IMG/VR virus record: IMGVR_UViG_3300010403_000705
Coordinates: 368,845 to 432,844 of that record
Strand: one strand, 5' to 3'
Source: a virus
DNA: 64,000 bases
The translations under genes were made by a program, and so were the position numbers. Within the stretch, counting starts at the first letter, position 1, and each line of letters begins with the position of its first letter. Below the pieces are notes generated by a model. The model was not told the origin of the DNA. It ran no database searches and worked only from the letters and a program-made list of their open reading frames with translations. Shown one piece after another: positions 1 through 64,000 of the stretch.

Positions 1-326
1 TTATTAGATTAAGATATGTAGACGATAAAGGGATACCACAATCGCTAGGAGAAAATTTTTCTCAACCACCTAATACTAAATATTGGGCAGAAGTCTGGCA
101 AGGTCCCGAATCTATTGTTTATGGTCACTGTGTTCATGATCTAAAAAATCCTAGAATAGATGATCATGGCAGATATAAATGTATAGGCATTGACACAGGA
201 TGCGTTTTCGGTGGAATGTTAACTGCCGCTATATTCAATGTATCAAATAACAATAACTTTGACATTGAATTTGTACAGATTGCCGCTAAGACTAAATATT
301 ATAATTTGTCTAATAAAAAAGAATAA
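1..326 (+). CDS. Metallophosphatase, C-terminal part (PrpE/ApaH-like)
   Basis: The reading frame enters from the left edge (first full codon at 3) and stops at 324-326, so the N-terminus is missing. The visible ~107 residues contain YGHCVHD followed by GIDTGCVFGGMLTAA. This is the typical C-terminal pair of calcineurin-like Ser/Thr or diadenosine-tetraphosphate phosphatases: a His metal ligand, then the 'IDTGCVxGGxLTA' strand. The substrate cannot be told from this part. A phosphatase of protein, Ap4A or nucleic-acid ends is possible. An RNA-end role would suit the ligase at 47473, but that is inference. Confidence 0.75.
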   Translation, partial: IRLRYVDDKGIPQSLGENFSQPPNTKYWAEVWQGPESIVYGHCVHDLKNPRIDDHGRYKCIGIDTGCVFGGMLTAAIFNVSNNNNFDIEFVQIAAKTKYYNLSNKKE

Positions 327-370
327 ATTTATACCGATTGCATTTACCAAACTAAGGATCGTTAGAATAA

Positions 371-1216
371 ATGTGTATTTCAATTTCACCATCTACAATG
401 TCTGATACACTAATTTATGTAGGAGAATCGCATAGATTAGGACGAGACATTCATGTTTTGGCATATCAAAATATTGCTATAAATGAATCCTCGACACCTA
501 ATGCTATGATCATTCCTTTTCCAACTAGTCAAACTATGACTGAAGAAAATATTATAAATACTACTACCTTTAAAAATTTTTTAAAAGATATTAGTAATGC
601 GACAAAATCTACTAGGAGATTGACGCTAGGTGGACCTGTCTGCGCCACATTACCAACCTGTCAAGCAAAAGTATTTGATATAGGTTCTTATACAGTGGTA
701 TTAGCGTCACATGTCAAATATGTGCCAGAAGCTTTATTAAAAGTACCAAAACATAAAAGACCAGATATTCCAATTAGATTTCTGTTCCAATATGGTAAAT
801 TATATGGGCATAAACCAATAGCTGTTTGCTGTTGGGATGGTCAAATTGAAGCAGAACCTCTTCTATGGTGGTATGAGCCAATCAACAATAAATCTTTGTT
901 TATTCCCACTATGGACGCTCACGATGGTAACCCTCCTAATATAGATGCAATTGTGAAAATGGATCATATTATTTCAGCAGGCTCATCTAATGTACCAAAT
1001 GGTATTTCAGTTAAATATACAGATAGTATTCCAGAAAAGATAGCGGAAATTTTGCCAACTAAAGTTCATGGGACTAAGATGGATTATCAAATCAAAAATG
1101 GAGATAGTTTTATTGATTTAGATTTGGTAAGAAATAAGAGGTATGGTGCTCATATAACACGTGGCATTAATTTAGAAAACTCTTATAAAGTTGATAGCAT
1201 GTATGGTTGGTCATAA
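371..1216 (+). CDS. Unknown conserved-looking protein, 281 aa
   Basis: Not recognised. It begins MCISISPSTMSDTLIYVGE, and the N-terminal Cys at position 2 followed by Ser is notable, since N-terminal Cys after Met removal can be catalytic. It is a soluble mixed alpha/beta sequence without membrane segments. The stop overlaps the next start as TAATG, suggesting translational coupling to the HAD gene. An ATG with clear codon structure over 281 codons supports a real gene. Confidence 0.7.
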   Translation: MCISISPSTMSDTLIYVGESHRLGRDIHVLAYQNIAINESSTPNAMIIPFPTSQTMTEENIINTTTFKNFLKDISNATKSTRRLTLGGPVCATLPTCQAKVFDIGSYTVVLASHVKYVPEALLKVPKHKRPDIPIRFLFQYGKLYGHKPIAVCCWDGQIEAEPLLWWYEPINNKSLFIPTMDAHDGNPPNIDAIVKMDHIISAGSSNVPNGISVKYTDSIPEKIAEILPTKVHGTKMDYQIKNGDSFIDLDLVRNKRYGAHITRGINLENSYKVDSMYGWS

Positions 1217-1722
1217 TGAATAAGATAATTTTTTTAGATATTGATGGAGTGTTAAATAGTGATATCTATTTTAATAGCCCTGCTTTTAAAGAAGAATCCA
1301 AAGGTATGTCCTGGGAAGAAATCATGTTAATTGCTCATCATACCCATCTTGATCCAGTAGCAATACACATATTTAATCAATTAGTAAATAGATCTAAAGC
1401 TGAGGTAGTATTATCATCTACATGGAGATTGAAATACTCTATAGAAGCATTAAATAATATGCTTAAAGATCGTGGAGCTACTTTTCAAATTAATGCCGTC
1501 ACACCTAAACATCCTGAATATATAGGTTGGAGTTCTTTTCCAATTCCTCGCGGAATAGAAATTCAAGCATATTTAAATTCACTTGATCAAAAACCGGAAT
1601 CATTTGTTATTTTGGATGATGTAGATAACATGGTTCATTTAATTAATTATCTAATTTTAGTAGATGACTATTATGGACTGACAACTGAAAACGTAGAAAT
1701 GGCTTTAAATATTTTAGGATAA
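1216..1722 (+). CDS. HAD-superfamily phosphatase
   Basis: The N-terminus FLDIDGVLN is HAD motif I (DxDGV, nucleophile Asp plus acid/base Asp). LSSTWR in the middle fits motif II (Thr/Ser), and FVILDDVDNM near the C-terminus fits motif IV acidic residues. This compact form resembles the HAD domain of phage and Swiss-Army-Knife RNA-repair proteins, which remove phosphates from nucleic-acid ends. An in-frame ATG lies nine bases upstream (1207), but the ATG overlapping the previous stop (TAATG) is the better start. The RNA-repair role is an inference, strengthened by an RNA ligase elsewhere in the window. Confidence 0.8.
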   Translation: MNKIIFLDIDGVLNSDIYFNSPAFKEESKGMSWEEIMLIAHHTHLDPVAIHIFNQLVNRSKAEVVLSSTWRLKYSIEALNNMLKDRGATFQINAVTPKHPEYIGWSSFPIPRGIEIQAYLNSLDQKPESFVILDDVDNMVHLINYLILVDDYYGLTTENVEMALNILG

Positions 1723-1726
1723 AATT

Positions 1727-1933
1727 ATGACTGTCCCACCGGAAATTATTGTAGACTGGATAAGAAAGAAAAAATACATTCAAGATCGATTAAATAGAAT
1801 TCGCAAACGCATTAAAAAACTTGAAAAACAAATAAATCATTTTGAATTTAGATTACAAATTATTAAAAAACATTGTATTAAAAATGAAAAAAATATTAAG
1901 AAAGCTTCTTCTTGTAAAAGAGATAATATCTAA
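1727..1933 (+). CDS. Small basic coiled-coil protein, 68 aa
   Basis: Function unknown. It is Lys/Arg/Ile-rich with heptad-like spacing through residues 10-55, predicting one highly basic coiled coil that could bind nucleic acid. It starts five bases after the preceding gene. Its last ~50 bases overlap the start of the next gene in another frame. Confidence 0.5.
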   Translation: MTVPPEIIVDWIRKKKYIQDRLNRIRKRIKKLEKQINHFEFRLQIIKKHCIKNEKNIKKASSCKRDNI

Positions 1934-2318
1934 GCAAGGTATTATTCATTTCAGAAGATATCGATTATTACAAACTCCTTTATTTTCAATATATATTCAT
2001 CAAATTTGCCAGTCAGATACAGATGACATGCATGATCATCCCTGGCATTTCTTATCAATTATCTTAAAAGGCGGATATAGAGAAATATCAAGAAGTTTCC
2101 CATATTTTAAAGATCTTAAGGTAGTAGATTACTATCCAGGTGACGTAATCGTACATCATTTGAATGATGTACATAAGATATCTCTTTTAAATAAATCTGT
2201 CTGGACATTAGTATTTGTTTTTGGTAGAAAAAAATATTGGGGGTACCGATTAAAAGATGGTATATCGATCGGTCACGAAGAATATCGTAGTCTTAAAAAT
2301 AAAGGTAAATTAAAATGA
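1884..2318 (+). CDS. Cupin-like metal-binding protein
   Basis: About 144 aa from ATG 1884 (MKKILRKLL). An in-frame ATG at 1842 would lengthen it, but that part overlaps the previous gene more deeply. The core HDHPWHFLSIILKGGYRE, then a spaced PGDVIVHH and H(K), matches a cupin beta-barrel: two His in motif 1 and a PGDxxxxH strand in motif 2. Cupins bind a metal ion and range from dioxygenases to isomerases and sensors, so no reaction is assigned. Its stop overlaps the next start by four bases (ATGA). Confidence 0.65.
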   Translation: MKKILRKLLLVKEIISKQGIIHFRRYRLLQTPLFSIYIHQICQSDTDDMHDHPWHFLSIILKGGYREISRSFPYFKDLKVVDYYPGDVIVHHLNDVHKISLLNKSVWTLVFVFGRKKYWGYRLKDGISIGHEEYRSLKNKGKLK

Positions 2319-3454
2319 TTGAATTATTTATTGCTGATGACAATGTAACTAGTGGAACTATTGCTATTAGTTGGTGTGTTAGTCATGAAACACTAGATTT
2401 TTTAGCCAATGAAAAGGTAGCGAACCCACAACTTGTTATATGCGTATCGCCAGAGGGCGAAGAATATAGTCCTGAAAAAGAATATCGTAAGGTAGTGCCT
2501 CTCAAGGATATGATGACTTATATTGAATTTCATGTTCCAGGCAAAAATAAAATTTCAGCATTTTTATCTCATAAAAATCATAAAGAAGCTAAGGACAAAT
2601 ATTTATCCAAGAATAATGGATCTTATGATTCTGACATTTTAAATAGTAATGGCAGTGATTATTCTATTTGGTTGCGTAGATACTGTGTAGAAAATGAAAG
2701 CCAATATATGCTAGCTGCACCAATTATAGTTAACGTACCGTTAGAATGTTTTGCGCCAGAACCTCCAAAATGGGAAAAGTTATGGGTTAATTATTTCTTT
2801 CGTGATAAACCTATTGATCAATGCCATTATCGCAAGCGTCGACTATTTGCGTATTTGATACAACCATTCATTTTTGTAGCATTTTCTTTAATTAAATTAC
2901 TTCCATTATTAGTAGCAACATTGGTGGGTTCTCGTAATTGGTCTTTAAAATATTTATTGCATCCTTTAACATATGATGTTGAATCTAGCACTGAAGTAGT
3001 ATTTGGTGGTTCTATTTTCATTCGTAAATTACCAGAAGATGATCTTCCGTTACATGAGCAGGGTAATTATGTATGGTACTTGTGTAAAAAACTATGTCTG
3101 CTGCCGTTAATGCCTATGATTTTTATACCATTAGCATTGCTTATCTATTTTCATATTTTTGGTTTATTTGTCTTAGCTGTATGCATGATTTCAACAGTAA
3201 TGCTATGTGTAGTGATTATATCTAATGGTATGGCTAAAAATGTTATTTCATGGTGCTATGACAAGTTAACAGATGTGCTAGATAACAATAAAAGTGATCA
3301 ATTTTGGTATTTGGATAGAGATGAAATAGATATGATAGTTTGTAATAATCGTAGGAAAATTTCCAAATTAGCAGATCTACCATCTAAAAAACGTACTATA
3401 AGTTTAAGATTTCATGATCTAAAATCTAGGGTTTGCAGACCTTTTTCTGCTTAG
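2315..3454 (+). CDS. Membrane protein of unknown function, 379 aa
   Basis: A soluble N-terminal domain (about residues 1-175) is followed by one hydrophobic segment near 180-206. A basic/polar loop comes next, then a long hydrophobic stretch near 259-303, long enough for two helices, and a charged C-terminal tail. No family recognised. The topology suggests an inner-membrane anchored phage protein acting on the host envelope, but nothing in the sequence names a function. Confidence 0.65.
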   Translation: MIELFIADDNVTSGTIAISWCVSHETLDFLANEKVANPQLVICVSPEGEEYSPEKEYRKVVPLKDMMTYIEFHVPGKNKISAFLSHKNHKEAKDKYLSKNNGSYDSDILNSNGSDYSIWLRRYCVENESQYMLAAPIIVNVPLECFAPEPPKWEKLWVNYFFRDKPIDQCHYRKRRLFAYLIQPFIFVAFSLIKLLPLLVATLVGSRNWSLKYLLHPLTYDVESSTEVVFGGSIFIRKLPEDDLPLHEQGNYVWYLCKKLCLLPLMPMIFIPLALLIYFHIFGLFVLAVCMISTVMLCVVIISNGMAKNVISWCYDKLTDVLDNNKSDQFWYLDRDEIDMIVCNNRRKISKLADLPSKKRTISLRFHDLKSRVCRPFSA

Positions 3455-3471
3455 GGAAAGTTAATCTTAAA

Positions 3472-3828
3472 ATGAAACCATATCAACATGCAAAAAATTC
3501 TGCTCGTAAACATGGCGGTGTTCCTGAGGATTATCAAAAAATTCATGATTTTATTGATAGTTCTAAAGCCGCCATGCCTGATATGAGGCACCGCGCACAG
3601 TTACATTCAGCATTTGGAATTTTTCTAGTAGAACAAGTATTTGGAACTACACTTACTAACTCTGATGGAAAAAAAGTCTGTATTAGGGATCTTGCTGAAG
3701 ATCATGTAATTGAAGATCTTGGATTCATTCCAACTATGGAACAGTGGTTTGGTAATATGAAGATGCAAAATTGGATGTTTGGTGGACGCCGCAATGTCAA
3801 TAAAATAAAAGTTATTAAAATAGATTAG
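3472..3828 (+). CDS. DUF6915-like phage protein
   Basis: About 118 aa from ATG 3472. Conserved-looking features are YQHAKNSARKHGG, DMRHRAQLHSAFGI, EQVFG and AEDHVIEDLGFIPT. This His-rich helical pattern (RHRAxLH plus HVIEDLG) is recalled as a small phage and metagenome family of unknown function, DUF6915. The paired His/Asp residues could bind a metal. An upstream in-frame ATG (3433) lies inside the previous gene, so 3472 is preferred. Confidence 0.6.
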   Translation: MKPYQHAKNSARKHGGVPEDYQKIHDFIDSSKAAMPDMRHRAQLHSAFGIFLVEQVFGTTLTNSDGKKVCIRDLAEDHVIEDLGFIPTMEQWFGNMKMQNWMFGGRRNVNKIKVIKID

Positions 3829-3846
3829 GAGCATCAGGATTAAAAT

Positions 3847-4335
3847 ATGAGTAATAATGGATTCGATAAAATTACTGAAATGAAAAAACGTTTGCAAGAG
3901 ACTATAAAGAATGATGGAATAAAAATTCTAAAAGAAGAAGTAGACCGTATTTTAGAAATTTTACCAGAGGTGGAATGTATCTTATGGGGACAAAATAATA
4001 ATGTATATAATGATGAATCTTATGAGTTTAGAATGTTTGGGATAGATTTTTTACCTTCTACGACATGTTCATGGTATACTAATTTTATTAAAAGTCTAGA
4101 AAACGATCATGGATCCATAAAAAATGCTGTACATTTTCATGGGGAAACTTTAGAACATCTACATTCTCTTTCAAAAAATATTTCGCAACATCGTGATAGA
4201 ATGTTATTTATTTACGACACACTTTCCTCTTTTGGTAAAAGTATTCCAGAAGAAGTTCTTCAAGTTCTCGGAAATGTAACGGTCCGAATAGATAGAAAAA
4301 ACTTCTCAACCCAAGAATATGATTGTGGATATTAG
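3847..4335 (+). CDS. Unknown protein, 162 aa
   Basis: Not recognised. The charged helical N-terminus is followed by a mixed domain with EVECILWGQNNNVYNDESYEF and a central HFHGETLEHLHSL cluster of His. It overlaps the following gene by 17 bases, suggesting joint translation. A start with GGAG upstream (ggagcatcaggattaaaATG) is plausible. Confidence 0.6.
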   Translation: MSNNGFDKITEMKKRLQETIKNDGIKILKEEVDRILEILPEVECILWGQNNNVYNDESYEFRMFGIDFLPSTTCSWYTNFIKSLENDHGSIKNAVHFHGETLEHLHSLSKNISQHRDRMLFIYDTLSSFGKSIPEEVLQVLGNVTVRIDRKNFSTQEYDCGY

Positions 4336-4576
4336 CCCATGTGTATTTGAAGTAAATGATTTTTATGTAACATTTAAAAACTCTGATAGTGAAGATGAGG
4401 ATGACTTATATTCTTTAGCTAGGTCTAAAGATCCGGTGAAGAAAAAAATTGGCCAGGCTGTTGAAGCTTTAAGTAAAGAATTGCCGGATGATGTATTAGA
4501 AGCTGTTTTTGGTGATCATTGTGATGTAGTTGCTACACCAGATAAATTTTCTGTAACAGAATGTGAGCACGATTAA
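4319..4576 (+). CDS. Unknown acidic protein, 85 aa
   Basis: Not recognised. It has an acidic mid-section (SDSEDEDDLYSL) followed by a short helical region and an acidic Cys-containing C-terminus. It is translated from an ATG inside the end of the previous gene. Confidence 0.5.
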   Translation: MIVDISPCVFEVNDFYVTFKNSDSEDEDDLYSLARSKDPVKKKIGQAVEALSKELPDDVLEAVFGDHCDVVATPDKFSVTECEHD

Positions 4577-4598
4577 GAAATCTTGATATATAAAAGCT

Positions 4599-4675
4599 TG
4601 GGATAGGTTATTAGTAAATGTAAATATTTCCCCTCCTTTTCTATTTACATTTATAGATGCCAGTAATTTATCCCA
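4599..4675 (+). ncRNA. Candidate Y-like RNA hairpin with pyrimidine loop
   Basis: Bases 4599-4610 pair with 4664-4675 (12 bp, two G-T). Bases 4615-4626 pair perfectly with 4642-4653 (12 bp). The two helices are separated by an asymmetric internal loop (4 versus 10 nt) and capped by a 15-nt pyrimidine-only loop (TTTCCCCTCCTTTTC). A long end-to-end stem, an interrupted helix and a polypyrimidine loop are the general plan of Ro60-bound Y RNAs. It lies three bases upstream of tRNA-Leu, so RNase P cleavage at the tRNA 5' end would release it. The Y assignment is inference, based mainly on the TROVE gene at 26292. A transcription terminator is less likely because no T-run follows. Confidence 0.5.
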
Positions 4676-4678
4676 TCT

Positions 4679-4762
4679 GGGCAGGTGGCGAAACTGGTAG
4701 ACGCAGCGTGCTTAAAACTCGCCGGATTAATCTCCGTAAGGGTTCGAATCCCTTCTTGCCCA
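4679..4762 (+). tRNA. tRNA-Leu(TAA)
   Basis: Acceptor GGGCAGG pairs with CTTGCCC and the discriminator is A. D-arm, anticodon loop CTTAAAA (anticodon TAA, reads UUA), a long variable arm typical of Leu, and T-loop TTCGAAT are all present. One T-T mismatch sits in the anticodon stem. CCA is not encoded, so it must be added by a nucleotidyltransferase. Confidence 0.93.
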
Positions 4763-4802
4763 CTTATTCTTAATTTATTATTTTAAAGTAATCGAGTTTA
4801 TA

Positions 4803-4967
4803 ATGAAAAAAGTTATTGATTTTACTGATTGTAATATCAAGGATTGTAGACATCCCGAACACAACCCTCCTAATATGATTGTTTTATCCCCAGGCGTTTA
4901 TGAGCATAAATGCCCTCATTGTGGGCAACTACAACGAGTTATTATTCCATTAAAGCCAAGATTGTAA
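4803..4967 (+). CDS. Small zinc-ribbon protein, 54 aa
   Basis: The protein has a C-x(4)-C-R-H-x-E-H pattern near residues 10-19 and CPHCG near residues 39-43. Together these look like a single zinc site in a short ribbon fold. Comparable small Zn proteins are frequent in phages and of unknown role. It sits in the short gap between tRNA-Leu and lysS, seven bases before the latter. Confidence 0.7.
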   Translation: MKKVIDFTDCNIKDCRHPEHNPPNMIVLSPGVYEHKCPHCGQLQRVIIPLKPRL

Positions 4968-4974
4968 ATATACT

Positions 4975-6534
4975 ATGTATGAAACTAATTTAGCTGCCGT
5001 GCGACAATCCAAGCACCAAGAATTAAATAGTGGTGCTTATCCACTTGCTTCAGAAAGTGGAATGAAGATTAATCTGATCCTTGATCAGATCAATACCACT
5101 GCCCCAGCAATTTCTTTAGATCCTAGTGAATTAGGTGATATTATTACTGCACATGGTAGAATTACAGCTATTCGTAAGTCAGGTGGTATTACTTTTATAA
5201 AGATTTTTGATTCTACCGGCTCATTACAATTAATTGCCAGTCGATCAGTTTTACTTAATTATGAACAACTTAAGCTCTTAGATTTGGGAGATATAGTTGA
5301 AATTCAAGGTAAGATGTGTCGTTCAAAGACTAGTGAACCATCTCTTTTAATTATTCAATGGTCAGTACTCACTAAGTCACATCGCCCGCCACCCGAAAAA
5401 TATTTGGGTATTTCAAATGTTGAAACTAAGTATCGAAAGAGATATTTAGATCTCATGAGTTCTGATGAGAGCCGTGCTGTATTTACTATTAGGAGTTACA
5501 TTATACGTTCTCTACGTGAGTTCATGGAACGTAATAACTTCATGGAAATGGAAACTTCTACTCTAAACACTATAAATAGTGGAGCTAATGCTTTACCATT
5601 TATTACACGACATAATTATCTAGAAATAGATCTATTTTTACGTATTGCGCCAGAACTCTATCTCAAGAGATTGTTAGTCGGTGGATACGATAAGGTTTTT
5701 GAAATAGGTAGAAATTATAGAAATGAAGGCGTATCTACACGTCATAATCCAGAGTTTACTATGATGGAATTCTATGAAACCTACGGTAGGTTTCCAGATT
5801 TGATTTCCTACACCAAGGAAATGCTACTTTATGTTGATAATTATTTAGAAAATTTAAAGGGCAATTTTGCTTATTCATACTTCCAAGAATGGAAAAATAA
5901 GAGATCCTTTACTTTATCTGCATTCAAAGTAATTACCATGTCAGAAGCTGTTAACAATGCATGCGCTAAGTTTGGCGTGACTATTGACAACCTTGGTGTG
6001 CATATTAATGACATTGATAGTCTTCAGTCAAAGAAAATTGATATTAATAGTCTATTAAATGATTTAGAATCTTGCCCTTCACAAGGCAGATTGACATCAA
6101 TATTATTCGAGTATTTTGCTGAACCATTCTTAACAGAAGATTATCGAGAAACTATTAATGGCGTCTCATATTCTGTTCCAGTATTTATTACAGAATATCC
6201 AACAGAAATTTGTCCACTTGCTAGAAAGAATGATCAAAACCCTAATGTTTGTGATAGATTTGAGTTGTTTGTAGATGGCAGGGAGTTATGCAATGCATTC
6301 CAAGAATTGAATGATCCTAATGAACAGGCTAGTAGATTTCAAGAACAACTTGAATTAAATCAAAAAGATCCTATGGGTTATGATGAAGATTACATTGAAG
6401 CATTACAATATGGTATGCCACCATCAATTGGTTTTGGTATGGGAATAGATCGTTTAGTTATGTTATTAACTAATTCTACATCTATTAAGGATGTTATTTT
6501 GTTTCCTACATTAAAAAAGGTTAATAATGTCTAA
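4975..6534 (+). CDS. lysS: Lysyl-tRNA synthetase, class II
   Basis: A full-length class II LysRS (519 aa; bacterial enzymes about 500). It has an N-terminal OB-fold anticodon-binding domain (residues ~50-130), then KRYLDLM. Motif 2 is at about 242-262 (FEIGRNYRNEG, HNPEFTMMEFY). Motif 3 is near 486-493 (GFGMGIDR). It charges tRNA-Lys with lysine in the cytoplasm. All visible catalytic motifs are intact, so activity is expected. The array encodes two Lys tRNAs (36503, 38885) that it could serve. Its end overlaps the next gene by eight bases. Confidence 0.96.
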   Translation: MYETNLAAVRQSKHQELNSGAYPLASESGMKINLILDQINTTAPAISLDPSELGDIITAHGRITAIRKSGGITFIKIFDSTGSLQLIASRSVLLNYEQLKLLDLGDIVEIQGKMCRSKTSEPSLLIIQWSVLTKSHRPPPEKYLGISNVETKYRKRYLDLMSSDESRAVFTIRSYIIRSLREFMERNNFMEMETSTLNTINSGANALPFITRHNYLEIDLFLRIAPELYLKRLLVGGYDKVFEIGRNYRNEGVSTRHNPEFTMMEFYETYGRFPDLISYTKEMLLYVDNYLENLKGNFAYSYFQEWKNKRSFTLSAFKVITMSEAVNNACAKFGVTIDNLGVHINDIDSLQSKKIDINSLLNDLESCPSQGRLTSILFEYFAEPFLTEDYRETINGVSYSVPVFITEYPTEICPLARKNDQNPNVCDRFELFVDGRELCNAFQELNDPNEQASRFQEQLELNQKDPMGYDEDYIEALQYGMPPSIGFGMGIDRLVMLLTNSTSIKDVILFPTLKKVNNV

Positions 6535-6802
6535 ACTTGATAAAGACATATTTCAGTTTGTAAGTGAATCTTTTATTCATATTAATGTCTATGATAAGTT
6601 AGTAGAAGATGGAAGATTTGTAGGTGCCATCAAAACAGATTTAATTGATGGCAAAGTTGTTCTTACTTTATCTTCTATAGAAGAAATTGATCTCGAACGA
6701 TTAATGGTATTGTGCGAGAAAATGAATAAGATTAAATTATTCTATGAATCAGAGAAGCCACGATTGGTTAAAGTTTTATCATCTATAAATCAGCAAATGT
6801 AA
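6527..6802 (+). CDS. Unknown protein, 91 aa
   Basis: Not recognised. A short acidic alpha/beta sequence that overlaps the end of lysS by eight bases and is probably translated with it. Confidence 0.5.
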   Translation: MSKLDKDIFQFVSESFIHINVYDKLVEDGRFVGAIKTDLIDGKVVLTLSSIEEIDLERLMVLCEKMNKIKLFYESEKPRLVKVLSSINQQM

Positions 6803-6833
6803 TTAGTTATACATTAATACATATTAGGTAAAT

Positions 6834-7433
6834 ATGACGACAGTAAAATGCAGTGAATTTGTTAAAAGACAAACAGCAAATTCTGGGTATTCTCATTTTG
6901 AAGGTTCATGGGAGGAATTAGAAAAAATAACAGAACAATATTTAAATGATAGTTCCAATATTTACATCAGACCTGGGTATAGAGATGGTGTAATTATAAT
7001 AGATTTACCAGGGGAAAAATTTAGATCAGCCATTGTAAAATTGGATGAAAAATCTAAAATCTATGCTAATTATAACCCACGTAGATTAGGGGAAGATCCT
7101 TACATAAAAATTTCTGTAAAATCTAATAAACAAATTGCTGCCTACGCTTCCGTGGTTCTATATAGATCTGATGTTTTATTAGAAGATAATGATCGATCTT
7201 CTAGTGCAGATTGGGAAATTATAGCTATCAAAGCTAGAATGACTGAAGAAGAGCCGATGAATCCTTATACAATGGCAAGAAATTTTTTGCACCTAACTGG
7301 AGGAACAAAAGGCGATTTTACTGCCGAACAATTTGCAAAGTCTATTATATATTGGAATAATCATTGTATAACTATGAGCAAACAAAAATGGTGGAAACGT
7401 ATCTTAAAATTTTTTAAGGTGATTAATGGGTGA
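6834..7433 (+). CDS. Unknown protein, 199 aa
   Basis: Not recognised. A soluble mixed sequence, with a C-terminal basic-aromatic helix (KQKWWKRILKFFKV) that could contact membrane or nucleic acid. It overlaps the next gene by eight bases. Confidence 0.6.
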   Translation: MTTVKCSEFVKRQTANSGYSHFEGSWEELEKITEQYLNDSSNIYIRPGYRDGVIIIDLPGEKFRSAIVKLDEKSKIYANYNPRRLGEDPYIKISVKSNKQIAAYASVVLYRSDVLLEDNDRSSSADWEIIAIKARMTEEEPMNPYTMARNFLHLTGGTKGDFTAEQFAKSIIYWNNHCITMSKQKWWKRILKFFKVING

Positions 7434-7995
7434 AGGAATTAAAATTTCAGAAGAACATCGACCATCCATTTTGTCTATTTCCAAAAAATTAGATAGTAAA
7501 ATTAGCAAACAACTACAAAGTTTTTTTATTATTGATTTACAAAACGATTGCAATTGTAGTATTGAAAATTACGATGCAGAGATAGATTGTACAATAGCCT
7601 ATTTATCTACTAGCGGTGTTAAATACTACAATAGTTCTCATTGTCTTGCTTTACCCATGCTGAGCGAAATTTGTGATCAAGATATTTTGAATTTATTGCA
7701 AGAAGCAGGTACAACGTCTTCTGGTGTGTCTAATATAGATTGTTTGCCAACCAACATGCTTTTTAATATAGAAAATGATAGCGATCAGGTGTGGTCAATA
7801 TATAAAAAATATACAAAACAATATGTTCCTTCTATTAATAGAGCATTTATTAATGGGGTATTTGGTGCTGATTTTGTTCCAAAAAATCAGATTTGGTTTA
7901 TGCCACAGCCAGAATTTTTTGGCTGTATTTCAGTGAACATAGATAAATTTGGAGTTTTTTGTTTACCTCAACAAATCTTCAAGATTGGAATTTAA
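7426..7995 (+). CDS. Unknown protein, 189 aa
   Basis: Not recognised. It is translated from an ATG inside the preceding gene and abuts the following lipoprotein gene directly. A CNCSIENYDAEIDC segment near residue 40 has closely spaced Cys. No membrane segment. Confidence 0.6.
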   Translation: MGEGIKISEEHRPSILSISKKLDSKISKQLQSFFIIDLQNDCNCSIENYDAEIDCTIAYLSTSGVKYYNSSHCLALPMLSEICDQDILNLLQEAGTTSSGVSNIDCLPTNMLFNIENDSDQVWSIYKKYTKQYVPSINRAFINGVFGADFVPKNQIWFMPQPEFFGCISVNIDKFGVFCLPQQIFKIGI

Positions 7996-8238
7996 ATGTT
8001 TAAAATGAAATTATTTTTATTGTTATTATTATCCTTATGTGCTTGTTCACGTTTTTATGCTAGCCAACAAGCAACGACATGGGCTAAATCAAATGGAATC
8101 AATACGTTTTCTATTTTTTGTGATACGAAAGAAAACATAAATTATCATAGTTGTACATTAACATATCCCTTGCCCGGTAATGTGATTGTGTCACAGGCAT
8201 TAATTTGTAATTCTGAATCTTGTGTTGAGGTAAAATAA
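7996..8238 (+). CDS. Small lipoprotein, 80 aa
   Basis: A signal peptide with a long Leu run ends in the lipobox LCAC, predicting lipidation at the Cys and export to the envelope. The mature part has four further Cys, possibly disulfide-bonded in the periplasm. Function unknown. The start codon abuts the previous stop. Confidence 0.7.
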   Translation: MFKMKLFLLLLLSLCACSRFYASQQATTWAKSNGINTFSIFCDTKENINYHSCTLTYPLPGNVIVSQALICNSESCVEVK

Positions 8239-8244
8239 CATAAT

Positions 8245-9057
8245 ATGATTATTGATTGTCACGCACATATTGGAAAGAACGAGCATATTAATTTTTCTGT
8301 TCATCAGTTACTTAAATCAATGGATAAAGCAAAAATAGATAAAACTTTAGTATTTGCTGGAAAGATAAATGACTGCTCTAACGAATGGATGTTAGAACAA
8401 ATTGCTCCATATAAAGATAGACTATATGGAGTCGCAGCGGCTGATATGGCTGGTGGACCAATCACTTGGAGACAAGGAGTTCCATCAATGACTGAGCTTC
8501 AAGATGAAGCAAGTAAAATTACTGATTGGTATGCAGAAGGCAAAATTATTGCCTGTAAATTTTATACTGGTTATCATCACTATTACCCATTTGATAGATT
8601 AATAGAAGATTATTTATCTTCTTTAGAAGAGGTTGGTTGCCCAGCTATTTTTCATTGTGGTGATTGTTTGTGTTCAATTAAAAATGCTAAACTTAAATAC
8701 GCGCACCCATTACATATAGATGATATAGCGGTAGATTATCCAAATATGAATTTTGTTATTGCTCATGTTGGATTCCCTTGGGTAGATGATACTGCTGAAG
8801 TTTGTTATAAAAATAAAAATGTTTATACTGATATTTCTGGATTTGTATATAATGAATTTGATGTTGAATCTAAAGTAAAATTTTCTAATATGATATCTAA
8901 ATTTCTGGATATTGCTAGTAATAATAAATTGCTATTTGGAACGGATTGTCCAATTTCCAATCAACAATCATATAGAGAAACAGTGGAAGATTTATTAGGA
9001 TCTATTATTTTCGAAAATATGCAAAAAAATATAAGAACAGTATTTAATTTGAAATAA
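8245..9057 (+). CDS. Amidohydrolase (TIM-barrel metal hydrolase)
   Basis: The N-terminal DCHAHIG is the HxH metal motif of the amidohydrolase superfamily. FHCGD in the middle and VIAHVGFPW supply the later His ligands, and FGTDCPI near residue 233 is the C-terminal catalytic Asp. The pattern matches amidohydrolase-related family 2 (PF04909), whose members hydrolyse C-N or C-C bonds of small molecules. The substrate is unknown. Such an enzyme is unusual in a phage and could act in nucleobase or cofactor metabolism. Confidence 0.85.
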   Translation: MIIDCHAHIGKNEHINFSVHQLLKSMDKAKIDKTLVFAGKINDCSNEWMLEQIAPYKDRLYGVAAADMAGGPITWRQGVPSMTELQDEASKITDWYAEGKIIACKFYTGYHHYYPFDRLIEDYLSSLEEVGCPAIFHCGDCLCSIKNAKLKYAHPLHIDDIAVDYPNMNFVIAHVGFPWVDDTAEVCYKNKNVYTDISGFVYNEFDVESKVKFSNMISKFLDIASNNKLLFGTDCPISNQQSYRETVEDLLGSIIFENMQKNIRTVFNLK

Positions 9058-9307
9058 TATGTTTATTATAATTGAGTATTTTATTACTACGTTCACTATG
9101 ACAATTAGCACATACTAATTCACATTTATCTATTTCAGAAAATATAATACTCAATTTTCATAAATTTAAATATAACAAAATTCTTGTAAAGTGATGTTAG
9201 AAAATATTATATGACTCTGATACCCATCTCCAATCAGGATGACTACGTTTCAGTGGTATCAAAAATTCTTCCGGAAGAAATCTTTTTCGAAAATCTAAAA
9301 AAAGTTT
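9044..9307 (-). pseudogene. Decayed minus-strand HNH-type gene fragments
   Basis: Reading the minus strand, 9157-9044 encodes a fragment containing EIDKCELVCANCHSERSNK, the CxxCH C-terminal zinc part of many HNH endonucleases, with no ATG and a stop just before it. A second fragment in another frame (9307-9197) reads FRKRFLPEEFLIPLKRSHPDW, again with no start. The two pieces look like remnants of one or two mobile genes lost by frameshift and deletion. They overlap the 3' end of the amidohydrolase by 14 bases. Confidence 0.5.
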
Positions 9308-9336
9308 TTAAGTTATAATTTAATAGAAGAATTAAT

Positions 9337-10677
9337 ATGAATAGAGTTAGATTTGCTCCCAGCCCTACTGGATCTCTTCATGTAGGAGGAGTTCGTACAG
9401 CCTTATATAATTGGTTATGGTCTAAGAAAATTGGTGGTCAATTTATATTACGTATTGAAGATACTGATTTTATTAGAAATGATCCATCAAGTTATGATAA
9501 TATTTTACGAACTTTAGATTGGTTAGGTTTACATTGGGATGAGGGTCCAGATATTAATGGTAAATTTGGTCCTTATACTCAATCAGATAGGCGAGATTTT
9601 TATAAGGCATTTGCAAATTCTTTAATTGCTGATGGCAAAGCATACCGTTGCAATTGTAGTATGCAACAATTGATGCAATGGAAATCGCAATCTCCTAATT
9701 GGAAATATCCTGGCATTTGTAGGGACAAGAATATTGACTCTAGTAACTCACATGTTGTAAGACTAAAAGTAGATACTGATGCTATAATTTCATATAATGA
9801 TTTAGTTTTTGGAAAAATAACAACTCCTACATCCTCATTATATGATTTTGTTTTGCTTAGGGAAAATGGTATTCCACTTTATAATTTTGCAGCTGTTGTG
9901 GATGATCATTTAATGCATATTGATTTAGTAGCTAGAGGTCGTGATCATATGATTAATACTCCCAATCAAATTTTATTATATAATGCTTTTGGCTGGGACC
10001 TCCCATCGTTTGCGCATCTTCCTATGCTATTAAACATGCAAGGAGACAAACTTTCTAAAAGAGATGGATCAGTCTCAGTAAATGAGTTTAGAAAACTTGG
10101 ATTTTCTGCCAACGGGTTATTAAATTATTTATTAAGATTTGGTTGGTCTCACGGTGACCAAGAACTTTTCTCTATGGGGGAAATGATTGAATTGTTTTCT
10201 TGGGAATCATGTAAAAAATCGGATGGTCGATTTGACATGGCAAAAGCACTTGCTATTAATGGTAAAAACTTGATGAGGTCCAATTTAGTATCTAATGAAA
10301 CATATATTAAAGATTTAGCGTCATTTGGAATTTGTGCAGATGATAAAATTATTGAAATGGTACGAGCCAAGGCTAAGTCCTACCTAGAAGCAAAAGAATT
10401 ATTATCCTTTTTGGTAGATGGTGCATTAACTAATTATCCTATGGATATTCCAGAAGATGGAAAAATTCATATCAGCAATTTGTTAAAAATTTACTCGCAA
10501 CTATCTTTAATAGATAAAGATGCATTAGTATTAGCGACTAAATCTTATTGCCAAGAAAATAATTTAAATTTTCCAAATATTTCTCAATTGTTAAGACATT
10601 ATTTTACTGGTAAAACGATTGGTCCAGATATTTATAAAATTATAGAATATTTATGTCATTACAAAAATATCCATTGA
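9337..10677 (+). CDS. gltX: Glutamyl-tRNA synthetase
   Basis: A class I synthetase of 446 aa, slightly shorter than usual bacterial GluRS (~470). The N-terminal FAPSPTGSLHVGG holds the HIGH-type motif (HVGG, residues 15-18). ILRIEDTD follows, and KLSKRDG near residue 239 is the KMSKS-type loop. A CxC pair near residues 106-108 and a later Cys lie in the zinc-binding region. It charges tRNA-Glu; a tRNA-Glu(TTC) is encoded at 33325. Whether it also charges tRNA-Gln (33954) cannot be judged. Confidence 0.95.
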   Translation: MNRVRFAPSPTGSLHVGGVRTALYNWLWSKKIGGQFILRIEDTDFIRNDPSSYDNILRTLDWLGLHWDEGPDINGKFGPYTQSDRRDFYKAFANSLIADGKAYRCNCSMQQLMQWKSQSPNWKYPGICRDKNIDSSNSHVVRLKVDTDAIISYNDLVFGKITTPTSSLYDFVLLRENGIPLYNFAAVVDDHLMHIDLVARGRDHMINTPNQILLYNAFGWDLPSFAHLPMLLNMQGDKLSKRDGSVSVNEFRKLGFSANGLLNYLLRFGWSHGDQELFSMGEMIELFSWESCKKSDGRFDMAKALAINGKNLMRSNLVSNETYIKDLASFGICADDKIIEMVRAKAKSYLEAKELLSFLVDGALTNYPMDIPEDGKIHISNLLKIYSQLSLIDKDALVLATKSYCQENNLNFPNISQLLRHYFTGKTIGPDIYKIIEYLCHYKNIH

Positions 10678-10703
10678 TAAATAAAAATTTTAAGGTAAAA
10701 TGA

Positions 10704-11324
10704 ATGAGTAAAGATCGAATAACAACATCGCCTAATCTATTAGAATCCTCACCTTTACATCATGAAGCTAGAACACTAGGAGATATTCATTTCCGAGCTT
10801 GGTCACATAATGTACAAGATAAGTATAAAGGGATGGCGGTAGAAGATATTAAAGATGCGTTACAAAAAACATCTTTGCCATATGCTGTATGTTTTGAGCA
10901 TTGGATTGGTGATTTTAATATGGGTACTGGCATACGTAACGCAAATGCTTTTAATGCTAGGGAAGTTTTTTATATTGGTGATAAAAAATGGGATCGCCGA
11001 TCAGCAGTAGGGGTGCATAATTATATTGATGTTAAATGGGTTCCCACAATAGAAGAATTTCTATCTTTAAAAGATAGATATGTTTTCATCGGAGTTGATA
11101 ATATCCCTGGCTCTGTACCGTTAGTGAACTTTAAATGGCCAAAAAATACTTTAATGATTTTTGGTGAAGAAGGTGTGGGTCTTACTCCAGAAATACAATC
11201 ACATTGTGAAGCTATTGTAGCTATTGAAATGTTTGGCAGTGTTCGATCTCTTAATTGTGGAACAGCATCGGGTATTGTAATGTATGATTTTGTATCTAAA
11301 TTAGGAAATATTTATGAAAAGTAA
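10704..11324 (+). CDS. SpoU/TrmH-family RNA 2'-O-methyltransferase
   Basis: Three SpoU motifs are visible: an early N-x-G-x-x-x-R-x-A-like segment (MGTGIRNANAF), then MIFGEEGVGL (motif 2, the knot strand), then IEMFGSVRSLNCGTASGIVMY (motif 3). These form the SAM-binding trefoil knot that methylates the 2'-OH of tRNA or rRNA. The target is unknown, but the window's many tRNAs make tRNA attractive. It overlaps the next gene by 11 bases. Confidence 0.88.
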   Translation: MSKDRITTSPNLLESSPLHHEARTLGDIHFRAWSHNVQDKYKGMAVEDIKDALQKTSLPYAVCFEHWIGDFNMGTGIRNANAFNAREVFYIGDKKWDRRSAVGVHNYIDVKWVPTIEEFLSLKDRYVFIGVDNIPGSVPLVNFKWPKNTLMIFGEEGVGLTPEIQSHCEAIVAIEMFGSVRSLNCGTASGIVMYDFVSKLGNIYEK

Positions 11325-11571
11325 AAATAGTTTACCTTTTATGAATAAAAAAGAGATAAAATTTAATGCGCATGATTTAGTAGATTATATAGATGAAGTT
11401 GTGGATCCAGATCATAAGTTATCTATATCTGAAATAGATATGTTGGTATCATTTTCTATGAAAATTCATAATCTTATCCCAGATAAAAGAATGATTTTTG
11501 TTGGTCAAGGATTATATAATGAGTTATGTGTAACTATAACAAAATTGTTTAAAAATTGGATTTTTTCTTAG
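11314..11571 (+). CDS. Unknown protein, 85 aa
   Basis: Not recognised. A helical acidic sequence that ends in a hydrophobic tail (KLFKNWIFS) resembling the basic-aromatic tails of the small proteins between 50.5 and 61.6 kb. Between its stop and the next gene lies a short hairpin (TGTGAC...GTCACA, about 11608-11628). Confidence 0.5.
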   Translation: MKSKNSLPFMNKKEIKFNAHDLVDYIDEVVDPDHKLSISEIDMLVSFSMKIHNLIPDKRMIFVGQGLYNELCVTITKLFKNWIFS

Positions 11572-11666
11572 AGGTTTTTATGAGTTGCGATAATGATTGT
11601 TGGTTAATGTGACAAACAGGAGTCACAAGTAGTTAAATGGTTGAAACTAACCGAGAAATTATTTAA

Positions 11667-11870
11667 ATGATTAAAAAATTACTTTCTAGAGAAGAAATGG
11701 AAAAGTTAAATACAAGAAGGCTTTTGTCCTATAGAGATAAACTATTATCTTATCATGATTATCCAGACCATGATGATCCTACTTCAATAGGCAAATCTAG
11801 CCCAGAGTGGCAAGAAGCATATCTAAACATTAGAGAAATTCTTTCTACTAGAGAACATGTAGATAGGTAA
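11667..11870 (+). CDS. Unknown protein, 67 aa
   Basis: Not recognised. A charged, helical sequence with a central HDYPDHDDP segment, preceding the Nudix gene by four bases and likely co-translated with it. Confidence 0.5.
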   Translation: MIKKLLSREEMEKLNTRRLLSYRDKLLSYHDYPDHDDPTSIGKSSPEWQEAYLNIREILSTREHVDR

Positions 11871-11874
11871 GTTT

Positions 11875-12276
11875 ATGAGACAAGCAGCAGTAATGTTAAT
11901 TATTAAAGAAGGACTAATTTTAGGCGTGAGCCGTCGCCTTGATCCAAATAAATTTGGACTCCCTGGTGGTAAATTAGAGGACAATGAATTTCCAATTGAT
12001 GCAGCAATTAGGGAAACTTTTGAAGAGACTGGGGTAAAAGTAAGTTCTGCTTCTTTTCTTTATGAAAGAATAGAGCCGCCGGGATCACCAGATGGTTATG
12101 CTTTTCAAACATATTGTTATTACGCTGATAGTTGGTCTGGTGAAGCTTCAAAACTTGAAGAGAGTGAAGTTAAATGGGTGACAGAAAATGAATTAGCTTC
12201 TGGTGCTTTTCCAGAGCATAATATTAACACAATTGCAGTATTCAAAACATTATATCCTAATGTTTATATTAAGTAA
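11875..12276 (+). CDS. Nudix hydrolase (MutT-like)
   Basis: At 133 aa it is a minimal Nudix domain. The Nudix box (GX5EX7REUXEEXGU) is complete at about residues 34-56: GGKLED, then AAIRETFEETGV. It cleaves a nucleoside diphosphate linked to another group. The substrate (oxidised dNTP, ADP-ribose, NAD-capped RNA or other) is not determined by the sequence. Confidence 0.9.
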   Translation: MRQAAVMLIIKEGLILGVSRRLDPNKFGLPGGKLEDNEFPIDAAIRETFEETGVKVSSASFLYERIEPPGSPDGYAFQTYCYYADSWSGEASKLEESEVKWVTENELASGAFPEHNINTIAVFKTLYPNVYIK

Positions 12277-12292
12277 AAAGAAGGAGTTAATA

Positions 12293-12949
12293 ATGAATCG
12301 TCTCTTATATACAATTTTATTTGGTTTGACGTTATATGGATGTGATGCCAGCAAACATATGGAAGATTTGGGTTTTAAAAAAGGTAATGGCGTAGTGGAA
12401 AAAGGAGTAGTAAAATATGATTCTTTAGTTGAAAAAGACGAAATTTGTAATCAGAAGTGGTCAGATTATGAAGCGCAACTGCAAAGACGTGCTGATTTAA
12501 TTCCTATGTTAGTTGAGACTGCTAAAGGTTTTGCGACCCATGAACAAGATACTCTTCGTCAAGTGATTGAAGCACGTGCTTCTGCTACGCAAATTAAATT
12601 GACCGGCGAAGATTTTACTGATCCAGTCAAGATGGAAGAATTTCAAAAAGCTCAAAGTCAAATGAAAGGATCCTTATCTCGTTTAATGATGGTAGAAGAA
12701 AAATATCCAGATTTAAAAAGTGATAAACATTTCCATGATTTAATGATTCAAATGGAAGGCACCGAAAATAGGATTCTGCGCTCCCGACAAGAGTATAATA
12801 AAGCTGTAATGGAATTTAATTTAGAATTGCGTCGTATTAGCGGTAAAGCAATTAACCCAATCACAGGGTTTGAATTCAAACCACGTGTATTCTTTACTGC
12901 TGATGAAAGTTCTAAAACTGCTCCTAAAATTGATTTTTCTAAAAAATAA
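12293..12949 (+). CDS. lemA: LemA-family lipoprotein
   Basis: A signal peptide ends at lipobox LYGC. The mature helical domain contains YEAQLQRRADLIPMLVETAKGFATHE, the LemA signature (N/RRxDLIPNLVxxVKGYAxHE), and ends near GFEFKPRVFF. LemA proteins are membrane-anchored helical bundles found beside TPM-domain genes in bacteria. AAGGAG lies upstream of ATG 12293. The next gene is a TPM protein, so the usual bacterial pair is preserved here. Role in phage unknown. Confidence 0.88.
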   Translation: MNRLLYTILFGLTLYGCDASKHMEDLGFKKGNGVVEKGVVKYDSLVEKDEICNQKWSDYEAQLQRRADLIPMLVETAKGFATHEQDTLRQVIEARASATQIKLTGEDFTDPVKMEEFQKAQSQMKGSLSRLMMVEEKYPDLKSDKHFHDLMIQMEGTENRILRSRQEYNKAVMEFNLELRRISGKAINPITGFEFKPRVFFTADESSKTAPKIDFSKK

Positions 12950-12975
12950 TATAGATAAATCTGTGATATACAAGA

Positions 12976-14010
12976 ATGCATTTTAAATTTAAAAATTTAC
13001 TTATATTAATTGTTTTATTAATAACATTAATTAATAAATTCTCATACGCTTTTACTCCTCCCCCAGCACCTAAGCCTCCTAGAAATTACATAGTAGATAT
13101 GGCTAATAAGTTATCTCCGGTTAATTTGAATAACCTAAATGCTAGAATTAATCAAGTAAACAGAATTTCTAAAAATGAAATTGCAGTTTTGATTATTCCA
13201 TCTTTAGAAAGTGAGAATATCAGTGATGTTGCACATACAACTTTTAATGATTGGAAAATTGGAAAAAAAGGTCTTGACAATGGTGTATTAATAGTTATTG
13301 CTGTCCTTGATCGTTGTTCTAGAATCGAAACGGGTAAAGGTGTTGAAGGTGATTTAACTGATCTTAAAACTAATGATATATTAAAAAATAACCTAAACCC
13401 TTTCCTTAAGAAAGGAGATTTTTATGGAGGGTTGATAGAAACAATAAATCTCTTATCTAATACTATAGATAGTCGTAAGGATCAACAAACATCTCCTTTA
13501 CCTAGTTCTTTTTCTCCTAAAAATAATCAGCCAGCTAACTGCTCTTCGTCAACAATTGGATCTGATACAGATCATGGTGGTACAATTATGTTATTTTTAA
13601 TTTTTATAAGTAGTATGATAGTTTTTATATGTTGGCGCAAGTTTCGCACATCACGTAAACCACTGTATGATGCAGATTATAGTAGTACGCAGTCGACATA
13701 TACTAATACAGAAAACACTTATTATTCATCTTCTTCAACAGTACGTCCTGTAACATATACTCCATACACTAGGGAAAAAAATGAAGATTCATTGGTAAAT
13801 ACCATAAGTGTGGTTGCTGCTGTTACTCCATTTGTGCCGTACCTCACAGAAGACAATGATCCTCCAACTAGTAAAAGGATAGAAAATTATCATAATGATA
13901 ATTCTGATAATAACTTTACTTCAGATGATCATGAATTTTGTTCAGATGATCATGAATTTGGAGGCGGTGAATCTGGCGGCGGCGGATCTGACGATAGTTG
14001 GGACGAATGA
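12976..14010 (+). CDS. TPM-domain (YgcG-type) membrane protein
   Basis: A signal peptide (residues 1-25) and proline-rich PPPAPKPP are followed by a TPM domain (~35-155) with VDMANKLSP, NEIAVLIIPSLE and KGLDNGVLIVIA. One transmembrane helix (~203-220) precedes a low-complexity Ser/Thr/Tyr region and a Gly-rich acidic C-terminus (GGGESGGGGSDDSWDE). This is the complete YgcG-like architecture, usually paired with LemA. In bacteria the pair is linked to envelope or photosystem maintenance. A repeated SDDHEF occurs near the end. Confidence 0.87.
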   Translation: MHFKFKNLLILIVLLITLINKFSYAFTPPPAPKPPRNYIVDMANKLSPVNLNNLNARINQVNRISKNEIAVLIIPSLESENISDVAHTTFNDWKIGKKGLDNGVLIVIAVLDRCSRIETGKGVEGDLTDLKTNDILKNNLNPFLKKGDFYGGLIETINLLSNTIDSRKDQQTSPLPSSFSPKNNQPANCSSSTIGSDTDHGGTIMLFLIFISSMIVFICWRKFRTSRKPLYDADYSSTQSTYTNTENTYYSSSSTVRPVTYTPYTREKNEDSLVNTISVVAAVTPFVPYLTEDNDPPTSKRIENYHNDNSDNNFTSDDHEFCSDDHEFGGGESGGGGSDDSWDE

Positions 14011-14093
14011 TCAAATATAAAATTTGTAAAACTTACGACTCCCATCACACATTATATGTATGATGTACATTGTGCTCAAATTTTTGGATTAAT

Positions 14094-14624
14094 ATGATTA
14101 TAGCTCATGCGAGTAAAAACTCCCACTGTTCTTATTGTGGTTCATATTTTTCAGAACAGGAAAAGTGGCCAAGACGATGCATCATATGCGACAATATAAC
14201 ATATTGTAATCCTACACCAGTTAGCGTTTCCTTAATAAGGGTCTTAGTAGATTGTAATAAATTAGGCATTCTAGTTGTTAGAAGAGCTGCTGATCCTAAA
14301 TTTGGAGAGTGGGCATTACCAGGTGGGTATTTAGTAGTACAAGAAAGCTGGGAAGAAGGTGCAGTTCGCGAGCTTCATGAGGAAGTTGGAATTAAATTAG
14401 ATCCATCAAAAATTGAAACATATCATGTTTCAAATGCCACCGAAAACAGTAACTTACTAATTTTCCACACATACCAAGACATTATAATGTGGAATGAAAT
14501 ATTAGAACATTTCATTCCAAACAATGAAGTGTTAGATATAGATGTTTGTTTTCTACCTACGGAATTATGTTTTTCTACACATACAAAATGTCTAGAAAAA
14601 TATCTTAAAGAGATTTCTAAATAA
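14094..14624 (+). CDS. Zinc-ribbon Nudix hydrolase (NudC-like)
   Basis: An N-terminal Cys4 ribbon (CSYCG, then CIICD) precedes a Nudix box with GGYLVVQESWEEGAVREL and HEEVGI. The zinc ribbon plus Nudix arrangement resembles NADH pyrophosphatase/NudC and related ADP-ribose hydrolases. The NudC SQPWPFPxS motif after the box is not apparent, so NAD decapping is not established. ATG 14094 is preferred over the in-frame ATG at 14070. Confidence 0.85.
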   Translation: MIIAHASKNSHCSYCGSYFSEQEKWPRRCIICDNITYCNPTPVSVSLIRVLVDCNKLGILVVRRAADPKFGEWALPGGYLVVQESWEEGAVRELHEEVGIKLDPSKIETYHVSNATENSNLLIFHTYQDIIMWNEILEHFIPNNEVLDIDVCFLPTELCFSTHTKCLEKYLKEISK

Positions 14625-14660
14625 AATATTTTTTCATTCATTGGCAAGATAATATCTAAT

Positions 14661-14778
14661 GGAGCGATGGCGGAATTGATATACGCAAGCGGTAAAAAAC
14701 AGTGTATGATTTTTTTACCGCTTAATTAGTATAATACACTATACTAATTTATAGGTTTGACTCCTATTCGCTCCACCA
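14661..14778 (+). tRNA. Aberrant tRNA-Leu-like RNA, 13-bp anticodon arm, kissing loop
   Basis: Acceptor GGAGCGA/TCGCTCC, discriminator A and encoded CCA (to 14778) are present. So are a Leu-type D-arm, an 8-bp variable arm (14726-14733 with 14740-14747) and T-stem ATAGG/CCTAT. Instead of 5 bp plus 7 nt, the anticodon arm is a 13-bp helix (14687-14699 with 14711-14723) with an 11-nt loop and no assignable anticodon. The loop segment AGTGTAT (14701-14707) is perfectly complementary to ATACACT (14734-14740) in the variable arm, which would allow a loop-loop contact. Either a tRNA with a ~20-nt insert or a tRNA-derived regulatory RNA. Confidence 0.7.
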
Positions 14779-14798
14779 TAAATAAACATAAGGGCATA

Positions 14799-15026
14799 AT
14801 GAAAAAAATCACACTATTAGCAGTTATACTAGTAATAGGATGTCAGCAAGAACCAATACCTATAACCAAAGAAATTATACCTAGGAATACACATGTCGCA
14901 CCGTTTACATTGGAACAATGTGATGAAATACTTCAAAAAGCTGAAAATGAAACTTTTTTTCAAGGTATGCAAGCCCGCGCAACTTTAGCTACGGCTTGTT
15001 ACAATAGTTTAACAGTAAAAAGATAA
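14799..15026 (+). CDS. Small lipoprotein, 75 aa
   Basis: The signal peptide MKKITLLAVILVIGC has a lipobox (VIGC) and predicts an envelope lipoprotein. Two further Cys (about residues 45 and 70) could form a disulfide. Function unknown. ATG 14799 is chosen because the in-frame ATG at 14757 lies inside the tRNA-like gene. Confidence 0.65.
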   Translation: MKKITLLAVILVIGCQQEPIPITKEIIPRNTHVAPFTLEQCDEILQKAENETFFQGMQARATLATACYNSLTVKR

Positions 15027-15034
15027 TTATTTAG

Positions 15035-15418
15035 ATGTATAGCGTATCTCAATATCATAATGATAAATATGGTAATGTAATAGAAATTTCTATCGATAAG
15101 AATGGAATCTATGAAACACCTTTTAAAGCCATTGCGCAAGTAAAACTTATTAGAAGATTATGGTCAGAAAATCATAATGATAAAATTAGAATATTAATCA
15201 ATAAACAAGTTTTAACCATTAAAGAGATGGAAAAATGGTGCCTGGAGGAATACAAGCTTTTACCAAAGTGTAAAAATTGCGCTATTTGTTTAAAAGAAAG
15301 AATCTATACTCATCCTTTGTCTAAGACGAGCATTTTTTGCTCACAAAAATGCGCAGATGTAGATTATAATTACGAAATAGAAAAAATGAAAGATGAAGAA
15401 GAAATAGATTATTTATAG
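15035..15418 (+). CDS. Zinc-finger protein, 127 aa
   Basis: The C-terminal half has CKNCAIC followed by FCSQKCAD, a four-Cys zinc site like treble-clef or FCS-type fingers. The N-terminal half looks like a small beta domain. Possibly a nucleic-acid or protein adaptor; no family assigned. Confidence 0.6.
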   Translation: MYSVSQYHNDKYGNVIEISIDKNGIYETPFKAIAQVKLIRRLWSENHNDKIRILINKQVLTIKEMEKWCLEEYKLLPKCKNCAICLKERIYTHPLSKTSIFCSQKCADVDYNYEIEKMKDEEEIDYL

Positions 15419-15549
15419 CAATAATATGAATATATAGACATTGATATAGGTCTCTCAACGGACAGTCGATAATCTATTTAGGATAAAATATCCGCGGCAT
15501 ATTTCATCTGTAAAAAGATTGATAAAATACCTACAATAAGGAGAATATT

Positions 15550-15783
15550 ATGGTAGCAAAAAAATTAGTTGAAAAAAAGCCAGTAAAGAAATCTCCAAAA
15601 TCTGGAGCTACTGATACTGTAGTCAAGACTGTTAAAAAAGCCGTCAAAAAGGTGGCAGAAGCAGTAAAAAAAGTGTCTCCAGTAGTTGAAGCGGTTGACA
15701 CCATGTTAGACTCTGGTAGTTCTACCGATTCTGACAAAAATGACTCTGATAAAAAAGTTTCTTCGAAAAAAGAAACAGAATAA
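15550..15783 (+). CDS. Lys/Ala-rich histone H1-like basic protein
   Basis: The first ~50 residues consist of Lys/Ala/Val/Pro repeats (KKAVKKVAEAVKK) like the tails of bacterial histone H1-like proteins. The C-terminus is Ser/Asp-rich. It probably binds DNA or RNA through charge. AAGGAG upstream of the ATG and a strong downstream terminator suggest a monocistronic, well-expressed transcript. The low-complexity minus-strand frame here is a shadow. Confidence 0.65.
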   Translation: MVAKKLVEKKPVKKSPKSGATDTVVKTVKKAVKKVAEAVKKVSPVVEAVDTMLDSGSSTDSDKNDSDKKVSSKKETE

Positions 15784-15811
15784 CGCAGATACAAAATAGT
15801 GTCTTTATTTT

Positions 15812-15842
15812 AAAAGAGAGGGTTATGTCCTCTCTTTTTTTT
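15812..15842 (+). terminator. Rho-independent terminator
   Basis: AAAAGAGAGG (15812-15821) pairs with CCTCTCTTTT (15829-15838), loop of about 7 nt, followed by a T-run to 15842. It closes the Lys-rich protein transcript. Confidence 0.85.
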
Positions 15843-15847
15843 ATTTA

Positions 15848-16459
15848 GTGGATTCCTTGATTATGCAAGTTTTAAAATTAATTGATAGTCATCCGCTCAA
15901 ATCAAGATTAAGTTATGAAGTGGGTTTTGGTGGCGCAGATGGACAAGTATTTCAACACTTAACTGATAAAGAAAAAGTAATTAAAATATCTGTAGTTTAT
16001 GAACATGCGATTCCAGTTGAAAAGCAAATTTCAAACACATTTCAGGTATTAGAATACTTAAAGTTATATAAACCAGACGCGTACGCGCATGTGTATGAAT
16101 TTGATATAATCAAAAATTATTATCGTGATACTATTTCAGGTGTGCAAAAATATATTGTATACTATTACATAATGGATAAATGCAATCCTTTAACAGAAGA
16201 TGAAAAAAAAGTATTTCACACAATTGTATCACATGAAGATAAATTAAAAAATAAAAGTCCCGTACCAGCATTACATGTTCTAGATGATTTAAGTATGGGT
16301 TTGGATTTTGATTTGTCAAAAATTATAAAATTCTGTCAAACAATTAATTGTTTGCCGATCCAGCATTTAGATATTCATCCGAGAAATATTATGAAAAATA
16401 AATTAGGAGATTTTTGTCTTATTGATTTTGATCGTTGTGAACTAAGAAAGGAAATATAA
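15848..16459 (+). CDS. Protein-kinase-fold (APH-like) protein
   Basis: About 203 aa with HLDIHPRNIM followed by FCLIDFDR. This matches the kinase catalytic loop HxDxxxxN plus a DFD (DFG-equivalent) magnesium motif. The N-lobe has a Gly-rich FGGADGQV and a VIKIS that could provide the ATP-site Lys. It resembles small atypical or aminoglycoside-phosphotransferase-like kinases of viruses. Substrate unknown. The start may be GTG 15848 or ATG 15863. Confidence 0.7.
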   Translation: MDSLIMQVLKLIDSHPLKSRLSYEVGFGGADGQVFQHLTDKEKVIKISVVYEHAIPVEKQISNTFQVLEYLKLYKPDAYAHVYEFDIIKNYYRDTISGVQKYIVYYYIMDKCNPLTEDEKKVFHTIVSHEDKLKNKSPVPALHVLDDLSMGLDFDLSKIIKFCQTINCLPIQHLDIHPRNIMKNKLGDFCLIDFDRCELRKEI

Positions 16460-16462
16460 ATA

Positions 16463-16771
16463 GTGTCAAAAATAGATAAATTACCAAAAGTAGATTTAGT
16501 GTTACTAAAACAATTAGTTACAGAACTAGAAAATAGTCTAGAGATTTGTGAGAAAATTAAAAATGACGACAATTTCGATCATACAAAATTCATAATTGAA
16601 ATGTCAAAATCCACCGGACTTATAGCTGGTATTATACAAGAAAGTTCAATGTTAATAGGTGACACCCAAACTATTGTAAAAGCAAGTCAGCAACCAAGTT
16701 CTAAGAACACCGACTTTATTGATAAGATATTATCGGGTGGATTAAAAGGTTCTGGCGGTTCAACAAATTAA
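16463..16771 (+). CDS. Unknown helical protein, 102 aa
   Basis: Uses a GTG start, since no better ATG exists near the N-terminus. A predicted helical sequence with a Gly/Ser-rich end (SGGLKGSGGS). Lies three bases after the kinase-like gene. Function unknown. Confidence 0.5.
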   Translation: MSKIDKLPKVDLVLLKQLVTELENSLEICEKIKNDDNFDHTKFIIEMSKSTGLIAGIIQESSMLIGDTQTIVKASQQPSSKNTDFIDKILSGGLKGSGGSTN

Positions 16772-16788
16772 ATAAGGATTATAAAATA

Positions 16789-17076
16789 ATGAAAACATCT
16801 ACACGTAATGACGTAAAACAATTAGCTATTTCAATTGAATCATTAGCTCGTGAAATTCAAAATAAAATTGATTCAGGATCTGATGTGCTTGCTACAGCTA
16901 ATGAGCTGGTAAGAAATAATTTAACATTAGTTTTTGCTTTAGGAGAAGTATCGGCTGTTGAATATATGGAGTCTTCTAAGAAGAAAACGCCTTTAGTAAA
17001 AAAAGGATTAACTCGCAATTATAGCAATTATTATCGCGTAAGAGATAGTCTAACAGGTCGCTTTACTGCCAAATAA
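16789..17076 (+). CDS. Unknown protein, 95 aa
   Basis: Not recognised. A helical N-terminal half, with a basic C-terminus (NYSNYYRVRDSLTGRFTAK). The ending LTGRFTAK resembles segments seen in phage virion-associated basic proteins, but this is not diagnostic. A gene of the small + strand run 15.8-17.5 kb. Confidence 0.5.
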   Translation: MKTSTRNDVKQLAISIESLAREIQNKIDSGSDVLATANELVRNNLTLVFALGEVSAVEYMESSKKKTPLVKKGLTRNYSNYYRVRDSLTGRFTAK

Positions 17077-17094
17077 TGAGGGATTATTCAGAAG

Positions 17095-17505
17095 ATGAAT
17101 GATATTATTGATAGTATAATAAAACAAATTTATAGTATTTTTGCTGTTACAGAAGAATCATTACAGAGTTGGAATGGTGAAGGAAATTTGCAATTTCCGG
17201 CATTACTTGCAAAATTAGCGGCTCAAATGAATTGGGATGAAAAACAATTACGCGAAGCCGATCCTATTATTAGGTTTTATATTCGTCGCAATCCTAACTA
17301 CCATGTAACTCGTGGAGCACATGGTGGGATTATGAGAGCTTCTGATAAATATAAAAAAGAAGTTCTCAAAGCTGCAAAGGATTCAGCAAAAAAACAAATG
17401 TTGGCAGCTCTAGAAGCTAAGGCTGCAAGTATGCTAGCAAATAGCAAAAACGATTCAAATAAAAGTGAAGATGAAGATTTAGATAATCTTTTTACAGATA
17501 AGTAA
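17095..17505 (+). CDS. VTRGxxGG-motif protein, paralog of 49143
   Basis: 136 aa of unknown function. It contains YHVTRGAHGGIMRAS, matching AYVTRGKNGGVIRGS in the protein at 49143-49484. The preceding region in both looks helical (a possible winged-helix DNA-binding fold with the motif as the wing). The C-terminus is Lys/Ala-rich then acidic. Both paralogs are followed immediately by strong hairpins. Confidence 0.65.
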   Translation: MNDIIDSIIKQIYSIFAVTEESLQSWNGEGNLQFPALLAKLAAQMNWDEKQLREADPIIRFYIRRNPNYHVTRGAHGGIMRASDKYKKEVLKAAKDSAKKQMLAALEAKAASMLANSKNDSNKSEDEDLDNLFTDK

Positions 17506-17507
17506 TT

Positions 17508-17548
17508 TTTATAGGTGAGTAGTTTTTTTAAATTTACTCACCTATAAA
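17508..17548 (+). terminator. Stem-loop terminator-like hairpin
   Basis: TTTATAGGTGAGTA (17508-17521) pairs with TACTCACCTATAAA (17535-17548), 14 bp. The loop contains a T-run but no long T-run follows the stem. It could be a terminator or an mRNA 3'-end stabiliser. From here to 17772 no gene was identified; the stretch is AT-rich with weak structure only. Confidence 0.6.
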
Positions 17549-17772
17549 TAACTACTTCCCCTATTATATAGTCCCCAACTTTTTGTCGAGAGTTACTTTT
17601 TAATTAGTAAATTACCAAGCAGGTCATCACGCGAAGTGCTATGTAACAGAAATTTAATAGATTCCTGTAATTTTATAGAAAGTCTTTGTTGTAAGGTTAG
17701 TCTCTAGGATCCCTTATTGGTTAATGATTGATATAAATTATAATTGTAAGTTTGTCATTTTAAAGGTGAATA

Positions 17773-18300
17773 ATGAAAAAATTTTTAGTATTGTTAGGTT
17801 TATCATTTCTTAATCAAAGCTGTATAAAAAATGATGCAAATATTGCTACACCACCTGCTACTACAAAATCTGTGACAGAAATTGCAGATTCAAAAATCGT
17901 AAATGATAGAAACATAGTTTTTGGTGATATGGAGATTTTAATTCCATTAGCTTGGAGTAGTAAAAAAAATGATGATGGTTTAGTTTTCCTTAATAAACCT
18001 AGAGAGGCTTTGATATTCTTAGGTAAGGAAAGTTGCGATTTAAGTTACGACCAGTGCGTACTGTCATCAGTAAAAGGATTAGAAGAATCAAATGCGGAGC
18101 TTCTTGCAGTAGATCATGTTTTTTTTAATAATAACAAATTCATGTCATTGACGACTCGAAAAAACGGTATTAAAGTATGGTCTTGGGTAACTCATTACCA
18201 TGGCACTCTTTACCTTTTTTCATGTGGAGGTCAAAAACCTGATGCAGATCTTCAACAAGATTGTAAGGCAATTTCTAGTACTATAAAACTGCTACAATAA
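17773..18300 (+). CDS. Lipoprotein, 175 aa
   Basis: The signal peptide ends near NQSC (imperfect lipobox), with a Thr/Ala-rich linker after the Cys. The mature domain has ESCDLSYDQC and two later Cys, giving two possible disulfides. It looks like a small secreted beta-rich domain. Function unknown. Confidence 0.65.
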   Translation: MKKFLVLLGLSFLNQSCIKNDANIATPPATTKSVTEIADSKIVNDRNIVFGDMEILIPLAWSSKKNDDGLVFLNKPREALIFLGKESCDLSYDQCVLSSVKGLEESNAELLAVDHVFFNNNKFMSLTTRKNGIKVWSWVTHYHGTLYLFSCGGQKPDADLQQDCKAISSTIKLLQ

Positions 18301-18304
18301 TTAT

Positions 18305-19228
18305 ATGGACAAAATATTATTGATAGATGGTATGAATTTTATTTGGAGAGCGAATGTTTATTTTCCCTTCAAAGACAAGAAACACTTTTTATGCACACGT
18401 TGTGATGAGAGTTTAAATCATTCACACGCAGAACATTGTCAATGTGGTGGAAGTTGGATAAATGAAAAATGTGAGCATGAACCAAATAAAGAATTTATTC
18501 TTATTTATAATTTTTTTCGAAATCTTCGTTCCATAATAGAAACGTTTTCTCCTGACAAATGTTTTTTTGTTTTAGAAGGTCATCCACAATTTAGATATGA
18601 TTTATTCGCCGAATACAAAGCAAATAGGATTATTAAACAAGCGCATAAAAAAGAAGATTTGGATAAGTTTTATCATTCCAAAAAAGAAATAATAAAATTA
18701 TTACAATTATTACCATTCACAATTTGTCGTGCTGCTAACTATGAATGTGATGATGTAATAAATACTCTGTGCGAAAATATGAAAGAAGAATTATTAATTG
18801 TATTAAGTAATGATTCTGATTATATTCAGCTTCTTCAGAGGGGTTATAAAAATTGTAGGATTTACAATCCTATTAAAAAAGAATTTATGATAGCCCCGCC
18901 TTATCCTTATGTAGCATGGAAATGTTTAAATGGTGACAAATCAGATAATATTCCACCCTTATTAAAACCAAAAAAAGCATTAGAGACCATAACTAATCCA
19001 GAAAAATTTAAAACATTTTTATCTACTGAAGAGAATAGAGCTAATTTTAATATTAGTCGACAGTTAATAGAATTTAGATCTGTTCCAGAAGAAGAGATTA
19101 TTATAAGTGAAGGAGAAAAAAAATTCTCCTTCTTAAAAGAAGAATTTGTTCGTATGAAGTTTGACTCATTAACTAATGAAAAATCATGGATGAAATTTGT
19201 TAAAACTTTTAATTGTCTTAAATTTTGA
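18305..19228 (+). CDS. 5'-3' exonuclease / FEN-family nuclease with zinc insert
   Basis: The N-terminal LLIDGMNFIWRA is the first acidic metal motif. FVLEGHPQFRYDLFAEYKANR is the helical arch/clamp segment. YECDDVINTL and LSNDSDYIQLL are the metal-binding Asp clusters. WKCLNGDKSDNIP is the helix-hairpin-helix GDxSDNIP motif. It removes RNA primers or flaps during replication. Unusually, residues ~30-58 hold an inserted zinc site (CTRC, then CQC and CEH) not found in T4 RNase H or Pol I exonucleases. Confidence 0.9.
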   Translation: MDKILLIDGMNFIWRANVYFPFKDKKHFLCTRCDESLNHSHAEHCQCGGSWINEKCEHEPNKEFILIYNFFRNLRSIIETFSPDKCFFVLEGHPQFRYDLFAEYKANRIIKQAHKKEDLDKFYHSKKEIIKLLQLLPFTICRAANYECDDVINTLCENMKEELLIVLSNDSDYIQLLQRGYKNCRIYNPIKKEFMIAPPYPYVAWKCLNGDKSDNIPPLLKPKKALETITNPEKFKTFLSTEENRANFNISRQLIEFRSVPEEEIIISEGEKKFSFLKEEFVRMKFDSLTNEKSWMKFVKTFNCLKF

Positions 19229-19319
19229 ATGACACATACATAATACTGATTTGTAGTTTATAAGATGGCGAAAAATTAAGAAATAAGATTAGAAGAAGGT
19301 CTAAGTTCGTTCTTCTTAG

Positions 19320-19496
19320 TCTAGAAAACGGCTCAATGAAATTTTTTACTTTACTTTATTTTATGATAAATTTAAGAAAGAGTTTACTTCAGGAAGTGAT
19401 TATTTTACTTTTACAGAATTAAGTAAAGAAGTAGCGCGCTCCTCAAAATTGTATAGAAAATTTTGTTCTTTTAAAAAAAACAAAGCATTTATTTAA
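19320..19496 (+). pseudogene. Possible coding remnant without start
   Basis: The open frame 19320-19496 reads FYDKFKKEFTSGSDYFTFTE in its middle, with codon use like its neighbours, but it has no start codon and a stop just upstream. It may be the tail of a decayed gene. Low confidence. The rest of 19229-19498 shows only AT-rich sequence with a weak hairpin near 19275-19310. Confidence 0.25.
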
Positions 19497-19498
19497 AA

Positions 19499-19807
19499 AT
19501 GAAATACCATATTAATGATGTTGTAAAAGTTAATGTTGAATCTATCAAAGATAAACAAAAAAGAATATCTATTAAACCACAAAAAAATTCTGTTTTAGAA
19601 GAAATGAATTTTACCATCATTGACGTAAATGAACGTTTACAATCATATAGAATATTAATTCATCAAGATATGGTGGGTTGGATTATTAGCAAATTTCATA
19701 CTAAACATTATAATGTTAGTCCTGAATTAATCGGTAGAAAATTTTATGATATTCCTGAATCATTAATTTTAGGTCTTGTATCTCCTAAGAAAATAAATGA
19801 AAAATGA
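19499..19807 (+). CDS. Unknown protein, 102 aa
   Basis: Not recognised. The N-terminus (YHINDVVKVNVESIKDK) looks like a small beta-barrel/SH3-type strand arrangement. Overlaps the next start by four bases (ATGA). Confidence 0.5.
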   Translation: MKYHINDVVKVNVESIKDKQKRISIKPQKNSVLEEMNFTIIDVNERLQSYRILIHQDMVGWIISKFHTKHYNVSPELIGRKFYDIPESLILGLVSPKKINEK

Positions 19808-20190
19808 AAAAATTTATCATCCAATCTAAACAAAAAATCTCTATTCTAGAGGTTGAATGTGAAAAATTATCAATAATCGATGATATGTCTATTATGCAAC
19901 TTAAGCCTGGAGAATGGAAGGCAAAAATTAATAAACCAATTTCCTTATTTGAGAAAGATAATTGTGGAAAGTTAGTACCTCCAGTGTGGTGTTGGCATTC
20001 TTTTTATGAAACTATAGATGAATGTACTGACCAGATAAAAGATATGGTTAGAACAGAATTATTTAGAGATAGGAAAAAATATTTTTTGAAAAATCTAAAT
20101 ATCACATCTATTGAAATAGATGAAGAAGAAATCAATAAAGAGATAGCAGATGTTATCTCTAAAGTAGAAGTTGTATATCTTAAGTGTTAA
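19804..20190 (+). CDS. Unknown protein, 128 aa
   Basis: Not recognised. Central PPVWCWHSFYETIDECTDQIKD followed by a charged helix. Resembles small phage proteins that modify or sense something via a Trp/Cys-rich patch, but no family is assigned. Confidence 0.5.
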   Translation: MKKFIIQSKQKISILEVECEKLSIIDDMSIMQLKPGEWKAKINKPISLFEKDNCGKLVPPVWCWHSFYETIDECTDQIKDMVRTELFRDRKKYFLKNLNITSIEIDEEEINKEIADVISKVEVVYLKC

Positions 20191-20213
20191 ATTAGATTTT
20201 AGTTGAAAGTTAT

Positions 20214-20801
20214 ATGAAGATTTTTATTGTTGGACTACCCTCAACTGGACGAACTACAATTTCAAAAGCATTGAGTCAGGATTGTAATTTTATTTATATT
20301 GATCCTGTATCCTGGCTAAAATCTACTTTTAGGGGTCAATATCCTACAGAACATGAACAACAATATCAAGATTCATATAATGATTATCTAATAAATAGAT
20401 TAAAATTAGATCCAGATTTGTACTACAGAAATATTAATGATTTAATAAAATCTAATCCTGATAACAGTATTTTCGTTATTGATGGTCTTGCTAATCCAAA
20501 AGATTTTATTCAATTGTTTGATTATAATAATGATCACATAATTTTTCTAAATAGAATAGATAATGAAGCTGAATATAAAAGTAATCAAAATATTGCTATT
20601 TCTGTAATAAAAGATTATTGTTTTTGGCTAGCATCTTTAAAATTATTAGATAAAAACAGATGGTTAGAATTTAACTTTTCGATACCTGGTGATTCTAATA
20701 ATGATGTTATAAAAAAATTAGGTATTCACAACACAGTTATTTTGGCAAAATCTATTAGAAAAGTTATTCTCTGTGTAAAAGATAACTTTTTAAATTCTTA
20801 A
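20214..20801 (+). CDS. P-loop kinase (adenylate-kinase-like)
   Basis: The N-terminal IFIVGLPSTGRTT is a Walker A (GxxxxGRT, with Arg in place of the usual Lys). FVIDGL near residue 88 is a plausible Walker B. The size (195 aa) fits a nucleoside monophosphate kinase or a nucleic-acid 5' kinase. The Lys-to-Arg change weakens a claim of activity. No substrate is assigned. Confidence 0.65.
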   Translation: MKIFIVGLPSTGRTTISKALSQDCNFIYIDPVSWLKSTFRGQYPTEHEQQYQDSYNDYLINRLKLDPDLYYRNINDLIKSNPDNSIFVIDGLANPKDFIQLFDYNNDHIIFLNRIDNEAEYKSNQNIAISVIKDYCFWLASLKLLDKNRWLEFNFSIPGDSNNDVIKKLGIHNTVILAKSIRKVILCVKDNFLNS

Positions 20802-20845
20802 CATAAAAGTTGTAGATATAGAAGATAATATCTACAACTTTTATG
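20802..20845 (+). terminator. 18-bp perfect hairpin between genes
   Basis: Bases 20802-20819 pair perfectly with 20828-20845, with an 8-nt loop. It separates the kinase-like gene from the first methyltransferase. A T-run is included only within the 3' arm, so it may act as terminator or RNA-stability element. Confidence 0.6.
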
Positions 20846-20855
20846 TGAGTACATT

Positions 20856-21755
20856 ATGACTGTAATAAAATCACCATACCCTTATTTTGGAAGTAAGAAA
20901 AGAGTTATTAAGGATGTATGGGATAGATTTGGTGAGATTGAGAATTTTATTGAACCGTTTGCTGGATCACTAGCTGTTATGCTTGGAAATCCTAATATTC
21001 CTAAGATTGAAACGTTAAATGATTTTGATGCTTTCATTCCAAATTTTTGGCGCGCAGTTCAAGCAGAGCCGGATAAAGTAGCTAAACACGCTGATTATCC
21101 AGTTTTGGAAGCTGATTTACATGCTAGGCACAGGTGGTTAATCTCTCCTGCTGCAGATGATTTTAAAAAGAAAATGAGTTTGGATCCGCACTATTATGAT
21201 GCTAAAATAGCAGGATGGTGGGTATGGGGCATGAATGCATCTTTGGGTATCACGTTTTGTAAGCAGCGTGGGTTAAATTGTAAACCATTTTTATCTATGG
21301 TAGGACAAGGAATAACTACACCTACTGTAAATGTTTTAGAATGGTTCAACATCCTACAAAACAGATTAAAAAAAGTTAGAGTATGTTGTGGAGATTGGTC
21401 AAGAGTAGTTACACCTTCAGTAACTTATAAGAATAAAAGCCTAACTAAGAAGGGTATGGTAGGTGTCTTCTTGGATCCTCCATATCTAGTAGAGAATAGA
21501 GAAGATAAACTTTATAGAGTAGAAACTAATGTATTTTATGATGTGTGTAAATGGGCGCTGGAAAATTCTTCAAACCCACGTATGAGAATTGCAGTATGTG
21601 GCTATGAAGGTGATTTTGTTTTTCCCAACGATTGGGATGCATTCAACTGGAACACCGGAGGAGGTTTTTCATCTTTTGCTAAAGATGAAAAAAGAGGCAA
21701 GGAAAACTCTAAAAAAGAAATTATATATTTTTCTCCCTCTTGTCTTAAAGTTTAA
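20856..21755 (+). CDS. D12-class DNA adenine N6-methyltransferase (paralog 1)
   Basis: 299 aa. YFGSKKRV is the FxGxK SAM motif, IEPFAGSLAV is the D12 motif I region, and VFLDPPYLV near residue 205 is the catalytic DPPY. It methylates the N6 of adenine in DNA; the recognition site is unknown. It is a close paralog of 24646-25548 (shared ADLHARHRWL-type blocks). Its 3' end overlaps the convergent minus-strand gene by four bases. A role in protecting phage DNA from restriction is likely. Confidence 0.9.
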   Translation: MTVIKSPYPYFGSKKRVIKDVWDRFGEIENFIEPFAGSLAVMLGNPNIPKIETLNDFDAFIPNFWRAVQAEPDKVAKHADYPVLEADLHARHRWLISPAADDFKKKMSLDPHYYDAKIAGWWVWGMNASLGITFCKQRGLNCKPFLSMVGQGITTPTVNVLEWFNILQNRLKKVRVCCGDWSRVVTPSVTYKNKSLTKKGMVGVFLDPPYLVENREDKLYRVETNVFYDVCKWALENSSNPRMRIAVCGYEGDFVFPNDWDAFNWNTGGGFSSFAKDEKRGKENSKKEIIYFSPSCLKV

Positions 21756-21919
21756 GATTGTAATTTAGTAATCTCAGCATCAACTGTTTGATCCCATATT
21801 CTTTCAAAAATAGAATCTGCCATTCTATCTGAATCCATGTCATTGATAGGTGTTGTGGATTCTATTTCTGCTTCTTGAGATATTTTTTTTAAGATGTTAA
21901 TTCTTTGATTTTTATTCAT
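21752..21919 (-). CDS. Small acidic protein, 55 aa
   Basis: Minus-strand ATG at 21917-21919, stop at 21752-21754. The sequence starts MNKNQRINILKKISQEAE, then runs acidic. Its start overlaps the end of the larger minus-strand gene (ATGAATAA), a coupling typical of a co-translated pair. Function unknown. Confidence 0.6.
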   Translation of the reverse strand: MNKNQRINILKKISQEAEIESTTPINDMDSDRMADSIFERIWDQTVDAEITKLQS

Positions 21920-23900
21920 ATGTTATGGCTCCTGTTTCGGGATTTACTTTTCTTTTTAATATTTCTCCAGTTACTGGATCAATTTTCTCTTCTTCATTAG
22001 AGATACTTCCTGCTCTTTCTAAGATATTCTGTAAATACATACAGGCATTATTAATAATGTTGATTTGTGTGGCATATGGATTATTATATGCAGGACCGCT
22101 TGGACCGGCAAAATTAGTGCCTTGAGGACCTATACTTTTTATCTCTAGTTTAGAAAAGTAATTTACTAATCCTTCACCCATATTTATAACTTGATTAATT
22201 GCTTCAACTTCTTTGTCGTTAAGAGATTCTTTTTCTTCAATCCCCATTTTATCTAGTGTAGATAAAGTGTCTTTGAATTTGTGAAATGATTTGCTAAGTC
22301 TAACACTAAGAACAAATTGACTAAATTCTGGAAGCAATTCTACTTCTTGTTGTACTGCTTTCCTTAAAGCACTTACAGCATTTAACATTGATTTCCTATC
22401 TTTTGCTTTTGTTGCATCTGCAATGCTATCCAAATATGGTTTGAATTTTGATTTTTTCTCTTCTTTAACTTTTCTATTTTTTGAGCCTACCAATCTATCC
22501 TTAGCAGTTTTCCTTTCAGCTAACATTGCTTTAGATAAATTTTCTACATAGCCCGAAAGTTTAATACTCGTCCATTCGCGTACTCCAGGTAAGTGCTTGT
22601 TTTGATACCTACCGAGACCAGATTCTTCACGAGCTTTTTGTAGTTCTTCAGTTATTTCAACCTTTTGCATTTTTTTAGCAATCTCAGTCGCTTGTTGCTT
22701 ATTCCATTCCGCAATTGGTATTTTTTTATTTTCTGCCGCTTTAATCTTATCAAGTAAGTTTTTTAGAGTTGCTTGACCCATCGGAGTTTTACTCATATGA
22801 GGTAAGAAATCTAGTAATTGTTTTCTTAACTTAGTTTCTTCGCCTTTGTTTTTGTCTGCGCTACGCATGGTCTTGCGTAAAAGTAATTCATGTTCAAGCC
22901 TTAATTTTTCTAGTGGATCTCTAACATTTTCATATTCTTTCATTAACTGATCGGTTTGACGTGTTAGAGTGTTTTGACGAATAGCAGCTTTTGCAGCTAT
23001 TCTTTCTTGTTTTGCTTTTTTAAGCTGCCCTCTAATGTTAGCTAGTTCTTGTTGTGTAGCAGGATCTGGTGCCACTTGATTTTCTGCATTGAGTTTGGCT
23101 TCTTTAGCAGTCAATAATTTTAATTGATCTAAAAGGGTTATTAATTTTCTTTTCCTTTCAGCAGTTTTAGGGTCTCTATCAGTAGGTAATTCTTCTAAAT
23201 ATCTTTGTCTTTCGTTTTCGTAACTTTGAATCCAATCTTTTGGCTCTTTGACATTACGAACAAAATATCCTCTTCCTTTGCTTTGCGCCTCTTCCATTCC
23301 TACCCCACCTGACAAATCAAATTTTGCCACGGCTTCTGGATCAATATCTGATAAATCACTAGTGCTTTTATTGCGACCAGCTAATTCATCTTTTAATGAC
23401 TGTTCATTAAATTGATTCTTAACAGCTCTTATTTCTTTTTCGGCTGATGGATTATCACCTTTATTAAATCCTCCTCCCGCTTCTTTAGCGCGTCTACTTA
23501 AATCATTATGCATATCATTAAGTACGCTTTCTAAATCATTTAGTGGACTCTCTTCATCATCTGGATCCACGTCTTCTAGTTGGGTATTAATAAAATTACC
23601 AATAGCTTTTTTTACAGTATTAAAACCTCCATTGATATCCAAAGCTTTACGATACATATCAGCGATTAATAAAGCTTCAGAAACTATGTCTGGATCTGAT
23701 ACAACGCGTGCTAATTCTAATAATTTATTATATAATTCAGTTTCCCCAGGATTTCTTTCGGTAGAAGGACCTTCCTCATCATCAGGCATTGTATATGTTT
23801 GTGGTGATTTATCTTGTGCCAAAGCAATGATTTTATAATCATTTACAGCGTTGTAATAAAAATGGTCAATTTTTTGTATTATAGTTGATAGTTTTAACAT
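21912..23900 (-). CDS. Large charged coiled-coil protein, 662 aa
   Basis: Not recognised. It begins MLKLSTIIQKIDHFYYNA and consists largely of charged helical sequence, with strong coiled-coil character from ~210 to 440. The end has INNACMYLQNILERAGS. It shares an N-terminal KIDHF motif and C-terminal pattern with the smaller neighbour at 23945-24625. This suggests a structural or scaffold-like role in the phage particle, but that is inference. One of only three intact minus-strand genes in the window. Confidence 0.7.
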   Translation of the reverse strand: MLKLSTIIQKIDHFYYNAVNDYKIIALAQDKSPQTYTMPDDEEGPSTERNPGETELYNKLLELARVVSDPDIVSEALLIADMYRKALDINGGFNTVKKAIGNFINTQLEDVDPDDEESPLNDLESVLNDMHNDLSRRAKEAGGGFNKGDNPSAEKEIRAVKNQFNEQSLKDELAGRNKSTSDLSDIDPEAVAKFDLSGGVGMEEAQSKGRGYFVRNVKEPKDWIQSYENERQRYLEELPTDRDPKTAERKRKLITLLDQLKLLTAKEAKLNAENQVAPDPATQQELANIRGQLKKAKQERIAAKAAIRQNTLTRQTDQLMKEYENVRDPLEKLRLEHELLLRKTMRSADKNKGEETKLRKQLLDFLPHMSKTPMGQATLKNLLDKIKAAENKKIPIAEWNKQQATEIAKKMQKVEITEELQKAREESGLGRYQNKHLPGVREWTSIKLSGYVENLSKAMLAERKTAKDRLVGSKNRKVKEEKKSKFKPYLDSIADATKAKDRKSMLNAVSALRKAVQQEVELLPEFSQFVLSVRLSKSFHKFKDTLSTLDKMGIEEKESLNDKEVEAINQVINMGEGLVNYFSKLEIKSIGPQGTNFAGPSGPAYNNPYATQINIINNACMYLQNILERAGSISNEEEKIDPVTGEILKRKVNPETGAITYE

Positions 23901-23944
23901 ATTTTTTATTTATTAAGTTTGGGTTATAATTATATATAACATTA

Positions 23945-24625
23945 TTAGGCATTTAACGATAGTAATATTGTTCGCAATTCTTTAACTATTAGATATACTA
24001 CAGCAATTAGTGTTTGCCCACGAGTAGACCTTCCATCAATGACCATATTGGTGTCATTTGGTGTAATTAGTAATGATTCGCCTTCTTCAATTAATTTTTT
24101 AATACTATCCACTTGTTTTGAGGGATCAGTTAATTGAGGAAGTAATTTGCTTACATTAGCCTTGAATTGACTAAATGGTTCTGTAGATTTTAGTGCATTG
24201 GAGATATAATTTAATTCTTCTTGAGTTGGGCTACTTCTATTTTGTTTTTTTAATTTATCCATAACTGTCTGTTTAGCAGTGCTTCTAACAGTAGCTATTC
24301 TTTGTCTTAAATGAATTAACAATCCTTCAATTTTTTGCCTTAAAGGAATGAAAGGTCCTTCAATATTTGAATTATTTTTCATTTCTCTAAGTTTATCTCT
24401 ATTTCTTATATTATATTGTTTTTTCTTTTCTTTCCATGCAATATAATCCGGATCGTTAGGATTGTTTAATCCCTTTTCCTTCATATTTTGAGCGATTTCT
24501 CTGCTATATTCTCGAGTCCAGTCTCTATTATATTCTCGTCTTTGTTGAAGTTTTTCTTCTGGAGTTTCTGCTAGCGCCAAAAAATGGTCTATCTTTTCAT
24601 ATAAAGAGCTATATATATTTTTCAT
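23945..24625 (-). CDS. Charged helical protein with KIDHF N-terminus, 226 aa
   Basis: Begins MKNIYSSLYEKIDHFLALAE, paralleling the N-terminus of the 662-aa neighbour. The middle is Arg/Lys/Glu-rich helix (RREYNRDWTREYSREI), and the C-terminal KELRTILLSLNA resembles the other's end. Probably a diverged paralog with a shared targeting or cleavage signal at the N-terminus. Function unknown. Confidence 0.65.
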   Translation of the reverse strand: MKNIYSSLYEKIDHFLALAETPEEKLQQRREYNRDWTREYSREIAQNMKEKGLNNPNDPDYIAWKEKKKQYNIRNRDKLREMKNNSNIEGPFIPLRQKIEGLLIHLRQRIATVRSTAKQTVMDKLKKQNRSSPTQEELNYISNALKSTEPFSQFKANVSKLLPQLTDPSKQVDSIKKLIEEGESLLITPNDTNMVIDGRSTRGQTLIAVVYLIVKELRTILLSLNA

Positions 24626-24645
24626 ATCTGATATAATTCAATATT

Positions 24646-25548
24646 ATGAGTATGAAGAATAAATTAAAAACTGCTTTTAGCTGGTTTGGTGGAAAATCTA
24701 AAGTGGCAAAAGTTGTTTGGTTAGGTTTAGGTGAAGTTTCTAATTATGTAGAACCCTTTGCTGGTTCTTTAGCAGTATTATTATCGAACCCTAATATTCC
24801 TAAAATTGAAACAGTTAATGATTTAGATTGTGGATTATCTAATTTTTGGAGAGCTATTTCTTATGATGCAGAGGCAGTAGCAAAATATGCGGATTATCCA
24901 GTAAATGAATCTGATTTACATGCTCGTCATAAATGGTTAACTTCTGTTATAACAGACGACTTTAGAAATAAGATGGATTCAGATCCAGACTTTTTTGATG
25001 CCAAAGTTGCTGGATATTGGGTTTGGGGACAGTGTGCTAGTGTAGGTAATAATTGGTTGCAAAATAAAGGTCTAAAAGCTTTGCCTATGTTATCTTCGGC
25101 AGGAGGAGGCATTCACGGTTTAACTTATGATATAAAAGAAGATTTCAAAAAATTACAAAATAGACTAAGAAGAGTTAGAGTAGCATGTGGTGATTGGTCC
25201 AGAATAATTACTCCAGGAATTACTTATGCCAGCAAAGGCTTAGGTAATAATGATATTACTGGGGTATTTCTGGATCCACCATACGATGTCAATGTAAGAG
25301 ATAAAGTGTACAAAGAAGATAATGATGTTTTTACACAAGTTTGTAAGTGGGCAATAGAGAATGGAGATAATCATCGTATGAGAATCGCTTTGTGTGGATA
25401 TGAAGGAAATCATAACATCCCAGATACCTGGCAAACATATGCTTGGAAGACCGGTGGCGGTCTATCTAGTCTTGGAAATGATAGAGGTAAAGACAATGCA
25501 CTTAAAGAACGCATCTATTTTTCTCCTCATTGCTTAAAAATAATATGA
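24646..25548 (+). CDS. D12-class DNA adenine N6-methyltransferase (paralog 2)
   Basis: 300 aa, clearly paralogous to 20856-21755. FSWFGGKSKVAKVVW (FxGxK), VEPFAGSLAVLLSNPNIPKI and VFLDPPYDV (DPPY) are intact. Both copies keep catalytic motifs, while substrate-contact regions differ, so they may recognise different sites. It is read outward from the minus-strand block, and its start lies 20 bases from the divergent gene. Confidence 0.9.
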   Translation: MSMKNKLKTAFSWFGGKSKVAKVVWLGLGEVSNYVEPFAGSLAVLLSNPNIPKIETVNDLDCGLSNFWRAISYDAEAVAKYADYPVNESDLHARHKWLTSVITDDFRNKMDSDPDFFDAKVAGYWVWGQCASVGNNWLQNKGLKALPMLSSAGGGIHGLTYDIKEDFKKLQNRLRRVRVACGDWSRIITPGITYASKGLGNNDITGVFLDPPYDVNVRDKVYKEDNDVFTQVCKWAIENGDNHRMRIALCGYEGNHNIPDTWQTYAWKTGGGLSSLGNDRGKDNALKERIYFSPHCLKII

Positions 25549-25670
25549 TATTTATTTTTACTAGTGATTTTTGTTTAACAACTTTATAAAAAAATTAATT
25601 ACAATCAATAATTGTATTAGTCGAAGTAGTATTATTTACTTCACTTTTACTTAATATTAAAGATATTAAA

Positions 25671-25895
25671 ATGAATTTAAGACAAATATTATGTTACTTA
25701 GATACTTGGGGCAAACATATAGAATCATCAAGATGGTTTGATCAAACTGATTCTAGATATAGATGTATTTTCTTAAAGAAAGGTGGGGATCATTATTGCA
25801 CCAACTGTGGTTATTATTTGTATACTGAATATAATTTTCCAGAATCATTAAAAAAGATGCGTGAGATGTATAAAATGTGGTGGGAAATTAAATAA
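25671..25895 (+). CDS. Small zinc-type protein, 74 aa
   Basis: Contains HYCTNCGYYLYTEYNF, a CxxC that could form half a zinc site with upstream Cys/His. It resembles the small zinc proteins elsewhere in the window. Its stop overlaps the next start (TAATG). Confidence 0.5.
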   Translation: MNLRQILCYLDTWGKHIESSRWFDQTDSRYRCIFLKKGGDHYCTNCGYYLYTEYNFPESLKKMREMYKMWWEIK

Positions 25896-26155
25896 TGATA
25901 ATTAAAAGTGTACCATCAAGTGTTTATCCAGAAGGAGTTACTAAAAAATATTTAATATTTGAAAAAGAAAAAGATGAACATGTTTGTTCAGTAGAGTTTG
26001 TTGATAAATTAGTTTGGATAAAATTTATAGGTTATGGAATAGAGTTTGCACGTATAAAAAATAATAAATTAGTTTGGACAACTAAGCATGATTTTATCAA
26101 AGAAAAGTATAAAAAAATGATAGATAAGTTAATTAGTTTGCACATTTTTTCTTAA
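25895..26155 (+). CDS. Unknown protein, 86 aa
   Basis: Not recognised. A beta-rich small protein ending LISLHIFS, a basic-hydrophobic tail reminiscent of the F-x tails seen at 50-62 kb. The gap to the next gene (26156-26291) has no visible feature apart from an RBS. Confidence 0.5.
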   Translation: MIIKSVPSSVYPEGVTKKYLIFEKEKDEHVCSVEFVDKLVWIKFIGYGIEFARIKNNKLVWTTKHDFIKEKYKKMIDKLISLHIFS

Positions 26156-26291
26156 TAAAATGGCAAAATTATGGTTTTTAAAGTTTAAAAAAGATAATCG
26201 ATGTTAAAAAAATAACTAGGACTAAGTTATATCATTATCATTAATTATCTGTTTATCGTTGAAATTTTTGTTCAAATATAAGGAATGTATT

Positions 26292-27851
26292 ATGTCTTCA
26301 AAAAAGTTATTTTCTAATAAGTCTGTGGATGTTAAGTTAGTTAAACCAACTGATACAGTAAATAATGCTGGTGGTCAAGCCTATTCTTTAGATGATAAGG
26401 CAGCCTTGGCTCAATTAGCCATGACGGGATGTTTCAATGGTACTTATTATGTTTCTGATGAAGATCAATTAAAAAAAGTATTAGATTTAGCAAATAAATT
26501 GCCAGCAAAATATGTTGCACAACTAGCTGTTTATTCTCGTCAATATGGTTTAATGAAAGATATGCCAGCAGTTTTGGCAGCGGTAGTGGCAGGTAAGGAT
26601 TCAGATCTTTTATCAAAAATTTTTGATAAGGTAGTAGATTCCCCCAAAATGTTAAGAAATTTTGTACAAATTCTTCGTTCAGGAGTAGTAGGTCGCAAAT
26701 CTTTAGGCACTAGACCTAAGAAATTGGTTCAAAAATACCTTGAATCTTTAACTGACGAACAATTATTTATGGCTGATGTTGGAAACGACCCATCTTTACA
26801 AGATGTAATTAAATTGGTTCATCCTAAACCAACTACCAAACAACGTTCTGCTATGTTTGCATATCTCTTAAATAAAGAATATTCCCAGGATGATTTATCT
26901 TTATTAGTAAGACAATTTGAGGACTTTAAAAAGGACATGTCCAAGGACATTCCTAATGTACCTTTTCAAAAATTAACTGCTTTACCACTTACTTCTGATC
27001 ATTGGAAAAAAATTGCTTCAAATGCCACTTGGAATCAAATCAGACAAAATCTTAATACATTCGCTCGTCATAATGTCTTAAGTGATCAGGCATTATTGAA
27101 TCTTATATGTTCTAGAATAGAGGATAAGGAATTAGTTAAAAGAGCTAGAGTATTTCCTTATCAGCTTTTTACCACGTTTCAAAATTTGGAATCAAGTATA
27201 CCAACTAAGATCTCAGTTGCTTTACAAAAAGCTGCTGAACATGCATTGGAAAATATTCCAGAATTTAAAGGTAAAGTCTATGTTATGGTAGATACTTCTG
27301 GTTCTATGAGTTCGCCAGTGACTGGTAAACGTGGTACAGCTACTACAAAAATGTCTTGCATTGATGTTGCTGCTTTAGTGGCGGCAGCTATAATGAGAAA
27401 AAATTCTGATGTAGAAGTATTACCTTTTGATACTAAAGTTCATACACATAAACTGAATCCACTTGATTCGATTATGACTAATGCAAAGATTTTATCTGCT
27501 TTTGGTGGAGGAGGTACGAATTGTTCTCTTCCATTACAAGAATTGAATCGTAGAAAAGCCATGGGAGATTTAGTTATTTATGTAAGTGATAATGAATCTT
27601 GGGTTGATTCTAGCAGAGGAAAGGGGACTGCAACTATGAATGCTTGGGAAGTTTTTAAAGCTCGTAATAGAAATGCAAAATTAGTTTGTATTGATTTGAC
27701 ACCCAATACTTCTACACAAGTTTATTCTAAAAAAGACGTTCTTAACATCGGAGGTTTCTCAGATTCTGTATTTGAAGTGATAAATAAGTTCATGGAGTAC
27801 GGAAATGACGCAAATCTATGGATTAGAACAATTGAGCAGATTAAACTTTAA
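26292..27851 (+). CDS. rsr: TROVE-domain protein (Ro60/Rsr-like)
   Basis: 519 aa from ATG 26292, preceded by AAGGAATG; the in-frame ATG at 26259 has no support. The N-terminal two thirds is a helical-repeat TROVE module (LAMTGCFNGTYY, FVQILRSG, LLNLICSRIEDK). The C-terminal VWA domain has the MIDAS motif VDTSGSMS near residue 334. Ro60/Rsr forms a ring that binds Y RNAs and misfolded or tRNA-like RNAs, and in bacteria works with exonucleases and RNA ligases. Here the setting of aberrant tRNA-like RNAs and a Y-like hairpin (4599) suggests a phage-encoded RNA-binding or quality-control particle. Confidence 0.92.
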   Translation: MSSKKLFSNKSVDVKLVKPTDTVNNAGGQAYSLDDKAALAQLAMTGCFNGTYYVSDEDQLKKVLDLANKLPAKYVAQLAVYSRQYGLMKDMPAVLAAVVAGKDSDLLSKIFDKVVDSPKMLRNFVQILRSGVVGRKSLGTRPKKLVQKYLESLTDEQLFMADVGNDPSLQDVIKLVHPKPTTKQRSAMFAYLLNKEYSQDDLSLLVRQFEDFKKDMSKDIPNVPFQKLTALPLTSDHWKKIASNATWNQIRQNLNTFARHNVLSDQALLNLICSRIEDKELVKRARVFPYQLFTTFQNLESSIPTKISVALQKAAEHALENIPEFKGKVYVMVDTSGSMSSPVTGKRGTATTKMSCIDVAALVAAAIMRKNSDVEVLPFDTKVHTHKLNPLDSIMTNAKILSAFGGGGTNCSLPLQELNRRKAMGDLVIYVSDNESWVDSSRGKGTATMNAWEVFKARNRNAKLVCIDLTPNTSTQVYSKKDVLNIGGFSDSVFEVINKFMEYGNDANLWIRTIEQIKL

Positions 27852-27899
27852 TCTGCCATCAAGATTTAAGCATAACTATGCTAAGAAAGATCTTTTATT

Positions 27900-28127
27900 A
27901 TGAAAATAGAAATTGACACAGAAACTTTTGATTTTTCTTATCAAAATGAAGAATTTATTAAAGCCAGTACTCATTATTGGAAGTTACTTAAAGGTGAGGA
28001 TGATGGTTTGAATGGTGAAGAATTATTAAAAGCTTCAGAAAAAGAGCAGGCGTTAAACGAATTTCGTATGAGAGCTTTTAAGTTTTATTGTTTAAATATT
28101 AAAAGTAAATTATGTTTGCAAAAGTAA
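27900..28127 (+). CDS. Unknown protein, 75 aa
   Basis: Not recognised. An acidic helical protein following the TROVE gene by 48 bases. Overlaps the next gene by 16 bases. Confidence 0.45.
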   Translation: MKIEIDTETFDFSYQNEEFIKASTHYWKLLKGEDDGLNGEELLKASEKEQALNEFRMRAFKFYCLNIKSKLCLQK

Positions 28128-28417
28128 AAGAATTTTTTATAAATAATAATATAGATATTAATAATAAAGTTAAAGAATTTACTAATGAATATAGGTTTGC
28201 TGTTTTTGGACCCAGAGATTCTGTAGTATATTATCGTATTTGGGGCACAGAAGATACGCCTATTGTGGATGCCTGGTTTGGTAAACATAATAGTGAGAGT
28301 GGTGGATTGAGCTTACAATCAAGTGCTAATAATGAAAATCAATTATATTATATGTTTAAATTGCATAAACGTTTTATGCAATCGGGTCGTAAAAAAATTT
28401 TACGTAATTGGAAATAA
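28112..28417 (+). CDS. Unknown protein, 101 aa
   Basis: Not recognised. Mixed alpha/beta with DAWFGKHNSESGG, starting inside the previous gene. Basic C-terminus (SGRKKILRNWK). Confidence 0.5.
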   Translation: MFAKVKEFFINNNIDINNKVKEFTNEYRFAVFGPRDSVVYYRIWGTEDTPIVDAWFGKHNSESGGLSLQSSANNENQLYYMFKLHKRFMQSGRKKILRNWK

Positions 28418-28419
28418 AA

Positions 28420-28821
28420 ATGGGTCATTATTGTTCTATTAAATTTACTAGTAATTTGTCTGAGCTAGGTGCAGAAATTATTGAATATTTACAGAATCAT
28501 TCTTTACTAGAAGCTAGTCAAACATTTACCTATTATCCTTTTATAGAAGCCTGTTATAATAGATATCAATGGGCGGTAATTCCCATTACAATTTTCGATA
28601 AGAACAACAAAATATGGAAAGTTGATTGGGAACATAAAATTAAATTTTATGAGAGACCTTTAAAGTTTCTTATTCCTTATTTAACTACAAAAGAAACAAA
28701 TTTTATATATTCTTCTGAACATAGTGATTGGGTGGAGTTTTCTATTACTTTATGCCCAAAAACTCCTATAATACAATGGGATCGTAAATTTGGAGATCCA
28801 ACTGGAATAGAAATTTATTAA
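28420..28821 (+). CDS. Unknown protein, 133 aa
   Basis: ATG 28420 is preferred; an in-frame TTG lies at 28408. MGHYCSIKFTSNLSELGAEI resembles the start of the next protein (HGFLIFKSNIKLNEISKIL), so the two may be distant paralogs. Function unknown. Confidence 0.5.
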   Translation: MGHYCSIKFTSNLSELGAEIIEYLQNHSLLEASQTFTYYPFIEACYNRYQWAVIPITIFDKNNKIWKVDWEHKIKFYERPLKFLIPYLTTKETNFIYSSEHSDWVEFSITLCPKTPIIQWDRKFGDPTGIEIY

Positions 28822-28835
28822 AAGGATTTTTAAAA

Positions 28836-29318
28836 ATGGCAAATCATGGATTTTTGATATTTAAAAGTAATATAAAATTAAATGAAATATCTAAAATTTT
28901 ACAAGAAATAAATGAAAATAGATTTAAAAATAAGTTAATTATTACTTTTCATGAAGGTGACCAATCATGGTTTATTGAATATCAGTCACCCACAAGACTT
29001 GGATGTCCAGGATTTAGAATTTGGAAGAGATCACCTCGTAAATTAGAATTTCGTCATCCTTATGGAAAGTGGATGCCATATGTGATGACAGTTTTTATTG
29101 AGACACTTTCATTTAAAATGAATTCTATCATTTCTGATGAGGGAACAAATAATAAATGGATAGGAGACCCAAATAATTATTGTTCTTTTAAGCAATGGTC
29201 TGGAGACTTTTATCCAAAAAATTGTGATTATATATCTATTGTAGATAAAATTTTTTCTATAAATTCATTTATAGAATCTGATTTAGAAGATGCACCAGAA
29301 GAATTGAGAGACTGTTAA
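28836..29318 (+). CDS. Unknown protein, 160 aa
   Basis: Not recognised. Trp/Pro-rich centre (FRIWKRSPRKLEFRHPYGKW), probably related to the preceding gene's product by the N-terminal H-x-x-x-x-F-x-SN pattern. Confidence 0.5.
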   Translation: MANHGFLIFKSNIKLNEISKILQEINENRFKNKLIITFHEGDQSWFIEYQSPTRLGCPGFRIWKRSPRKLEFRHPYGKWMPYVMTVFIETLSFKMNSIISDEGTNNKWIGDPNNYCSFKQWSGDFYPKNCDYISIVDKIFSINSFIESDLEDAPEELRDC

Positions 29319-29319
29319 A

Positions 29320-30150
29320 ATGATAAAAAGAGATGGTGTTAAGTTAATGAATGCAAGAACTAATAACGTTTCTATTGCCAAAGAAACGCTGGCTATTTTG
29401 AAACAAAAATATTATAATTCTCCCAATGGTAACAAAATAAATATTTCTGAAGCATTGGATGCCGCTGTTAAAGGATCTGTTCTTTATCAAAATGAAATAA
29501 GTTTTGTTGAAAATGAGTCGGTAAAATTACCATTAATAGAAGTTACTCCTGAAACAACTGCTCAAGCAGCACAACGATTATTATGTATACATAAAGATGT
29601 AGTAGTTTTAAATTTTGCTTCTGCTAGAAATCCAGGCGGTGGATTTTTATCTGGTGCTATAGCACAAGAAGAAGATTTATGTCGCTGTTCTGGATTATAT
29701 TCTTGTCTTAAATCTAAGCCAATTTTTTATAATGAAAATATATTATGTGATAATACATATTATACAGATAATATTATTTACTCACCAAATGTTCCATTTT
29801 TTAGAAGCGAACATTTTTTATTTTTAGAAAATCCATTTTGTGTTTCTGTTATAACTGCTCCAGCACCTAATATTAGAGGTATGAATAATATCGATGAAAA
29901 ACAATTATTTGATGTATTGAGTAATAGAATATCTAAAATATTAAAAATTGCTGCATATCATAATCATAAAAATATTATTTTGGGCGCATTTGGATGTGGA
30001 GCATTTGGTAATGATCCATTAATGGTTGCACATATTTTTTTAAATTCTTTGAAAATGTTTAATTATTTTGGAAATGTATGTTTTGCTATTTATTCTAATA
30101 AAGGAGATTTAACTAATTTAAATGCATTTAAAAAAATATTTGATAAATGA
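29320..30150 (+). CDS. TIGR02452-type poly(ADP-ribose) glycohydrolase
   Basis: 276 aa from ATG 29320 (ATG 29347 is an alternative). NFASARNPGGGF, then EEDLCRCSGLY, matches the catalytic loop of bacterial-type PARG (GGG-x(6-8)-QEE). This is a macrodomain fold that removes ADP-ribose polymers or units from proteins. The tandem acidic residues after AQ are the catalytic Glu pair. A later GAFGCGAFGNDP is the diphosphate-binding loop. It would counter an ADP-ribosylating host defence or toxin, in company with the ARH-type enzyme at 53190. Confidence 0.9.
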   Translation: MIKRDGVKLMNARTNNVSIAKETLAILKQKYYNSPNGNKINISEALDAAVKGSVLYQNEISFVENESVKLPLIEVTPETTAQAAQRLLCIHKDVVVLNFASARNPGGGFLSGAIAQEEDLCRCSGLYSCLKSKPIFYNENILCDNTYYTDNIIYSPNVPFFRSEHFLFLENPFCVSVITAPAPNIRGMNNIDEKQLFDVLSNRISKILKIAAYHNHKNIILGAFGCGAFGNDPLMVAHIFLNSLKMFNYFGNVCFAIYSNKGDLTNLNAFKKIFDK

Positions 30151-30551
30151 AGAATTTTTTGATAAATTAGATACTGAAGATAAAGCTTATACATTAGGTT
30201 TTATTTATGCGGATGGTTGTGTTAGAAATTCCTAAACATTTTATTAGAGGATATTTTGATGGTGACGGATCATTAAGATTACCTGATAAAAAGAGTGCAT
30301 CGATAGATATCATTGGTACATATGATTTTTGTTTAGGGATACAGACTGTGGTTAATGAACAGATCAAAGATATTTATTCTAATATAAGAAAAGATAAAAG
30401 TTCCGAAATGTTTCGTTTTGAGGTTAGTGGAAATAAAAATTCTAAAAAATTTCTTGATTGGTTATATTTGGGTTCTTCTATTTATCTTTATAGAAAATAT
30501 GATAAATATTTAAAATTATGTAACAAAATAGATGTGAAAGAAAAATCATGA
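30122..30551 (+). pseudogene. Broken LAGLIDADG homing endonuclease
   Basis: Two out-of-frame pieces. 30122-30235 reads MHLKKYLINEEFF, then AYTLGFIYADGC (first LAGLIDADG helix). 30207-30551 reads FIRGYFDGDGSLRL (second helix) through a KYLKLCN end. The ~100 residues normally between the two motifs are missing and the frame is shifted at about 30230, so activity is improbable. It is inserted across the 3' end of the PARG gene and abuts the next gene. Confidence 0.8.
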
Positions 30552-30787
30552 ATTGTTTAATTACAAGTAGTCTTGGTAACACTCAACAAATTTTAGAAAA
30601 AGTAGGATATTTTGTTATGCCTACTGATAAAGATGAAGTATTTGAAATGATTTTTGAATCGGTGGATGAATTATTTCATTTAGCAGATATCATAGATTAT
30701 GATTTGCTAATTCATAAGAGAACTTCGAAAGAAGGAAGTTTTGTAGTTGAGATTTTTGATAAGAAAAAGTTTGTACCAAAAGCCTAA
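30548..30787 (+). CDS. Unknown protein, 79 aa
   Basis: Not recognised. Small acidic alpha/beta protein, overlapping the end of the broken endonuclease by four bases. Confidence 0.5.
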   Translation: MNCLITSSLGNTQQILEKVGYFVMPTDKDEVFEMIFESVDELFHLADIIDYDLLIHKRTSKEGSFVVEIFDKKKFVPKA

Positions 30788-30894
30788 AATATGCAGGGAA
30801 TTTTTGAACATATTTGTATTCATTAATATAAAAAATTCATAAAAATAGAATAAAATTCGATAACATAATCGCACAGATATTCATACTAATATAT

Positions 30895-31173
30895 ATGTAT
30901 ATCTTTATGTGGTACGTATATATTATTCGTTGCTTAAAAGATAATTCTTTATATACTGGTATTACAAATAATCTTAACAAACGAATTGCCATACATAATG
31001 ATGGTAAAGGGGCAAAATATACTAGAGGGCGTCGTCCAGTAATATTAATGAAATATTTTCAAGTTGATAACAAAAGTCATGCTCTTAGAATAGAAATGAA
31101 AATAAAGTCTCTTCCAAAAAATAAAAAACTTATGTTCTCTTTATCGCAATATGATTATAAAAAGGAAAATTAA
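30895..31173 (+). CDS. GIY-YIG nuclease domain protein
   Basis: A compact single-domain GIY-YIG protein of about 90 aa. YVYIIRC...YTGIT (GIY-YIG), then KRIAIHN with the catalytic Arg, and RIEMKIKSLPK with the metal-binding Glu. Comparable to the YhbQ/UPF0213 family. It may be a DNA repair or junction nuclease, or a mobile homing enzyme. ATG 30907 would also work. Confidence 0.87.
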   Translation: MYIFMWYVYIIRCLKDNSLYTGITNNLNKRIAIHNDGKGAKYTRGRRPVILMKYFQVDNKSHALRIEMKIKSLPKNKKLMFSLSQYDYKKEN

Positions 31174-31177
31174 TTTT

Positions 31178-31339
31178 ATGAATAAATTACTATTAATGTT
31201 TTTTCTTACCGTCATCAGTTGTGGACCAAGTTCAAGATGCCAATCACGATGTAAAGAAACTCAAAATGAATTTGGCTGCCAGTGTCAATGTGACCCTTTT
31301 TGGGAATGTGGAAATTTTAGTTCGGAAGAAGAAGAATAA
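31178..31339 (+). CDS. Cys-rich small lipoprotein, 53 aa
   Basis: MNKLLLMFFLTVISC has a lipobox (VISC). The short mature part holds six further Cys in a CxxxC...CQCQCxxxxxC pattern, likely disulfide-bonded after export. Acidic tail. ATG 31178 is preferred over the in-frame ATG at 31151, which lies inside the GIY-YIG gene. Confidence 0.65.
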   Translation: MNKLLLMFFLTVISCGPSSRCQSRCKETQNEFGCQCQCDPFWECGNFSSEEEE

Positions 31340-31348
31340 GAAAAGCTT

Positions 31349-32047
31349 ATGAAAAAAGATTTTACTTCAATTAATGTAGTTTTAGATGCTAGTGGCTCAA
31401 TGGGACGTTTGGTTGATGATACAATTGGTGGTTTTAATAATTTTCTAAAAGACCAACAAGCTCTGGCGGGTGAGGCAACTCTATCTTTATGTTTGTTTAA
31501 TGACGATTATAAATTAATATACGATTATGTACCAATTACTCTAGCACAACCGTTAGATAAAAAAGTTTATAGAGCTTCTGGCGGTACAGCTTTATTAGAT
31601 GCTTTAGGAATTACTATTGATAATGTTGGCAAAAAACTTTCAGAAATGAAAGAAAAAGACAGACCTTCAAAAGTTATTTTTCTGGTTATCACGGATGGTC
31701 AGGAAAATTCTAGTCATTTATTAGGAGAATCAGAAGCTAGCTTGCCTAAATTTGTGCAAGGACAACATAATATTTATAAATGGATTGAAAAAGATAATGA
31801 AATTTTTTATAAAAGAAAGCTACGTTATCCTTTGTCACGCATCAAAGATATGATTACTCATCAGCAACAAAAATATAATTGGGAATTTTTGTATTACGGT
31901 GCTAATGTTAATTCAATAGCTGAAGCAAAAACTTTAGGAATTGTTGCGGCTCGCAGCCAAAGTTATAGTGCTACTTCTGTAGGGACTAAGGATTTATATA
32001 ATAGTATTTCTAATACAGTATTAGACTATAGAACAGGTAAAAAATGA
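31349..32047 (+). CDS. VWA-domain protein
   Basis: 232 aa. The N-terminal VVLDASGSMG is a full MIDAS (DxSxS), RASGGTALLDAL provides the Thr, and VFLVITDGQEN the Asp, so the metal site is complete. It resembles phage and tellurium-resistance-type VWA proteins. It may bind another protein in a metal-dependent way. It is separate from the TROVE VWA at 26292 but lies in the same run. Confidence 0.8.
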   Translation: MKKDFTSINVVLDASGSMGRLVDDTIGGFNNFLKDQQALAGEATLSLCLFNDDYKLIYDYVPITLAQPLDKKVYRASGGTALLDALGITIDNVGKKLSEMKEKDRPSKVIFLVITDGQENSSHLLGESEASLPKFVQGQHNIYKWIEKDNEIFYKRKLRYPLSRIKDMITHQQQKYNWEFLYYGANVNSIAEAKTLGIVAARSQSYSATSVGTKDLYNSISNTVLDYRTGKK

Positions 32048-32112
32048 AAAATAACAGAAGATAGTGTATTTAGATTAGAAGTTGTTGGGAATTTTCATGA
32101 TATATTTGATAA

Positions 32113-32256
32113 AAATTTTCCAACAAGATTTTAGGGCGTCCGCTCCCATCGACCACGGCATACGGTGCGGTACTCACCAAGCACGGTTATGAAAAAATAA
32201 AAAAAATAAAAAGCAGTCGACAATTACTAAATTGGTGTTATAGTATGGGTACGTAG
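32113..32256 (+). pseudogene. GC-richer coding remnant without start
   Basis: The open frame 32113-32256 encodes about 47 residues including GRPLPSTTAYGAVLTKHGYE, then a stop, with a stop upstream and no ATG. The segment 32133-32190 is conspicuously G+C-richer than its surroundings, which suggests transferred or decayed sequence. Confidence 0.3.
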
Positions 32257-32316
32257 ATGATGAAATGAAAAATCTATGCATAGTTTAGTATACTAAATAC
32301 CATTTTTAAGTTAAAT

Positions 32317-32392
32317 GTCTCTGTAGTCTAACGGATAGGGCAACTGCCTTCTAAGCAGTGCGGTGCAAGTTCGAATCTTGCCAGAGGCACCA
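32317..32392 (+). tRNA. tRNA-Arg(TCT)
   Basis: Acceptor GTCTCTG/CAGAGGC, discriminator A, encoded CCA. Anticodon stem ACTGC/GCAGT with loop CTTCTAA (TCT, reads AGA/AGG). T-loop TTCGAAT. First gene of the main array. Confidence 0.95.
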
Positions 32393-32481
32393 ATCTTCAA
32401 TTATCCTGAAGAGATTAATAGAAGGATTAATTAGCAAACCATATTAACTTATGTTTAGGCTAGTAATTGCGGACAGTACAT

Positions 32482-32558
32482 GGAGGAGTAGCTCAGTGAA
32501 AGAGCACGATGCTATAAACATAACGAGGTCCTTGGTTCAAGTCCAAGCTCTTCCACCA
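32482..32558 (+). tRNA. tRNA with abnormal anticodon arm (Met-like?)
   Basis: Acceptor GGAGGAG/CTCTTCC, D-stem GCTC/GAGC, T-stem CTTGG/CCAAG with T-loop TTCAAGT, and encoded CCA are normal. The anticodon arm between A26 and the variable loop is 19 nt instead of 17. It folds either with a 9-nt loop or as a stem with a two-base bulge and loop CTATAAA, so anticodon ATA, TAA or CAT cannot be chosen. The body resembles Met/Val tRNAs. Confidence 0.75.
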
Positions 32559-32585
32559 ATGATCTACAACAAAGGCATCCAGGGA

Positions 32586-32665
32586 CACTGAACCCGCTTC
32601 GCAGGTGGGCAGTGCCACCCTCTCTGACAGAGGGGAACGTCACCAGTAACTAGACGTGACACGTT
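32586..32665 (+). ncRNA. GC-rich structured segment between tRNAs
   Basis: Three successive hairpins: CACTG/CAGTG (32586-32614) with an inner CCCGC/GTGGG, CCCTCT/AGAGGG (32618-32634), and GTCAC/GTGAC with flanking AAC/GTT (32636-32665). The stretch is markedly more G+C-rich than the phage around it and has no plausible gene. Either an imported structured RNA or a remnant. Bases 32666-32738 show nothing else. Confidence 0.35.
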
Positions 32666-32738
32666 GGAGAGAAAATGTGAATGTTAGACCCAAATCACTA
32701 CACATAATAAAATATGCATAAATTGATATATAAATATT

Positions 32739-32812
32739 GGGCTTGTAATTAAATGGGATAATAATTCGTTTGCACCGAATTTTTGAGAGTTCGATTCTCT
32801 CCGGGTCCACCA
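32739..32812 (+). tRNA. tRNA-Ala(TGC)
   Basis: Acceptor GGGCTTG/CGGGTCC with wobble pairs, including G3-T70 (the Ala identity pair). Discriminator A, encoded CCA. Anticodon stem ATTCG/CGAAT, loop TTTGCAC (TGC). Short D-stem ATT/AAT. Confidence 0.9.
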
Positions 32813-32833
32813 GAATTTAAGGTAAATTTCATT

Positions 32834-33034
32834 ATGAATGTGAAAGATTTGAAGAAAAAGTTAGATGGATTACCCGATAATCTTGAAGTAAAAATTGCTT
32901 ATGGTTGCCAGCTTTTTGAAACGGCAGGTAGTAAAGGTCATACTTTAGACGAGATTCAAGATGTAGTGATAGTGCACCATAACGATTGTATTGATGAAGT
33001 TTGGTTATATAATGAATATGCGTCTGAGGTTTAA
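32834..33034 (+). CDS. Unknown protein, 66 aa
   Basis: MNVKDLKKKLDGLPDNLEV is a recurrent start among small phage proteins that predict a regulatory or adaptor role ('DLxxxLxxLPDDxEV'). Function unknown. Starts 22 bases after tRNA-Ala and ends before another small gene. Confidence 0.65.
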   Translation: MNVKDLKKKLDGLPDNLEVKIAYGCQLFETAGSKGHTLDEIQDVVIVHHNDCIDEVWLYNEYASEV

Positions 33035-33046
33035 GTTTTTAAAAAT

Positions 33047-33220
33047 ATGAATAAAACAGAACAGTCAGAATTATTAAAAATAAAAGAGTTTTTGGAATCT
33101 CTGTTAGAATCATTATCTAGAAAAGAATTGTTGTACTTTAAAGATAGATTTGAAAAATTAATGATTGAGAATAGTTATTCTGGTTTGTTAGATTCATTTA
33201 ACAAAGATACAAAAAAGTAA
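33047..33220 (+). CDS. Unknown helical protein, 57 aa
   Basis: A Leu/Glu/Lys-rich helical sequence (MNKTEQSELLKIKEFLESLL), likely a small coiled coil. It lies between the previous gene and tRNA-His with one base to spare before the tRNA. Confidence 0.5.
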   Translation: MNKTEQSELLKIKEFLESLLESLSRKELLYFKDRFEKLMIENSYSGLLDSFNKDTKK

Positions 33221-33221
33221 T

Positions 33222-33300
33222 GGTGATCGTAGTGTACTGGTTTTGTGCATGACTGACTGTGACTCAGTAGGTGCGGGTTCAAATCCCGTCGATCACCCCA
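33222..33300 (+). tRNA. tRNA-His(GTG)
   Basis: Encodes the extra G-1, then GTGATCG/CGATCAC, C73 and CCA. Anticodon stem ACTGA/TCAGT with loop CTGTGAC (GTG). D-stem GTGT/GCAT with an 11-nt loop. All His identity elements present. Confidence 0.94.
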
Positions 33301-33324
33301 ATTAGCAATAGTACAGGTAAATTT

Positions 33325-33398
33325 GCCTCGTTCGTCTAATGGTAGGACAAAGCCCTTTCAAGGCTTGAACAGGAGATCGATACTCCTACGAGGTACCA
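33325..33398 (+). tRNA. tRNA-Glu(TTC)
   Basis: Acceptor GCCTCGT/ACGAGGT, discriminator A, encoded CCA. Anticodon stem AAGCC/GGCTT, loop CTTTCAA (TTC). Natural partner of the GluRS at 9337. Confidence 0.94.
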
Positions 33399-33405
33399 AG
33401 TATAT

Positions 33406-33480
33406 TGTGGAGTAGAGCATCGGTAGCTTGCTTGGCTCATAACCAAGAGGTAGGAAGTTCAATTCTTCCCTCCGCAACCA
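33406..33480 (+). tRNA. tRNA-Met(CAT)
   Basis: Acceptor TGTGGAG/CTCCGCA, encoded ACCA. Anticodon stem CTTGG/CCAAG, loop CTCATAA (CAT). The paired first base and the absence of three G-C pairs in the anticodon stem argue for elongator rather than initiator Met (or Ile-2 if modified). Confidence 0.92.
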
Positions 33481-33500
33481 ATAGAAAGACAAACCGTAAA

Positions 33501-33725
33501 ATGAGAAAAACTGGTGTTATAGTATATTCAAATTCTTCAAAAGAAACCGTGGATTACTATTGTGAGGCTCTGAAAAAACATTTTGCAATGCCTCTGTATT
33601 TCGAAATTGAAATGATTAATAATCAATATTCAATTTTGTTTGATCCTTGGGACGGATATCTTGTAAATACTAGTGGATATGTTGATGAAATTAAAAAGTA
33701 TGTGACTAAAATACAAAAAGAATAA
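33501..33725 (+). CDS. Unknown protein, 74 aa
   Basis: A small alpha/beta protein (MRKTGVIVYSNSSKETVDYY). The longer frame reaching back into tRNA-Met is spurious; ATG 33501 is chosen. Function unknown. Confidence 0.5.
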   Translation: MRKTGVIVYSNSSKETVDYYCEALKKHFAMPLYFEIEMINNQYSILFDPWDGYLVNTSGYVDEIKKYVTKIQKE

Positions 33726-33787
33726 TATGATGACTGTGGACAAAGTTATTATGAGGAACCATTATATGGTTGTGGTGGTTATTAAAA

Positions 33788-33952
33788 ATGTGTGATATTT
33801 GTAATGATGATTCTTTAAATGAAAGCTTCGTTGAAGAACAGAATTTTAAATTCTGGCAACGTTTGAAAAATAAATTAAGCGAAGAAGATTTAGAAAAGAT
33901 GTATCCTAATAAGAATAATGTTGTCATTAAACGTAATGATGATTATCAATAA
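33788..33952 (+). CDS. Unknown acidic protein, 54 aa
   Basis: MCDICNDDSLNESFVEEQNF has a CxxC pair near the start, then an acidic/aromatic helix. Ends two bases before tRNA-Gln. Function unknown. Confidence 0.45.
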   Translation: MCDICNDDSLNESFVEEQNFKFWQRLKNKLSEEDLEKMYPNKNNVVIKRNDDYQ

Positions 33953-33953
33953 T

Positions 33954-34027
33954 TGGAATATCGTCCAACGGCAGGACAACGGGCTTTGAACCCGTGAATC
34001 TAGGTTCGAATCCTAGTATTCCAGCCA
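33954..34027 (+). tRNA. tRNA-Gln(TTG)
   Basis: Acceptor TGGAATA/TATTCCA with T1-A72 (a Gln feature), discriminator G, encoded CCA. Anticodon loop CTTTGAA (TTG). T-loop TTCGAAT. Confidence 0.95.
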
Positions 34028-34054
34028 ACTATGAGTAGGCTTAAAAGGATAAAT

Positions 34055-34246
34055 ATGTCAATAAAAAATGCTGATGAATTGATTGATTTATTTAAAAATA
34101 AATTAAATAAACCATCATTGAAGAAAGACGTACAAATTCTTAAAGAAAGCATAAAGATTATATATGAAGATAAAAATTCAAACAATGAAATTAAAGAGAA
34201 AGCATTGTTAAGTCTACAATATTTACAAGAAAAAACAGAGAACTAA
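34055..34246 (+). CDS. Unknown helical protein, 63 aa
   Basis: ATG 34055 preceded by AAAAGGAT is chosen over ATG 34031 next to the tRNA end. Lys/Glu-rich helical sequence. Function unknown. Confidence 0.45.
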   Translation: MSIKNADELIDLFKNKLNKPSLKKDVQILKESIKIIYEDKNSNNEIKEKALLSLQYLQEKTEN

Positions 34247-34256
34247 TTGTTCTTAA

Positions 34257-34364
34257 GCAAGAATAGTTTAATGGTAGAACGCTGGAGTCCATCCAGAAGC
34301 GGTACAAAAAGAATCCACGTGCACTGGGTAAAAAAATTCTTAGGTTCAAATCCTCCTTCTTGCT
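34257..34364 (+). tRNA. Aberrant tRNA-Gly(TCC)-like, shrunken loop and long insert
   Basis: Acceptor GCAAGAA/TTCTTGC, discriminator T (Gly-like) and a D-arm like Gly tRNAs. The anticodon hairpin is CTGGA-GTCCA-TCCAG, a five-base loop carrying TCC with no usable U33. A ~45-nt insert follows in the variable region, containing a helix AAGAAT/ATTCTT around CCACGTGCACTGG. The 3' end is TCTA instead of TCCA. Probably not a standard elongator. Could be a decoy or a decaying gene. Confidence 0.6.
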
Positions 34365-34460
34365 CTATGACGAATGCTAAAATGGGATTACATTTAATTT
34401 ACAAAAACATATCTCATTTAATTTTTGTCGTCATAATATTTGGGTACGTACCTCAAATAT

Positions 34461-34548
34461 GGATGAGGATCGGAGCGGGGGCGAATTGGTAAAATATTAG
34501 CTAGTCCCGAGCACTCTAAAGTTGTTGGTTCAAATTCAATCGTATCCA
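34461..34548 (+). tRNA. Degenerate tRNA-like sequence, anticodon unassigned
   Basis: T-arm GTTGG-TTCAAAT-TCAAT and 3' CGTATCC-A are clear. The best 5' partner, GGATGAG, gives six of seven pairs. A G-rich D-loop is present, then two short hairpins (GCT/AGC around AGTCCCG, ACT/AGT around CTAA), neither a normal anticodon arm. No CCA. Probably a degraded or highly modified tRNA. Confidence 0.45.
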
Positions 34549-34669
34549 CTTAGATTTTATGTTCCCTGAAAAAGTATACCCGTTAGTTTGGGCGGAGAAC
34601 ACTATAGCTGAATGCAGATAGGTTTACATCGGAAAAAAATAGACTTATCAAATTTTGTCAGCTTAATAT

Positions 34670-34744
34670 AGAGTAATAGTTTAATGTAAAGAATAGCCTC
34701 ATTAACAGAGGAAGATTTTGGTTTAAATCCAAATTACTCTACCA
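34670..34744 (+). tRNA. tRNA with TAA anticodon but short variable loop
   Basis: Acceptor AGAGTAA/TTACTCT, discriminator A, encoded CCA. Anticodon stem GCCTC/GAGGA with loop ATTAACA reading TAA (UUA codon). T-stem TTTGG/CCAAA with loop TTTAAAT. Leu tRNAs of bacteria have a long variable arm; this has ~4 nt. So either it is charged with another amino acid or it is a rearranged tRNA. Confidence 0.7.
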
Positions 34745-34752
34745 CCTATAAT

Positions 34753-34838
34753 GCCGACGTTGAGCAGGTGGTGGGCTCAGTGCGCTGTAAACGCATATCC
34801 TTAAGGACTTGGAGGTTCGATTCCTCTCGGCGGCACCA
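34753..34838 (+). tRNA. tRNA-Tyr(GTA)
   Basis: Acceptor GCCGACG/CGGCGGC (one A-G mismatch), discriminator A, encoded CCA. D-stem GAGC/GCTC, anticodon stem TGCG/CGCA with loop CTGTAAA (GTA). A variable arm (TCC-TTAA-GGA) as expected for bacterial Tyr. Confidence 0.93.
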
Positions 34839-34895
34839 AGATAAAATTATTTTTATTTGGGGTATAATTAGGTATAACTATAACAAGTTGTAAGA

Positions 34896-34930
34896 ACAAT
34901 ATTTAACTCACTACCGCAATTAAATATTGT
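34896..34930 (+). other. 11-bp hairpin upstream of a CDS
   Basis: ACAATATTTAA (34896-34906) pairs with TTAAATATTGT (34920-34930), 13-nt loop. It lies in the 5' leader of the gene at 34965. No T-run follows. Possibly a leader regulatory element. Confidence 0.45.
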
Positions 34931-34964
34931 ACAGACTAAATCTAGCGGTGTTATTAGAGGTTTT

Positions 34965-35393
34965 ATGATAAAGATCAAGAAACTTGAAAAAATAGAAACC
35001 AATCAAATGGGTGATAATTATCTTGACCATTTAGTAACTGTTGATATAGATAGTATTACACATAGAGTTTGGGTAAGTTGTAGTGGTTCTCTAATGCGTA
35101 CCGAGAAGAAATCTTTAAAAGATGTAAGTAAGTTTATCAATGATAAATTAGAAAAGTCATTATATAATGATATCAGTTTTGAACATTGGTTAGGAAATCA
35201 AGGAGATTATGCTGCTCCGTATGTTGTGTTAAAAGCAGGCAATGTTGATAAGGTAGTAGATGATGAGTGTTTTTATCATGAATACCCACGTTTGATATTC
35301 ACTACTCCACCACCTCCTCCAGCAGAACCAAAACAGAAACCAACGAATACTATTAATGACGAAATTAAAAAATCAATTATTAATGTAACTTAA
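34965..35393 (+). CDS. Unknown protein, 142 aa, proline-rich end
   Basis: Not recognised. Beta-rich N-terminal ~100 residues, then PPPPPAEPKQKPTN linker and a short tail. Followed immediately by a strong terminator, so it is the end of a transcript. Confidence 0.6.
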   Translation: MIKIKKLEKIETNQMGDNYLDHLVTVDIDSITHRVWVSCSGSLMRTEKKSLKDVSKFINDKLEKSLYNDISFEHWLGNQGDYAAPYVVLKAGNVDKVVDDECFYHEYPRLIFTTPPPPPAEPKQKPTNTINDEIKKSIINVT

Positions 35394-35399
35394 TGAAAA

Positions 35400-35428
35400 A
35401 AGTATGGTAGATTTTATCTACCATACTT
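35400..35428 (+). terminator. Terminator-like hairpin
   Basis: AAGTATGGTAGA (35400-35411) pairs perfectly with TCTACCATACTT (35417-35428), 5-nt loop; followed by AATAAAA, not a T-run. Likely end of the 34965 transcript, before tRNA-Pro. Confidence 0.6.
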
Positions 35429-35435
35429 AATAAAA

Positions 35436-35508
35436 CGGGAATAAAGTGTAGCCTGGTTGCACACGTCGTTTGGGGCGATGTAGGGTGGTTCAAATCCAAT
35501 ATTCCCGA
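35436..35508 (+). tRNA. tRNA-Pro(TGG)
   Basis: Acceptor CGGGAAT/ATTCCCG with C1-G72 and A73 (Pro identity). Anticodon loop TTTGGGG (TGG) with normal U33. CCA not encoded. Confidence 0.92.
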
Positions 35509-35510
35509 CT

Positions 35511-35590
35511 AGATAAAATATGGTGCGGTGACGCCTGTAAATAATTTCTAAAGAAAATTATTTATCCGTTGCAACTACGGTATTTTATCT
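35511..35590 (+). ncRNA. tRNA-like cloverleaf with 10-bp anticodon helix
   Basis: The closing helix AGATAAAATA/TATTTTATCT is 10 bp. A D-like arm GGTG-CGGTGA-CGCC follows (35522-35535). A 10-bp arm TAAATAATTT/AAATTATTTA is closed by the 7-nt loop CTAAAGA. A 4-bp T-like arm is CCGT-TGCAACT-ACGG (35566-35580). All four helices are perfect or nearly so, but acceptor and anticodon stems are too long and no CCA follows. It cannot be an ordinary elongator tRNA; a tRNA mimic is likely. Confidence 0.6.
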
Positions 35591-35602
35591 AAAAATTATT
35601 AT

Positions 35603-35705
35603 GCACATCTAAAAAGTCTCCAGCAGAACCCCAGGAGGCACGAATCTAAGGAGTAGTGGCAGTCGAATTAACGATAGATACGTTTGAACTTAGAATGTGT
35701 TGTGC
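35603..35705 (+). ncRNA. Structured RNA candidate between tRNA genes
   Basis: GCACATCTAA (35603-35612) can pair with TTAGA, TGTG and GTGC near 35690-35705 with small bulges, closing a ~100-nt element. An inner CTCC/GGAG helix lies around 35628-35637, and ACG/CGT pairs near 35671-35682. No coding potential. Position between two tRNA genes suggests co-transcription. Confidence 0.35.
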
Positions 35706-35717
35706 TTAATGATATTT

Positions 35718-35793
35718 CGGGAATGAGGTGTAACTTGGTTGCATGGGAGCTCTGGAAGCTTTTGGAGGCGTTCGAATCGCACATTCCCGACCA
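35718..35793 (+). tRNA. tRNA-Pro(TGG) with C33
   Basis: Acceptor CGGGAAT/ATTCCCG, A73, encoded CCA; C1-G72 marks Pro. Best anticodon arm is GGAGC-TCTGGAA-GCTTT, giving TGG at 34-36 but C at position 33 where almost all tRNAs carry U. The same TC-NGG-AA loop occurs in the Pro tRNA at 36307. Confidence 0.8.
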
Positions 35794-35900
35794 GTAGAGA
35801 GATCGTATTAGCAGATAAAACTTTAGTACGAGTTAAAGGAATTAGTAATATATCTTAAATGATAAATGTTTGGCGGTGCAAGACCCGCCTCTCTACTCCA
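35794..35900 (+). ncRNA. Enlarged tRNA-like RNA abutting tRNA-Pro
   Basis: Starts on the base after the previous CCA. Acceptor GTAGAGA/TCTCTAC, then T and encoded CCA (35894-35900 region). T-like arm GGCGG-TGCAAGAC-CCGCC with an 8-nt loop. The middle (~70 nt) forms TCGTA/TACGA (35803-35831) with a large internal loop, and a TTAA-AG/CTTAA hairpin. No standard D- or anticodon arm. The TGCAA T-loop is shared with the element at 35511. Confidence 0.5.
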
Positions 35901-35946
35901 AAACCTAAATTAAAAATCAACACAAACTCATAACAAGGAGCTTATA

Positions 35947-36204
35947 ATGTCAATTGTACTATGGATTCTATTTGGACTTGTAGTTGGTGTTATCGCTAAA
36001 TTATTGACTCCTGGTCGTGAACCTAGTGGATTTGTTTTAACTACTCTATTAGGTATTGGTGGTTCGTTATTGGGAGGATTTCTAGGAAAATTGATTGGTA
36101 TATATCCAACGTACCAATCAACGGGTGGATTTTTTATGGCTATTTTAGGAGCTGTCGTTATACTAGCGATATATAACTCTTTTCTATTTCGTAGAACTTT
36201 TTAA
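35947..36204 (+). CDS. GlsB/YeaQ/YmgE-family membrane protein
   Basis: 85 aa with three hydrophobic helices separated by short Gly-rich loops. LLTPGREPSGF followed by a Gly-rich GIGGSLLGGFLG is the family signature. In bacteria these are small stress-linked inner-membrane proteins ('transglycosylase-associated'), with no proven enzyme activity. A strong AAGGAG lies upstream of the ATG. Uncommon in phages; probably acquired from a host. Confidence 0.88.
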   Translation: MSIVLWILFGLVVGVIAKLLTPGREPSGFVLTTLLGIGGSLLGGFLGKLIGIYPTYQSTGGFFMAILGAVVILAIYNSFLFRRTF

Positions 36205-36229
36205 TAAAAAAAGTATTTAAAAATCTTCA

Positions 36230-36299
36230 GAATATGTGGTCTAAGGGCAGGGCAGGTGGAAGTGTTCATCACGTTCAGGTTCGATTCCTGACATATTCT
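36230..36299 (+). tRNA. tRNA with 9-nt anticodon loop, identity unclear
   Basis: Acceptor GAATATG/CATATTC, discriminator T, no CCA. D-stem GTCT/GGGC, T-stem TCAGG/CCTGA with loop TTCGATT. The anticodon arm GGTGG...TCACG (end mismatch) leaves the loop AAGTGTTCA, nine bases. GTG, GTT or TTC could lie at the decoding position. The D-arm is of the Gly/Glu type. Confidence 0.65.
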
Positions 36300-36306
36300 G
36301 TTTTAT

Positions 36307-36382
36307 CGGGAAATGTTGTAATCTGGTAGCATCCGTGCTCAGGAAGCATGTAGTATGAGTTCAAATCTCGTTTTCCCGACCA
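36307..36382 (+). tRNA. tRNA-Pro(AGG) with C33
   Basis: Acceptor CGGGAAA/TTTCCCG (C1-G72), A73, encoded CCA. Anticodon stem CGTGC/GCATG is intact and gives loop TCAGGAA: C33 and anticodon AGG, with an unmodified A34 unusual for bacteria. Third Pro tRNA, second with C33. Confidence 0.8.
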
Positions 36383-36497
36383 TATTGTAATTAAGTGTAA
36401 TGGTGCATCATCTCGATAATGATACGTACGTTCAATTCGTACACTTCCAGTCGGATATAGTAGAGAGAAAAAGGTTCGATTCCTTTAATTACAATAT
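36383..36497 (+). ncRNA. Nested tRNA-like element with two T-arms
   Basis: An outer 12-13 bp helix (ATATTGTAATTAA from 36382 with TTAATTACAATAT, 36485-36497) encloses a D-like arm, an anticodon-like arm ATCAT-CTCGATA-ATGAT (CGA), and a first T-arm GTACG-TTCAATT-CGTAC followed by ACTTCCA. About 28 nt later comes a second T-arm AAAGG-TTCGATT-CCTTT. So a shorter tRNA-like unit with its own CCA sits inside a larger one. It may be two fused tRNAs or a designed double structure. Confidence 0.5.
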
Positions 36498-36502
36498 ACT
36501 AT

Positions 36503-36587
36503 GGATCTGTTCTCTAGCGGCAATGAGAAGAGCCTTTTAAGCTCTCGGCGAAAGCCTACGTGGGTTCGAGTCCCTCCAGATCCACCA
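36503..36587 (+). tRNA. tRNA-Lys(TTT) with long variable arm
   Basis: Acceptor GGATCTG/CAGATCC, A73, encoded CCA. Anticodon stem AGAGC/GCTCT, loop CTTTTAA (TTT). The variable region contains a GGC-GAAA-GCC hairpin, as in Leu/Ser/Tyr tRNAs and not in normal Lys tRNAs. LysRS is encoded at 4975. Confidence 0.85.
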
Positions 36588-36674
36588 CATCAAAACGATG
36601 TAGTAAGAAAATGAATATAGATTACGATTTTCTAGATATTATGATGTTACAATATTTGAATAGAGAGATAACAA

Positions 36675-36914
36675 ATGAAGTCAAGGTATATAAATAATTC
36701 TGCAATGAATAGTGCTGAATTTGGAAAATTCATGCAAAGTGAAGAAACTAAAGCCGCCATAGAAGAAGGATATAATATTATTAATATTAAAGGTTATACA
36801 AAAGGCAGTGGATCGGAAGTTTGTTATTGTGTTTCTATGAAAAAACCTTTTTTTAAATTTATTTGTGACGAGATAAATTCTACTATAAGACTATGGTTTA
36901 TGTTAGATAAATAA
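36675..36914 (+). CDS. Unknown protein, 79 aa
   Basis: Not recognised. Small acidic alpha/beta protein. A 28-codon frame (36611-36697, MNIDYDFLDIM) overlaps its start and could be a leader peptide or spurious. Confidence 0.5.
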   Translation: MKSRYINNSAMNSAEFGKFMQSEETKAAIEEGYNIINIKGYTKGSGSEVCYCVSMKKPFFKFICDEINSTIRLWFMLDK

Positions 36915-36920
36915 TTTTAT

Positions 36921-36995
36921 TCCTACCTAGCTCAATGGTAGAGCGTTCGGCTGTTAACCGAATGGTTCCAGGTTCGAGTCCTGGGGTAGGAGCCA
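36921..36995 (+). tRNA. tRNA-Asn(GTT)
   Basis: Acceptor TCCTACC/GGTAGGA, discriminator G, encoded CCA. Anticodon loop CTGTTAA (GTT) with stem TTCGG/CCGAA. Canonical throughout. Confidence 0.96.
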
Positions 36996-37003
36996 ATAAA
37001 TAG

Positions 37004-37096
37004 CATGGAGGATACCAGCAGCGAGAGCAGCTTACCTTAAGTGGCAACTGGATAAAATCTTCCCAAAGTAGTTTGCTCAAACTACATAGATCCATG
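37004..37096 (+). ncRNA. Structured RNA candidate between two tRNA-Asn
   Basis: Closed by CATGGA (37004-37009) with TCCATG (37091-37096). Contains a 7-bp hairpin GTAGTTT-GCTC-AAACTAC (37068-37085), an inner CCAG/CTGG pairing and a CTTA/TAAG hairpin. No open frame. Size and closing stem resemble the other tRNA-like elements, but no T-loop or CCA is evident. Confidence 0.4.
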
Positions 37097-37125
37097 ATAT
37101 AACATGGTTATACTATTTATTCTAT

Positions 37126-37201
37126 GGTACGTTAGCTGGCTTGGTGCAGCGCCCGCCTGTTAAGCGGATGACGGAGGGTTCAATTCCCTCACGTATCGCC
37201 A
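37126..37201 (+). tRNA. tRNA-Asn(GTT), second copy
   Basis: Acceptor GGTACGT/ACGTATC, discriminator G, encoded CCA. Anticodon stem CCGC/GCGG, loop CTGTTAA (GTT). Sequence differs widely from the copy at 36921, so it is not a recent duplicate. Confidence 0.92.
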
Positions 37202-37251
37202 TCATGATTTGTGAATAAAATATATTCATATAATGATATATAATTAGAAAT

Positions 37252-37326
37252 AGCTTCATCGTTCAATGGTTAGGACACTGGCTTGTCACGTCAGTAATGA
37301 GGGTTCGATTCCCTTTGGAGCTGCCA
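37252..37326 (+). tRNA. tRNA-Asp(GTC)
   Basis: Acceptor AGCTTCA/TGGAGCT, discriminator G, encoded CCA. Anticodon stem CTGGC/GTCAG, loop TTGTCAC (GTC). T-loop TTCGATT. Confidence 0.92.
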
Positions 37327-37421
37327 ATAAACATAATTAGGTATGTAGTAATTTTATAATGTTTATTCCCAGAACTTATCACTAGTCAAGGCAAAGTATA
37401 GTAATAATAATTCATTACAAT

Positions 37422-37739
37422 ATGAATATTTCTCAATTATGCAAATTAGCAGACAAGTTTGAAGAAAAAATTAAATTAGCTACTGCTAGTAATAGTTGCT
37501 CACGTTGTAATGATATTCATTGTTGTATGAATTTTGGTAATTCTCATAGTCTAGATCAAGATAATAATGAGGCAAAATGTGAGGGTTACAAAAAATCTCC
37601 TGTAGGATCTCCGAGACAAAGATCTTTTTGTGCAAGACATTGTGCTATGAAAAAACAAAGAACTTCTATAGAAGTTGCAAATGATCCAGAATCTTGTATT
37701 AATAAAGGTTTAAGGCGTTGGAAATGCCGTTGTGGTTGA
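37422..37739 (+). CDS. Cys-rich protein with phage N-terminal motif, 105 aa
   Basis: MNISQLCKLADKFEEKIKLA is followed by Cys clusters CSRCNDIHCC, CEGY, FCARHC and a final WKCRCG. At least ten Cys suggest one or two zinc sites. The helical N-terminus is of the same type as in the proteins at 21912, 23945 and 45745 (a possible shared targeting/processing signal). Confidence 0.6.
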   Translation: MNISQLCKLADKFEEKIKLATASNSCSRCNDIHCCMNFGNSHSLDQDNNEAKCEGYKKSPVGSPRQRSFCARHCAMKKQRTSIEVANDPESCINKGLRRWKCRCG

Positions 37740-37769
37740 TATAAAACAACTACATAAATAGTGATATAT

Positions 37770-37845
37770 AGGTGTGTAGCAATTCGGCAATTGCACTTGC
37801 TTGTCAAGCAAGACCAAGCGGGATCGACACCCGTCATGCCTGCCA
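37770..37845 (+). tRNA. tRNA-Asp(GTC), second copy
   Basis: Acceptor AGGTGTG/CATGCCT with wobbles, discriminator G, encoded CCA. Anticodon stem CTTGC/GCAAG, loop TTGTCAA (GTC). Not a recent copy of the one at 37252. Confidence 0.92.
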
Positions 37846-37848
37846 TAT

Positions 37849-37924
37849 AGTCCATTAGCTCAGGGGTTAGAGCGCCTGTCTTATAAACAGGAAGTCGTTG
37901 GTTCAATTCCAACATGGACTACCA
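37849..37924 (+). tRNA. tRNA-Ile(TAT)
   Basis: Acceptor AGTCCAT/ATGGACT, A73, encoded CCA. Anticodon stem CCTGT/ACAGG, loop CTTATAA (TAT, reads AUA). An AUA-reading tRNA suits the AT-rich codon use and avoids lysidine-dependent tRNA-Ile2. Confidence 0.95.
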
Positions 37925-37975
37925 TATTATACTAAAAACGCAAGATTGCGATACTATAAAATTGGAGTGTCAATC

Positions 37976-38071
37976 ATGAAAAAAGTCATCAATAACTTGA
38001 TGTGTTCGCTATGCTATCTGCTACCATTACACAATACAAAATATTGTGTTTGTCCATGTCATTGGGATTAA
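37976..38071 (+). CDS. Tiny Cys-rich peptide, 31 aa
   Basis: MKKVINNLMCSLCYLLPLHN then KYCVCPCHWD. Four or five Cys could bind zinc, or form a membrane-active peptide. GGAG lies upstream. Low confidence because of size. Confidence 0.35.
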   Translation: MKKVINNLMCSLCYLLPLHNTKYCVCPCHWD

Positions 38072-38100
38072 ATATTAGTACATAATAATATTTCATACAT

Positions 38101-38322
38101 ATGAAAAAAATGCAAGATTGTGATTTTGTCGTAGGTTTTAATAATAAAGGAATCTATGTTTTAAAAGATAGAAATTCATTTTCAGATGAAATTGCTATAA
38201 CATTTCAAGAATTTTTTCATAGATTATCTGATTATTCTTTATATTTAGAGCCAATAAAGATATTCGAGCCTCTAATACAATTTATGTATAAAAAAATTAT
38301 CTCGTTGAAATGTTTTTTATAA
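38101..38322 (+). CDS. Unknown protein, 73 aa
   Basis: Not recognised. Ends in a basic-hydrophobic tail (KKIISLKCFL) similar to the F-L/F-W tails of the 50-62 kb proteins. Confidence 0.5.
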   Translation: MKKMQDCDFVVGFNNKGIYVLKDRNSFSDEIAITFQEFFHRLSDYSLYLEPIKIFEPLIQFMYKKIISLKCFL

Positions 38323-38330
38323 AATAAAAT

Positions 38331-38579
38331 GCGATTGTGGTGAAAGAGGAAAACACACCATCAAAAATGTTAAAAGAAGATGGCATATTAAAAATGGCAT
38401 CATAGTATTTTTTAATATAAGCTTTATAAGGTGATGCCTAGGAAAGATATATTTATAAAATATGTAACGGGTTTGCGGAAGCACCGGACAGGGTTTTGAC
38501 AAGTTCTGTAGGGAAGCGCGTTTGCCTAATAGTTATAGTGTGATGTTATATACGGGTTCAAATCCCGTCAATCGCACCA
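38331..38579 (+). ncRNA. 249-nt RNA with tRNA-Leu-like ends and large insert
   Basis: The 5' GCGATTG pairs perfectly with 3' CAATCGC, followed by A and encoded CCA. A Leu-type D-arm (GGTG...CACC) and T-arm ACGGG-TTCAAAT-CCCGT are present. Between them CCATC/GATGG encloses a 16-nt loop with TTAA. About 170 nt of extra sequence follow, including helix GGCATCA/TGATGCC (38395-38438 region) and a G+C-richer domain at 38468-38525. It could be an intron-containing tRNA-Leu(TAA), a tRNA-mRNA-like hybrid, or a new RNA. Group I core elements and a tmRNA tag frame are not evident. Confidence 0.55.
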
Positions 38580-38715
38580 TTTTGCAAATTTAGGATATAT
38601 GATGCATTATAATATAATAAATGCTCATAATGAAATTGTGCATATTAAGAGATATAAAGTAAGAAGAAGTATGATAGAGAAATTGGTATAAGTAGAATAC
38701 AATAATTTAAGTTAT

Positions 38716-38792
38716 CGTCCTTTAGCTCATTTGGTTAGAGCGCCGTTCTGATAAGGCGGAGGTGCTGGGATCGTAGCCCAGGAGGACGACCA
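38716..38792 (+). tRNA. tRNA-Ile(GAT)
   Basis: Acceptor CGTCCTT/GAGGACG, A73, encoded CCA. Anticodon loop CTGATAA (GAT), stem CCGTT/GGCGG with two wobble pairs. T-arm CTGGG-ATCGTAG-CCCAG. Confidence 0.92.
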
Positions 38793-38805
38793 ATTAGAAA
38801 ATAAC

Positions 38806-38881
38806 GGCACTGTCGTATTTGTGGTCAAGACTCGGGTCTGAAAAGCCCAGAAAAGCGGATCGTTACCGCTCGGTGCCGCCA
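38806..38881 (+). tRNA. tRNA-Phe(GAA)
   Basis: Acceptor GGCACTG/CGGTGCC, encoded GCCA (discriminator G, where A is usual for Phe). Anticodon loop CTGAAAA (GAA) on stem CGGGT/GCCCA (one mismatch). D-arm shortened to GTC/GAC. Confidence 0.85.
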
Positions 38882-38884
38882 TTA

Positions 38885-38961
38885 GGGTTTGTAACTCAAT
38901 TGGAAGCAGTAGCTGGCTCTTAACCAGTGTTGTGAGAGTTCGAGTCTCTCCAGACCCACCA
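38885..38961 (+). tRNA. tRNA-Lys(CTT)
   Basis: Acceptor GGGTTTG/CAGACCC, A73, encoded CCA. Anticodon stem CTGG/CCAG, loop CTCTTAA (CTT). Last gene of the main array. From here to 39200 only a decayed zinc-finger frame is seen. Confidence 0.93.
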
Positions 38962-39026
38962 CAAAATAAATATATGTGAAAGATTACATTTTATTTGTAA
39001 TTTACAAATTCTTATAATCTATAAAT

Positions 39027-39134
39027 ATGAGTACATAACAATGTGCTCAATGTAAATTAGATAATGAATTATTAGAATTCAATTCCAAAGGTAATAGAAA
39101 GTTTGCTAGCAAATGTAAAATTTGTTTGGTATAA
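39027..39134 (+). pseudogene. Zinc-ribbon (HNH-associated) fragment with stop codon
   Basis: Frame from ATG 39027 reads MST, then TAA, then QCAQCKLDNELLEFNSKGNR and KFASKCKICLV, stop. The CxxC...CxxC spacing is the N-terminal zinc ribbon of many phage HNH nucleases. The in-frame TAA at codon 4 and missing HNH domain indicate decay. Confidence 0.5.
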
Positions 39135-39200
39135 AATGGTCTTTCTAGTTTTTGTTGTTTCATATTTTTTATTTTAAATTAGTAAAAGATATAAAAAATT

Positions 39201-40112
39201 ATGTCAATAGATCAATCGTTTAATTATTTGACTTGGAAATATTCAGATAAACCTGATACATCATTAATTTGTTATTTAAAAATTGATTTATCTTTGAGAA
39301 AAGATAATTTATATGTAGGTTCGGGACTGGGTGGAGATCCTTCCCAATTTTTCTTCTTATTAACCAAAAAGATAAAAACAAAGTGGTCAAACGATTCTAA
39401 TATTCATGTATATTTAGATGAAAAAAATTCAGATGAATTAATTTTTGAATTACCAAAGTCTTCCGATGAAAGTATTAATACAGATCTTCTTTCCCCTAGA
39501 AAAGCTTTGAATAGTTTTTGGGATAATTATACAACAAAAATAGAAGTTACTTTTAAGCAACTTATTGATTCGTCTTTTCTTAAGAACCAAAATTCTGATT
39601 CTATAGATTTGTATTTTTTGATAAAAGCAGTGGAAATAGCAAAGGATATAGTTTTCTGTTTAAATCACGCTGAAAAATTTATGAGTGACATATCTAATTT
39701 TTTTGTCGTAGAATATAAAGATATAGAGAAACAGTACTTAATAGAAGTTGGCTTGCCACTTAATTATTTTGAAAAATTTGATGCATTAGAGCTACAAGAA
39801 AATAAAATAGGATATTCTTATGAACCAAATTATGTGCGAAGTGCATTGCAGAAACATCCGATTTGGGGTACTAAATTAAAAAATATAGGTAAAAGAGAAT
39901 CTAGCATTTTAGATCAATTACTAAGTGAACAAGTTATGCAAAAATTTGATCTTATTGGTTCTTTTCCTCCTTATGTTGTTGGGTATGTAATACGCTATGT
40001 TATTTCTTTAGAAAGAATTGTTAAATTTGATTTAGATAAAAAAATTACTTTGTTTTCTGAAATGACAAAAATGTTTCAAACTCTTGAATTAAATGATGAT
40101 GAAAAGACATAA
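39201..40112 (+). CDS. Unknown protein, 303 aa
   Basis: Not recognised. A soluble alpha/beta protein with no metal-motif clusters and no membrane segment. Overlaps the next gene by 20 bases. Possibly structural, judged only by size and lack of enzyme motifs. Confidence 0.6.
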   Translation: MSIDQSFNYLTWKYSDKPDTSLICYLKIDLSLRKDNLYVGSGLGGDPSQFFFLLTKKIKTKWSNDSNIHVYLDEKNSDELIFELPKSSDESINTDLLSPRKALNSFWDNYTTKIEVTFKQLIDSSFLKNQNSDSIDLYFLIKAVEIAKDIVFCLNHAEKFMSDISNFFVVEYKDIEKQYLIEVGLPLNYFEKFDALELQENKIGYSYEPNYVRSALQKHPIWGTKLKNIGKRESSILDQLLSEQVMQKFDLIGSFPPYVVGYVIRYVISLERIVKFDLDKKITLFSEMTKMFQTLELNDDEKT

Positions 40113-40362
40113 ATTAAAAGATAATTTAGGGAAGAATAAAATTTTCTATATTCATATCTCTAATATTCGTACTCCACTACAAACTATTGAAAATTCATAC
40201 TTAATAGAAGGTCCAAAATCAAAAGAAGATTTTGAAGATTTTAGGTATGAAAATTGGGAGGAACAGATTACTAATTTAGATGAAAAAGATGCATTATTAG
40301 CTTTGACTAAACATGAAGCCGAAAAGCTACAAGCTAGATTAGCCAGGATGCTCTCAGAATGA
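40093..40362 (+). CDS. Unknown charged protein, 89 aa
   Basis: Not recognised. Charged helical C-terminal half (LALTKHEAEKLQARLARML). Start could be any of three adjacent Met codons at 40093-40101. Overlaps both neighbours. Confidence 0.5.
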   Translation: MMMKRHKLKDNLGKNKIFYIHISNIRTPLQTIENSYLIEGPKSKEDFEDFRYENWEEQITNLDEKDALLALTKHEAEKLQARLARMLSE

Positions 40363-40598
40363 GAGTAGGATTAGAGATAGATATCTCAGGTAGACGTAAG
40401 TGTCGCTACCATAACTGTGATAAAAATCCTGAATATATTGCACAGAATGGAAGAATAAAAAAAGGAACTACCTGTGCCTGGATTTCTGTAGAAGATGCTA
40501 GCGGTTCTTCTTGTGGATATTATTGTAGAGGTTGCATAGATAAAGTTTATGCAGACTTAAAGAAAATACTAAATCCTAATTTATGGGTTTTTCATTAA
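40359..40598 (+). CDS. Small Cys-rich zinc protein, 79 aa
   Basis: CRYHNC...C...CGYYCRGC contains about six Cys plus a His, consistent with a zinc finger. Function unknown. Overlaps the previous stop by four bases (ATGA). Confidence 0.55.
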   Translation: MRVGLEIDISGRRKCRYHNCDKNPEYIAQNGRIKKGTTCAWISVEDASGSSCGYYCRGCIDKVYADLKKILNPNLWVFH

Positions 40599-40672
40599 AT
40601 TCTTCTAAAAATAACATATGATTTGTATGTATTATATGTAATATTACATAGGAACAATCATATAGGTGGTCT

Positions 40673-41824
40673 ATGGCTTCTTTAGAAGATATACAAAGTG
40701 TAAAAGGTTTGTTAGGGAATATAGAAAATATTCTAAAACATTTATCAGGATTAGAATATGCCTCAGTGGATAACTTAAATTTGTATTTAACTAAAATAAA
40801 ATCTTTAGTAATTGATTATAATAATTTAAATAAATATACCTATCAAGGAAAATTTTCACCTGCTTTAAGGTTAAAATTAAAAAAATTAATAGCATGGAAA
40901 AATAATGTAGATTCATTACTTGAAAAAGAAGTCAGAATGAAGAAGAACAAAGATTTCATGCTTGATCGAGAAAATGTTGATAAATATGTTGATTACATAG
41001 AAAAATCTGAATATTTTATGGAAAGTTTTCCATCGATATTAAAAGATATAAAGAAGAATATTGATTCTTTATATAAAGGTTCATCTTATTTAAAGAATAA
41101 TTTAGATAAGTTTAAAATGCAAGAATCTGATATTGCAACTTCTGATTTATTGAAAGCTGAAGATGAAGAAGTAACTGCTATTGAACCAATAAAAACATTA
41201 AGTGCTGCAAAATCCTCTATTAACGAATTTGCGAGAGTTATAAAAAAAGTTAAAGGCATACTAAGTGAAATAAATTTAGCCATAAATGAATGTAATAATT
41301 ATTCTGTTGAAGACGTTTTATCAGCATTAAATAAGAAAAATTTGTTAGTAAAAAATCTGTTTCTTATTTTAAACAAGACAAATAGAATTCTTTCAACTAC
41401 AAATATTAGCGGTGATTTATCTTTACGTCAAAAATATAATCAACTTTTAGCTGAGTCTATTAAATATTTACCGCCCGGCTTAATAAATAAATTTACATTA
41501 GACACTTCTACAAAATCTAAGTCTAGAATTGAAAATATTACAGATAGTTCTATTGGAGTATTAAAAGATCAAATAGAAAAAGATAAAATAAAAACTGATA
41601 AAATTTCTCCTTGGGGAAAAGTTGATGTACCAAGTGGAAAAACTCCTTTTCCAGCTAATACTAATTATACAAATATACAAAAAACTCCTTTTCCAGCTAA
41701 TACAAATATACAAGTAAAAGCGCCAACTAGTCCTATACCTACTGGCAAATATCAAGAGTATATAAAATCTACTAAAATAGACCCAGAAGAAAAAAGTAGA
41801 TATGAACAGTTATGGCAACAATAA
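40673..41824 (+). CDS. Helical coiled-coil protein with repeated PFPANTN tail, 383 aa
   Basis: The first ~290 residues are Lys/Leu/Ser-rich helix with coiled-coil spacing. A tail follows with two copies of KTPFPANTN (residues ~322-346) and a Pro-rich linker. The helical bulk and repeat tail resemble phage structural or scaffold proteins, but no family is recognised. Confidence 0.6.
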   Translation: MASLEDIQSVKGLLGNIENILKHLSGLEYASVDNLNLYLTKIKSLVIDYNNLNKYTYQGKFSPALRLKLKKLIAWKNNVDSLLEKEVRMKKNKDFMLDRENVDKYVDYIEKSEYFMESFPSILKDIKKNIDSLYKGSSYLKNNLDKFKMQESDIATSDLLKAEDEEVTAIEPIKTLSAAKSSINEFARVIKKVKGILSEINLAINECNNYSVEDVLSALNKKNLLVKNLFLILNKTNRILSTTNISGDLSLRQKYNQLLAESIKYLPPGLINKFTLDTSTKSKSRIENITDSSIGVLKDQIEKDKIKTDKISPWGKVDVPSGKTPFPANTNYTNIQKTPFPANTNIQVKAPTSPIPTGKYQEYIKSTKIDPEEKSRYEQLWQQ

Positions 41825-41858
41825 TAAAATAGTTTAATTGTAATAATTGAAGTAATAG

Positions 41859-41924
41859 ATATGTTTTTTTGTTATTTAAATTTATAGGAGCATCTTCTAT
41901 AGTTAAATAACAAAAAAAACATAT
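41859..41924 (+). other. Very long AT-rich hairpin
   Basis: Bases 41859-41879 pair with 41903-41924 (21 bp, one bulge), with a further 7-8 bp helix TATAGGAG/CTTCTATA inside the apical part. No T-run downstream. It may end the 40673 transcript or be a stable small RNA. Confidence 0.5.
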
Positions 41925-41951
41925 TATTTAATAATTTGGAGTAAAAACAAA

Positions 41952-42368
41952 GTGAGTGATGAAAAAATTTTGGATGATTTAGGTTTTATAGAAGGTGCAG
42001 GACCAGACAAGTGGGAAGAGGTCCTTCAAGAAAAATTAGGTTTAAAAATTGTTGATCTTCAAAAGTCAATATGCGATTGGGTTACAGATAACATAGAAAC
42101 TTTATCTCAAGATTTTATTAACATTTGTCCTTCAGGTGATTATGGAAAGTTAATAGAAGATTATAATTCTATATCTAAATTTCTCAAAGAAGAGACTACA
42201 AAACCAGAAGCGTGGAAAATAATGGGAGTAAGACAAAATAGCAATCCAAATATGATCCAATTTATATTTGATTGTGATGTGGTAGATGAAGGTGATACTT
42301 TTAAGGGTTTTGTTTTTGTAAGTAAAACTGGTAAAATTCGCCATGCTTTTGCTCAAAATCAATCATAA
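41952..42368 (+). CDS. Unknown protein, 138 aa (GTG start)
   Basis: Starts with GTG. Acidic, alpha/beta, ends FAQNQS. A VDEGDTFKGFVFVSKTGKI segment resembles a beta-hairpin. Function unknown. Confidence 0.55.
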   Translation: MSDEKILDDLGFIEGAGPDKWEEVLQEKLGLKIVDLQKSICDWVTDNIETLSQDFINICPSGDYGKLIEDYNSISKFLKEETTKPEAWKIMGVRQNSNPNMIQFIFDCDVVDEGDTFKGFVFVSKTGKIRHAFAQNQS

Positions 42369-42376
42369 AAGATTTT

Positions 42377-42601
42377 ATGAAGAATATTTTATATTTAGTT
42401 ATTATTTGTGCTGTGGTATTAGGCTGTCATTCTACTAAAGAAAGTCAGAAAAGACCATTACTACATACACTTACATATTACAAAGATCCACGTACAAATT
42501 TGTGTTTTGCAGGAGCTCTTGTTTGGCATCCTGCGGGACTATTAACTAATGTACCGTGCACACCACAAGTAGAAGAATTAGTTAAATATTATGATGAATA
42601 A
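42377..42601 (+). CDS. Small lipoprotein, 74 aa
   Basis: Signal peptide with lipobox VLGC; mature part contains two Cys (LCFAGALVWHPAG and VPC). Function unknown. Overlaps the next gene by 11 bases. Confidence 0.65.
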   Translation: MKNILYLVIICAVVLGCHSTKESQKRPLLHTLTYYKDPRTNLCFAGALVWHPAGLLTNVPCTPQVEELVKYYDE

Positions 42602-42890
42602 ACATAAAACTAAAAAAAAGAAATTGGAATTCAACTCGGAAAAAGAATACATTAGTTATTACAATACTTTAAGTGTAACTTATAAATCAATTTATTTAAA
42701 TAAATGGAATATATTGTTTTCCGAAATTTTAAAAAATGATCCAGAAAATTCTTTATCTAAAAATATGTATGAATTTTGCCAAAAAGAGCAAGAAGTGTTG
42801 AGTAACGAAAAGCAAAAACAGATTCAAAAAATGGATGAGCAAATAAATATTATTCACCATTTACATCTAGATAAAAAGAAGAGAAAGTAA
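42591..42890 (+). CDS. Basic coiled-coil protein, 99 aa
   Basis: Begins MMNKHKTKKKKLEF, followed by charged helices. Two adjacent Met codons (42591, 42594) are possible starts. Function unknown. 42891-43030 shows no gene. Confidence 0.45.
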   Translation: MMNKHKTKKKKLEFNSEKEYISYYNTLSVTYKSIYLNKWNILFSEILKNDPENSLSKNMYEFCQKEQEVLSNEKQKQIQKMDEQINIIHHLHLDKKKRK

Positions 42891-43030
42891 TAAATTAATT
42901 AATCATATAATAAGATCTGATAAAGGATGACGACCCATCAGAGATAGCATACTATGAATCGATCTGATAATATCATTGACTACACTATTAATTAAATTTT
43001 CACTATATTACGAAAATAAGTATTTAGGAA

Positions 43031-43297
43031 ATGAATCTAGATAAATTAGATATAGCTTTGTGTTTAGCTTTTCAATGTGGAGAAGGACCTTTTAATGTTG
43101 TAATATGTAAAATAAATGGTGATGTAGAAGAATCTTTTTTACTGAGAGAAGAAATTAAAGCATTGTCAATGTCTGAAGATATACAAACTATTAGCCTATG
43201 TAAGCGTATCTATCGGAGAAGATGGCGCCCTCGTTCTAATTCAGGTAGGAGAAAAACAGATAAAGAAACAGATTGGACGAAATGGCCAACAAAGTAA
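43031..43297 (+). CDS. Unknown protein, 88 aa
   Basis: Acidic N-terminal half with two Cys, then an Arg-rich stretch (YRRRWRPRSNSGRRK). Could bind nucleic acid through the Arg patch. Function unknown. Confidence 0.45.
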   Translation: MNLDKLDIALCLAFQCGEGPFNVVICKINGDVEESFLLREEIKALSMSEDIQTISLCKRIYRRRWRPRSNSGRRKTDKETDWTKWPTK

Positions 43298-43335
43298 TGT
43301 AAAAAATTCCAATTTGGATGTGTTATATAATATTG

Positions 43336-43470
43336 ATGCGACATCCAATATTTATTGATCCTCATAATAGAGGGTATAAACTACATTGTCCCGCTGTAAT
43401 GGATAATGTATGGAATAATTTTAAAAAAATTTTTAATGTAAGTTCAATACAACTGTATAGATTATTATAA
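43336..43470 (+). CDS. IDPHN-motif protein, 44 aa
   Basis: MRHPIFIDPHNRGYKLHCPA closely matches the start of the next protein (MKHPVIIDPHNNIQDTYKK), so the two are paralogous. Short, possibly truncated. Confidence 0.45.
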   Translation: MRHPIFIDPHNRGYKLHCPAVMDNVWNNFKKIFNVSSIQLYRLL

Positions 43471-43509
43471 ATCATTGTGGGTTAATAACATACTGATATA
43501 TGTTTCATT

Positions 43510-43875
43510 ATGAAACACCCAGTAATTATTGATCCTCATAATAATATACAGGATACATATAAAAAAGTTATTACGGCACCAGGTCTCCAAAAGCTAGCGT
43601 CACTTATGACGCAACCATTACGTCTTAAGTTTGATTATCGGAGCATTGGAAGTAAAACTTTTTTAGCAGATCAATTGCCTACACCATCACCGCAAATTTA
43701 TGTTGATAAATATCTACATAATGAAATAAGTATAGATCAACATAATAAAATACAACAACGTAGACATGGTTTTCAAATTAAAAAAGTTATGTTTCCAGTC
43801 TTTTCATTGAGTAATAATCCTACGATTAGCTTAAAGCAAATTAAACATCGTCGTTTCACTCTGATTGATAGATAA
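43510..43875 (+). CDS. IDPHN-motif protein, 121 aa
   Basis: Shares the first ~12 residues (KHPVIIDPHNN) with the 44-aa neighbour. The rest is basic, with no recognised domain. The conserved I-D-P-H-N suggests a short functional N-terminal element. Confidence 0.5.
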   Translation: MKHPVIIDPHNNIQDTYKKVITAPGLQKLASLMTQPLRLKFDYRSIGSKTFLADQLPTPSPQIYVDKYLHNEISIDQHNKIQQRRHGFQIKKVMFPVFSLSNNPTISLKQIKHRRFTLIDR

Positions 43876-43945
43876 GCAATTGATGTTGCAGATAACATAT
43901 TTTTCTTTCTGTAAAAGAATGGCGATTGTGAAATGGTTTTAGTTG

Positions 43946-44101
43946 ATGAAAATTAAAAGATATCATTTGAAAAAATCTAAATCAGATAATTTGATTAGAT
44001 TAGCAAAATTCCTTAAACTACATATAGATGGAATGTCACATCGACAAATAGCCAAATTAATTTATTGGCGTATAACTAGAACAGAATATAATCGTCATTA
44101 A
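43946..44101 (+). CDS. Small basic HTH-like protein, 51 aa
   Basis: Strongly basic, with GMSHRQIAKLIYWRIT resembling a helix-turn-helix recognition helix. Could be a small DNA- or RNA-binding protein. Confidence limited by size. Confidence 0.45.
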   Translation: MKIKRYHLKKSKSDNLIRLAKFLKLHIDGMSHRQIAKLIYWRITRTEYNRH

Positions 44102-44131
44102 ACTGATTGTATTTCATTCCTTTTTAGAAAA

Positions 44132-44500
44132 ATGAATTATATATTATTGCCTGCCCCAAATAGATTAACAATTTTTGTAAAGGTATCAAACGATATTGAT
44201 AATGGGTGTTATCCATCACGTGTACACTTAGAATCAATAAGTAGAATAGTTAACAATAATAATTGGGACGTAAAGAATATTATAGATAATTATCCGAATT
44301 GTCATGTTACTACTTACCAACCCTACGAAGAAGGCAAAATGTATTATTACATAATTTATGGGGCTGAGGAACAACATATTTCTAATTGGAAGGCTGTTTT
44401 GGAAGAAGCTAGCAATTGTATTGATTTTGATTTCAAAATTTTTCATGCGGCATGTTATACAGTTCAAAGAATATCGGAAAACTTGAGAGTGTTTATTTAA
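44132..44500 (+). CDS. Unknown protein, 122 aa
   Basis: Not recognised. Alpha/beta sequence with no conspicuous motifs. An AT-rich stretch of ~70 bases with one RBS-like site separates it from the next gene. Confidence 0.5.
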   Translation: MNYILLPAPNRLTIFVKVSNDIDNGCYPSRVHLESISRIVNNNNWDVKNIIDNYPNCHVTTYQPYEEGKMYYYIIYGAEEQHISNWKAVLEEASNCIDFDFKIFHAACYTVQRISENLRVFI

Positions 44501-44569
44501 ACTTAATAATATCGATGTACTCAATAATCATTTTTAAAATAAACTTGTCTCCTAATGGAGAATTAATTT

Positions 44570-45466
44570 ATGTCCAAAAAGCGTCTTAGTCGTACAATTA
44601 TTGAAGGTGGAAGAGACAATTATAACAAATGGGAACGAAGAAATTCTCATAACCCAGTCCGTGCCTCTGAAAGGGATTTTTGTAAGCGCATCATTACAGA
44701 TGAAGAAAGAGCAGATGATGATATTTTTATCTTACAAAAATATACGGTTATAAAAGAATTTAATGACAAATTAGGACCTATGTATCGATGGTTACATAGT
44801 CAAATTGGAAGATCATGGAATGATGTACGTTCGGAGATATCAAAGAAATTTGATTCACGCACAACTGCTAGTCGACATATTTTAAATGATCATCTTCTTT
44901 CTTCTGTGGAAGAAGTTCCAGATTTAACCTATAATAGATTTTATCGCAATACTGGAGAATATACTACATCCAGATATAAGAATGATTTTTATGTGGATAT
45001 TAATGGTCTATTACAAGCTAAAACGTATTTACCATATAAAAATGATAAGATTCCCCAGTTTAATAGAAAAACAATCGTAGATTGGTTAAGTGGGAGAACA
45101 GTTGGAAAAGTAGGTGAGAAACTATTTTGGTTTGTTCCTACTACTAAAAATAAAAAAAGAGGGGGTGCAAATAAAGAATGGAAAATTGAATGGAACAGCA
45201 ATGGTTACCGTGGATATTATAATCATAATACTTTAAGTTTTCTTTATTTATATCAAAAGCCTATTTATAGTAAAAATAAAGAAAACTTAACAGAAATTAT
45301 AGGATATGACTCAGCATGGCAGGTTGCTTCTCCAAATCTACGTCAAGATCGTAAACTTAATAATAAAGAGATGATTTTTTGGCAATCTCTACCAGAATGG
45401 TATAGAAATAAGATTCTGGAAACATCGCCTATTTACAATGATAAATTAAGTCATAGAAATTATTAA
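44570..45466 (+). CDS. Unknown conserved-type protein, 298 aa
   Basis: Contains YRWLHSQIGRSWNDVRSEIS, a pattern I recall from bacterial proteins of unknown function ('YRWLxxQVGRPWDxVxSE'). Followed by a polar, Trp- and Tyr-rich C-terminal region. No membrane or catalytic motif identified. Confidence 0.55.
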   Translation: MSKKRLSRTIIEGGRDNYNKWERRNSHNPVRASERDFCKRIITDEERADDDIFILQKYTVIKEFNDKLGPMYRWLHSQIGRSWNDVRSEISKKFDSRTTASRHILNDHLLSSVEEVPDLTYNRFYRNTGEYTTSRYKNDFYVDINGLLQAKTYLPYKNDKIPQFNRKTIVDWLSGRTVGKVGEKLFWFVPTTKNKKRGGANKEWKIEWNSNGYRGYYNHNTLSFLYLYQKPIYSKNKENLTEIIGYDSAWQVASPNLRQDRKLNNKEMIFWQSLPEWYRNKILETSPIYNDKLSHRNY

Positions 45467-45470
45467 AATA

Positions 45471-45608
45471 ATTATTGGTTCTAAAGTTAGGATATCTACT
45501 CATGGTAATAATTGTGGTACAGTAATAGATATAATTGGAGATGAAATGGTTGCCCAAATGGAGGGTAAACCTGGACCCGTTTATGTCTTGCAATCAATGT
45601 ATTTTTAA
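45471..45608 (+). CDS. KOW-like small frame lacking ATG start
   Basis: In-frame IIIGSKVRISTHGNNCGTVIDI..., then GPVYVLQSMYF, stop, resembles a KOW/SH3-like strand arrangement. No ATG, GTG or TTG precedes it; an ATT start four bases after the previous stop would be required. Either a non-canonical start or a remnant. 45609-45744 shows nothing convincing. Confidence 0.35.
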   Translation: MIGSKVRISTHGNNCGTVIDIIGDEMVAQMEGKPGPVYVLQSMYF

Positions 45609-45744
45609 TTAATGAATAATATTTTCTTTTTCGCTGAATCCTATACTAAATGGCTAGATACTAATAATTAATCATAATTTCATGAGCGTAAGAAAATTTG
45701 AGACCATTAAGTTCAAAAAAAAATTGATTGGATGGAGATAGAAA

Positions 45745-46323
45745 ATGAATAAATTTTCTTCTCTGTTAGAAAAAATTTCAGTTTATGAATTAATAACTAA
45801 CGCAAGAAAAATTCATGGTCCATACAAAAGACGAGATGGTCGTCAAATAGTAATTGTTGTGAATGATGATGGAACTAGAAGAACAGTTAGTTATCCAAAA
45901 TTTTTGGTTGAGGAACACCTTGGAAGAATATTAGACCCAGATTTGGAAACAATTGATCATATTGATAGCAATTTTGATAATAACAATTTAGATAATCTTA
46001 GGATAGTAGAGCGATCTCAGCATTCTGGGGACGATACTCGTAGGGTTAAATTAGTAAAATTTGACTGTGCATGGTGTGGTAAAGAGTTTGAGCGTAGTCC
46101 GCGTTTAGTTAGAGATAAAGCTAAAAAGAATAAAGCTGGTCCCTTTTGTTCTAGAGGATGTGCTGGTAAATATAGTCGTATGTTACAACTAAAATTAATA
46201 GATAAAATGGATAGCCAAAAAGCAGTAGACAGTGAGTATTATAAAAGAAAATATGTTACTGCTTCTTCTATACTTGTCTTAGGAGATTTATTTATTGATT
46301 ATTTATGTGACATTTGGGAATAA
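45745..46323 (+). CDS. HNH endonuclease
   Basis: 192 aa. ETIDHIDSNFDNNNLDNLRIV is the DHxxxxxxxNxxxNLR core of HNH enzymes. CAWCGKEFERS...FCSRGC is a zinc finger. The N-terminal MNKFSSLLEKISVYEL resembles the helical N-termini of the proteins at 21912, 23945 and 37422. Probably a homing-type mobile nuclease. Confidence 0.85.
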   Translation: MNKFSSLLEKISVYELITNARKIHGPYKRRDGRQIVIVVNDDGTRRTVSYPKFLVEEHLGRILDPDLETIDHIDSNFDNNNLDNLRIVERSQHSGDDTRRVKLVKFDCAWCGKEFERSPRLVRDKAKKNKAGPFCSRGCAGKYSRMLQLKLIDKMDSQKAVDSEYYKRKYVTASSILVLGDLFIDYLCDIWE

Positions 46324-46341
46324 ATTTTAGGATAAAATATT

Positions 46342-47040
46342 ATGGAAAATAAGATAGTCACTACTGTTGCTGCGATTGGAGAAGCGGAAGCTAATTATGA
46401 TGTCGCAACTTTTACCTTGTCTATTTTGGTAGAAGATGTGTTGTTGTCTTCGGTGAAAGATAGGTTACAAAATCAGATTACTACTTTAGATCAGATTGTT
46501 AAAGAAATGTTGGAGTTGCATCAAATTAAAATTAAAGATTCAATAAATACTGATACAAGTATCATTAGTAAATTACGTTGGGATAATATCAGAGTAGAAA
46601 ATGTACCTGATGGTTTTCAAGGCGTGTATTGTATAAAATTTCAAACCGAATCAATGGATAAAGTTAGTTCATTATATAATGAATTATCATTGTTGCATAA
46701 TGTAACTGTTCAAAAGCCTGCTTTTAGCATAAAAAACTCAGATCGTTTAGCTAGAAAAGCACTTAAAAACGCTTGGAAAAAAGTAAATGAAAGATTTACT
46801 GATGAATGTGAAATTTTGGGTTTGAATGTAGATGACTATGAAATAATGAATTGGGATGTGTTATATCCAGATTCACAAAAAAATAGCTTATTGCTCGGAC
46901 ATAAGAAGCCTTATGTTGAAGTAGGTCTTATAGGTCAAGAAATTCAGAATCCAGCATTGATAGTTAATGTCAATGCTGAAGTAGCAAAAGTGGCAAAAAT
47001 GTCAGTAAATTTAAATGTTTCCTTTAAGAAAAAGGAATAA
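46342..47040 (+). CDS. SIMPL-domain-like protein
   Basis: 232 aa. VAAIGEAEANYDVATFTLSI is the characteristic first strand-helix of SIMPL/DUF541 proteins (oligomeric envelope proteins in bacteria). No signal peptide is seen, so it would act in the cytoplasm. Function unclear. Confidence 0.6.
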   Translation: MENKIVTTVAAIGEAEANYDVATFTLSILVEDVLLSSVKDRLQNQITTLDQIVKEMLELHQIKIKDSINTDTSIISKLRWDNIRVENVPDGFQGVYCIKFQTESMDKVSSLYNELSLLHNVTVQKPAFSIKNSDRLARKALKNAWKKVNERFTDECEILGLNVDDYEIMNWDVLYPDSQKNSLLLGHKKPYVEVGLIGQEIQNPALIVNVNAEVAKVAKMSVNLNVSFKKKE

Positions 47041-47070
47041 TATAGTCATTTGAAAGATTTTATAAAACAT

Positions 47071-47438
47071 ATATAGTTGGTTAAGATAATCGCTGCCAAT
47101 TTTAATTGGGAGAGGAAGTTCCGAACACCAATAAAGCAGAGTGCCAGTTAACGGCTGGGTGCAGTGATGCAACTGAAAGTGTAACAGAAAATAAACCGCC
47201 TGTAAAGGTAAGGGTGAAATGGTGAAAAATGGCGAACTAAGAGTGCGCCATGTGTAAGAGACCACCGCATATTTGGTAACAAATATGGCAATACAAACCA
47301 CACTCGGTGCAAGACAAATAGAAAACGTTTGAGAATCGCTTATTCGATGTTTTCGGGTTGTTGCTTGATCCAAATAGTGATATTTGGACTAGATTAATGA
47401 TTATCCTAGACAGAATTCGGGCTACTTATTAACTATAT
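47071..47438 (+). ncRNA. rnpB: RNase P RNA (type A)
   Basis: P1 is ATATAGTT/AACTATAT at the two ends, and P2 is GATAATC/GATTATC. The conserved cores are present in order: GAGGAAGTTCCGAAC (CR-I), ACAGAAA...ACCGCC, GGTAAGGGTGAAATGGTG, AAGAGTGCGCC, GGTGCAAGACAAATAG, and ACAGAATTCGGGCTA (CR-V). About 368 nt, normal for bacterial RNase P RNA. It is the catalytic RNA that cleaves tRNA 5' leaders, presumably with a host protein subunit since no rnpA is seen. Phage-encoded copies are rare. Confidence 0.93.
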
Positions 47439-47472
47439 TTCTTTTATAAAAGTTATCTAAAACATCAATACC

Positions 47473-48141
47473 ATGAAAATACCTCTTATTTATCCCAAAA
47501 TTCCTAATGGTAATAATTGCACTCTTAAAGAATGTACCGCTTTTGAGAAATTAGATGGCACCAATATTCATTTTGTATGGGAAAAATTGGCGTACCAAAT
47601 ATTAGGAAACGGGTGGGTTTCTTTTGGTACAAGGCGTGATAGTTTTTCTTTGGAAACAAAAGAAATAGATAATTTTGTATTTAAACATCCAAATTTGAAA
47701 TTGGTTATACCAGATTTTGAGGATAGATTAAGTGAAGATTTAAATAAAAAATTTGGTTCTTCTAATTATGAGAGAGTCCGTTTGTTTACAGAGTTCTTAG
47801 GAGCCAATTCTTTTGCGGGCACACATGATAAAAATGAAAAACAATATCATACAATAATAGATTTGCAAATAGATCAGCAATTAGGCGATAATTCTTTTCT
47901 TGATCCAAAATCATTTATTAATGGGTATAAAATGTTTGGTATACCAAAAGTAGTATACCAGGGTAAATATACTGGGCAATTTGTACAAGATGTGAGGACT
48001 GGAAAATATTTAGTTAATGAGGGTGTAGTTTGTAAAGGTATTGTAGATAATAAAATCTATAGAGTAAAAATTAAAACTGATGCTTATTTAAGAAAATTGA
48101 AAAACGTATTTCATAATTCTTGGCAAGATTATTGGGAATAA
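47473..48141 (+). CDS. Rnl2-like RNA ligase
   Basis: Nucleotidyltransferase motifs in order: KLDGTN with Lys26 as the AMP acceptor (motif I), SFGTRRD, FTEFLGANSF (IIIa), EGVVCKG (IV) and YRVKIKTDAY (V). At 222 aa it is a minimal catalytic domain, close to T4 Rnl2 without the C-terminal domain. It seals nicks in RNA, for example in cleaved tRNAs, and lies 34 bases after the RNase P RNA. Confidence 0.85.
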   Translation: MKIPLIYPKIPNGNNCTLKECTAFEKLDGTNIHFVWEKLAYQILGNGWVSFGTRRDSFSLETKEIDNFVFKHPNLKLVIPDFEDRLSEDLNKKFGSSNYERVRLFTEFLGANSFAGTHDKNEKQYHTIIDLQIDQQLGDNSFLDPKSFINGYKMFGIPKVVYQGKYTGQFVQDVRTGKYLVNEGVVCKGIVDNKIYRVKIKTDAYLRKLKNVFHNSWQDYWE

Positions 48142-48158
48142 ATTAGATTGGAAAGAAA

Positions 48159-48497
48159 ATGAAGGTTCTATCTCTAAAAGATTTCACTAGAGGATGGATT
48201 GTGGGAAAATTCGAACCTAATCTTTATACTAAAGATTACGAGCTTGGCTTTAAGTATTATCAAAAAGGAGAATGTGAAAAATTTCACACCCATCTTCTTA
48301 GTGATGAGGTAACCATCGTTCTTTTAGGAGAAATACAAATGAATTATCAGGTTTATAGGGAAGGAGATATAATAATTCAAGAAAAGGGTGAATTTACAGA
48401 TTTCATATGTCTCTCAGACAAAGCTATTACCGCAGTATATAGACCAGACGGTTCTTTTCCAAATGATAAAATTATTATAAAAAGTGATTATGAGTGA
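48159..48497 (+). CDS. Cupin-like protein, 112 aa
   Basis: EKFHTHLLSDEVTIVLLGEI followed by VYREGDIIIQEKGEFTDF fits a small cupin with a His pair in motif 1 and EGDxxxxxxG in motif 2. Reaction unknown. Confidence 0.6.
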   Translation: MKVLSLKDFTRGWIVGKFEPNLYTKDYELGFKYYQKGECEKFHTHLLSDEVTIVLLGEIQMNYQVYREGDIIIQEKGEFTDFICLSDKAITAVYRPDGSFPNDKIIIKSDYE

Positions 48498-48690
48498 ACA
48501 ATTAAGAGATGTTTTGATCTTTATTTTCGAAGAAGGTTTAGATGAAGATGCGTTTTATAGATCAAACCAATATAGTGATATGTCCCTTGATAAGTTAATA
48601 AAAGAAAGATTATCTTTTAGCAGCGAGTGTTTAGAGGCAACATTACTGGATTTGTTGATTGTGAATGTACAAAATAAGATTGGAAAGTAA
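48490..48690 (+). CDS. Unknown acidic protein, 66 aa
   Basis: ATG 48490 overlaps the previous gene's end. Acidic and helical. Function unknown. Confidence 0.45.
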   Translation: MSEQLRDVLIFIFEEGLDEDAFYRSNQYSDMSLDKLIKERLSFSSECLEATLLDLLIVNVQNKIGK

Positions 48691-48692
48691 AA

Positions 48693-49046
48693 GTGAAATT
48701 TAATATTAAAATTTGTATTCATTGCAATGAAGAATTTGATTTTACTTCTCCTGCTAAAAAGTCGGCAGGCGGTCTAATAAATGAGTGCCCAGAGTGCTCC
48801 TGTGAGAATGTTATAAAATACGCTGGTGTCCAAGCCGCCGACGGTAAGCAAGCGCAGGCTACAATTTTAAAATTTGATACTGCCGCCGACCGTAGCCGAT
48901 ACTTAGATTTCTGGAAAAATAATTCTGGTTTACATAAAGGTAAATCTTGTCAATTAGGTAACCATCTTTCTACAACTCCTGGAATAAAATTCCAAACAAT
49001 TATGGCATTTAAACCGACAAATCATAAAGGTAAAAATAATACGTAA
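48693..49046 (+). CDS. Zinc-ribbon protein, 117 aa (GTG start)
   Basis: CIHCNEEFDFTS and CPECSCENV form a Cys4 zinc ribbon at residues ~8-40. A polar region and a Lys-rich end follow. Possibly an RNA-binding or transcription-related factor. Starts with GTG. Confidence 0.55.
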   Translation: MKFNIKICIHCNEEFDFTSPAKKSAGGLINECPECSCENVIKYAGVQAADGKQAQATILKFDTAADRSRYLDFWKNNSGLHKGKSCQLGNHLSTTPGIKFQTIMAFKPTNHKGKNNT

Positions 49047-49142
49047 TTATTTTTAATTACATAAGATTGACGAATTAAGCGCGGTGATTATAATTTGTAT
49101 TATCAAAAAATGGCAATTAAGCCATAAAACTGGAGATTAAAA

Positions 49143-49484
49143 ATGAATAAAAATAAAAACATTTTAAATATGTTAGAAACGGTCGAGCGTATATTTGAAG
49201 CAACAAATTCTGCTGTGGAAGGAATGAATGAAGGTGATCGCATTCAACTAAAAGAGTTAGCTCAGACTGTAGGTCTTGCGGTAGCAATGGAGCCAAAAAA
49301 TGTGTTAAGTTTTGTCAATCATTTTGTTCATAATAGTGATATAGCATATGTGACTAGAGGAAAAAATGGCGGTGTAATTAGAGGTAGTAAAAATTCTAAG
49401 GTCATTAAAAGTATCAAAAATACAAAATCAACTCGTGATCCATCAGTGGAGTTAGTGGATCCTGCTGACGATTTAGAGGAATGA
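49143..49484 (+). CDS. VTRGxxGG-motif protein, paralog of 17095
   Basis: 113 aa. AYVTRGKNGGVIRGS matches the motif in the 17095 gene, with an upstream helical region in both. Followed by a terminator that starts six bases after its stop, again parallel to the other copy. Possibly a DNA-binding regulator. Confidence 0.65.
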   Translation: MNKNKNILNMLETVERIFEATNSAVEGMNEGDRIQLKELAQTVGLAVAMEPKNVLSFVNHFVHNSDIAYVTRGKNGGVIRGSKNSKVIKSIKNTKSTRDPSVELVDPADDLEE

Positions 49485-49490
49485 TTTTGT

Positions 49491-49520
49491 CGAGTCAAAA
49501 GTTTTTTTTGACTCGTTTTA
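49491..49520 (+). terminator. Rho-independent terminator
   Basis: CGAGTCAAAA (49491-49500) pairs with TTTTGACTCG (49506-49515), T-rich loop, followed by TTTTAT. Closes the 49143 transcript. Confidence 0.8.
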
Positions 49521-49556
49521 TAGGGTTGTTGACCCTAAATAAAACGGAAAGTAATT

Positions 49557-50093
49557 ATGGGTATTAATCTTGAGATTGAAAGAAGATTTTTAGTTAATTT
49601 TCCATCCTCTTGGGCTGAATTAGCAGAGATGTTTGATGGTTTAATAGATGTAAAAAGAATTAGTCAGACCTATCTAGAACCAGAGGAAGGCAAGCCATCA
49701 AGTAGAGTTCGAAAGACTGTAGAAGGTTTGACTGGAGAAACAAATACAGTTTTTCATTTCAATCAAAAGAAGTTTATTAAACCAGGTGTTAATGAAGAGA
49801 AAGAACATGAAATTTCTAGAAATCAGTACGAAAAGTATCTACAGAAATTTCATCCTGATAAAGTTACGTTAGAAAAAACACGATTCGTTTTTAAATATAA
49901 TGATCAGGTTTTTGAACTAGATGTTTTTAAAGGACCCTTAAAAGGTCTGGCTATCTTAGAGATAGAATTAGATAGTATGGATGAGAAAATAGAACTTCCA
50001 CCTTTTTTAAAAATAATAGAAGAGGTTACAACAGATAGAAAATTCAATAATTTCACTTTATCTAATAAAAATCTTGTCAAGAAATTGAAATAA
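49557..50093 (+). CDS. CYTH-domain protein
   Basis: 178 aa. EIERRFLV at the N-terminus is the ExExK/R signature of CYTH (CyaB/thiamine-triphosphatase) folds. Alternating Lys/Glu strands follow (SSRVRKTV, HEISRNQYEKYL). These tunnel enzymes cleave triphosphates, including RNA 5' triphosphates in some viruses. Substrate unknown. Confidence 0.88.
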   Translation: MGINLEIERRFLVNFPSSWAELAEMFDGLIDVKRISQTYLEPEEGKPSSRVRKTVEGLTGETNTVFHFNQKKFIKPGVNEEKEHEISRNQYEKYLQKFHPDKVTLEKTRFVFKYNDQVFELDVFKGPLKGLAILEIELDSMDEKIELPPFLKIIEEVTTDRKFNNFTLSNKNLVKKLK

Positions 50094-50101
50094 GGTATTA
50101 T

Positions 50102-50563
50102 ATGGGAATAGATTACTACTCAAAATCTGGTTTAGGAATTATAGTTACTCTAGATAATCTTACAATTTTTAAGAAAGAAAAAACTTTTCCTCATGATAAT
50201 TTTCCAGAAGATTGGGAAGTACATCCAAAAACAGGTAAAAGATTATGGCGGACAGTAATTTTTTATAATCCTATTGTTTTCCCGGAACGGAAAAATGTTG
50301 AATATGAAGGATTATATAATGCATCTGTTGGAGGTTATGACATTATCCCACTTGATCATGGGATGCGCGAAGGTAATGAATTTCTAATCTGCTTGGACTC
50401 TGCCGTTACTGATTCTCATAGAAACGGTGAGAGTATCGCTTATTGTAAAATTGATCCAAATTCTTTTTTAAATAGATTTGAAAAATTTAAATCTTGTATG
50501 GATCAAAAGGGTCTTTGGAATGATAGTTTTGGTTTGTATTCTTATTTAAAAATAAGTGTATAA
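50102..50563 (+). CDS. Unknown protein, 153 aa
   Basis: Not recognised. Alpha/beta with a Pro/Gly-rich middle. Lies nine bases after the CYTH gene, probably in the same transcript. Confidence 0.5.
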   Translation: MGIDYYSKSGLGIIVTLDNLTIFKKEKTFPHDNFPEDWEVHPKTGKRLWRTVIFYNPIVFPERKNVEYEGLYNASVGGYDIIPLDHGMREGNEFLICLDSAVTDSHRNGESIAYCKIDPNSFLNRFEKFKSCMDQKGLWNDSFGLYSYLKISV

Positions 50564-50570
50564 GTAGATT

Positions 50571-50837
50571 ATGCATCCAGAAGTTAAAGAATTTTGGGAA
50601 CATCATTATAAAAAAGATATTATTGAAAATATAAGTCCAAGATATTATTATATCTCACCCTTAGGCAATAAAAATGGTATAATAATATTAGCTATGTCAT
50701 TTAAAGTAGCGGAAGTAATTAATAATGATAATACGGATTTGTCAAAATTTGATACAAATAAATTAGTATATTTATGGGAAGGGCTTCATACTGAGAATGA
50801 AATGCTGAAGCGTATTAAATTAATAAATTTTTTATGA
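50571..50837 (+). CDS. Tandem paralog 1, MHPE...F-L tail, 88 aa
   Basis: First of five tandem paralogs between 50.5 and 51.9 kb. Begins MHPEVKEFWEHH and ends LKRIKLINFL. The family shares a short charged N-terminal helix, a variable beta middle and a basic C-terminal helix ending in F-L or F-W. Function unknown; overlaps the next gene by four bases. Confidence 0.65.
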   Translation: MHPEVKEFWEHHYKKDIIENISPRYYYISPLGNKNGIIILAMSFKVAEVINNDNTDLSKFDTNKLVYLWEGLHTENEMLKRIKLINFL

Positions 50838-51067
50838 ACGTCGAGATAAAACAGTATTGGATTAAAAAATTGCAAAAAGATCAGATTTTGATTCCTATAG
50901 AAAATGGATGCTGGAGAGTGCAAGTTAAAAATCAAGATAATACTTGGTTTGCGATTGCCATATTACCTCCTAATAATGTATGGGAGTATCTTTTAGATAA
51001 AGAAGAATGGAAGTTTTATTCTGAATCGGAAGCTTTAAGAAGAATAAGATTAAAATCATTTTGGTAG
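50834..51067 (+). CDS. Tandem paralog 2, F-W tail, 77 aa
   Basis: NVEIKQYWIKK start and ALRRIRLKSFW end match the family. Most diverged N-terminus, lacking the HPE. Function unknown. Confidence 0.6.
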   Translation: MNVEIKQYWIKKLQKDQILIPIENGCWRVQVKNQDNTWFAIAILPPNNVWEYLLDKEEWKFYSESEALRRIRLKSFW

Positions 51068-51078
51068 AGTAATAAAAT

Positions 51079-51324
51079 ATGCATCCAGAAATCATTAAAT
51101 TTTGGAGACAAAATTTTCCTATAGGCAGTATTAAAGGTATTGGTATAGAAATTTATTTTATAATTTCTGATATTGATTATTATAACCAAGGTGGTCTGCC
51201 TCTACCGTTGACTAACGATATTATATACATGAGTTCAAAAACAAATGAACCTTATCAATTGAATAATAAATGGTATTCTGAGGAAATAATGTTGAAAATG
51301 ATTTATTTGAAACCCTTTTTGTGA
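51079..51324 (+). CDS. Tandem paralog 3, F-L tail, 81 aa
   Basis: MHPEIIKFWRQNFPIGSIKG start and LKMIYLKPFL end. NFPIGSIKG matches KFPIGSVKL in paralog 5. Function unknown. Confidence 0.65.
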   Translation: MHPEIIKFWRQNFPIGSIKGIGIEIYFIISDIDYYNQGGLPLPLTNDIIYMSSKTNEPYQLNNKWYSEEIMLKMIYLKPFL

Positions 51325-51356
51325 TTTATAAAATATAATACGATAATTATTTTGAT

Positions 51357-51620
51357 ATGAGTATACATTCTGATATTAAGAAATTTTGGGAAGATGCTGG
51401 GTACTACATTTCTTCTATAAGAATTTGGGATAAAAATAGAGATGATATAAAAGGTTGGCATAGATATGCCCCACCAGATTTTATAAAAAACAAGATTATT
51501 GCGCGCCATTTTGACATTGACGGTAAACTTGAAATACAATATTTTTTAGATCCATCTGATGGTAATAAATATACCGAGGAAGAAATGTTAAGGTTAATTA
51601 AATTAAAAGGATTTTTATAA
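51357..51620 (+). CDS. Tandem paralog 4, F-L tail, 87 aa
   Basis: SIHSDIKKFWEDAG start and EEEMLRLIKLKGFL end. Function unknown; eight bases before paralog 5. Confidence 0.65.
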   Translation: MSIHSDIKKFWEDAGYYISSIRIWDKNRDDIKGWHRYAPPDFIKNKIIARHFDIDGKLEIQYFLDPSDGNKYTEEEMLRLIKLKGFL

Positions 51621-51627
51621 TATAATT

Positions 51628-51882
51628 ATGCATCCAGAAATTAGAAAGTTTTGGGAAAAAAAATTTCCCATAGGTAGTGTTAAACTTGGTAATACACAGA
51701 TTTATTTTGTGTCTTCTGGTAATACCAAAATTTTTATGGGTGATTTGCTATCAACACATGACGACATCATATATATGGAGTCAAAGACAAAAACTTTACC
51801 CTTTAAGCCATATAAGGTTAATGATAAGTGGTATTCTGAACAAGAAATGTTAAAATTAATTAAGTTAAAGTCCTTTTGGTGA
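51628..51882 (+). CDS. Tandem paralog 5, F-W tail, 84 aa
   Basis: MHPEIRKFWEKKFPIGSVKL start and EMLKLIKLKSFW end. Closest to paralog 3. Ends the five-gene run before tRNA-Cys. Confidence 0.65.
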   Translation: MHPEIRKFWEKKFPIGSVKLGNTQIYFVSSGNTKIFMGDLLSTHDDIIYMESKTKTLPFKPYKVNDKWYSEQEMLKLIKLKSFW

Positions 51883-51911
51883 ATATCGAGATATATAGAT
51901 AGTCTTAATGT

Positions 51912-51988
51912 GTCGTCGTACTCAAATGGATTAAGAGGCGAATCTGCAAAATTCGTATTTGTCCGTTCGAATCGGACCGACGACTCCA
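51912..51988 (+). tRNA. tRNA-Cys(GCA)
   Basis: Acceptor GTCGTCG/CGACGAC, discriminator T (U73, Cys identity), encoded CCA. Anticodon stem CGAAT/ATTCG, loop CTGCAAA (GCA). Confidence 0.95.
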
Positions 51989-51990
51989 AT

Positions 51991-52078
51991 GGAAGATGAA
52001 TTAGCTAGGGGCTAAGCATGCCTGGAAAGCATGTCGTACTCGCAAGGGTATTTGGGTCGGAACCAACTTCTTCCTCCA
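51991..52078 (+). tRNA. tRNA-Ser(GGA)
   Basis: Acceptor GGAAGAT/TTCTTCC (last pair T-T), encoded TCCA. D-arm TTAG/CTAA, anticodon stem CATGC/GCATG, loop CTGGAAA (GGA). Long variable arm TACTC-GCAA-GGGTA. T-loop slightly unusual (GTCGGAA). Confidence 0.9.
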
Positions 52079-52156
52079 AATATGAGCAGTAATTGTCAGC
52101 GTTAAGAATATTACTGATATATTCAATAAGTAATAGTTAACTTTTTGGAGGCATTT

Positions 52157-52585
52157 ATGAAACTAATATTATTAGCAATAGTGAGTACGTTTCTATTATC
52201 TTGTGTGCCAAATGGCAGCGCCTCAGGAGTAGGTGGGCATAGTTCTTCATCTGGCGACGTTTCTTCCTGTGTTTCATCAAGCTTTGTTTCATCAGGTGAA
52301 AATACATCTTGTATAAAATGTAATACAAGATTATTTACAACTATCGGTTATCCATTATGTGCAGAACCTCAGGATGGTGGCTTATCTAGTCAGCAAAAAT
52401 GGGATGCTCTGCAAAAATGTTCCTGTAGTGAAGGTGGAGTGTGTGCCAATATTTGTGCAAATAATTACTGTGTTAATTTAAATGGTTCAGCAGCTACTTC
52501 AGATTGTAATAATTGTATTCGTGCTAGTGAAGGATGTAGTAAATATTTTGATGAGTGTGCGCATGATACCAAAGATAACTACTGA
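52157..52585 (+). CDS. Cys-rich lipoprotein, 142 aa
   Basis: ATG 52157, signal peptide with lipobox LLSC, then a Ser/Gly-rich linker. About a dozen Cys in CIKC, CSCSEGGVC, ICANNYC and NCIRASEGC patterns suggest a compact disulfide-bonded domain at the cell envelope. Function unknown. Confidence 0.65.
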   Translation: MKLILLAIVSTFLLSCVPNGSASGVGGHSSSSGDVSSCVSSSFVSSGENTSCIKCNTRLFTTIGYPLCAEPQDGGLSSQQKWDALQKCSCSEGGVCANICANNYCVNLNGSAATSDCNNCIRASEGCSKYFDECAHDTKDNY

Positions 52586-52614
52586 ACGTTTAAAGGATAT
52601 TTATTTAAATGTAT

Positions 52615-52640
52615 GCTCGTGATTATCGATAATCACGAGC
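52615..52640 (+). other. 26-bp perfect palindrome
   Basis: GCTCGTGATTATC followed directly by its complement, reading GATAATCACGAGC. Lies ten bases before tRNA-Ser(TGA). Could form a hairpin, or a protein-binding operator on DNA. Confidence 0.55.
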
Positions 52641-52649
52641 AGTTTATAT

Positions 52650-52736
52650 GGAAGGTCCACCCGATTGGGGACGGGATTTGCCTTGAAAACAAACGAGTGT
52701 AACAACCTTGGAGTTCGACTCTCTCACCTTCCGCCA
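52650..52736 (+). tRNA. tRNA-Ser(TGA)
   Basis: Acceptor GGAAGGT/ACCTTCC, discriminator G (Ser identity), encoded CCA. Anticodon loop CTTGAAA (TGA). Long variable region. One mismatch in the anticodon stem. Confidence 0.9.
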
Positions 52737-52775
52737 ATTTTCCAACTAACAATATTTAAATATTTTTGTTGATTT

Positions 52776-53162
52776 ATGAAAACTGTTAAAGAATTAGTTA
52801 TTGAACATACAGATATGATTAAAAATATGGTTAAAGCTTCTGAAATTAAGTTTTTAGAACCTCACGAGTCGTTTAGTCCAACCACAATTGTTCAACCTGT
52901 GTATGTTTCAGATCAATTGATAGAGATTGGTGTGGATGTTGCAGACTGTGTTGATGTGGAAAAAGAATTTCAGAAAATAGATAAAGAACGTGCCAAGAAA
53001 CAAAAAGAGTTGATTGTTCTGAAAAATAAAATAAATAATGATGATTTTGTGAAAAGAGCTCCATCAGAAATAGTAGAAAAAGTGAGAAATTCAATTAGGA
53101 ATATTGAAGATTTTCTAGACTCTTTAACTTGTTCAGAAGAGAAATTAAAATTAAGTTTGTAA
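52776..53162 (+). CDS. Coiled-coil protein, 128 aa
   Basis: Charged helix through residues ~60-120 with a Val/Asp-rich middle. Function unknown. Confidence 0.5.
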   Translation: MKTVKELVIEHTDMIKNMVKASEIKFLEPHESFSPTTIVQPVYVSDQLIEIGVDVADCVDVEKEFQKIDKERAKKQKELIVLKNKINNDDFVKRAPSEIVEKVRNSIRNIEDFLDSLTCSEEKLKLSL

Positions 53163-53189
53163 TATTTTCAATTTAATGAAAGTAAAATT

Positions 53190-54104
53190 ATGTCATTTAA
53201 GTTTGCTACGTTAGTCGGCTGTGCCATTGGTGATGCTTTAGGTAATCCATTCGAAACAAAATTATCATCATATCAACCTTTACAAGATTGGGATGGAACC
53301 TTCAAAGAAGGTGGAACATTTTGGTGGGGTCAACCAGGACAATATACTGATGATACATTGATGAGTTTAGGATTAGCTAATAGTTTAGTTCGCTGTAAGG
53401 GTTTTGATCCAGTAGATGCTGCCCAAGAATATTTAGCTTGGTATAATTCAAAAAATACGCGAGGTATTGGCGGCACAACTGCTCGAGCTATGCATAACTT
53501 AAAACAAGGTATTCCTTGGACACATAGTGGGATTACTGGCGACACAATTGGTGGTAATGGTACAGCTATGAGGGTATCTCCATTAGGAATCGTTTACAAA
53601 AACGATATCTATAAGCTACTGCAATATGCCATACAAGACGCTCAAATTACTCATAATGCAATAGAGCCAAAGCTAGGATCAATGGCAGTTGCAATTGGCA
53701 CAGCTATGTTAGCGTCTGGTAAATTTTCTTCGATAGATGTGTTAGAAAAATTAATAGAGATGTTGGTAGATTCTATAGTCAAATCTAAATTACTTTTAGT
53801 ACAAGAACATTTGAAAAAAGGTAGCGAACATAAAGATGCATTATTAGAAATTGGATCTTCTGGTTATGTTCCAGAAACTGTTGGAGCTGCTTATTACTGT
53901 TTACTAGCAAATAATAATTTCAAAGACACAGTGATTATGGCAGTTAAAGCAGGTGGTGATACAGATACCACTGCTGCAATTGCTGGAGCTATGGCTGGCA
54001 CCTTATATGGTATAGATGTCATTCCAGATGAATATAAAAATGGAGTTGAAAATTTTGAAATGCTTTCTTCATTAGATGAAGAACTTACTAATATCTTGAT
54101 ATAA
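53190..54104 (+). CDS. ADP-ribosylglycohydrolase (ARH/DraG-type)
   Basis: 304 aa. GCAIGDALGNPFE is the N-terminal loop. QYTDDTLM near residue 53 (TDDT) and GGDTDTTAAIAGA near 255 are the Mg-binding Asp clusters. It removes ADP-ribose from Arg, Ser or nucleic acid bases depending on subfamily. With the PARG-type enzyme at 29320 it gives the phage two ADP-ribose erasers. Confidence 0.93.
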   Translation: MSFKFATLVGCAIGDALGNPFETKLSSYQPLQDWDGTFKEGGTFWWGQPGQYTDDTLMSLGLANSLVRCKGFDPVDAAQEYLAWYNSKNTRGIGGTTARAMHNLKQGIPWTHSGITGDTIGGNGTAMRVSPLGIVYKNDIYKLLQYAIQDAQITHNAIEPKLGSMAVAIGTAMLASGKFSSIDVLEKLIEMLVDSIVKSKLLLVQEHLKKGSEHKDALLEIGSSGYVPETVGAAYYCLLANNNFKDTVIMAVKAGGDTDTTAAIAGAMAGTLYGIDVIPDEYKNGVENFEMLSSLDEELTNILI

Positions 54105-54119
54105 ACACATATCAGATAC

Positions 54120-54209
54120 GGAAAGTTGTCCGAGTGGTCTATGGAGATTGTTTGCTAAACAATTGGAGCGTAACAGCTCCCACAGGTTCGAATCCTGTAC
54201 TTTCCACCA
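54120..54209 (+). tRNA. tRNA-Ser(GCT)
   Basis: Acceptor GGAAAGT/ACTTTCC, encoded ACCA. Anticodon loop TTGCTAA (GCT) on stem TTGT/ACAA. Long variable arm GGAGC/GCTCC. Reads AGU/AGC. Confidence 0.95.
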
Positions 54210-54212
54210 TAT

Positions 54213-54286
54213 AGGTGTCTGGTGTAACGGCAACATAACTGTTTCCAACTCAGTAGATACGGGTTCAATTCCTGTGACATCTGCCA
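54213..54286 (+). tRNA. tRNA-Trp(CCA)
   Basis: Acceptor AGGTGTC/GACATCT, G73 and A1-T72 (Trp identity), encoded CCA. Anticodon arm ACTGT-TTCCAAC-TCAGT with one T-T mismatch, giving CCA. TCC (Gly) is less likely because of G73. Confidence 0.85.
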
Positions 54287-54334
54287 ATTTTTATTGTGTA
54301 TTACATTATTTTATATCAAAGGAAGAAATTGTTA

Positions 54335-54703
54335 ATGAAAAAGTTACTGGCTACTGCATTTATGTGTTTTATGGTTGTAGGTTGTTCTGGCGGCATGAAT
54401 GATGGTTGTGCTGGTTGGTCTGCCAAGGAAGTAACTGGATCTGGACAAGTTAAAAGGGTATGGAAAGAAACCCCAATTATTTGCCCTGATTACCATATGA
54501 TAGATATTTCTTTAGGTATTATGCGCAATGGGATTGGATCAATGAGTGGTCATGACATGTTTTTGTACCTTCCAGATAAAGATGTAGCAGGACTAAAAAA
54601 AGCCGCAGAAGATAGTAGTATCATAGATTTTACATATGATCGACGTCGTTTTAGTTGGTGTGCTAATAGTGATCGTATGACTTCTTTTAAAATTCAGAAA
54701 TAA
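54335..54703 (+). CDS. Lipoprotein, 122 aa
   Basis: ATG 54335 after GGAAG. Signal peptide with lipobox VVGC. Mature part begins SGGMNDGCAGWS and has three more Cys. Alternative in-frame ATG at 54296 is upstream. Function unknown. Confidence 0.65.
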   Translation: MKKLLATAFMCFMVVGCSGGMNDGCAGWSAKEVTGSGQVKRVWKETPIICPDYHMIDISLGIMRNGIGSMSGHDMFLYLPDKDVAGLKKAAEDSSIIDFTYDRRRFSWCANSDRMTSFKIQK

Positions 54704-54727
54704 TTTAATTAAGGATTATAAAATAGC

Positions 54728-55195
54728 ATGAGTACATATAATCAGGATTTAAGTTTATTTATTAATACACTTGAGCAATACGACTGGTTTTGTGATGTCG
54801 AATTAGATGATTTAGGTAGATTTGTTGTGTATGTAGATAGAATGGATCTTAATTTTATAAGGTCAACACCTGACAAAATTGGTGGTCATCATGTTTTGTT
54901 CCATTATATTTCTAGTCAACCTATGTTGAAAGAAAAACAGCCCAACCATATTGTAAATGTAGAAAATTATCCGACAGAGGAATTGGAAACTAATTTAGAT
55001 TCCTTGATTTTTGAACTAGATAGATTAGAAAAAATTTGTGGATCAAATATTTTACAGGATATTTTTTACGAGGTTCACGATGGCAAAAACGCAGTTACTA
55101 ACCTATCAAATAAATTTCCAGAGGTAAGACAAGTATTAGATTCATTATATAATGAGTATGGATTCGACCTGATCTATGAGGAATTAGATGGATGA
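54728..55195 (+). CDS. Unknown protein, 155 aa
   Basis: Not recognised. Acidic alpha/beta protein. Overlaps the next gene by eight bases. Confidence 0.5.
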   Translation: MSTYNQDLSLFINTLEQYDWFCDVELDDLGRFVVYVDRMDLNFIRSTPDKIGGHHVLFHYISSQPMLKEKQPNHIVNVENYPTEELETNLDSLIFELDRLEKICGSNILQDIFYEVHDGKNAVTNLSNKFPEVRQVLDSLYNEYGFDLIYEELDG

Positions 55196-55484
55196 TTGTA
55201 TCACTTCAATATTTGAATTAGTATATGATTTATTAAAATCATATAATGTGGTTGATTTAAATAAAAAAGTTTTTGTAGCGCAAGCTAATAAAATATTTAA
55301 TGGTCAACAAAAAATTAAATATGTAGATTTAGGTTACTTATACTTTTATATTAATCGCCCTCTTTATTTATATGTGGGACAAAGTAATAAAAGGTGTATG
55401 AGAAAATTGCCAATTGCTGAGACTAATAATCAAATAGATGAGGTAATAATGAAACGTTTTAGAAGATTAAAAGCATTTTGGTGA
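55188..55484 (+). CDS. Small protein with F-W tail, 98 aa
   Basis: SIFELVYDLLKSYNVVDLNKKVFV resembles EIYDLLCSYN...KETFV in the next gene, so they are paralogs. Ends FRRLKAFW. 55485-55566 shows only AT-rich sequence and a weak hairpin. Confidence 0.55.
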   Translation: MDDCITSIFELVYDLLKSYNVVDLNKKVFVAQANKIFNGQQKIKYVDLGYLYFYINRPLYLYVGQSNKRCMRKLPIAETNNQIDEVIMKRFRRLKAFW

Positions 55485-55566
55485 ATTATGGGATTATGAA
55501 TGTCCTACTAAAATATAAACATAATTTAGCGGGTGAGACATGCCAAAATAATGAGGTTTGTAACTC

Positions 55567-55872
55567 ATGACCATACCCAGTATAATACTTTCAGAAATTT
55601 ATGATTTGTTATGTAGCTATAATGAATGTCCAAAGATATCCAAAGAAACATTTGTGGGTTGGTATGCCAAAGGTCATATTTACACTATCAGTATTCAATT
55701 AAGAACTTTAGTATTTACATGTGTAAAACCATTTTCTTGTTCTGTAATTCAGGATGATTTGGAGTTATCAAATAATAATACCGAATTAATGCCTCAAAGT
55801 CAGTTAGATGAATTAAACGAAAAACTTTCTTTGTTTTCTTCAAGATTCTATAGAGTAAAAGTTTTTTGGTAA
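55567..55872 (+). CDS. Small protein with F-W tail, 101 aa
   Basis: SEIYDLLCSYNECPKISKETFV is paralogous to the previous gene. Ends FYRVKVFW. Function unknown. Confidence 0.55.
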   Translation: MTIPSIILSEIYDLLCSYNECPKISKETFVGWYAKGHIYTISIQLRTLVFTCVKPFSCSVIQDDLELSNNNTELMPQSQLDELNEKLSLFSSRFYRVKVFW

Positions 55873-55877
55873 ATTAT

Positions 55878-56201
55878 ATGAATAATAAAAAACAAATTCG
55901 TAAAATTTTTCGTGATGCTTGTCTTAGAAGAGATGATTATAAATGTGTCATTTGTGGTATGAAATCATCACAAGAATTGGCAGAAAAAGAGTTAGATGTA
56001 CATCATATTACTAATAGAAAAGATATTGTAAATGGTGGTTATGTTAAAGAAAATGGTATTTCTTTATGCGGCGCCTGTCACATGAAAGCAGAGAGTTTTC
56101 ATTCTACTGGAATTGCTCTTCCTGGATATTCTATAAATGAACTATATGAAGCTATCAAATCTTCTTTAGGAGCAGCTCAATTAGCTAGTTCGAGATTATG
56201 A
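55878..56201 (+). CDS. HNH endonuclease domain protein
   Basis: 107 aa. CVICGMK...LDVHHITNRKD...LCGACHMKAES is a complete HNH with two zinc CxxC pairs and the HH nuclease pair. A compact mobile nuclease or a phage-encoded DNA nuclease. ATG 55878 follows the previous gene closely. Confidence 0.88.
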   Translation: MNNKKQIRKIFRDACLRRDDYKCVICGMKSSQELAEKELDVHHITNRKDIVNGGYVKENGISLCGACHMKAESFHSTGIALPGYSINELYEAIKSSLGAAQLASSRL

Positions 56202-56611
56202 AAAATCTTTCGCTTGATGAATTAAAAGAATTATCTATTTTAGATGTTTTAGATTTTTTAAATAAAAAATGTGAATCATATCTAGTAGAGCAACAAGTAA
56301 TAGTACCGTTTAATGTGGCTATGTCATTCTCTTTTAACATCTGTCTTCCATCCGATCTTCCTCTTAGAGAAGATCAAAATGTGAAAGTTTATATTTTCGA
56401 ATTTGTACGACATTATAATAGATCGTATTCTCTAAAAAACATTGATCCAAAGACTGATAAGAGATTTGTTAATGAGATATGGTCAAAATTATTTATATCT
56501 GAAAATTCTGTTAATGATTTAGGATATGTTGCCGAAAATGTATCTATCGATAATTTGTTAGAAATGATAAAATTTACAGCCCGTCTATCTAGAATTAAAA
56601 TATTTGAATAG
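56198..56611 (+). CDS. Unknown protein with F-E tail, 137 aa
   Basis: Helical N-terminal half (ELKELSILDVLDFLNKKC). Ends TARLSRIKIFE, a variant of the F-W tail family. Function unknown. 56612-56719 shows only AT-rich sequence and an AGGAG-like site before the next gene. Confidence 0.5.
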   Translation: MKNLSLDELKELSILDVLDFLNKKCESYLVEQQVIVPFNVAMSFSFNICLPSDLPLREDQNVKVYIFEFVRHYNRSYSLKNIDPKTDKRFVNEIWSKLFISENSVNDLGYVAENVSIDNLLEMIKFTARLSRIKIFE

Positions 56612-56719
56612 CATTGTTATGATTAATTTAGCATAAGGTATATAGTGTTTTTAAAATTGGAGGTCTACATTATTGTTATTTGTACCTTATAATTATTAAT
56701 TTTTTCATAAGGAGTTCTT

Positions 56720-57058
56720 ATGACTACTCAAGAGTTAAGTTTAGCTAATATCGCTATTACAGATGAAGAATATAATATTCCTTTAGACATTTCAGATATT
56801 ATTTATATCTGTCGCGAATATAATAAATTAGGTTGCCAAGTTCAGAATCAAATTGAAAATATATTAGATATTGGAGTGGCTCAATCTATTGAAAATATGT
56901 GCGTAAAAAGAGAATCACTACCTCATATTAAAAGTTTCCTTCGCAGCATTGTTAAAAATCCATATTTTGGTGATGCAGTATTACAAGCTGAGGAATGTTT
57001 ATATTTAATAGATGAATATGAAACTAAGCATAAAATAATTAATATACAGGTTAATTAA
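56720..57058 (+). CDS. Unknown protein, 112 aa
   Basis: Preceded by AAGGAG. Acidic helical sequence. Followed by a strong terminator. Confidence 0.55.
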   Translation: MTTQELSLANIAITDEEYNIPLDISDIIYICREYNKLGCQVQNQIENILDIGVAQSIENMCVKRESLPHIKSFLRSIVKNPYFGDAVLQAEECLYLIDEYETKHKIINIQVN

Positions 57059-57081
57059 ACAACTTATGTAAACAATCTATT

Positions 57082-57115
57082 GAGGAGAGTATTATACTCT
57101 CCTCGTATTTTTTTA
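57082..57115 (+). terminator. Rho-independent terminator
   Basis: GAGGAGAGT (57082-57090) pairs with ACTCTCCTC (57096-57104), 5-nt loop, then GTATTTTTTTAT. Confidence 0.88.
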
Positions 57116-57119
57116 TATT

Positions 57120-57506
57120 ATGAATAATACAGATATTATGGAAATTTTAACTAAATTAAAGAAAGTCCCACATAAATCATATTATATTTATTGTGTGGGT
57201 GGATTTATAGTTAAGATATATACGCAACGTATACAAGAGCATCCATCAACAGAATGTGTGGATGAATGCCTTACCAAATACAATATAGTGGATGTGGATC
57301 TATATGAATTAACAAGACGGGATGATCCTCGTTTTATAGAGCATACTATGGTGTATTTAGATAAAGATTTTAGATTTAAGAACTATACTCCCATTAAGTA
57401 TGGTAAGTGGGCGGGATATTCTACTGGATTAGAAATGCCATTAATTTATTTATGTGAATTAATAAAATATCTTCACAGATTATCTAGTTTATCAATCTTT
57501 GGTTAA
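57120..57506 (+). CDS. Unknown protein, 128 aa
   Basis: Not recognised. Starts right after the terminator. Ends YLHRLSSLSIFG, a variant of the F-tail. 57507-57712 contains a 9-bp hairpin (57665-57686) before fusA and nothing else obvious. Confidence 0.5.
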   Translation: MNNTDIMEILTKLKKVPHKSYYIYCVGGFIVKIYTQRIQEHPSTECVDECLTKYNIVDVDLYELTRRDDPRFIEHTMVYLDKDFRFKNYTPIKYGKWAGYSTGLEMPLIYLCELIKYLHRLSSLSIFG

Positions 57507-57712
57507 TAAGTGCTTAACAGATAAATATATTTTATCAAATATGATGAATTCATATTTATTGGCACAAATTTCATCATTCTCAGCATTGAAACTGTCAGAT
57601 TTACAGTTATATAATAGCACTAAAAGCTAGAGTAAAAATGCTTTTGTGTTACAGTCAATCATAAAATCTTTAAAAAATTAAAGATTATAACGTTTTTATA
57701 AGTTAAATTAAT

Positions 57713-59794
57713 ATGAAACCTACAAACTTGTCTATAGAAAAATTTAGAAATATTGGTATTATGGCACATATTGATGCTGGTAAAACAACAGTATCAGAGC
57801 GCATATTATTTTATAGTGGACGTATTCATTCTATGGGTGAAGTTCATAACGGTGATACTGTTATGGATGATGATCCTCTTGAAATGAAGCACGGCATCAC
57901 CATTAATTCGGCTGCCACCACTGTGTTTTGGGGCAAAGGTGGAGATATCTATCGTATTAATTTGATTGATACACCTGGTCACATTGATTTTACAGTTGAA
58001 GTTGAAAGATCATTAAGAGTGCTTGATGGTGCTGTATGTGTTCTTGACGGATCCCAAGGTGTTGAACCGCAAACAGAACAAGTATGGAGACAAGCTGATA
58101 AATATAATGTTACTCGTATAATTTTTGTTAATAAGATGGATAAAGTTGGTGCCAGTTTTCAAATGTCTTTGGATTCTTTAAAAGAAAAATTGGGCATTAA
58201 ACCTGTAGCCATTCAATTGCCGGCAGGTGAAGAAGATAAATTCAAAGGTATTTATGATCTGGTTAACATGAAATTAATTTCTTTTGATGAGAAATCTTTA
58301 GGAAGACAATATGATATTTCGGAAATTCCTCTTTCTGCTTTGGAAGAAGTCAAGGCTGCCAGGAATCAAATGATTGAGTCGTTAGCCGATGTTAGTGATT
58401 CTATTATGGAAAAATTTTTGGAGGGTAACCTGAGCGCTATTTCGATTGATGAGATTAAAATTGCTCTTCGTAAAGGTACTATCAACAGAGATTTATATCC
58501 AGTCATGTGTGGATCCGCTCTTCGTAACAAGGGAGTTCAAATGTTATTGGATGCAATAATAGATTATTTACCTTCTCCCATTGATCTGCCAGCTATAGCT
58601 GCGTTATCTAGTACAACAGGTGAAATGTTAAATTTCAAACCAGAAGCTAATGAAAAATTAGCTGCCCTATCTTTTAAGGTCGTTAATGATAAAAATGGTG
58701 ATCTTACATTCATTAGAATTTATTCTGGAACTTTAAGTGCTGGAAGTGTGGTATTTAACTCTACTCGACAACATACAGAACGTATTTCAAAATTGGTTTT
58801 GGTTCATGCTTCAAATAAGAATGAAGAAATAAAATCAGCCGGACCAGGAACTATTGTTGCGGCAGTTGGATTAAAAAATACTTTTACTGGAGACACGTTG
58901 TGTGAAAAGAAAAATCCAATTACCTTGGAGAAGATGGAATTTCCAGAACCAGTAGTAGAATTATCTGTGGAACCAAAAACTAATGCTGACCAAGATAAAT
59001 TATCAGCCGGCTTACAGAAAATGCTTTTATCAGATCCCTCATTGAAAGCGGGTACCAATATTGAAACCGGGCAAACTGTCCTAAAAGGTATGGGCGAGCT
59101 TCATTTGGAGATTGTAGTTGAACGTTTGAAAAGCGTGCATGGTGTTGATGTTAATACTGGTAAACCACAAGTTTCCTATAAAGAAACTATCACTAAGTCA
59201 AGCCAAGCAGATTATAAGTATGTTCGACAATCAGGTGGTAGAGGTCAATATGGTCATGTAGTAATTACTATTACTCCTGCTCCTAGAGGATCTGGATTGA
59301 TTTTTGTTAATGATATTGTAGGAGGAACTATTCCAAAAGAATATGTTCCTGCTGTTGAGAAAGGTATTAAAGGAGCCATGGAAAAAGGTGTATTAGCTGA
59401 TTATCCAGTCGTAGATGTAGAAGTACATCTTGTAGATGGAAGCTATCATAATGTAGACTCAAGTACCAATGCATTCGAAATTGCTGGCTCATTGGCTTTT
59501 CAACAAGCTGCAAAGGGTGCTGGAATGGTTATTTTAGAACCAATTATGGCATTAGAAATTGTAACTCCAGAACAATTTATGGGAGATGTAATTGGTACTG
59601 TTTCATCTAGAGGTGGACATATTAAAGATTCTACTATTAGAGGTAATGCTAGAGTGCTTTCAGCTCAAATGCCATTGAGAAATTTATTTGGTTATACTAC
59701 CGAGCTTCGTGGTAGAACTCAAGGCAGAGCCACACCCTCAGCAATTTTTTCTCACTATGAAGTATGTAATCTAAAATTATCTGAACTGAAATGA
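57713..59794 (+). CDS. fusA: Elongation factor G
   Basis: 693 aa, normal length. P-loop AHIDAGKT at 18-25, switch II DTPGH (~88-92), NKMD (~142-145), and domain IV/V blocks such as QSGGRGQYGHV and LRGRTQGRA. It catalyses ribosome translocation. The segment between P-loop and switch I (HNGDTVMDDDPLEMKHGIT) differs from the usual EGAATMDWMEQEQERGIT, so GTPase control or antibiotic/toxin sensitivity may differ. Phage-encoded EF-G is rare. Overlaps the next gene by four bases. Confidence 0.97.
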   Translation: MKPTNLSIEKFRNIGIMAHIDAGKTTVSERILFYSGRIHSMGEVHNGDTVMDDDPLEMKHGITINSAATTVFWGKGGDIYRINLIDTPGHIDFTVEVERSLRVLDGAVCVLDGSQGVEPQTEQVWRQADKYNVTRIIFVNKMDKVGASFQMSLDSLKEKLGIKPVAIQLPAGEEDKFKGIYDLVNMKLISFDEKSLGRQYDISEIPLSALEEVKAARNQMIESLADVSDSIMEKFLEGNLSAISIDEIKIALRKGTINRDLYPVMCGSALRNKGVQMLLDAIIDYLPSPIDLPAIAALSSTTGEMLNFKPEANEKLAALSFKVVNDKNGDLTFIRIYSGTLSAGSVVFNSTRQHTERISKLVLVHASNKNEEIKSAGPGTIVAAVGLKNTFTGDTLCEKKNPITLEKMEFPEPVVELSVEPKTNADQDKLSAGLQKMLLSDPSLKAGTNIETGQTVLKGMGELHLEIVVERLKSVHGVDVNTGKPQVSYKETITKSSQADYKYVRQSGGRGQYGHVVITITPAPRGSGLIFVNDIVGGTIPKEYVPAVEKGIKGAMEKGVLADYPVVDVEVHLVDGSYHNVDSSTNAFEIAGSLAFQQAAKGAGMVILEPIMALEIVTPEQFMGDVIGTVSSRGGHIKDSTIRGNARVLSAQMPLRNLFGYTTELRGRTQGRATPSAIFSHYEVCNLKLSELK

Positions 59795-60018
59795 TATCCT
59801 ATTATTCGATAGATGATAACTACTATCAGATTATTTTTACAAAGAATAGATTAACTATCTGGAAACATAGTGATGTTACCAATAACCATGGTTTTTGGAT
59901 TTATACTGCTAGTGCTAAGATTAAACATGGTAACCTAGACCATAATTGGTCTAGGTCTGTCCCAATAGAACTTAAAAAGTTTTGTGAAAAAATTTTAACA
60001 AATAAGGTATTTTGGTAA
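59791..60018 (+). CDS. Small protein with F-W tail, 75 aa
   Basis: Starts within the stop of fusA. A beta-rich body, then FCEKILTNKVFW at the end. NKVFW recurs in the proteins at 61090, 61309 and the mini-ORF at 62231. Function unknown. Confidence 0.6.
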   Translation: MISYYSIDDNYYQIIFTKNRLTIWKHSDVTNNHGFWIYTASAKIKHGNLDHNWSRSVPIELKKFCEKILTNKVFW

Positions 60019-60338
60019 TGTGCACAAGTTGTTTATCTTATACGGTATTAATTTCAAAAGAGACAAAAATTAATTCAGATTCAAGAGTAATTGATTCTCT
60101 AAGAGGTAATGTTAAAGGTGTTATTTTTAATAGAATATATTATAACATTATGCATCCAAAACAATCCTCTTATTGGTGCAATACTTCAGATATAGAATTG
60201 ATGTCAGTCTGTTTGATAAGAAACATCATAGATAACCAAATACAGTGGAATAAATTTGATTATGATCATGAATATCATATGATTTTAAATGGAAAATTTC
60301 TACTGGAAAAATTTAATAAGTTAGTGTTATTTGTATAA
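60012..60338 (+). CDS. Small protein, 108 aa
   Basis: Not recognised. Alpha/beta, ends KFNKLVLFV, a diverged form of the hydrophobic tail. Two bases before the first ATP-grasp gene. Confidence 0.5.
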   Translation: MVMCTSCLSYTVLISKETKINSDSRVIDSLRGNVKGVIFNRIYYNIMHPKQSSYWCNTSDIELMSVCLIRNIIDNQIQWNKFDYDHEYHMILNGKFLLEKFNKLVLFV

Positions 60339-60340
60339 TT

Positions 60341-61093
60341 ATGTTATTTATTACTCAACCACGTGTAGGAATTTCTCATAATGAGATTCTAGCTTTACAA
60401 ATCTCAGCCAGAGAATATGGGTGGGATGTAATTCCGGCAGATAGTAGTTGGAGACTTGATGAAGAATTAATAGCCAAAAAACAATTAGGCGTTCCATATG
60501 GTTCACAGATGTTTTGTGAAATTATTGCTCAACAAATGAATTGGAAACTTCATCAAAATGCTTTTGATTGGTTAGCACGATTACCAAAACATTACTTGAA
60601 ACGTCAAGTAGATTTTATGTCATTAAAAGAAGCAAAAAATCTACATGTTAAAAAATTTATTAAACCTGCTGATGATAAATGTTTTGACGCCAAAGTGTAT
60701 GAAGTGGGTACATTTAAACCTTCTGATTTAATATCAGAAGATTATCCAGTCTTAGTTTCTGAAATAGTAAAATGGGATTTAGAATATAGATGTTTTGTTA
60801 AAAATGGCATTGTTTATACTTGGTCTAATTATTTATTTTTTGGTGAAGTAAATGAAAGGAAATATAAGTATATGATTCCTGGAGATGATATCAGACCAGA
60901 TCAATTCGTATTAAATTTATTAAATGAGATTGGTGAAACTCCTAATTGTGTAATTGATATTGGAATTATTCACAATAAAGGTTGGGCGGTAATTGAAACA
61001 AATCCTATTTGGGCATCTGGTATTTATGGATGTGATCCGTATAAAATTATTGAAGCTATGGATGGATCTACTTCATTTTTGGAGAGTAAATGA
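60341..61093 (+). CDS. ATP-grasp protein (R2K-like)
   Basis: 250 aa. KKFIKPADDKCFDAKVYE is the ATP-binding Lys region. VSEIVKWDLEYRCFV and VIDIGIIHNKGWAVIETNPIW (D...E.N) are the metal-binding end of the ATP-grasp fold. It resembles the divergent R2K/CDC123-related clade found in phages and predicted to ligate peptides or amino acids to proteins. Overlaps the following small gene by four bases. Confidence 0.8.
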   Translation: MLFITQPRVGISHNEILALQISAREYGWDVIPADSSWRLDEELIAKKQLGVPYGSQMFCEIIAQQMNWKLHQNAFDWLARLPKHYLKRQVDFMSLKEAKNLHVKKFIKPADDKCFDAKVYEVGTFKPSDLISEDYPVLVSEIVKWDLEYRCFVKNGIVYTWSNYLFFGEVNERKYKYMIPGDDIRPDQFVLNLLNEIGETPNCVIDIGIIHNKGWAVIETNPIWASGIYGCDPYKIIEAMDGSTSFLESK

Positions 61094-61308
61094 CTTACTG
61101 GTTTGAAGAAAAATATGGTATAAGTATTTGTGATCGAGATACGGCAGAAATAATTTTAAAATGGGGACCAGAACTACAATATAAGATGTCCACCTATGTG
61201 GACATTCAAGGGGGTCTAATCATATGGAATCAAGGTAATAGTAAGGGTTTTCCAGCAGAAGCTATTATCTTTTTTAATAAAATAGTGAAAAATAAGGTAT
61301 TTTTGTAA
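61090..61308 (+). CDS. Small protein with F-L tail, 72 aa
   Basis: Beta-rich body, ends FFNKIVKNKVFL. Lies between the ATP-grasp gene and 61309. Function unknown. Confidence 0.6.
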   Translation: MTYWFEEKYGISICDRDTAEIILKWGPELQYKMSTYVDIQGGLIIWNQGNSKGFPAEAIIFFNKIVKNKVFL

Positions 61309-61581
61309 ATGGAATTTACATTAAATCTTGATAAAAATGAAGTTTATGATATTTATATACATTTAGATCATCTTATAATTCATAAGATAAATAAAGACCA
61401 TACTCTGGGCATTGAGATTTATTTTCAAGTGCCGATTAATAATATAATTCAATGGGAAAATATTTATTCATCACGCCCTTTAGTTGATCTAGCTATTAAT
61501 CCTTATGAAAAAGGAAATTTGCCTCATTATAAAGTAGTGAATTTTTGTAATAAGATAATGAACAATAAAATTTTTTGGTAA
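61309..61581 (+). CDS. Small protein with F-W tail, 90 aa
   Basis: Starts on the base after the previous stop. Ends FCNKIMNNKIFW, matching the tail of the 59791 protein. Function unknown. Confidence 0.6.
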   Translation: MEFTLNLDKNEVYDIYIHLDHLIIHKINKDHTLGIEIYFQVPINNIIQWENIYSSRPLVDLAINPYEKGNLPHYKVVNFCNKIMNNKIFW

Positions 61582-61588
61582 ATAATCT

Positions 61589-62218
61589 ATGGCGCAAATA
61601 CAATTTGATCAGTTAAGTTACTTTTTGGAAAGTAAAATTTTTATTATTGGAATAGATGAATGTGGATATGGAAGTATTTCTGGTCCACTTTGCGTGGGTG
61701 CAGTTAAAGCTCCTAAAAATTGGTCTATTCCTGGTCTTAAAGATTCCAAACAATTAACTCCCAAGAATCGCGAAATAATGCGTGTACAATTATTAAAATT
61801 GATTGAAAAAAACGTTATTCAATTTCATTTGGCTGAACGCACTAATAAACAAATTGATCAATTTGGTTTAGGAGTAATGTTGAAGGATTGTTATGTCGAA
61901 AATTTTAAAAAATTATATACGGATGACTCATTATTAGTTTGTGATGGAAATTTAAAATTTAATAATCTTGGAGTGGACGATTTAGATAAAGTTTGTATTA
62001 TTAAAGCCGACACTTTGGTCCCATCCGTTATGGCTGCTTCCATCTTAGCGAAAACCTATAGAGATGAAAAAATGAGAGAATTGCATAAGCAATATCCAAT
62101 GTATAATTGGATTGAAAATATGGGGTACTACGGCGCACAAGAAATTCACATTGGTGCCATCCGAAAATATGGATTTTCTCCATTACATCGTTTATCATAT
62201 AAATTAAAAAAGTTATAA
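61589..62218 (+). CDS. rnhB: Ribonuclease HII
   Basis: 209 aa. GIDECGYGSISGP holds the catalytic Asp-Glu (residues 23-24). LVCDGNL gives the third Asp, and KADTLVPSVMAASILAKTYRDE the C-terminal Asp. RNase HII removes ribonucleotides and RNA primers from DNA. The usual DEAGRG is DECGYG here. Followed by the mini-ORF MKVFW at 62231. Confidence 0.95.
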   Translation: MAQIQFDQLSYFLESKIFIIGIDECGYGSISGPLCVGAVKAPKNWSIPGLKDSKQLTPKNREIMRVQLLKLIEKNVIQFHLAERTNKQIDQFGLGVMLKDCYVENFKKLYTDDSLLVCDGNLKFNNLGVDDLDKVCIIKADTLVPSVMAASILAKTYRDEKMRELHKQYPMYNWIENMGYYGAQEIHIGAIRKYGFSPLHRLSYKLKKL

Positions 62219-62253
62219 ATACTATCAATAATGAAGGTGTTTTGGTAATAGTT

Positions 62254-63135
62254 ATGAATATTTTATTTCCAGCCAATTTTAATAGTAAAAATCAGATTGA
62301 TGATTCTTGGCAAAAAGAAGCTGAGGCTGCTAAATCTGTTGGATTTGATGTCTCTATTTTGATTGATGGCTATTTTGGATCGCCTATAAAGATCTATAAC
62401 AAAAAGTCTCCTTCTCTATATCGTGGATGGATAGTAACTCCGCAAGTCTATCAAGAGGTAGATTCGTTAGGTGCCGAACTTATTAACTCATATAATAGTT
62501 ATATGTGGTCATATGAATTTCCTAAATGGTACTTATGTCTTGAGGAATATACTCCACATTCATTAATTATTAAAGCTGATGAAATAGTTAAATGTGGACT
62601 TGAAGGAATAACTCCATTAGTGATTGACAATTTTAATTCTCAATCTATTATGATCAAAGATTTTTTGAAGAGTCGCAAACATGAATGGTACGATGCTTGT
62701 TTTATTAGAGATGCCTCCGACAGAACTGAACTTATTAGAGTGATGTCTAATTTTTTCAAACTTCAAGGCAGAGAATTTTATGGTGGTCTAGTGTTTAGAG
62801 AATTCCTTAATCTAAAGAAAATTGGATTTCATCCTAAGAGTAAGATGCCTTTGCCTCTAGAGTTTAGAACGTTTTTTGTGAATGGTAAACCTGTTTTCAC
62901 TACCCCTTATTGGAGTAATGATGTTAGTTATCCAGATAATGTCAACTATCCACCAAATAGTTGGTTAGAAGAAGTTGGAAAGAATGTTAATAGTCCTTTT
63001 GTAGCACTTGATATTGCGCAAGATGAAAATGATAAGTGGTGGGTTATTGAAGTAAATGATGGTGGGATTTCTGGATTGCCATCGCATGTCAATTTAGAAT
63101 CTTTCTATAAAATATTGTATGATCAGTTTCAATAA
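62254..63135 (+). CDS. Second ATP-grasp protein (R2K-like)
   Basis: 293 aa from ATG 62254. KMPLPLEFRTFFVNGKPVFT and WWVIEVNDGGISGLP match the two catalytic ends of ATP-grasp (E-x-R, then E-V-N-D). Related in architecture to the gene at 60341 but not a close paralog. Preceded by the F-W mini-ORF. Confidence 0.78.
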   Translation: MNILFPANFNSKNQIDDSWQKEAEAAKSVGFDVSILIDGYFGSPIKIYNKKSPSLYRGWIVTPQVYQEVDSLGAELINSYNSYMWSYEFPKWYLCLEEYTPHSLIIKADEIVKCGLEGITPLVIDNFNSQSIMIKDFLKSRKHEWYDACFIRDASDRTELIRVMSNFFKLQGREFYGGLVFREFLNLKKIGFHPKSKMPLPLEFRTFFVNGKPVFTTPYWSNDVSYPDNVNYPPNSWLEEVGKNVNSPFVALDIAQDENDKWWVIEVNDGGISGLPSHVNLESFYKILYDQFQ

Positions 63136-63194
63136 TTATAATGAATTGGAGAATAAATTAATGCGAAAAGTCTTTAAAAAATAAATGAGTAATT

Positions 63195-63440
63195 ATGGGA
63201 TATCATATTCGTGAAATAAAAAAAGGTAAATTCGGAGATTTTTCTAAAGTCCAAGAAGAATGGGAAGAATTATTGGATGCCTGTGAGCAGAATGCAAAAA
63301 TATTGGAATTAATTGAACTATCGGATTTATATGGAGCCATAGAAGGTTATCTTAATATTAAATATGGAATGACCATGGATGATATTAAGAAAATGTCAGA
63401 TATGACGTCATCTGCGTTTAAAGAAGGAAAAAGAAAATGA
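63195..63440 (+). CDS. MazG-like nucleotide pyrophosphohydrolase
   Basis: 81 aa. VQEEWEELLDACEQNAK...ELIELSDLYGAI is the EExxE...ExxD metal signature of small phage MazG-like enzymes that cleave NTPs to NMPs. The pattern is complete but the protein is short. Overlaps the next gene by four bases. Confidence 0.7.
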   Translation: MGYHIREIKKGKFGDFSKVQEEWEELLDACEQNAKILELIELSDLYGAIEGYLNIKYGMTMDDIKKMSDMTSSAFKEGKRK

Positions 63441-64000
63441 AACCAATTAATTGGACTTGGATTGGACAAGCCGTTCAATATTATGTTGATAATGAATTTA
63501 ATTATATAGAAGCTCCTTGGATTGTACAACAATCAGCTACAGAAGTTACTTTACCACTTTTTAGGCGTGCTTTTAAAGTTAGTCATCCAGTACCAAACCT
63601 AAACCTAGGTTTTTTGGTTGGTTCAGCAGAACAAAGTTTTATTCAAATGATGATGGACGGAGATTTGTCTAAAGGTAAGTATTGCGCAGCCGGACCTTGT
63701 TTTAGAGACGAGCAAATTGCAAATGAATGGCAATTGCATTATTTTTTCAAAGTAGAATTAATAGAAGTGTCTCCGAATTCCAAAAATGTGTTTGAGGTAA
63801 TGGATTGTGCACGCCATTTTATGGAGCAGATTGGTAATTGTAATATTAGAGTAGAAAAAACAGAAGAAGGTTTTGATTTAATTTGCAAAGATATTGAATT
63901 AGGGTCTTATGGTTTTCGTACTTATGATAATTTTTCCTGGACTTATGGGACTGGTTTAGCTTTGCCAAGATTTAGTCAAATGCTAGAAGTAGTAGAATAG
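63437..64000 (+). CDS. Stand-alone class II aaRS-like catalytic domain
   Basis: 187 aa, complete, ending at 63998-64000. FLVGSAEQSFI, then AAGPCFRDE and FFKVELIEV, resembles class II motif 2 (fRxE...xEF). TYGTGLALPRFSQML resembles motif 3 (GxGLxxxR). No anticodon-binding domain follows. It may be an amino-acid ligase or a paralog such as those that modify tRNA or proteins. Assignment rests on motifs only. Confidence 0.55.
   Translation: MKPINWTWIGQAVQYYVDNEFNYIEAPWIVQQSATEVTLPLFRRAFKVSHPVPNLNLGFLVGSAEQSFIQMMMDGDLSKGKYCAAGPCFRDEQIANEWQLHYFFKVELIEVSPNSKNVFEVMDCARHFMEQIGNCNIRVEKTEEGFDLICKDIELGSYGFRTYDNFSWTYGTGLALPRFSQMLEVVE

What the first reader, a model, noticed from the sequence alone, without database searches (positions are those of the whole stretch)
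14661..14778. tRNA-Leu-like RNA with anticodon replaced by a long arm and a kissing loop
Acceptor, D-, variable and T-arms with encoded CCA are intact, but the anticodon arm is a 13-bp helix with an 11-nt loop. Seven loop bases (14701-14707) are perfectly complementary to 14734-14740 in the variable arm, which would produce a loop-loop contact and lock the RNA. It cannot decode normally.
Basis: partly seen in the sequence, partly recalled or inferred. Interest (0 to 1): 0.8.

Follow-up and report, generated by a model that had tools for sequence, protein, structure and literature searches.

The report
Phage tRNA-Leu-like RNA without anticodon arm
A giant bacterial virus encodes an RNA that looks like a leucine tRNA but has a long locked hairpin in place of the part that reads codons, and it resembles a large, apparently undescribed group of phage RNAs that keep a tRNA body and swap its centre, perhaps to act on host tRNA-handling machinery.

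Summary
Window 14661-14778 encodes an intact tRNA-Leu body: acceptor, D- and T-arms, A73, A15-U48 and encoded CCA. The anticodon arm is replaced by a perfect 13-bp hairpin with an 11-nt loop, and 7 loop bases are complementary to the variable-arm loop. The fold is far from chance (z = -7.15). The kiss alone has P of about 0.0015-0.003. The elbow pair 19-56 is swapped to A-U. No splice restores a leucine anticodon.

Its core has no homologue. Its design, though, recurs: at least 203 distinct RNAs, mostly from phage contigs, keep a Leu-type body around a 44-85-nt structured core, almost all without a canonical anticodon arm. In the commonest scaffold (acceptor AGTCAGG) no convincing anticodon arm was found even among short cores. 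Some sit in arrays. In at least four locus pairs flanks are conserved while the core is unrelated, so cores are exchanged. Compensatory changes support pairing of the core with the strand beside the T-stem in seven families. No Rfam family or paper found describes this class.

Best reading: a non-decoding RNA matured like a tRNA, probably leucylatable, with the core as its active part. A decoy for tRNA-targeting host factors is the function I favour (about 0.35); a regulatory RNA is nearly as likely.

The parts
14661..14667 (+). acceptor stem, 5' strand (GGAGCGA)
   Evidence: 7/7 Watson-Crick pairs with 14768-14774; T14660-A14775 can add an eighth pair
14668..14669 (+). U8 and G9
   Evidence: sequence; U8 conserved in 121/121 long-centre hits
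14670..14686 (+). D-arm: stem GCG/CGC, loop GAATTGATATA with A14 (14674), A15 (14675), G18 (14678), A19 (14679), A20a (14681)
   Evidence: sequence; Leu-type D-arm
14687..14723 (+). extended hairpin in place of the anticodon arm: 13 bp (14687-14699/14711-14723), 11-nt loop 14700-14710
   Evidence: inverted repeat I2, 13 nt, 100%
14701..14707 (+). kissing segment k (AGTGTAT) in the hairpin loop
   Evidence: exact reverse complement of 14734-14740; P about 0.0015-0.003 by chance
14724..14749 (+). variable arm, 10-bp stem (9 bp if the kiss opens the top pair), loop ATACAC
14734..14740 (+). kissing segment k' (ATACACT)
14750..14750 (+). U48, Levitt partner of A15 (leucine identity pair)
   Evidence: sequence; U48 in 195/203 relatives
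14751..14767 (+). T-arm: stem ATAGG/CCTAT, loop TTTGACT with U56 (14758) facing A19
   Evidence: the 19-56 pair covaries across the class: G-C 117, A-U 4, mixed 0
14768..14778 (+). acceptor 3' strand, discriminator A73 (14775) and encoded CCA (14776-14778)
   Evidence: sequence
14094..14624 (+). upstream co-directional gene, NUDIX-like by its motif (my reading of the translation, not family-tested)
   Evidence: ends 36 nt before the RNA; no consensus promoter between them, so co-transcription is likely (inference)

Best explanation
It is a non-decoding, tRNA-Leu-derived RNA. The tRNA body is kept so that the transcript is cut, protected and recognised as a tRNA, and probably leucylated. The anticodon and variable arms are rebuilt into a rigid core closed by a loop-loop contact. 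It follows the same design as a widespread class of phage RNAs with a conserved Leu-type body and an exchangeable structured core. Steps shown here: the structure; the absence of a canonical anticodon arm; retention of the leucine identity elements; existence of the class; exchange of cores between related phages. Steps inferred: transcription with the upstream gene; RNase P maturation (this phage carries its own RNase P RNA); leucylation, which in E. coli does not need the anticodon arm; the locked 3D state. Function, inferred and weak (about 0.35): the RNA is a decoy or inhibitor of a host factor that acts on tRNA, most likely a tRNA-cutting defence. The two parts that were rebuilt are the ones such nucleases cut, and the cores diversify as expected in an arms race.
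For: Fold z = -7.15; 13-bp and 10-bp perfect helices with complementary loops. A73, A14, A15-U48, G18, A20a, U54/U55/A58 retained; these, not the anticodon, set leucine identity in E. coli, and the anticodon arm is dispensable for charging (PMC9976931). A19-U56 swap, with strict 19-56 covariation in the class. Normal Leu tRNAs exist elsewhere in the same genome (CAA, UAG, AAG, UAA), so this copy is not needed for decoding. Class: 203 distinct RNAs with 7/7 acceptor and 5/5 T-stem, A73 in 161 and U48 in 195; canonical anticodon stem in 4 of 112, below the roughly 8 I expect by chance from random pairing; in 22 distinct short-core copies of the AGTCAGG scaffold no convincing anticodon arm; 0 hits on a reversed control against 111 real. 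Cores are structured beyond shuffles and show compensatory pairs. Core exchange with conserved flanks: L174/PJN03, L096/L374, L282/L333, L329/L337. Phage-encoded RNase P RNA. Precedent: Septu and retron-Eco7 cut the variable arm of tRNA-Tyr and phage tRNA counters them (PMC13096335).
Against: No homologue of this particular core was found, so neither the kiss nor common descent with the class is tested for this copy; the shared design could be convergent. Class-wide, pseudoknotted and nested cores are not separated by the shuffle tests, and a reversed control also shows excess structure. The three-helix kissing architecture is only weakly enriched over its reversed control (27 against 18 of 141). 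No transcription, processing, charging or defence data exist. Nothing ties any member to a particular nuclease, and no gene neighbour is constant.
Confidence: 0.6

Rival explanations
1. A regulatory RNA on a tRNA scaffold: the tRNA body only gives RNase P/CCA processing and stability, and the core is an antisense, protein-binding or superinfection-immunity module, comparable in logic to tRNA scaffolds used in the laboratory.
For: Conserved body with unrelated cores and core exchange between related phages; arrays with different cores; co-directional with phage genes (up 134 to 14, down 123 to 27).
Against: No antisense target for this RNA in its own record or for the L174 core in its Riemerella genome; leucine identity elements are kept more strictly than a mere scaffold needs (U48, A73).
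Confidence: 0.3
2. An intron-bearing tRNA-Leu: a short insert of about 20 nt is removed to give a working tRNA.
For: ARAGORN in intron mode can draw one (22-nt insert); short inserts in an otherwise normal anticodon loop seem to exist in L084 and L112.
Against: The only product has a UUA 'stop' anticodon and a 4-bp stem and destroys the 13-bp helix; no cut of the loop gives a Leu anticodon preceded by U33; class-wide, intron-type stems are barely above expectation (27 against 20.9).
Confidence: 0.04
3. A decaying tRNA pseudogene with a chance palindrome.
For: The genome has several degenerate-looking tRNA genes.
Against: Perfect 7-, 13- and 10-bp helices, encoded CCA, compensated 19-56 pair and complementary loops.
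Confidence: 0.04
4. A Y-RNA-like partner of the Ro60 homologue that this phage encodes (26259-27851).
For: vWA_Ro60 and TROVE domains in that protein; bacterial YrlA RNAs are tRNA mimics (general knowledge).
Against: Complete acceptor stem with CCA, which as I recall YrlA lacks; no Rfam match up to E = 1; the gene is about 11.5 kb away.
Confidence: 0.07
5. A charged leucine donor for non-ribosomal leucyl transfer, freed from translation by loss of the anticodon arm.
For: Leucine identity set retained.
Against: No transferase neighbour seen in the class; it gives no reason for hypervariable cores.
Confidence: 0.05
6. The body and the two hairpins are real, but the 7-base kiss is a coincidence or acts between two molecules.
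For: P is only about 0.0015-0.003 and the sequence is AT-rich; the geometry of 13-bp and 10-bp arms closing through 7 bp was not modelled.
Against: Loop-to-tail pairings with compensatory change in unrelated members (L026/L213, L064/L096, L089/L321) and other kissing cores (L133, PJN03, L129, L036).
Confidence: 0.2

Closest known systems
Canonical type II tRNA-Leu
   Same: acceptor, D- and T-arms, A15-U48, A73, long variable arm, CCA
   Different: no 5-bp/7-nt anticodon arm, no U33 or Leu anticodon, 13-bp hairpin whose loop pairs with the variable arm, A19-U56
tRNA-Other of Bacillus cereus (PMC3399842)
   Same: a tRNA-like RNA that does not act in translation
   Different: a cellular pseudo-tRNA within a larger regulatory RNA; no exchanged core known to me, not a phage scaffold class
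tmRNA
   Same: charged tRNA-like end without an anticodon, pseudoknots
   Different: much longer, carries a tag reading frame, Ala-type, lacks a true D-stem (general knowledge); this genome has a separate tmRNA
Bacterial Y RNA YrlA
   Same: tRNA mimicry; a Ro60 homologue is encoded nearby
   Different: YrlA lacks the acceptor end as I recall; no Rfam match
Theta (HDV-like) ribozymes next to phage tRNAs (PMC10879173)
   Same: structured phage RNA linked to tRNA genes of Bacteroidota and Bacillota phages
   Different: theta ribozymes are separate from the tRNA; here the structured element sits inside the tRNA body; that paper's main text does not use the term tRNA-like
Phage tRNAs that evade tRNA-cutting defences (PMC10264068, title and abstract only; PMC13096335)
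   Same: phage tRNAs altered at, or supplied against cutting of, anticodon or variable loops
   Different: those still decode; this RNA cannot

Membership tests
Canonical tRNA-Leu | 7-bp acceptor, D- and T-arms, A73, A15-U48 | tested here: met
Canonical tRNA-Leu | 5-bp anticodon stem with 7-nt loop, U33 and a Leu anticodon | tested here: not met
Intron-bearing tRNA | excision restores a normal anticodon arm | tested here: not met
   no Leu anticodon possible
Anticodon-less Leu-scaffold phage RNAs (class described here) | Leu-type body with fully paired acceptor and T-stem, U48, 44-85-nt centre, no canonical anticodon arm | tested here: met
   class set
Anticodon-less Leu-scaffold phage RNAs (class described here) | sequence homology of scaffold or core showing common descent | tested here: inconclusive
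   no homologue of the core; L382 and L384 share acceptor GGAGCG and the D-arm type with unrelated cores
Anticodon-less Leu-scaffold phage RNAs (class described here) | core segment pairing with the region before the T-stem, from a hairpin loop | tested here: inconclusive
   complementarity present but its partner lies in the variable-arm loop, not directly beside the T-stem; covariation shown only in other members
YrlA Y RNA | match to an Rfam family | tested here: not met
   no match up to E = 1
YrlA Y RNA | binding to Ro60 | not testable with these tools
   needs pull-down
tmRNA | tag reading frame and tmRNA model match | tested here: not met
   not called
Decoy for tRNA-cutting defence | binds or inhibits a tRNA nuclease | not testable with these tools
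   needs assay

The most novel reading that the evidence does not exclude
Phages, apparently mainly of Bacteroidota but also this huge phage, encode a dedicated class of leucylatable tRNA-Leu-like RNAs in which the anticodon and variable arms are replaced by hypervariable, pseudoknotted or kissing cores. The cores are exchanged as cassettes in an arms race with host tRNA-targeting systems. The window RNA is a member with a fully developed loop-loop lock.
Probability: 0.4. Interest if true: 0.9.

Novelty: categorically new. Interest (0 to 1): 0.8.

Why it matters
If the class is real as described, phages keep hundreds of RNAs that wear a leucine tRNA body but cannot read codons, and that swap their working part between close relatives. 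That would be a new way to display RNA modules inside a cell, using the host's own tRNA maturation. It would also open a direct test of an arms race over tRNA in which the phage answer is an RNA rather than a protein. Such RNAs are also a hidden source of wrong or missing tRNA annotation: standard finders skip this one and miss or mis-draw others.

Tried and rejected
Exact-pattern and protein-neighbour searches for orthologues failed. BLAST of the RNA in phage genomes gave only short look-alikes, for example the T-arm of a tRNA-Tyr in Salicola phage SCTP-2. A crossing-helix test conditional on the tail helix was negative, and the kissing-architecture test was only weakly positive against its reversed control, so a pseudoknot is not claimed for the whole class. 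An HDV-like ribozyme inside the tRNA was considered from the X-Y-X'-Y' order and dropped: cleavage would cut the D-arm off, and I saw no conserved core motif. A packaging-RNA idea (terminase just downstream in 7 loci) was dropped because neighbours are mixed: helicases, DnaB, polymerase, ligase, terminases. The pair L284/L291 first looked like a core swap but is a register shift in one array. Antisense target searches were negative.

Full report
WHAT IS THERE. The window is the last 64 kb of a 432,844-bp virus record with a T4-type terminase hit, at least 39 tRNA matches over the Rfam cut-off, a tmRNA and a set of translation genes; I read it as a huge phage. At 14661-14778 lies a complete tRNA-Leu body: 7-bp acceptor, U8, GCG/CGC D-stem, A14, A15, G18, A20a, U48, 5-bp T-stem, A73 and encoded CCA. 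Between them a 13-bp perfect hairpin with an 11-nt loop replaces the anticodon arm, followed by a 10-bp variable arm. Seven loop bases are complementary to the variable-arm loop. The fold is 7 standard deviations below shuffles. The kiss has P of about 0.0015-0.003. Conserved G19 and C56 are changed together to A19 and U56.

WHY IT CANNOT DECODE. There is no U33, no Leu anticodon and no 7-nt loop on a 5-bp stem. Drawing an intron gives only a UUA anticodon on a 4-bp stem. The genome has ordinary Leu tRNAs elsewhere: CAA three times, UAG, AAG and UAA.

RELATIVES. No orthologue of this core was found. Of 121 hits (120 viral loci plus the target), 110 have 6-7 acceptor pairs; all have U8; 117 have U48. 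The 19-56 pair is G-C in 117 and A-U in 4, never mixed; the target is one of the 4. A separate scan for the A-U type found 9 contigs. Canonical anticodon stems are no commoner than chance (4 of 112; about 8 expected if pairs were random, my estimate). A generic detector over 1.19 Mb gave 111 long-centre RNAs and none on reversed sequence. The deduplicated set holds 203 RNAs, mostly viral with some from bacterial genomes, probably prophages; a few of these may be short-insert tRNAs rather than members.

A DEDICATED SCAFFOLD. Its 98 distinct cores fall into 13 small families and 68 singletons. With short cores (14-43 nt) only 30 contigs match. None of 22 distinct short cores carries a convincing anticodon arm; one passes a loose rule with 4 of 5 pairs. 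So this scaffold is not an occasional broken tRNA.

EXCHANGEABLE CORES. Riemerella prophage L174 and phage vB_RanS_PJN03 share 98% upstream and 90% downstream flanks; acceptor and T-stem are conserved (the T-loop differs at one base, the D-arm at several), but their cores are unrelated. The same holds for L096/L374 and L282/L333, inspected by alignment, and L329/L337 by flank scores; further pairs with shorter or weaker flanks agree (L303/L345, L077/L280, L028/L132). L284/L291 is an artefact of an array and is withdrawn. Core identity in these pairs is at or near the random level (random median 0.44, 99th percentile 0.56). Some elements keep their core: Pedobacter L154/L177/L203/L236, L320/L346.

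STRUCTURE OF CORES. Cores are more structured than shuffles, and the strand just before the T-stem is a preferred partner. Compensatory changes support this helix in L089/L321 (4 pairs), L106/L315 (2), L288/L301/L322/L028 (1), L026/L213 (1, from a hairpin loop to the tail), L064/L096 (1), L027/L100 (1) and, if the register is right, L021/L072 (5). Anticodon-position stems covary in L043/L305, L103/L050 and L379/L225. These helices were chosen by eye, so the counts support but do not measure the structure. Several cores read as hairpin, variable arm and loop-loop contact like the target (L133, PJN03, L129, L036). Class-wide, pseudoknot and nested folds are not separated.

HOW IT MOST LIKELY WORKS. 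Shown: structure, lack of a canonical anticodon arm, retained identity elements, class and core exchange. Established knowledge: in E. coli, leucine identity rests on A73, A15-U48, G18-U55, G19-C56 and U54-A58, and the anticodon arm is dispensable for charging though needed for editing (PMC9976931). Inferred: the RNA is transcribed with the upstream gene (36-nt gap, no consensus promoter), cut by RNase P (the phage has its own RNase P RNA), probably leucylated, and locked by the kiss. The favoured role is a decoy or inhibitor of a tRNA-targeting host factor, about 0.35. Phage-defence nucleases cut anticodon or variable arms (Septu: PMC13096335), the two parts rebuilt here, and exchanged cores fit an arms race. 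A scaffolded regulatory RNA is almost as likely.

KNOWN OR NEW. No Rfam family matches the target; Rfam sees some relatives only as weak tRNA hits. Nine literature searches found no description of the class, but preprints and most subscription papers are not held. Non-decoding tRNA-like RNAs are a known idea (tRNA-Other, PMC3399842; tmRNA; Y RNA). A tRNA body with exchanged cores is not one I could find, hence the rating; if one counts every tRNA-like RNA as one kind, it would be a new variant of that kind. Membership of the target in the class is by design, not by proven descent.

Noticed in passing
window 47073-47440 (+): Complete class A RNase P RNA (247.5 bits) in a virus record, followed at 47473 by an RNA ligase family protein; could mature the phage's own tRNAs.
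   Followed up: no
window 26259-27851 (+): Ro60-like protein (vWA_Ro60, TROVE); a Y RNA partner was not found in Rfam scans.
   Followed up: partly
window 34257-34364 and 36386-36494 (+): Two further odd tRNA-likes of about 108-109 nt with long variable regions; also degenerate-looking tRNA bodies near 34473, 35718 and 38470.
   Followed up: partly
L139 1146-1498 and 4138-4211: Same genome: tmRNA (tag ANDNAFVPMAQAA) and a tRNA with anticodon CUA, a possible amber suppressor.
   Followed up: no
window 4975-6534, 9337-10677, 57713-59794: LysRS-like, glutamyl-tRNA synthetase-like and translation elongation factor (EF-G-like) genes in the phage, with a SpoU methylase at 10704-11324.
   Followed up: partly
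L164, L166, L243, L112, L084: Short inserts of roughly 20-50 nt inside an otherwise normal-looking Leu anticodon loop (CTT ... AAAA in several), the place where group I introns sit; in bacterial MAGs and viral contigs.
   Followed up: no
L043 and L305 cores: Members with a 5-bp/7-nt anticodon-position hairpin (CCGCAAA, C33), a compensatory stem change and a GNRA-capped variable arm with a complementary TTTG stretch.
   Followed up: partly
L013 3074-3222 and Salicola phage SCTP-2 298729-298847, 320118-320245: Another jumbo phage also carries over-long tRNA-like genes.
   Followed up: no
L154, L177, L203, L236 (Pedobacter): A long-centre Leu-like RNA (acceptor TGTAGGG) whose core is conserved across these loci (L154, L177, L203 named Pedobacter), unlike most phage cores.
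   Followed up: no

Follow-up and report, generated by a model that had tools for sequence, protein, structure and literature searches.

A conserved cloverleaf-shaped element, not a tRNA, in the tRNA arrays of two Ro60-encoding huge phages

A four-way-junction fold is conserved in two huge phages, where it is present as a single copy each, starting exactly at the 3' end of a tRNA-Pro gene and, in one of them, within an insertion. One copy lies in the window, the 64,000-nucleotide stretch of DNA analysed here, which comprises bases 368845–432844 of a 432,844-base virus record (a 433-kb phage). The cloverleaf at 35511–35590 is not a tRNA. It is very probably a real conserved structured element and looks like a small RNA family that was previously undescribed. 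The best explanation, to which we assign a probability of about 0.4, is that some Ro60-encoding huge phages carry among their tRNA genes the gene of a small structured RNA that belongs to a new family and acts in trans.

The sequence-only reading had described a four-helix cloverleaf with 10-bp acceptor and 10-bp anticodon helices, and these helices can be read directly in the window. The features of the locus are as follows (loops in square brackets).

35436–35509, + strand: tRNA-Pro(tgg), directly upstream of the cloverleaf; its 3' end is ACTA, not ACCA, and abuts the cloverleaf or overlaps it by one base
35511–35590, + strand: cloverleaf (four-way-junction) RNA element, 80 nt, supported by the sequence, a homolog found with a single-sequence covariance model, and pair conservation
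35511–35520, + strand: closing (acceptor-like) stem, 5' strand AGATAAAATA, pairing with 35581–35590; 10/10 pairs kept in the homolog
35522–35535, + strand: D-like arm GGTG[CGGTGA]CGCC; 4/4 pairs kept in the homolog, one changed on both sides
35538–35564, + strand: middle (anticodon-like) hairpin, 10 bp, loop CTAAAGA; pairing conserved, sequence not
35566–35580, + strand: T-like arm CCGT[TGCAACT]ACGG; 4/4 pairs kept in the homolog, one changed on both sides
35581–35590, + strand: closing stem, 3' strand TATTTTATCT; no CCA follows
35795–35903, + strand: separate tRNA-like element with a TGCAAGAC loop, a 7-bp end stem and a 3' CCA

The full order of the window copy is AGATAAAATA-T-GGTG[CGGTGA]CGCC-TG-TAAATAATTT[CTAAAGA]AAATTATTTA-T-CCGT[TGCAACT]ACGG-TATTTTATCT. 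The closing stem consists of 10/10 standard pairs (11 if T35510–A35591 is counted), the D-like arm of 4 bp (one a G-U pair) with a 6-nt loop, the middle hairpin of 10 bp with a 7-nt loop, and the T-like arm of 4 bp with a 7-nt loop. The linkers between the helices are 1/2/1/0 nt long (T/TG/T/none), and the 3' flank is AAAAATT. The element is intergenic, with no overlapping ORF of at least 60 aa, and gave no Rfam match even with permissive thresholds.

Related huge-phage tRNA arrays were gathered first via the Ro60 protein and then via the Y-RNA-like repeat of the array. The same architecture was first noticed by eye in the array (L026) of a 268,344-base phage (G006); looking for the fold in other huge phages was what the sequence-only reading had proposed. 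To avoid circularity, a covariance model (R2) was built from the window sequence alone and used to search 526 kb. It matched L026 1251–1320 with 52.1 bits and a rough E-value of 2.7e-10 for the 526 kb (approximate, the calibration being short), and its remaining matches were the window site, the reverse strand of that site, or weak chance matches. A sequence-only search misses the L026 copy, and thus the match between the two rests on structure. Every pair in the closing, D-like, and T-like stems is kept (18/18), with both-sided changes at three pairs, one per stem, and one-sided changes at two; the fold thereby withstood the pair-conservation test on which the earlier reading had staked it. 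When the partners were slid by 1–3 columns, 39–50% remained paired versus 100% in the actual alignment, while a shuffle control with two sequences was uninformative (68/500 reached the observed covariation). The linkers are identical in both copies. The middle hairpin has neither its sequence nor its length in common between them but is paired in each, with an 8-bp stem and a 3-nt loop in the predicted fold of the L026 homolog.

The minimum-energy fold of the window copy is an extended hairpin (−25.5 kcal/mol), in which the D-like segment pairs with the T-like segment, and the cloverleaf (−17.1 kcal/mol) lies 8.4 kcal/mol higher; because of this computed optimum, the cloverleaf is not established by energy alone. 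For the L026 homolog, the predicted optimum is the cloverleaf itself. The extended hairpin was rejected as the selected fold, as approximately 3/9 of its D–T pairs (counted by hand) are kept in the homolog versus all pairs of the cloverleaf. Together, the alignment provides good evidence that selection acts on the cloverleaf rather than on the extended hairpin, within the limit that the covariation comes from two confident sequences.

The distribution of the element is narrow. Six array-bearing phage genomes were searched directly (G000, G006, G002, and G008 whole; G001 and G007 mostly), and copies were found in 2/6, one in G000 (the window phage) and one in G006, with none convincing in the searched parts of the other four. 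A tentative third relative, which we did not count, is present in the nearest relative, G001 (L148 14881–14937, − strand, 27 bits, rough E 0.007); its D-like and T-like loops are the same as those of the cloverleaf, and its D-like stem has just 3 pairs. An exact 22-mer of the cloverleaf had no match in IMG/VR, degenerate two-arm patterns returned the known copies alone as convincing in the same database, and blastn of both copies against annotated phages gave chance matches only. The other IMG/VR pattern matches inspected lacked the closing stem or lay within coding sequence. A pattern of the two-arm type found no real member in 84,980 bacterial and archaeal species, where the best matches had no closing stem and one (L234) reads as coding. 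Matches of model R1 on G022 (L080) and of R2 at L002 2622 were likewise discarded, both being in regions that read as coding. No cloverleaf was seen near the Ro60 genes of Myxococcus phage Mx1 or of a 635-kb uncultured phage.

The window copy is embedded in an array of about 20 ARAGORN tRNA genes (bases 32317–38961) with further tRNA-like segments between them, and in each phage the element begins where a tRNA-Pro gene ends. Compared with two syntenic phage arrays, G006 carries ~133 nt of inserted sequence that separates tRNA-Pro(cgg) from a YrlA-like RNA, a difference indicating that a unit was gained or lost. The insertion contains the cloverleaf and a second tRNA-like segment (L026 1321–1383) with the loop TGCAACT, a 3' CCA end, and a predicted three-helix fold. 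In G001, a Y-like RNA and not the cloverleaf follows the orthologous tRNA-Pro. From the insertion and this replacement, small structured RNAs seem to be exchanged in tRNA-Pro slots.

This setting bears on the main alternative to a trans-acting RNA gene, namely an element that acts in cis within the polycistronic tRNA transcript, either as a stable structured spacer averting misfolding of the neighbouring precursors or as a processing mark beside tRNA-Pro. It would account for the abutment on tRNA-Pro in both phages, for the unconserved sequence of the middle hairpin, and for the different structured RNA in the orthologous slot of the nearest relative, as if any compact fold sufficed. In a mere spacer, however, there would be no need for the linkers to be identical and the loops almost identical between two distant phages, and other tRNA-Pro genes of the same arrays have no cloverleaf. 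We regard this alternative as possible but unlikely.

Several other features of the region were recorded. The window includes a tRNA-like gene at 36391–36495 that by eye seems to be split by a second tRNA-like stretch or to enclose it, and a weak tRNA match at G000 405230–405338 goes with it. A long non-coding stretch is conserved in three phage arrays (L009 ~1995–2250, L031 ~1890–2130, and L028 ~6100–6390); it contains GGGGGCGTA and TCGGTTGCGCTTGA and has no Rfam match at the gathering score. Further along the window are a class A RNase P RNA (47073–47440; Rfam RF00010, 247.5 bits) adjoining an RNA ligase gene (47473–48141), a phage-encoded EF-G (57713–59794), a class II (Asp/Lys/Asn-type) tRNA synthetase (4975–6534), and a Glu/Gln-type tRNA synthetase (9337–10677). 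PARG-like, ADP-ribosylglycohydrolase, and two R2K ATP-grasp genes (29320–30150, 53190–54104, 60341–61093, and 62242–63135) may point to an ADP-ribosylation-based conflict.

A larger surprise than the cloverleaf is that these arrays contain Y-RNA-like and YrlA-like RNAs and that Ro60 is encoded close to the array in all six phages. The sequence-only reading had envisaged a huge-phage setting and binding to a TROVE protein, and such a protein is indeed encoded in the window together with two Y-RNA-like elements.

26259–27851, + strand: gene of the Ro60 (TROVE plus Ro60-type vWA) protein, upstream of the array (PF25045, E 6e-18; PF05731, E 6e-6)
34369–34432, + strand: Y-RNA-like element 1, in the same array as the cloverleaf
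34606–34663, + strand: Y-RNA-like element 2, in the same array as the cloverleaf

Ro60 was found near the array in 6/6 phages, four of which had been found via the RNA repeat and not via Ro60, and the Ro60 model gave one match, below the cut-off, in 14 control genomes. Y-RNA-like elements also recur among the tRNA genes of L002 (17948–18009, 18137–18195, and 19294–19365), and more are present in L003, L009, L012, L021, L026, L028, and L031. An alignment of fourteen short elements shows a basal helix, a distal helix of 8 bp, and an internal motif that is conserved (AATGC/TTTTTG; AATGC / TTTTTGTC); for 11/14 predicted pairs, one sequence or more has both partners changed. Longer versions contain T-arm and D-arm segments in permuted order (T-arm before D-arm). 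This is the layout described for bacterial YrlA, in which a stem formed from both ends is combined with a domain resembling the D, T, and acceptor arms (PMC8394870). In these YrlA-like RNAs a Y-type stem encloses the permuted T-arm and D-arm, and some have both acceptor halves and a CCA; they are located at L009 1485–1591, L026 928–1031 and 1383–1611, L028 5312–5418 and 5867–6086, L031 1276–1382, and L002 about 18950–19100. Myxococcus phage Mx1 encodes a Ro60 (47% identical) close to a tRNA array that contains at least one YrlA-like RNA. This RNA lies at L295 3637–3740 (OR576727.2), a site annotated as a short hypothetical protein (WNM70101.1), and another candidate is at about 3285 of L295. 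Ro60 genes of jumbo phages are already known (PMC7824862), and no description of their Y RNAs was found in the literature searched, which is not proof of absence.

The proximity of Ro60 to the array in both cloverleaf carriers and the abundance of Y-like RNAs in the arrays raise the possibility that the cloverleaf is a client or partner of Ro60, which would give the phage Ro60 system an effector RNA in addition to the Y-like RNAs. Like bacterial YrlA or Y RNA, the tRNA-mimicking partner of Ro60/Rsr, it is a non-coding tRNA-like RNA with a closing stem and arms in a Ro60-encoding genome. It differs in lacking the Y-stem motif expected of a Ro60-binding basal stem, since its closing stem (AGATAAAATA/TATTTTATCT) is a perfect helix without the AATGC / TTTTTGTC internal motif that the local Y-like RNAs have in common. 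It also has a variable middle hairpin, and its arms follow the order D–hairpin–T as in tRNA, not the T-before-D order of the local YrlA-like RNAs. Four Ro60 phages, moreover, carry no cloverleaf. We consider this partnership improbable.

The comparison with canonical tRNA (Rfam RF00005) is equally two-sided. The shared features are the order and number of arms, the 7-nt T-like loop TGCAACT, the GG of the D-like loop (in both copies), and the location in a tRNA array. Unlike a tRNA, the cloverleaf has a 10-bp closing stem, a 4-bp T-stem, a 1-nt variable region, and a 6-nt D-loop, with no conserved anticodon loop in the middle hairpin and no encoded CCA, a feature that 18/20 ARAGORN tRNAs of the array do encode. 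The acceptor/T stack comprises 10 + 4 bp (14) in both copies rather than 7 + 5 (12), and neither copy has a 7-nt anticodon loop on a 5-bp stem; in the window copy the loop CTAAAGA sits on a 10-bp stem, and its U33 fits by position. The tRNA covariance model matched neither 35511–35590 (E up to 10) nor the L026 copy (E up to 5). At the elbow, the window loop TGCAACT fits the T54/C56/A58 pattern except for G55, and the corresponding loop of the homolog, CGAAACT, has neither T54 nor C56. The tRNA mimicry proposed by the sequence-only reading is supported for the topology and not for the elbow signature, and its suggestion of a mimic family linked by the T-loop finds no support in the homolog. The loop that it had paralleled at 35877 does exist (GGCGG[TGCAAGAC]CCGCC) but belongs to the different, CCA-ending structure listed above, and the parallel is weak because these phages also have ordinary tRNA genes that end in CCA and contain a TGCAAnn loop.

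The topology, the location beside tRNA-Pro, and a T-like loop resembling the variant T-loops of neighbouring tRNAs would also suit a tRNA, such as a duplicate of tRNA-Pro, that has diverged strongly or decayed while drifting in the array. Yet every helix is intact and covaries in the homolog, the closing stem is longer than that of a tRNA instead of eroded, and neither copy is recognised by the tRNA model. The earlier judgement that the element is no standard tRNA and unlikely to be a decayed one is in agreement with these results, and decay, already disfavoured by pair conservation, is a quite improbable origin.

Still less probable is an inverted repeat acting at the DNA level (a cruciform or a miniature mobile element) instead of an RNA gene. 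In its favour, both phages have the same outer seven base pairs (AGATAAA/TTTATCT) while the inner pairs vary, and one copy lies within an insertion. Against it, there is one copy per genome, the inner arms are conserved as stems along with their loops and linkers, and R2 strongly favours the + strand over the − strand (112 versus 35 bits).

The chance of such a fold was estimated with dinucleotide shuffles of the window. A loose four-way-junction descriptor, whose sole + strand match in the window is the cloverleaf site (0 on the − strand), was satisfied 0.18–0.20 times per strand in shuffles; this fell to 0.012 when a middle hairpin of at least 9 pairs was demanded and to 0.002 (7 in 3445) with GG in the first loop as well. 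The cloverleaf strand also folds far more stably than its shuffles (z −5.8, 0/200). A fold that arose by chance in AT-rich DNA, for which the ~0.2 loose matches per window strand would speak, is thus highly implausible given the rarity of the strict descriptor and the existence of a homolog with a rough E of 3e-10.

Returning to the trans-acting RNA gene, a possible course of action can be outlined from the position and shape of the element. The cloverleaf would be transcribed together with the tRNAs, and the cut that forms the tRNA-Pro 3' end would also generate its 5' end, so that it would be released by tRNA 3' processing. Its closed 10-bp stem may protect it from exonucleases. The tRNA-shaped RNA might then accumulate and, with no CCA and no standard anticodon loop, would probably undergo neither charging nor decoding. 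It could act as a decoy that occupies a tRNA-binding factor, most plausibly a nuclease or modifying enzyme with which the host targets tRNAs. The tRNA-like domain of YrlA has been proposed to work as a competitive inhibitor (decoy) (PMC7790460). The phage encodes Ro60, RtcB (in the same genome), RNA ligase, and tRNA synthetases, and thus appears to handle tRNA damage actively. Counting against the best explanation, there are only two confident members, the tRNA elbow signature is not conserved, and 4/6 related phages have no cloverleaf. A bolder version, in which the element is the founding member of a class of phage non-chargeable tRNA-shaped RNAs that absorb or misdirect host tRNA-cleaving immunity together with the phage Ro60/Y-RNA and RNA-repair set, is doubtful at present.

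Structured, untranslated small RNAs among phage tRNA genes have likely precedents in RNA C and RNA D of phage T4, whose function is unknown. GOLLD and ROOL are ornate phage non-coding RNAs near tRNA islands, also of unknown function (PMC12286853); they share with the cloverleaf the proximity to phage tRNA genes and differ from it in being elaborate and hundreds of nucleotides long, and the cloverleaf has no Rfam counterpart. Phage tRNA arrays are usually annotated by tRNA finders only, so that non-canonical RNAs between the tRNAs are overlooked. Here, at least one gap of a tRNA array is occupied by a conserved RNA that is laid out like a tRNA yet has no features for translation, and the genomes concerned encode Ro60 and Y-like RNAs as well. 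For the Ro60/Y-RNA side, a laboratory handle is offered by Myxococcus phage Mx1, whose record carries a name and a host. If the element is a processing element, it would add to the view of how giant phages organise their own translation toolkit; if the decoy role is true, it would amount to an RNA-based counter-defence.
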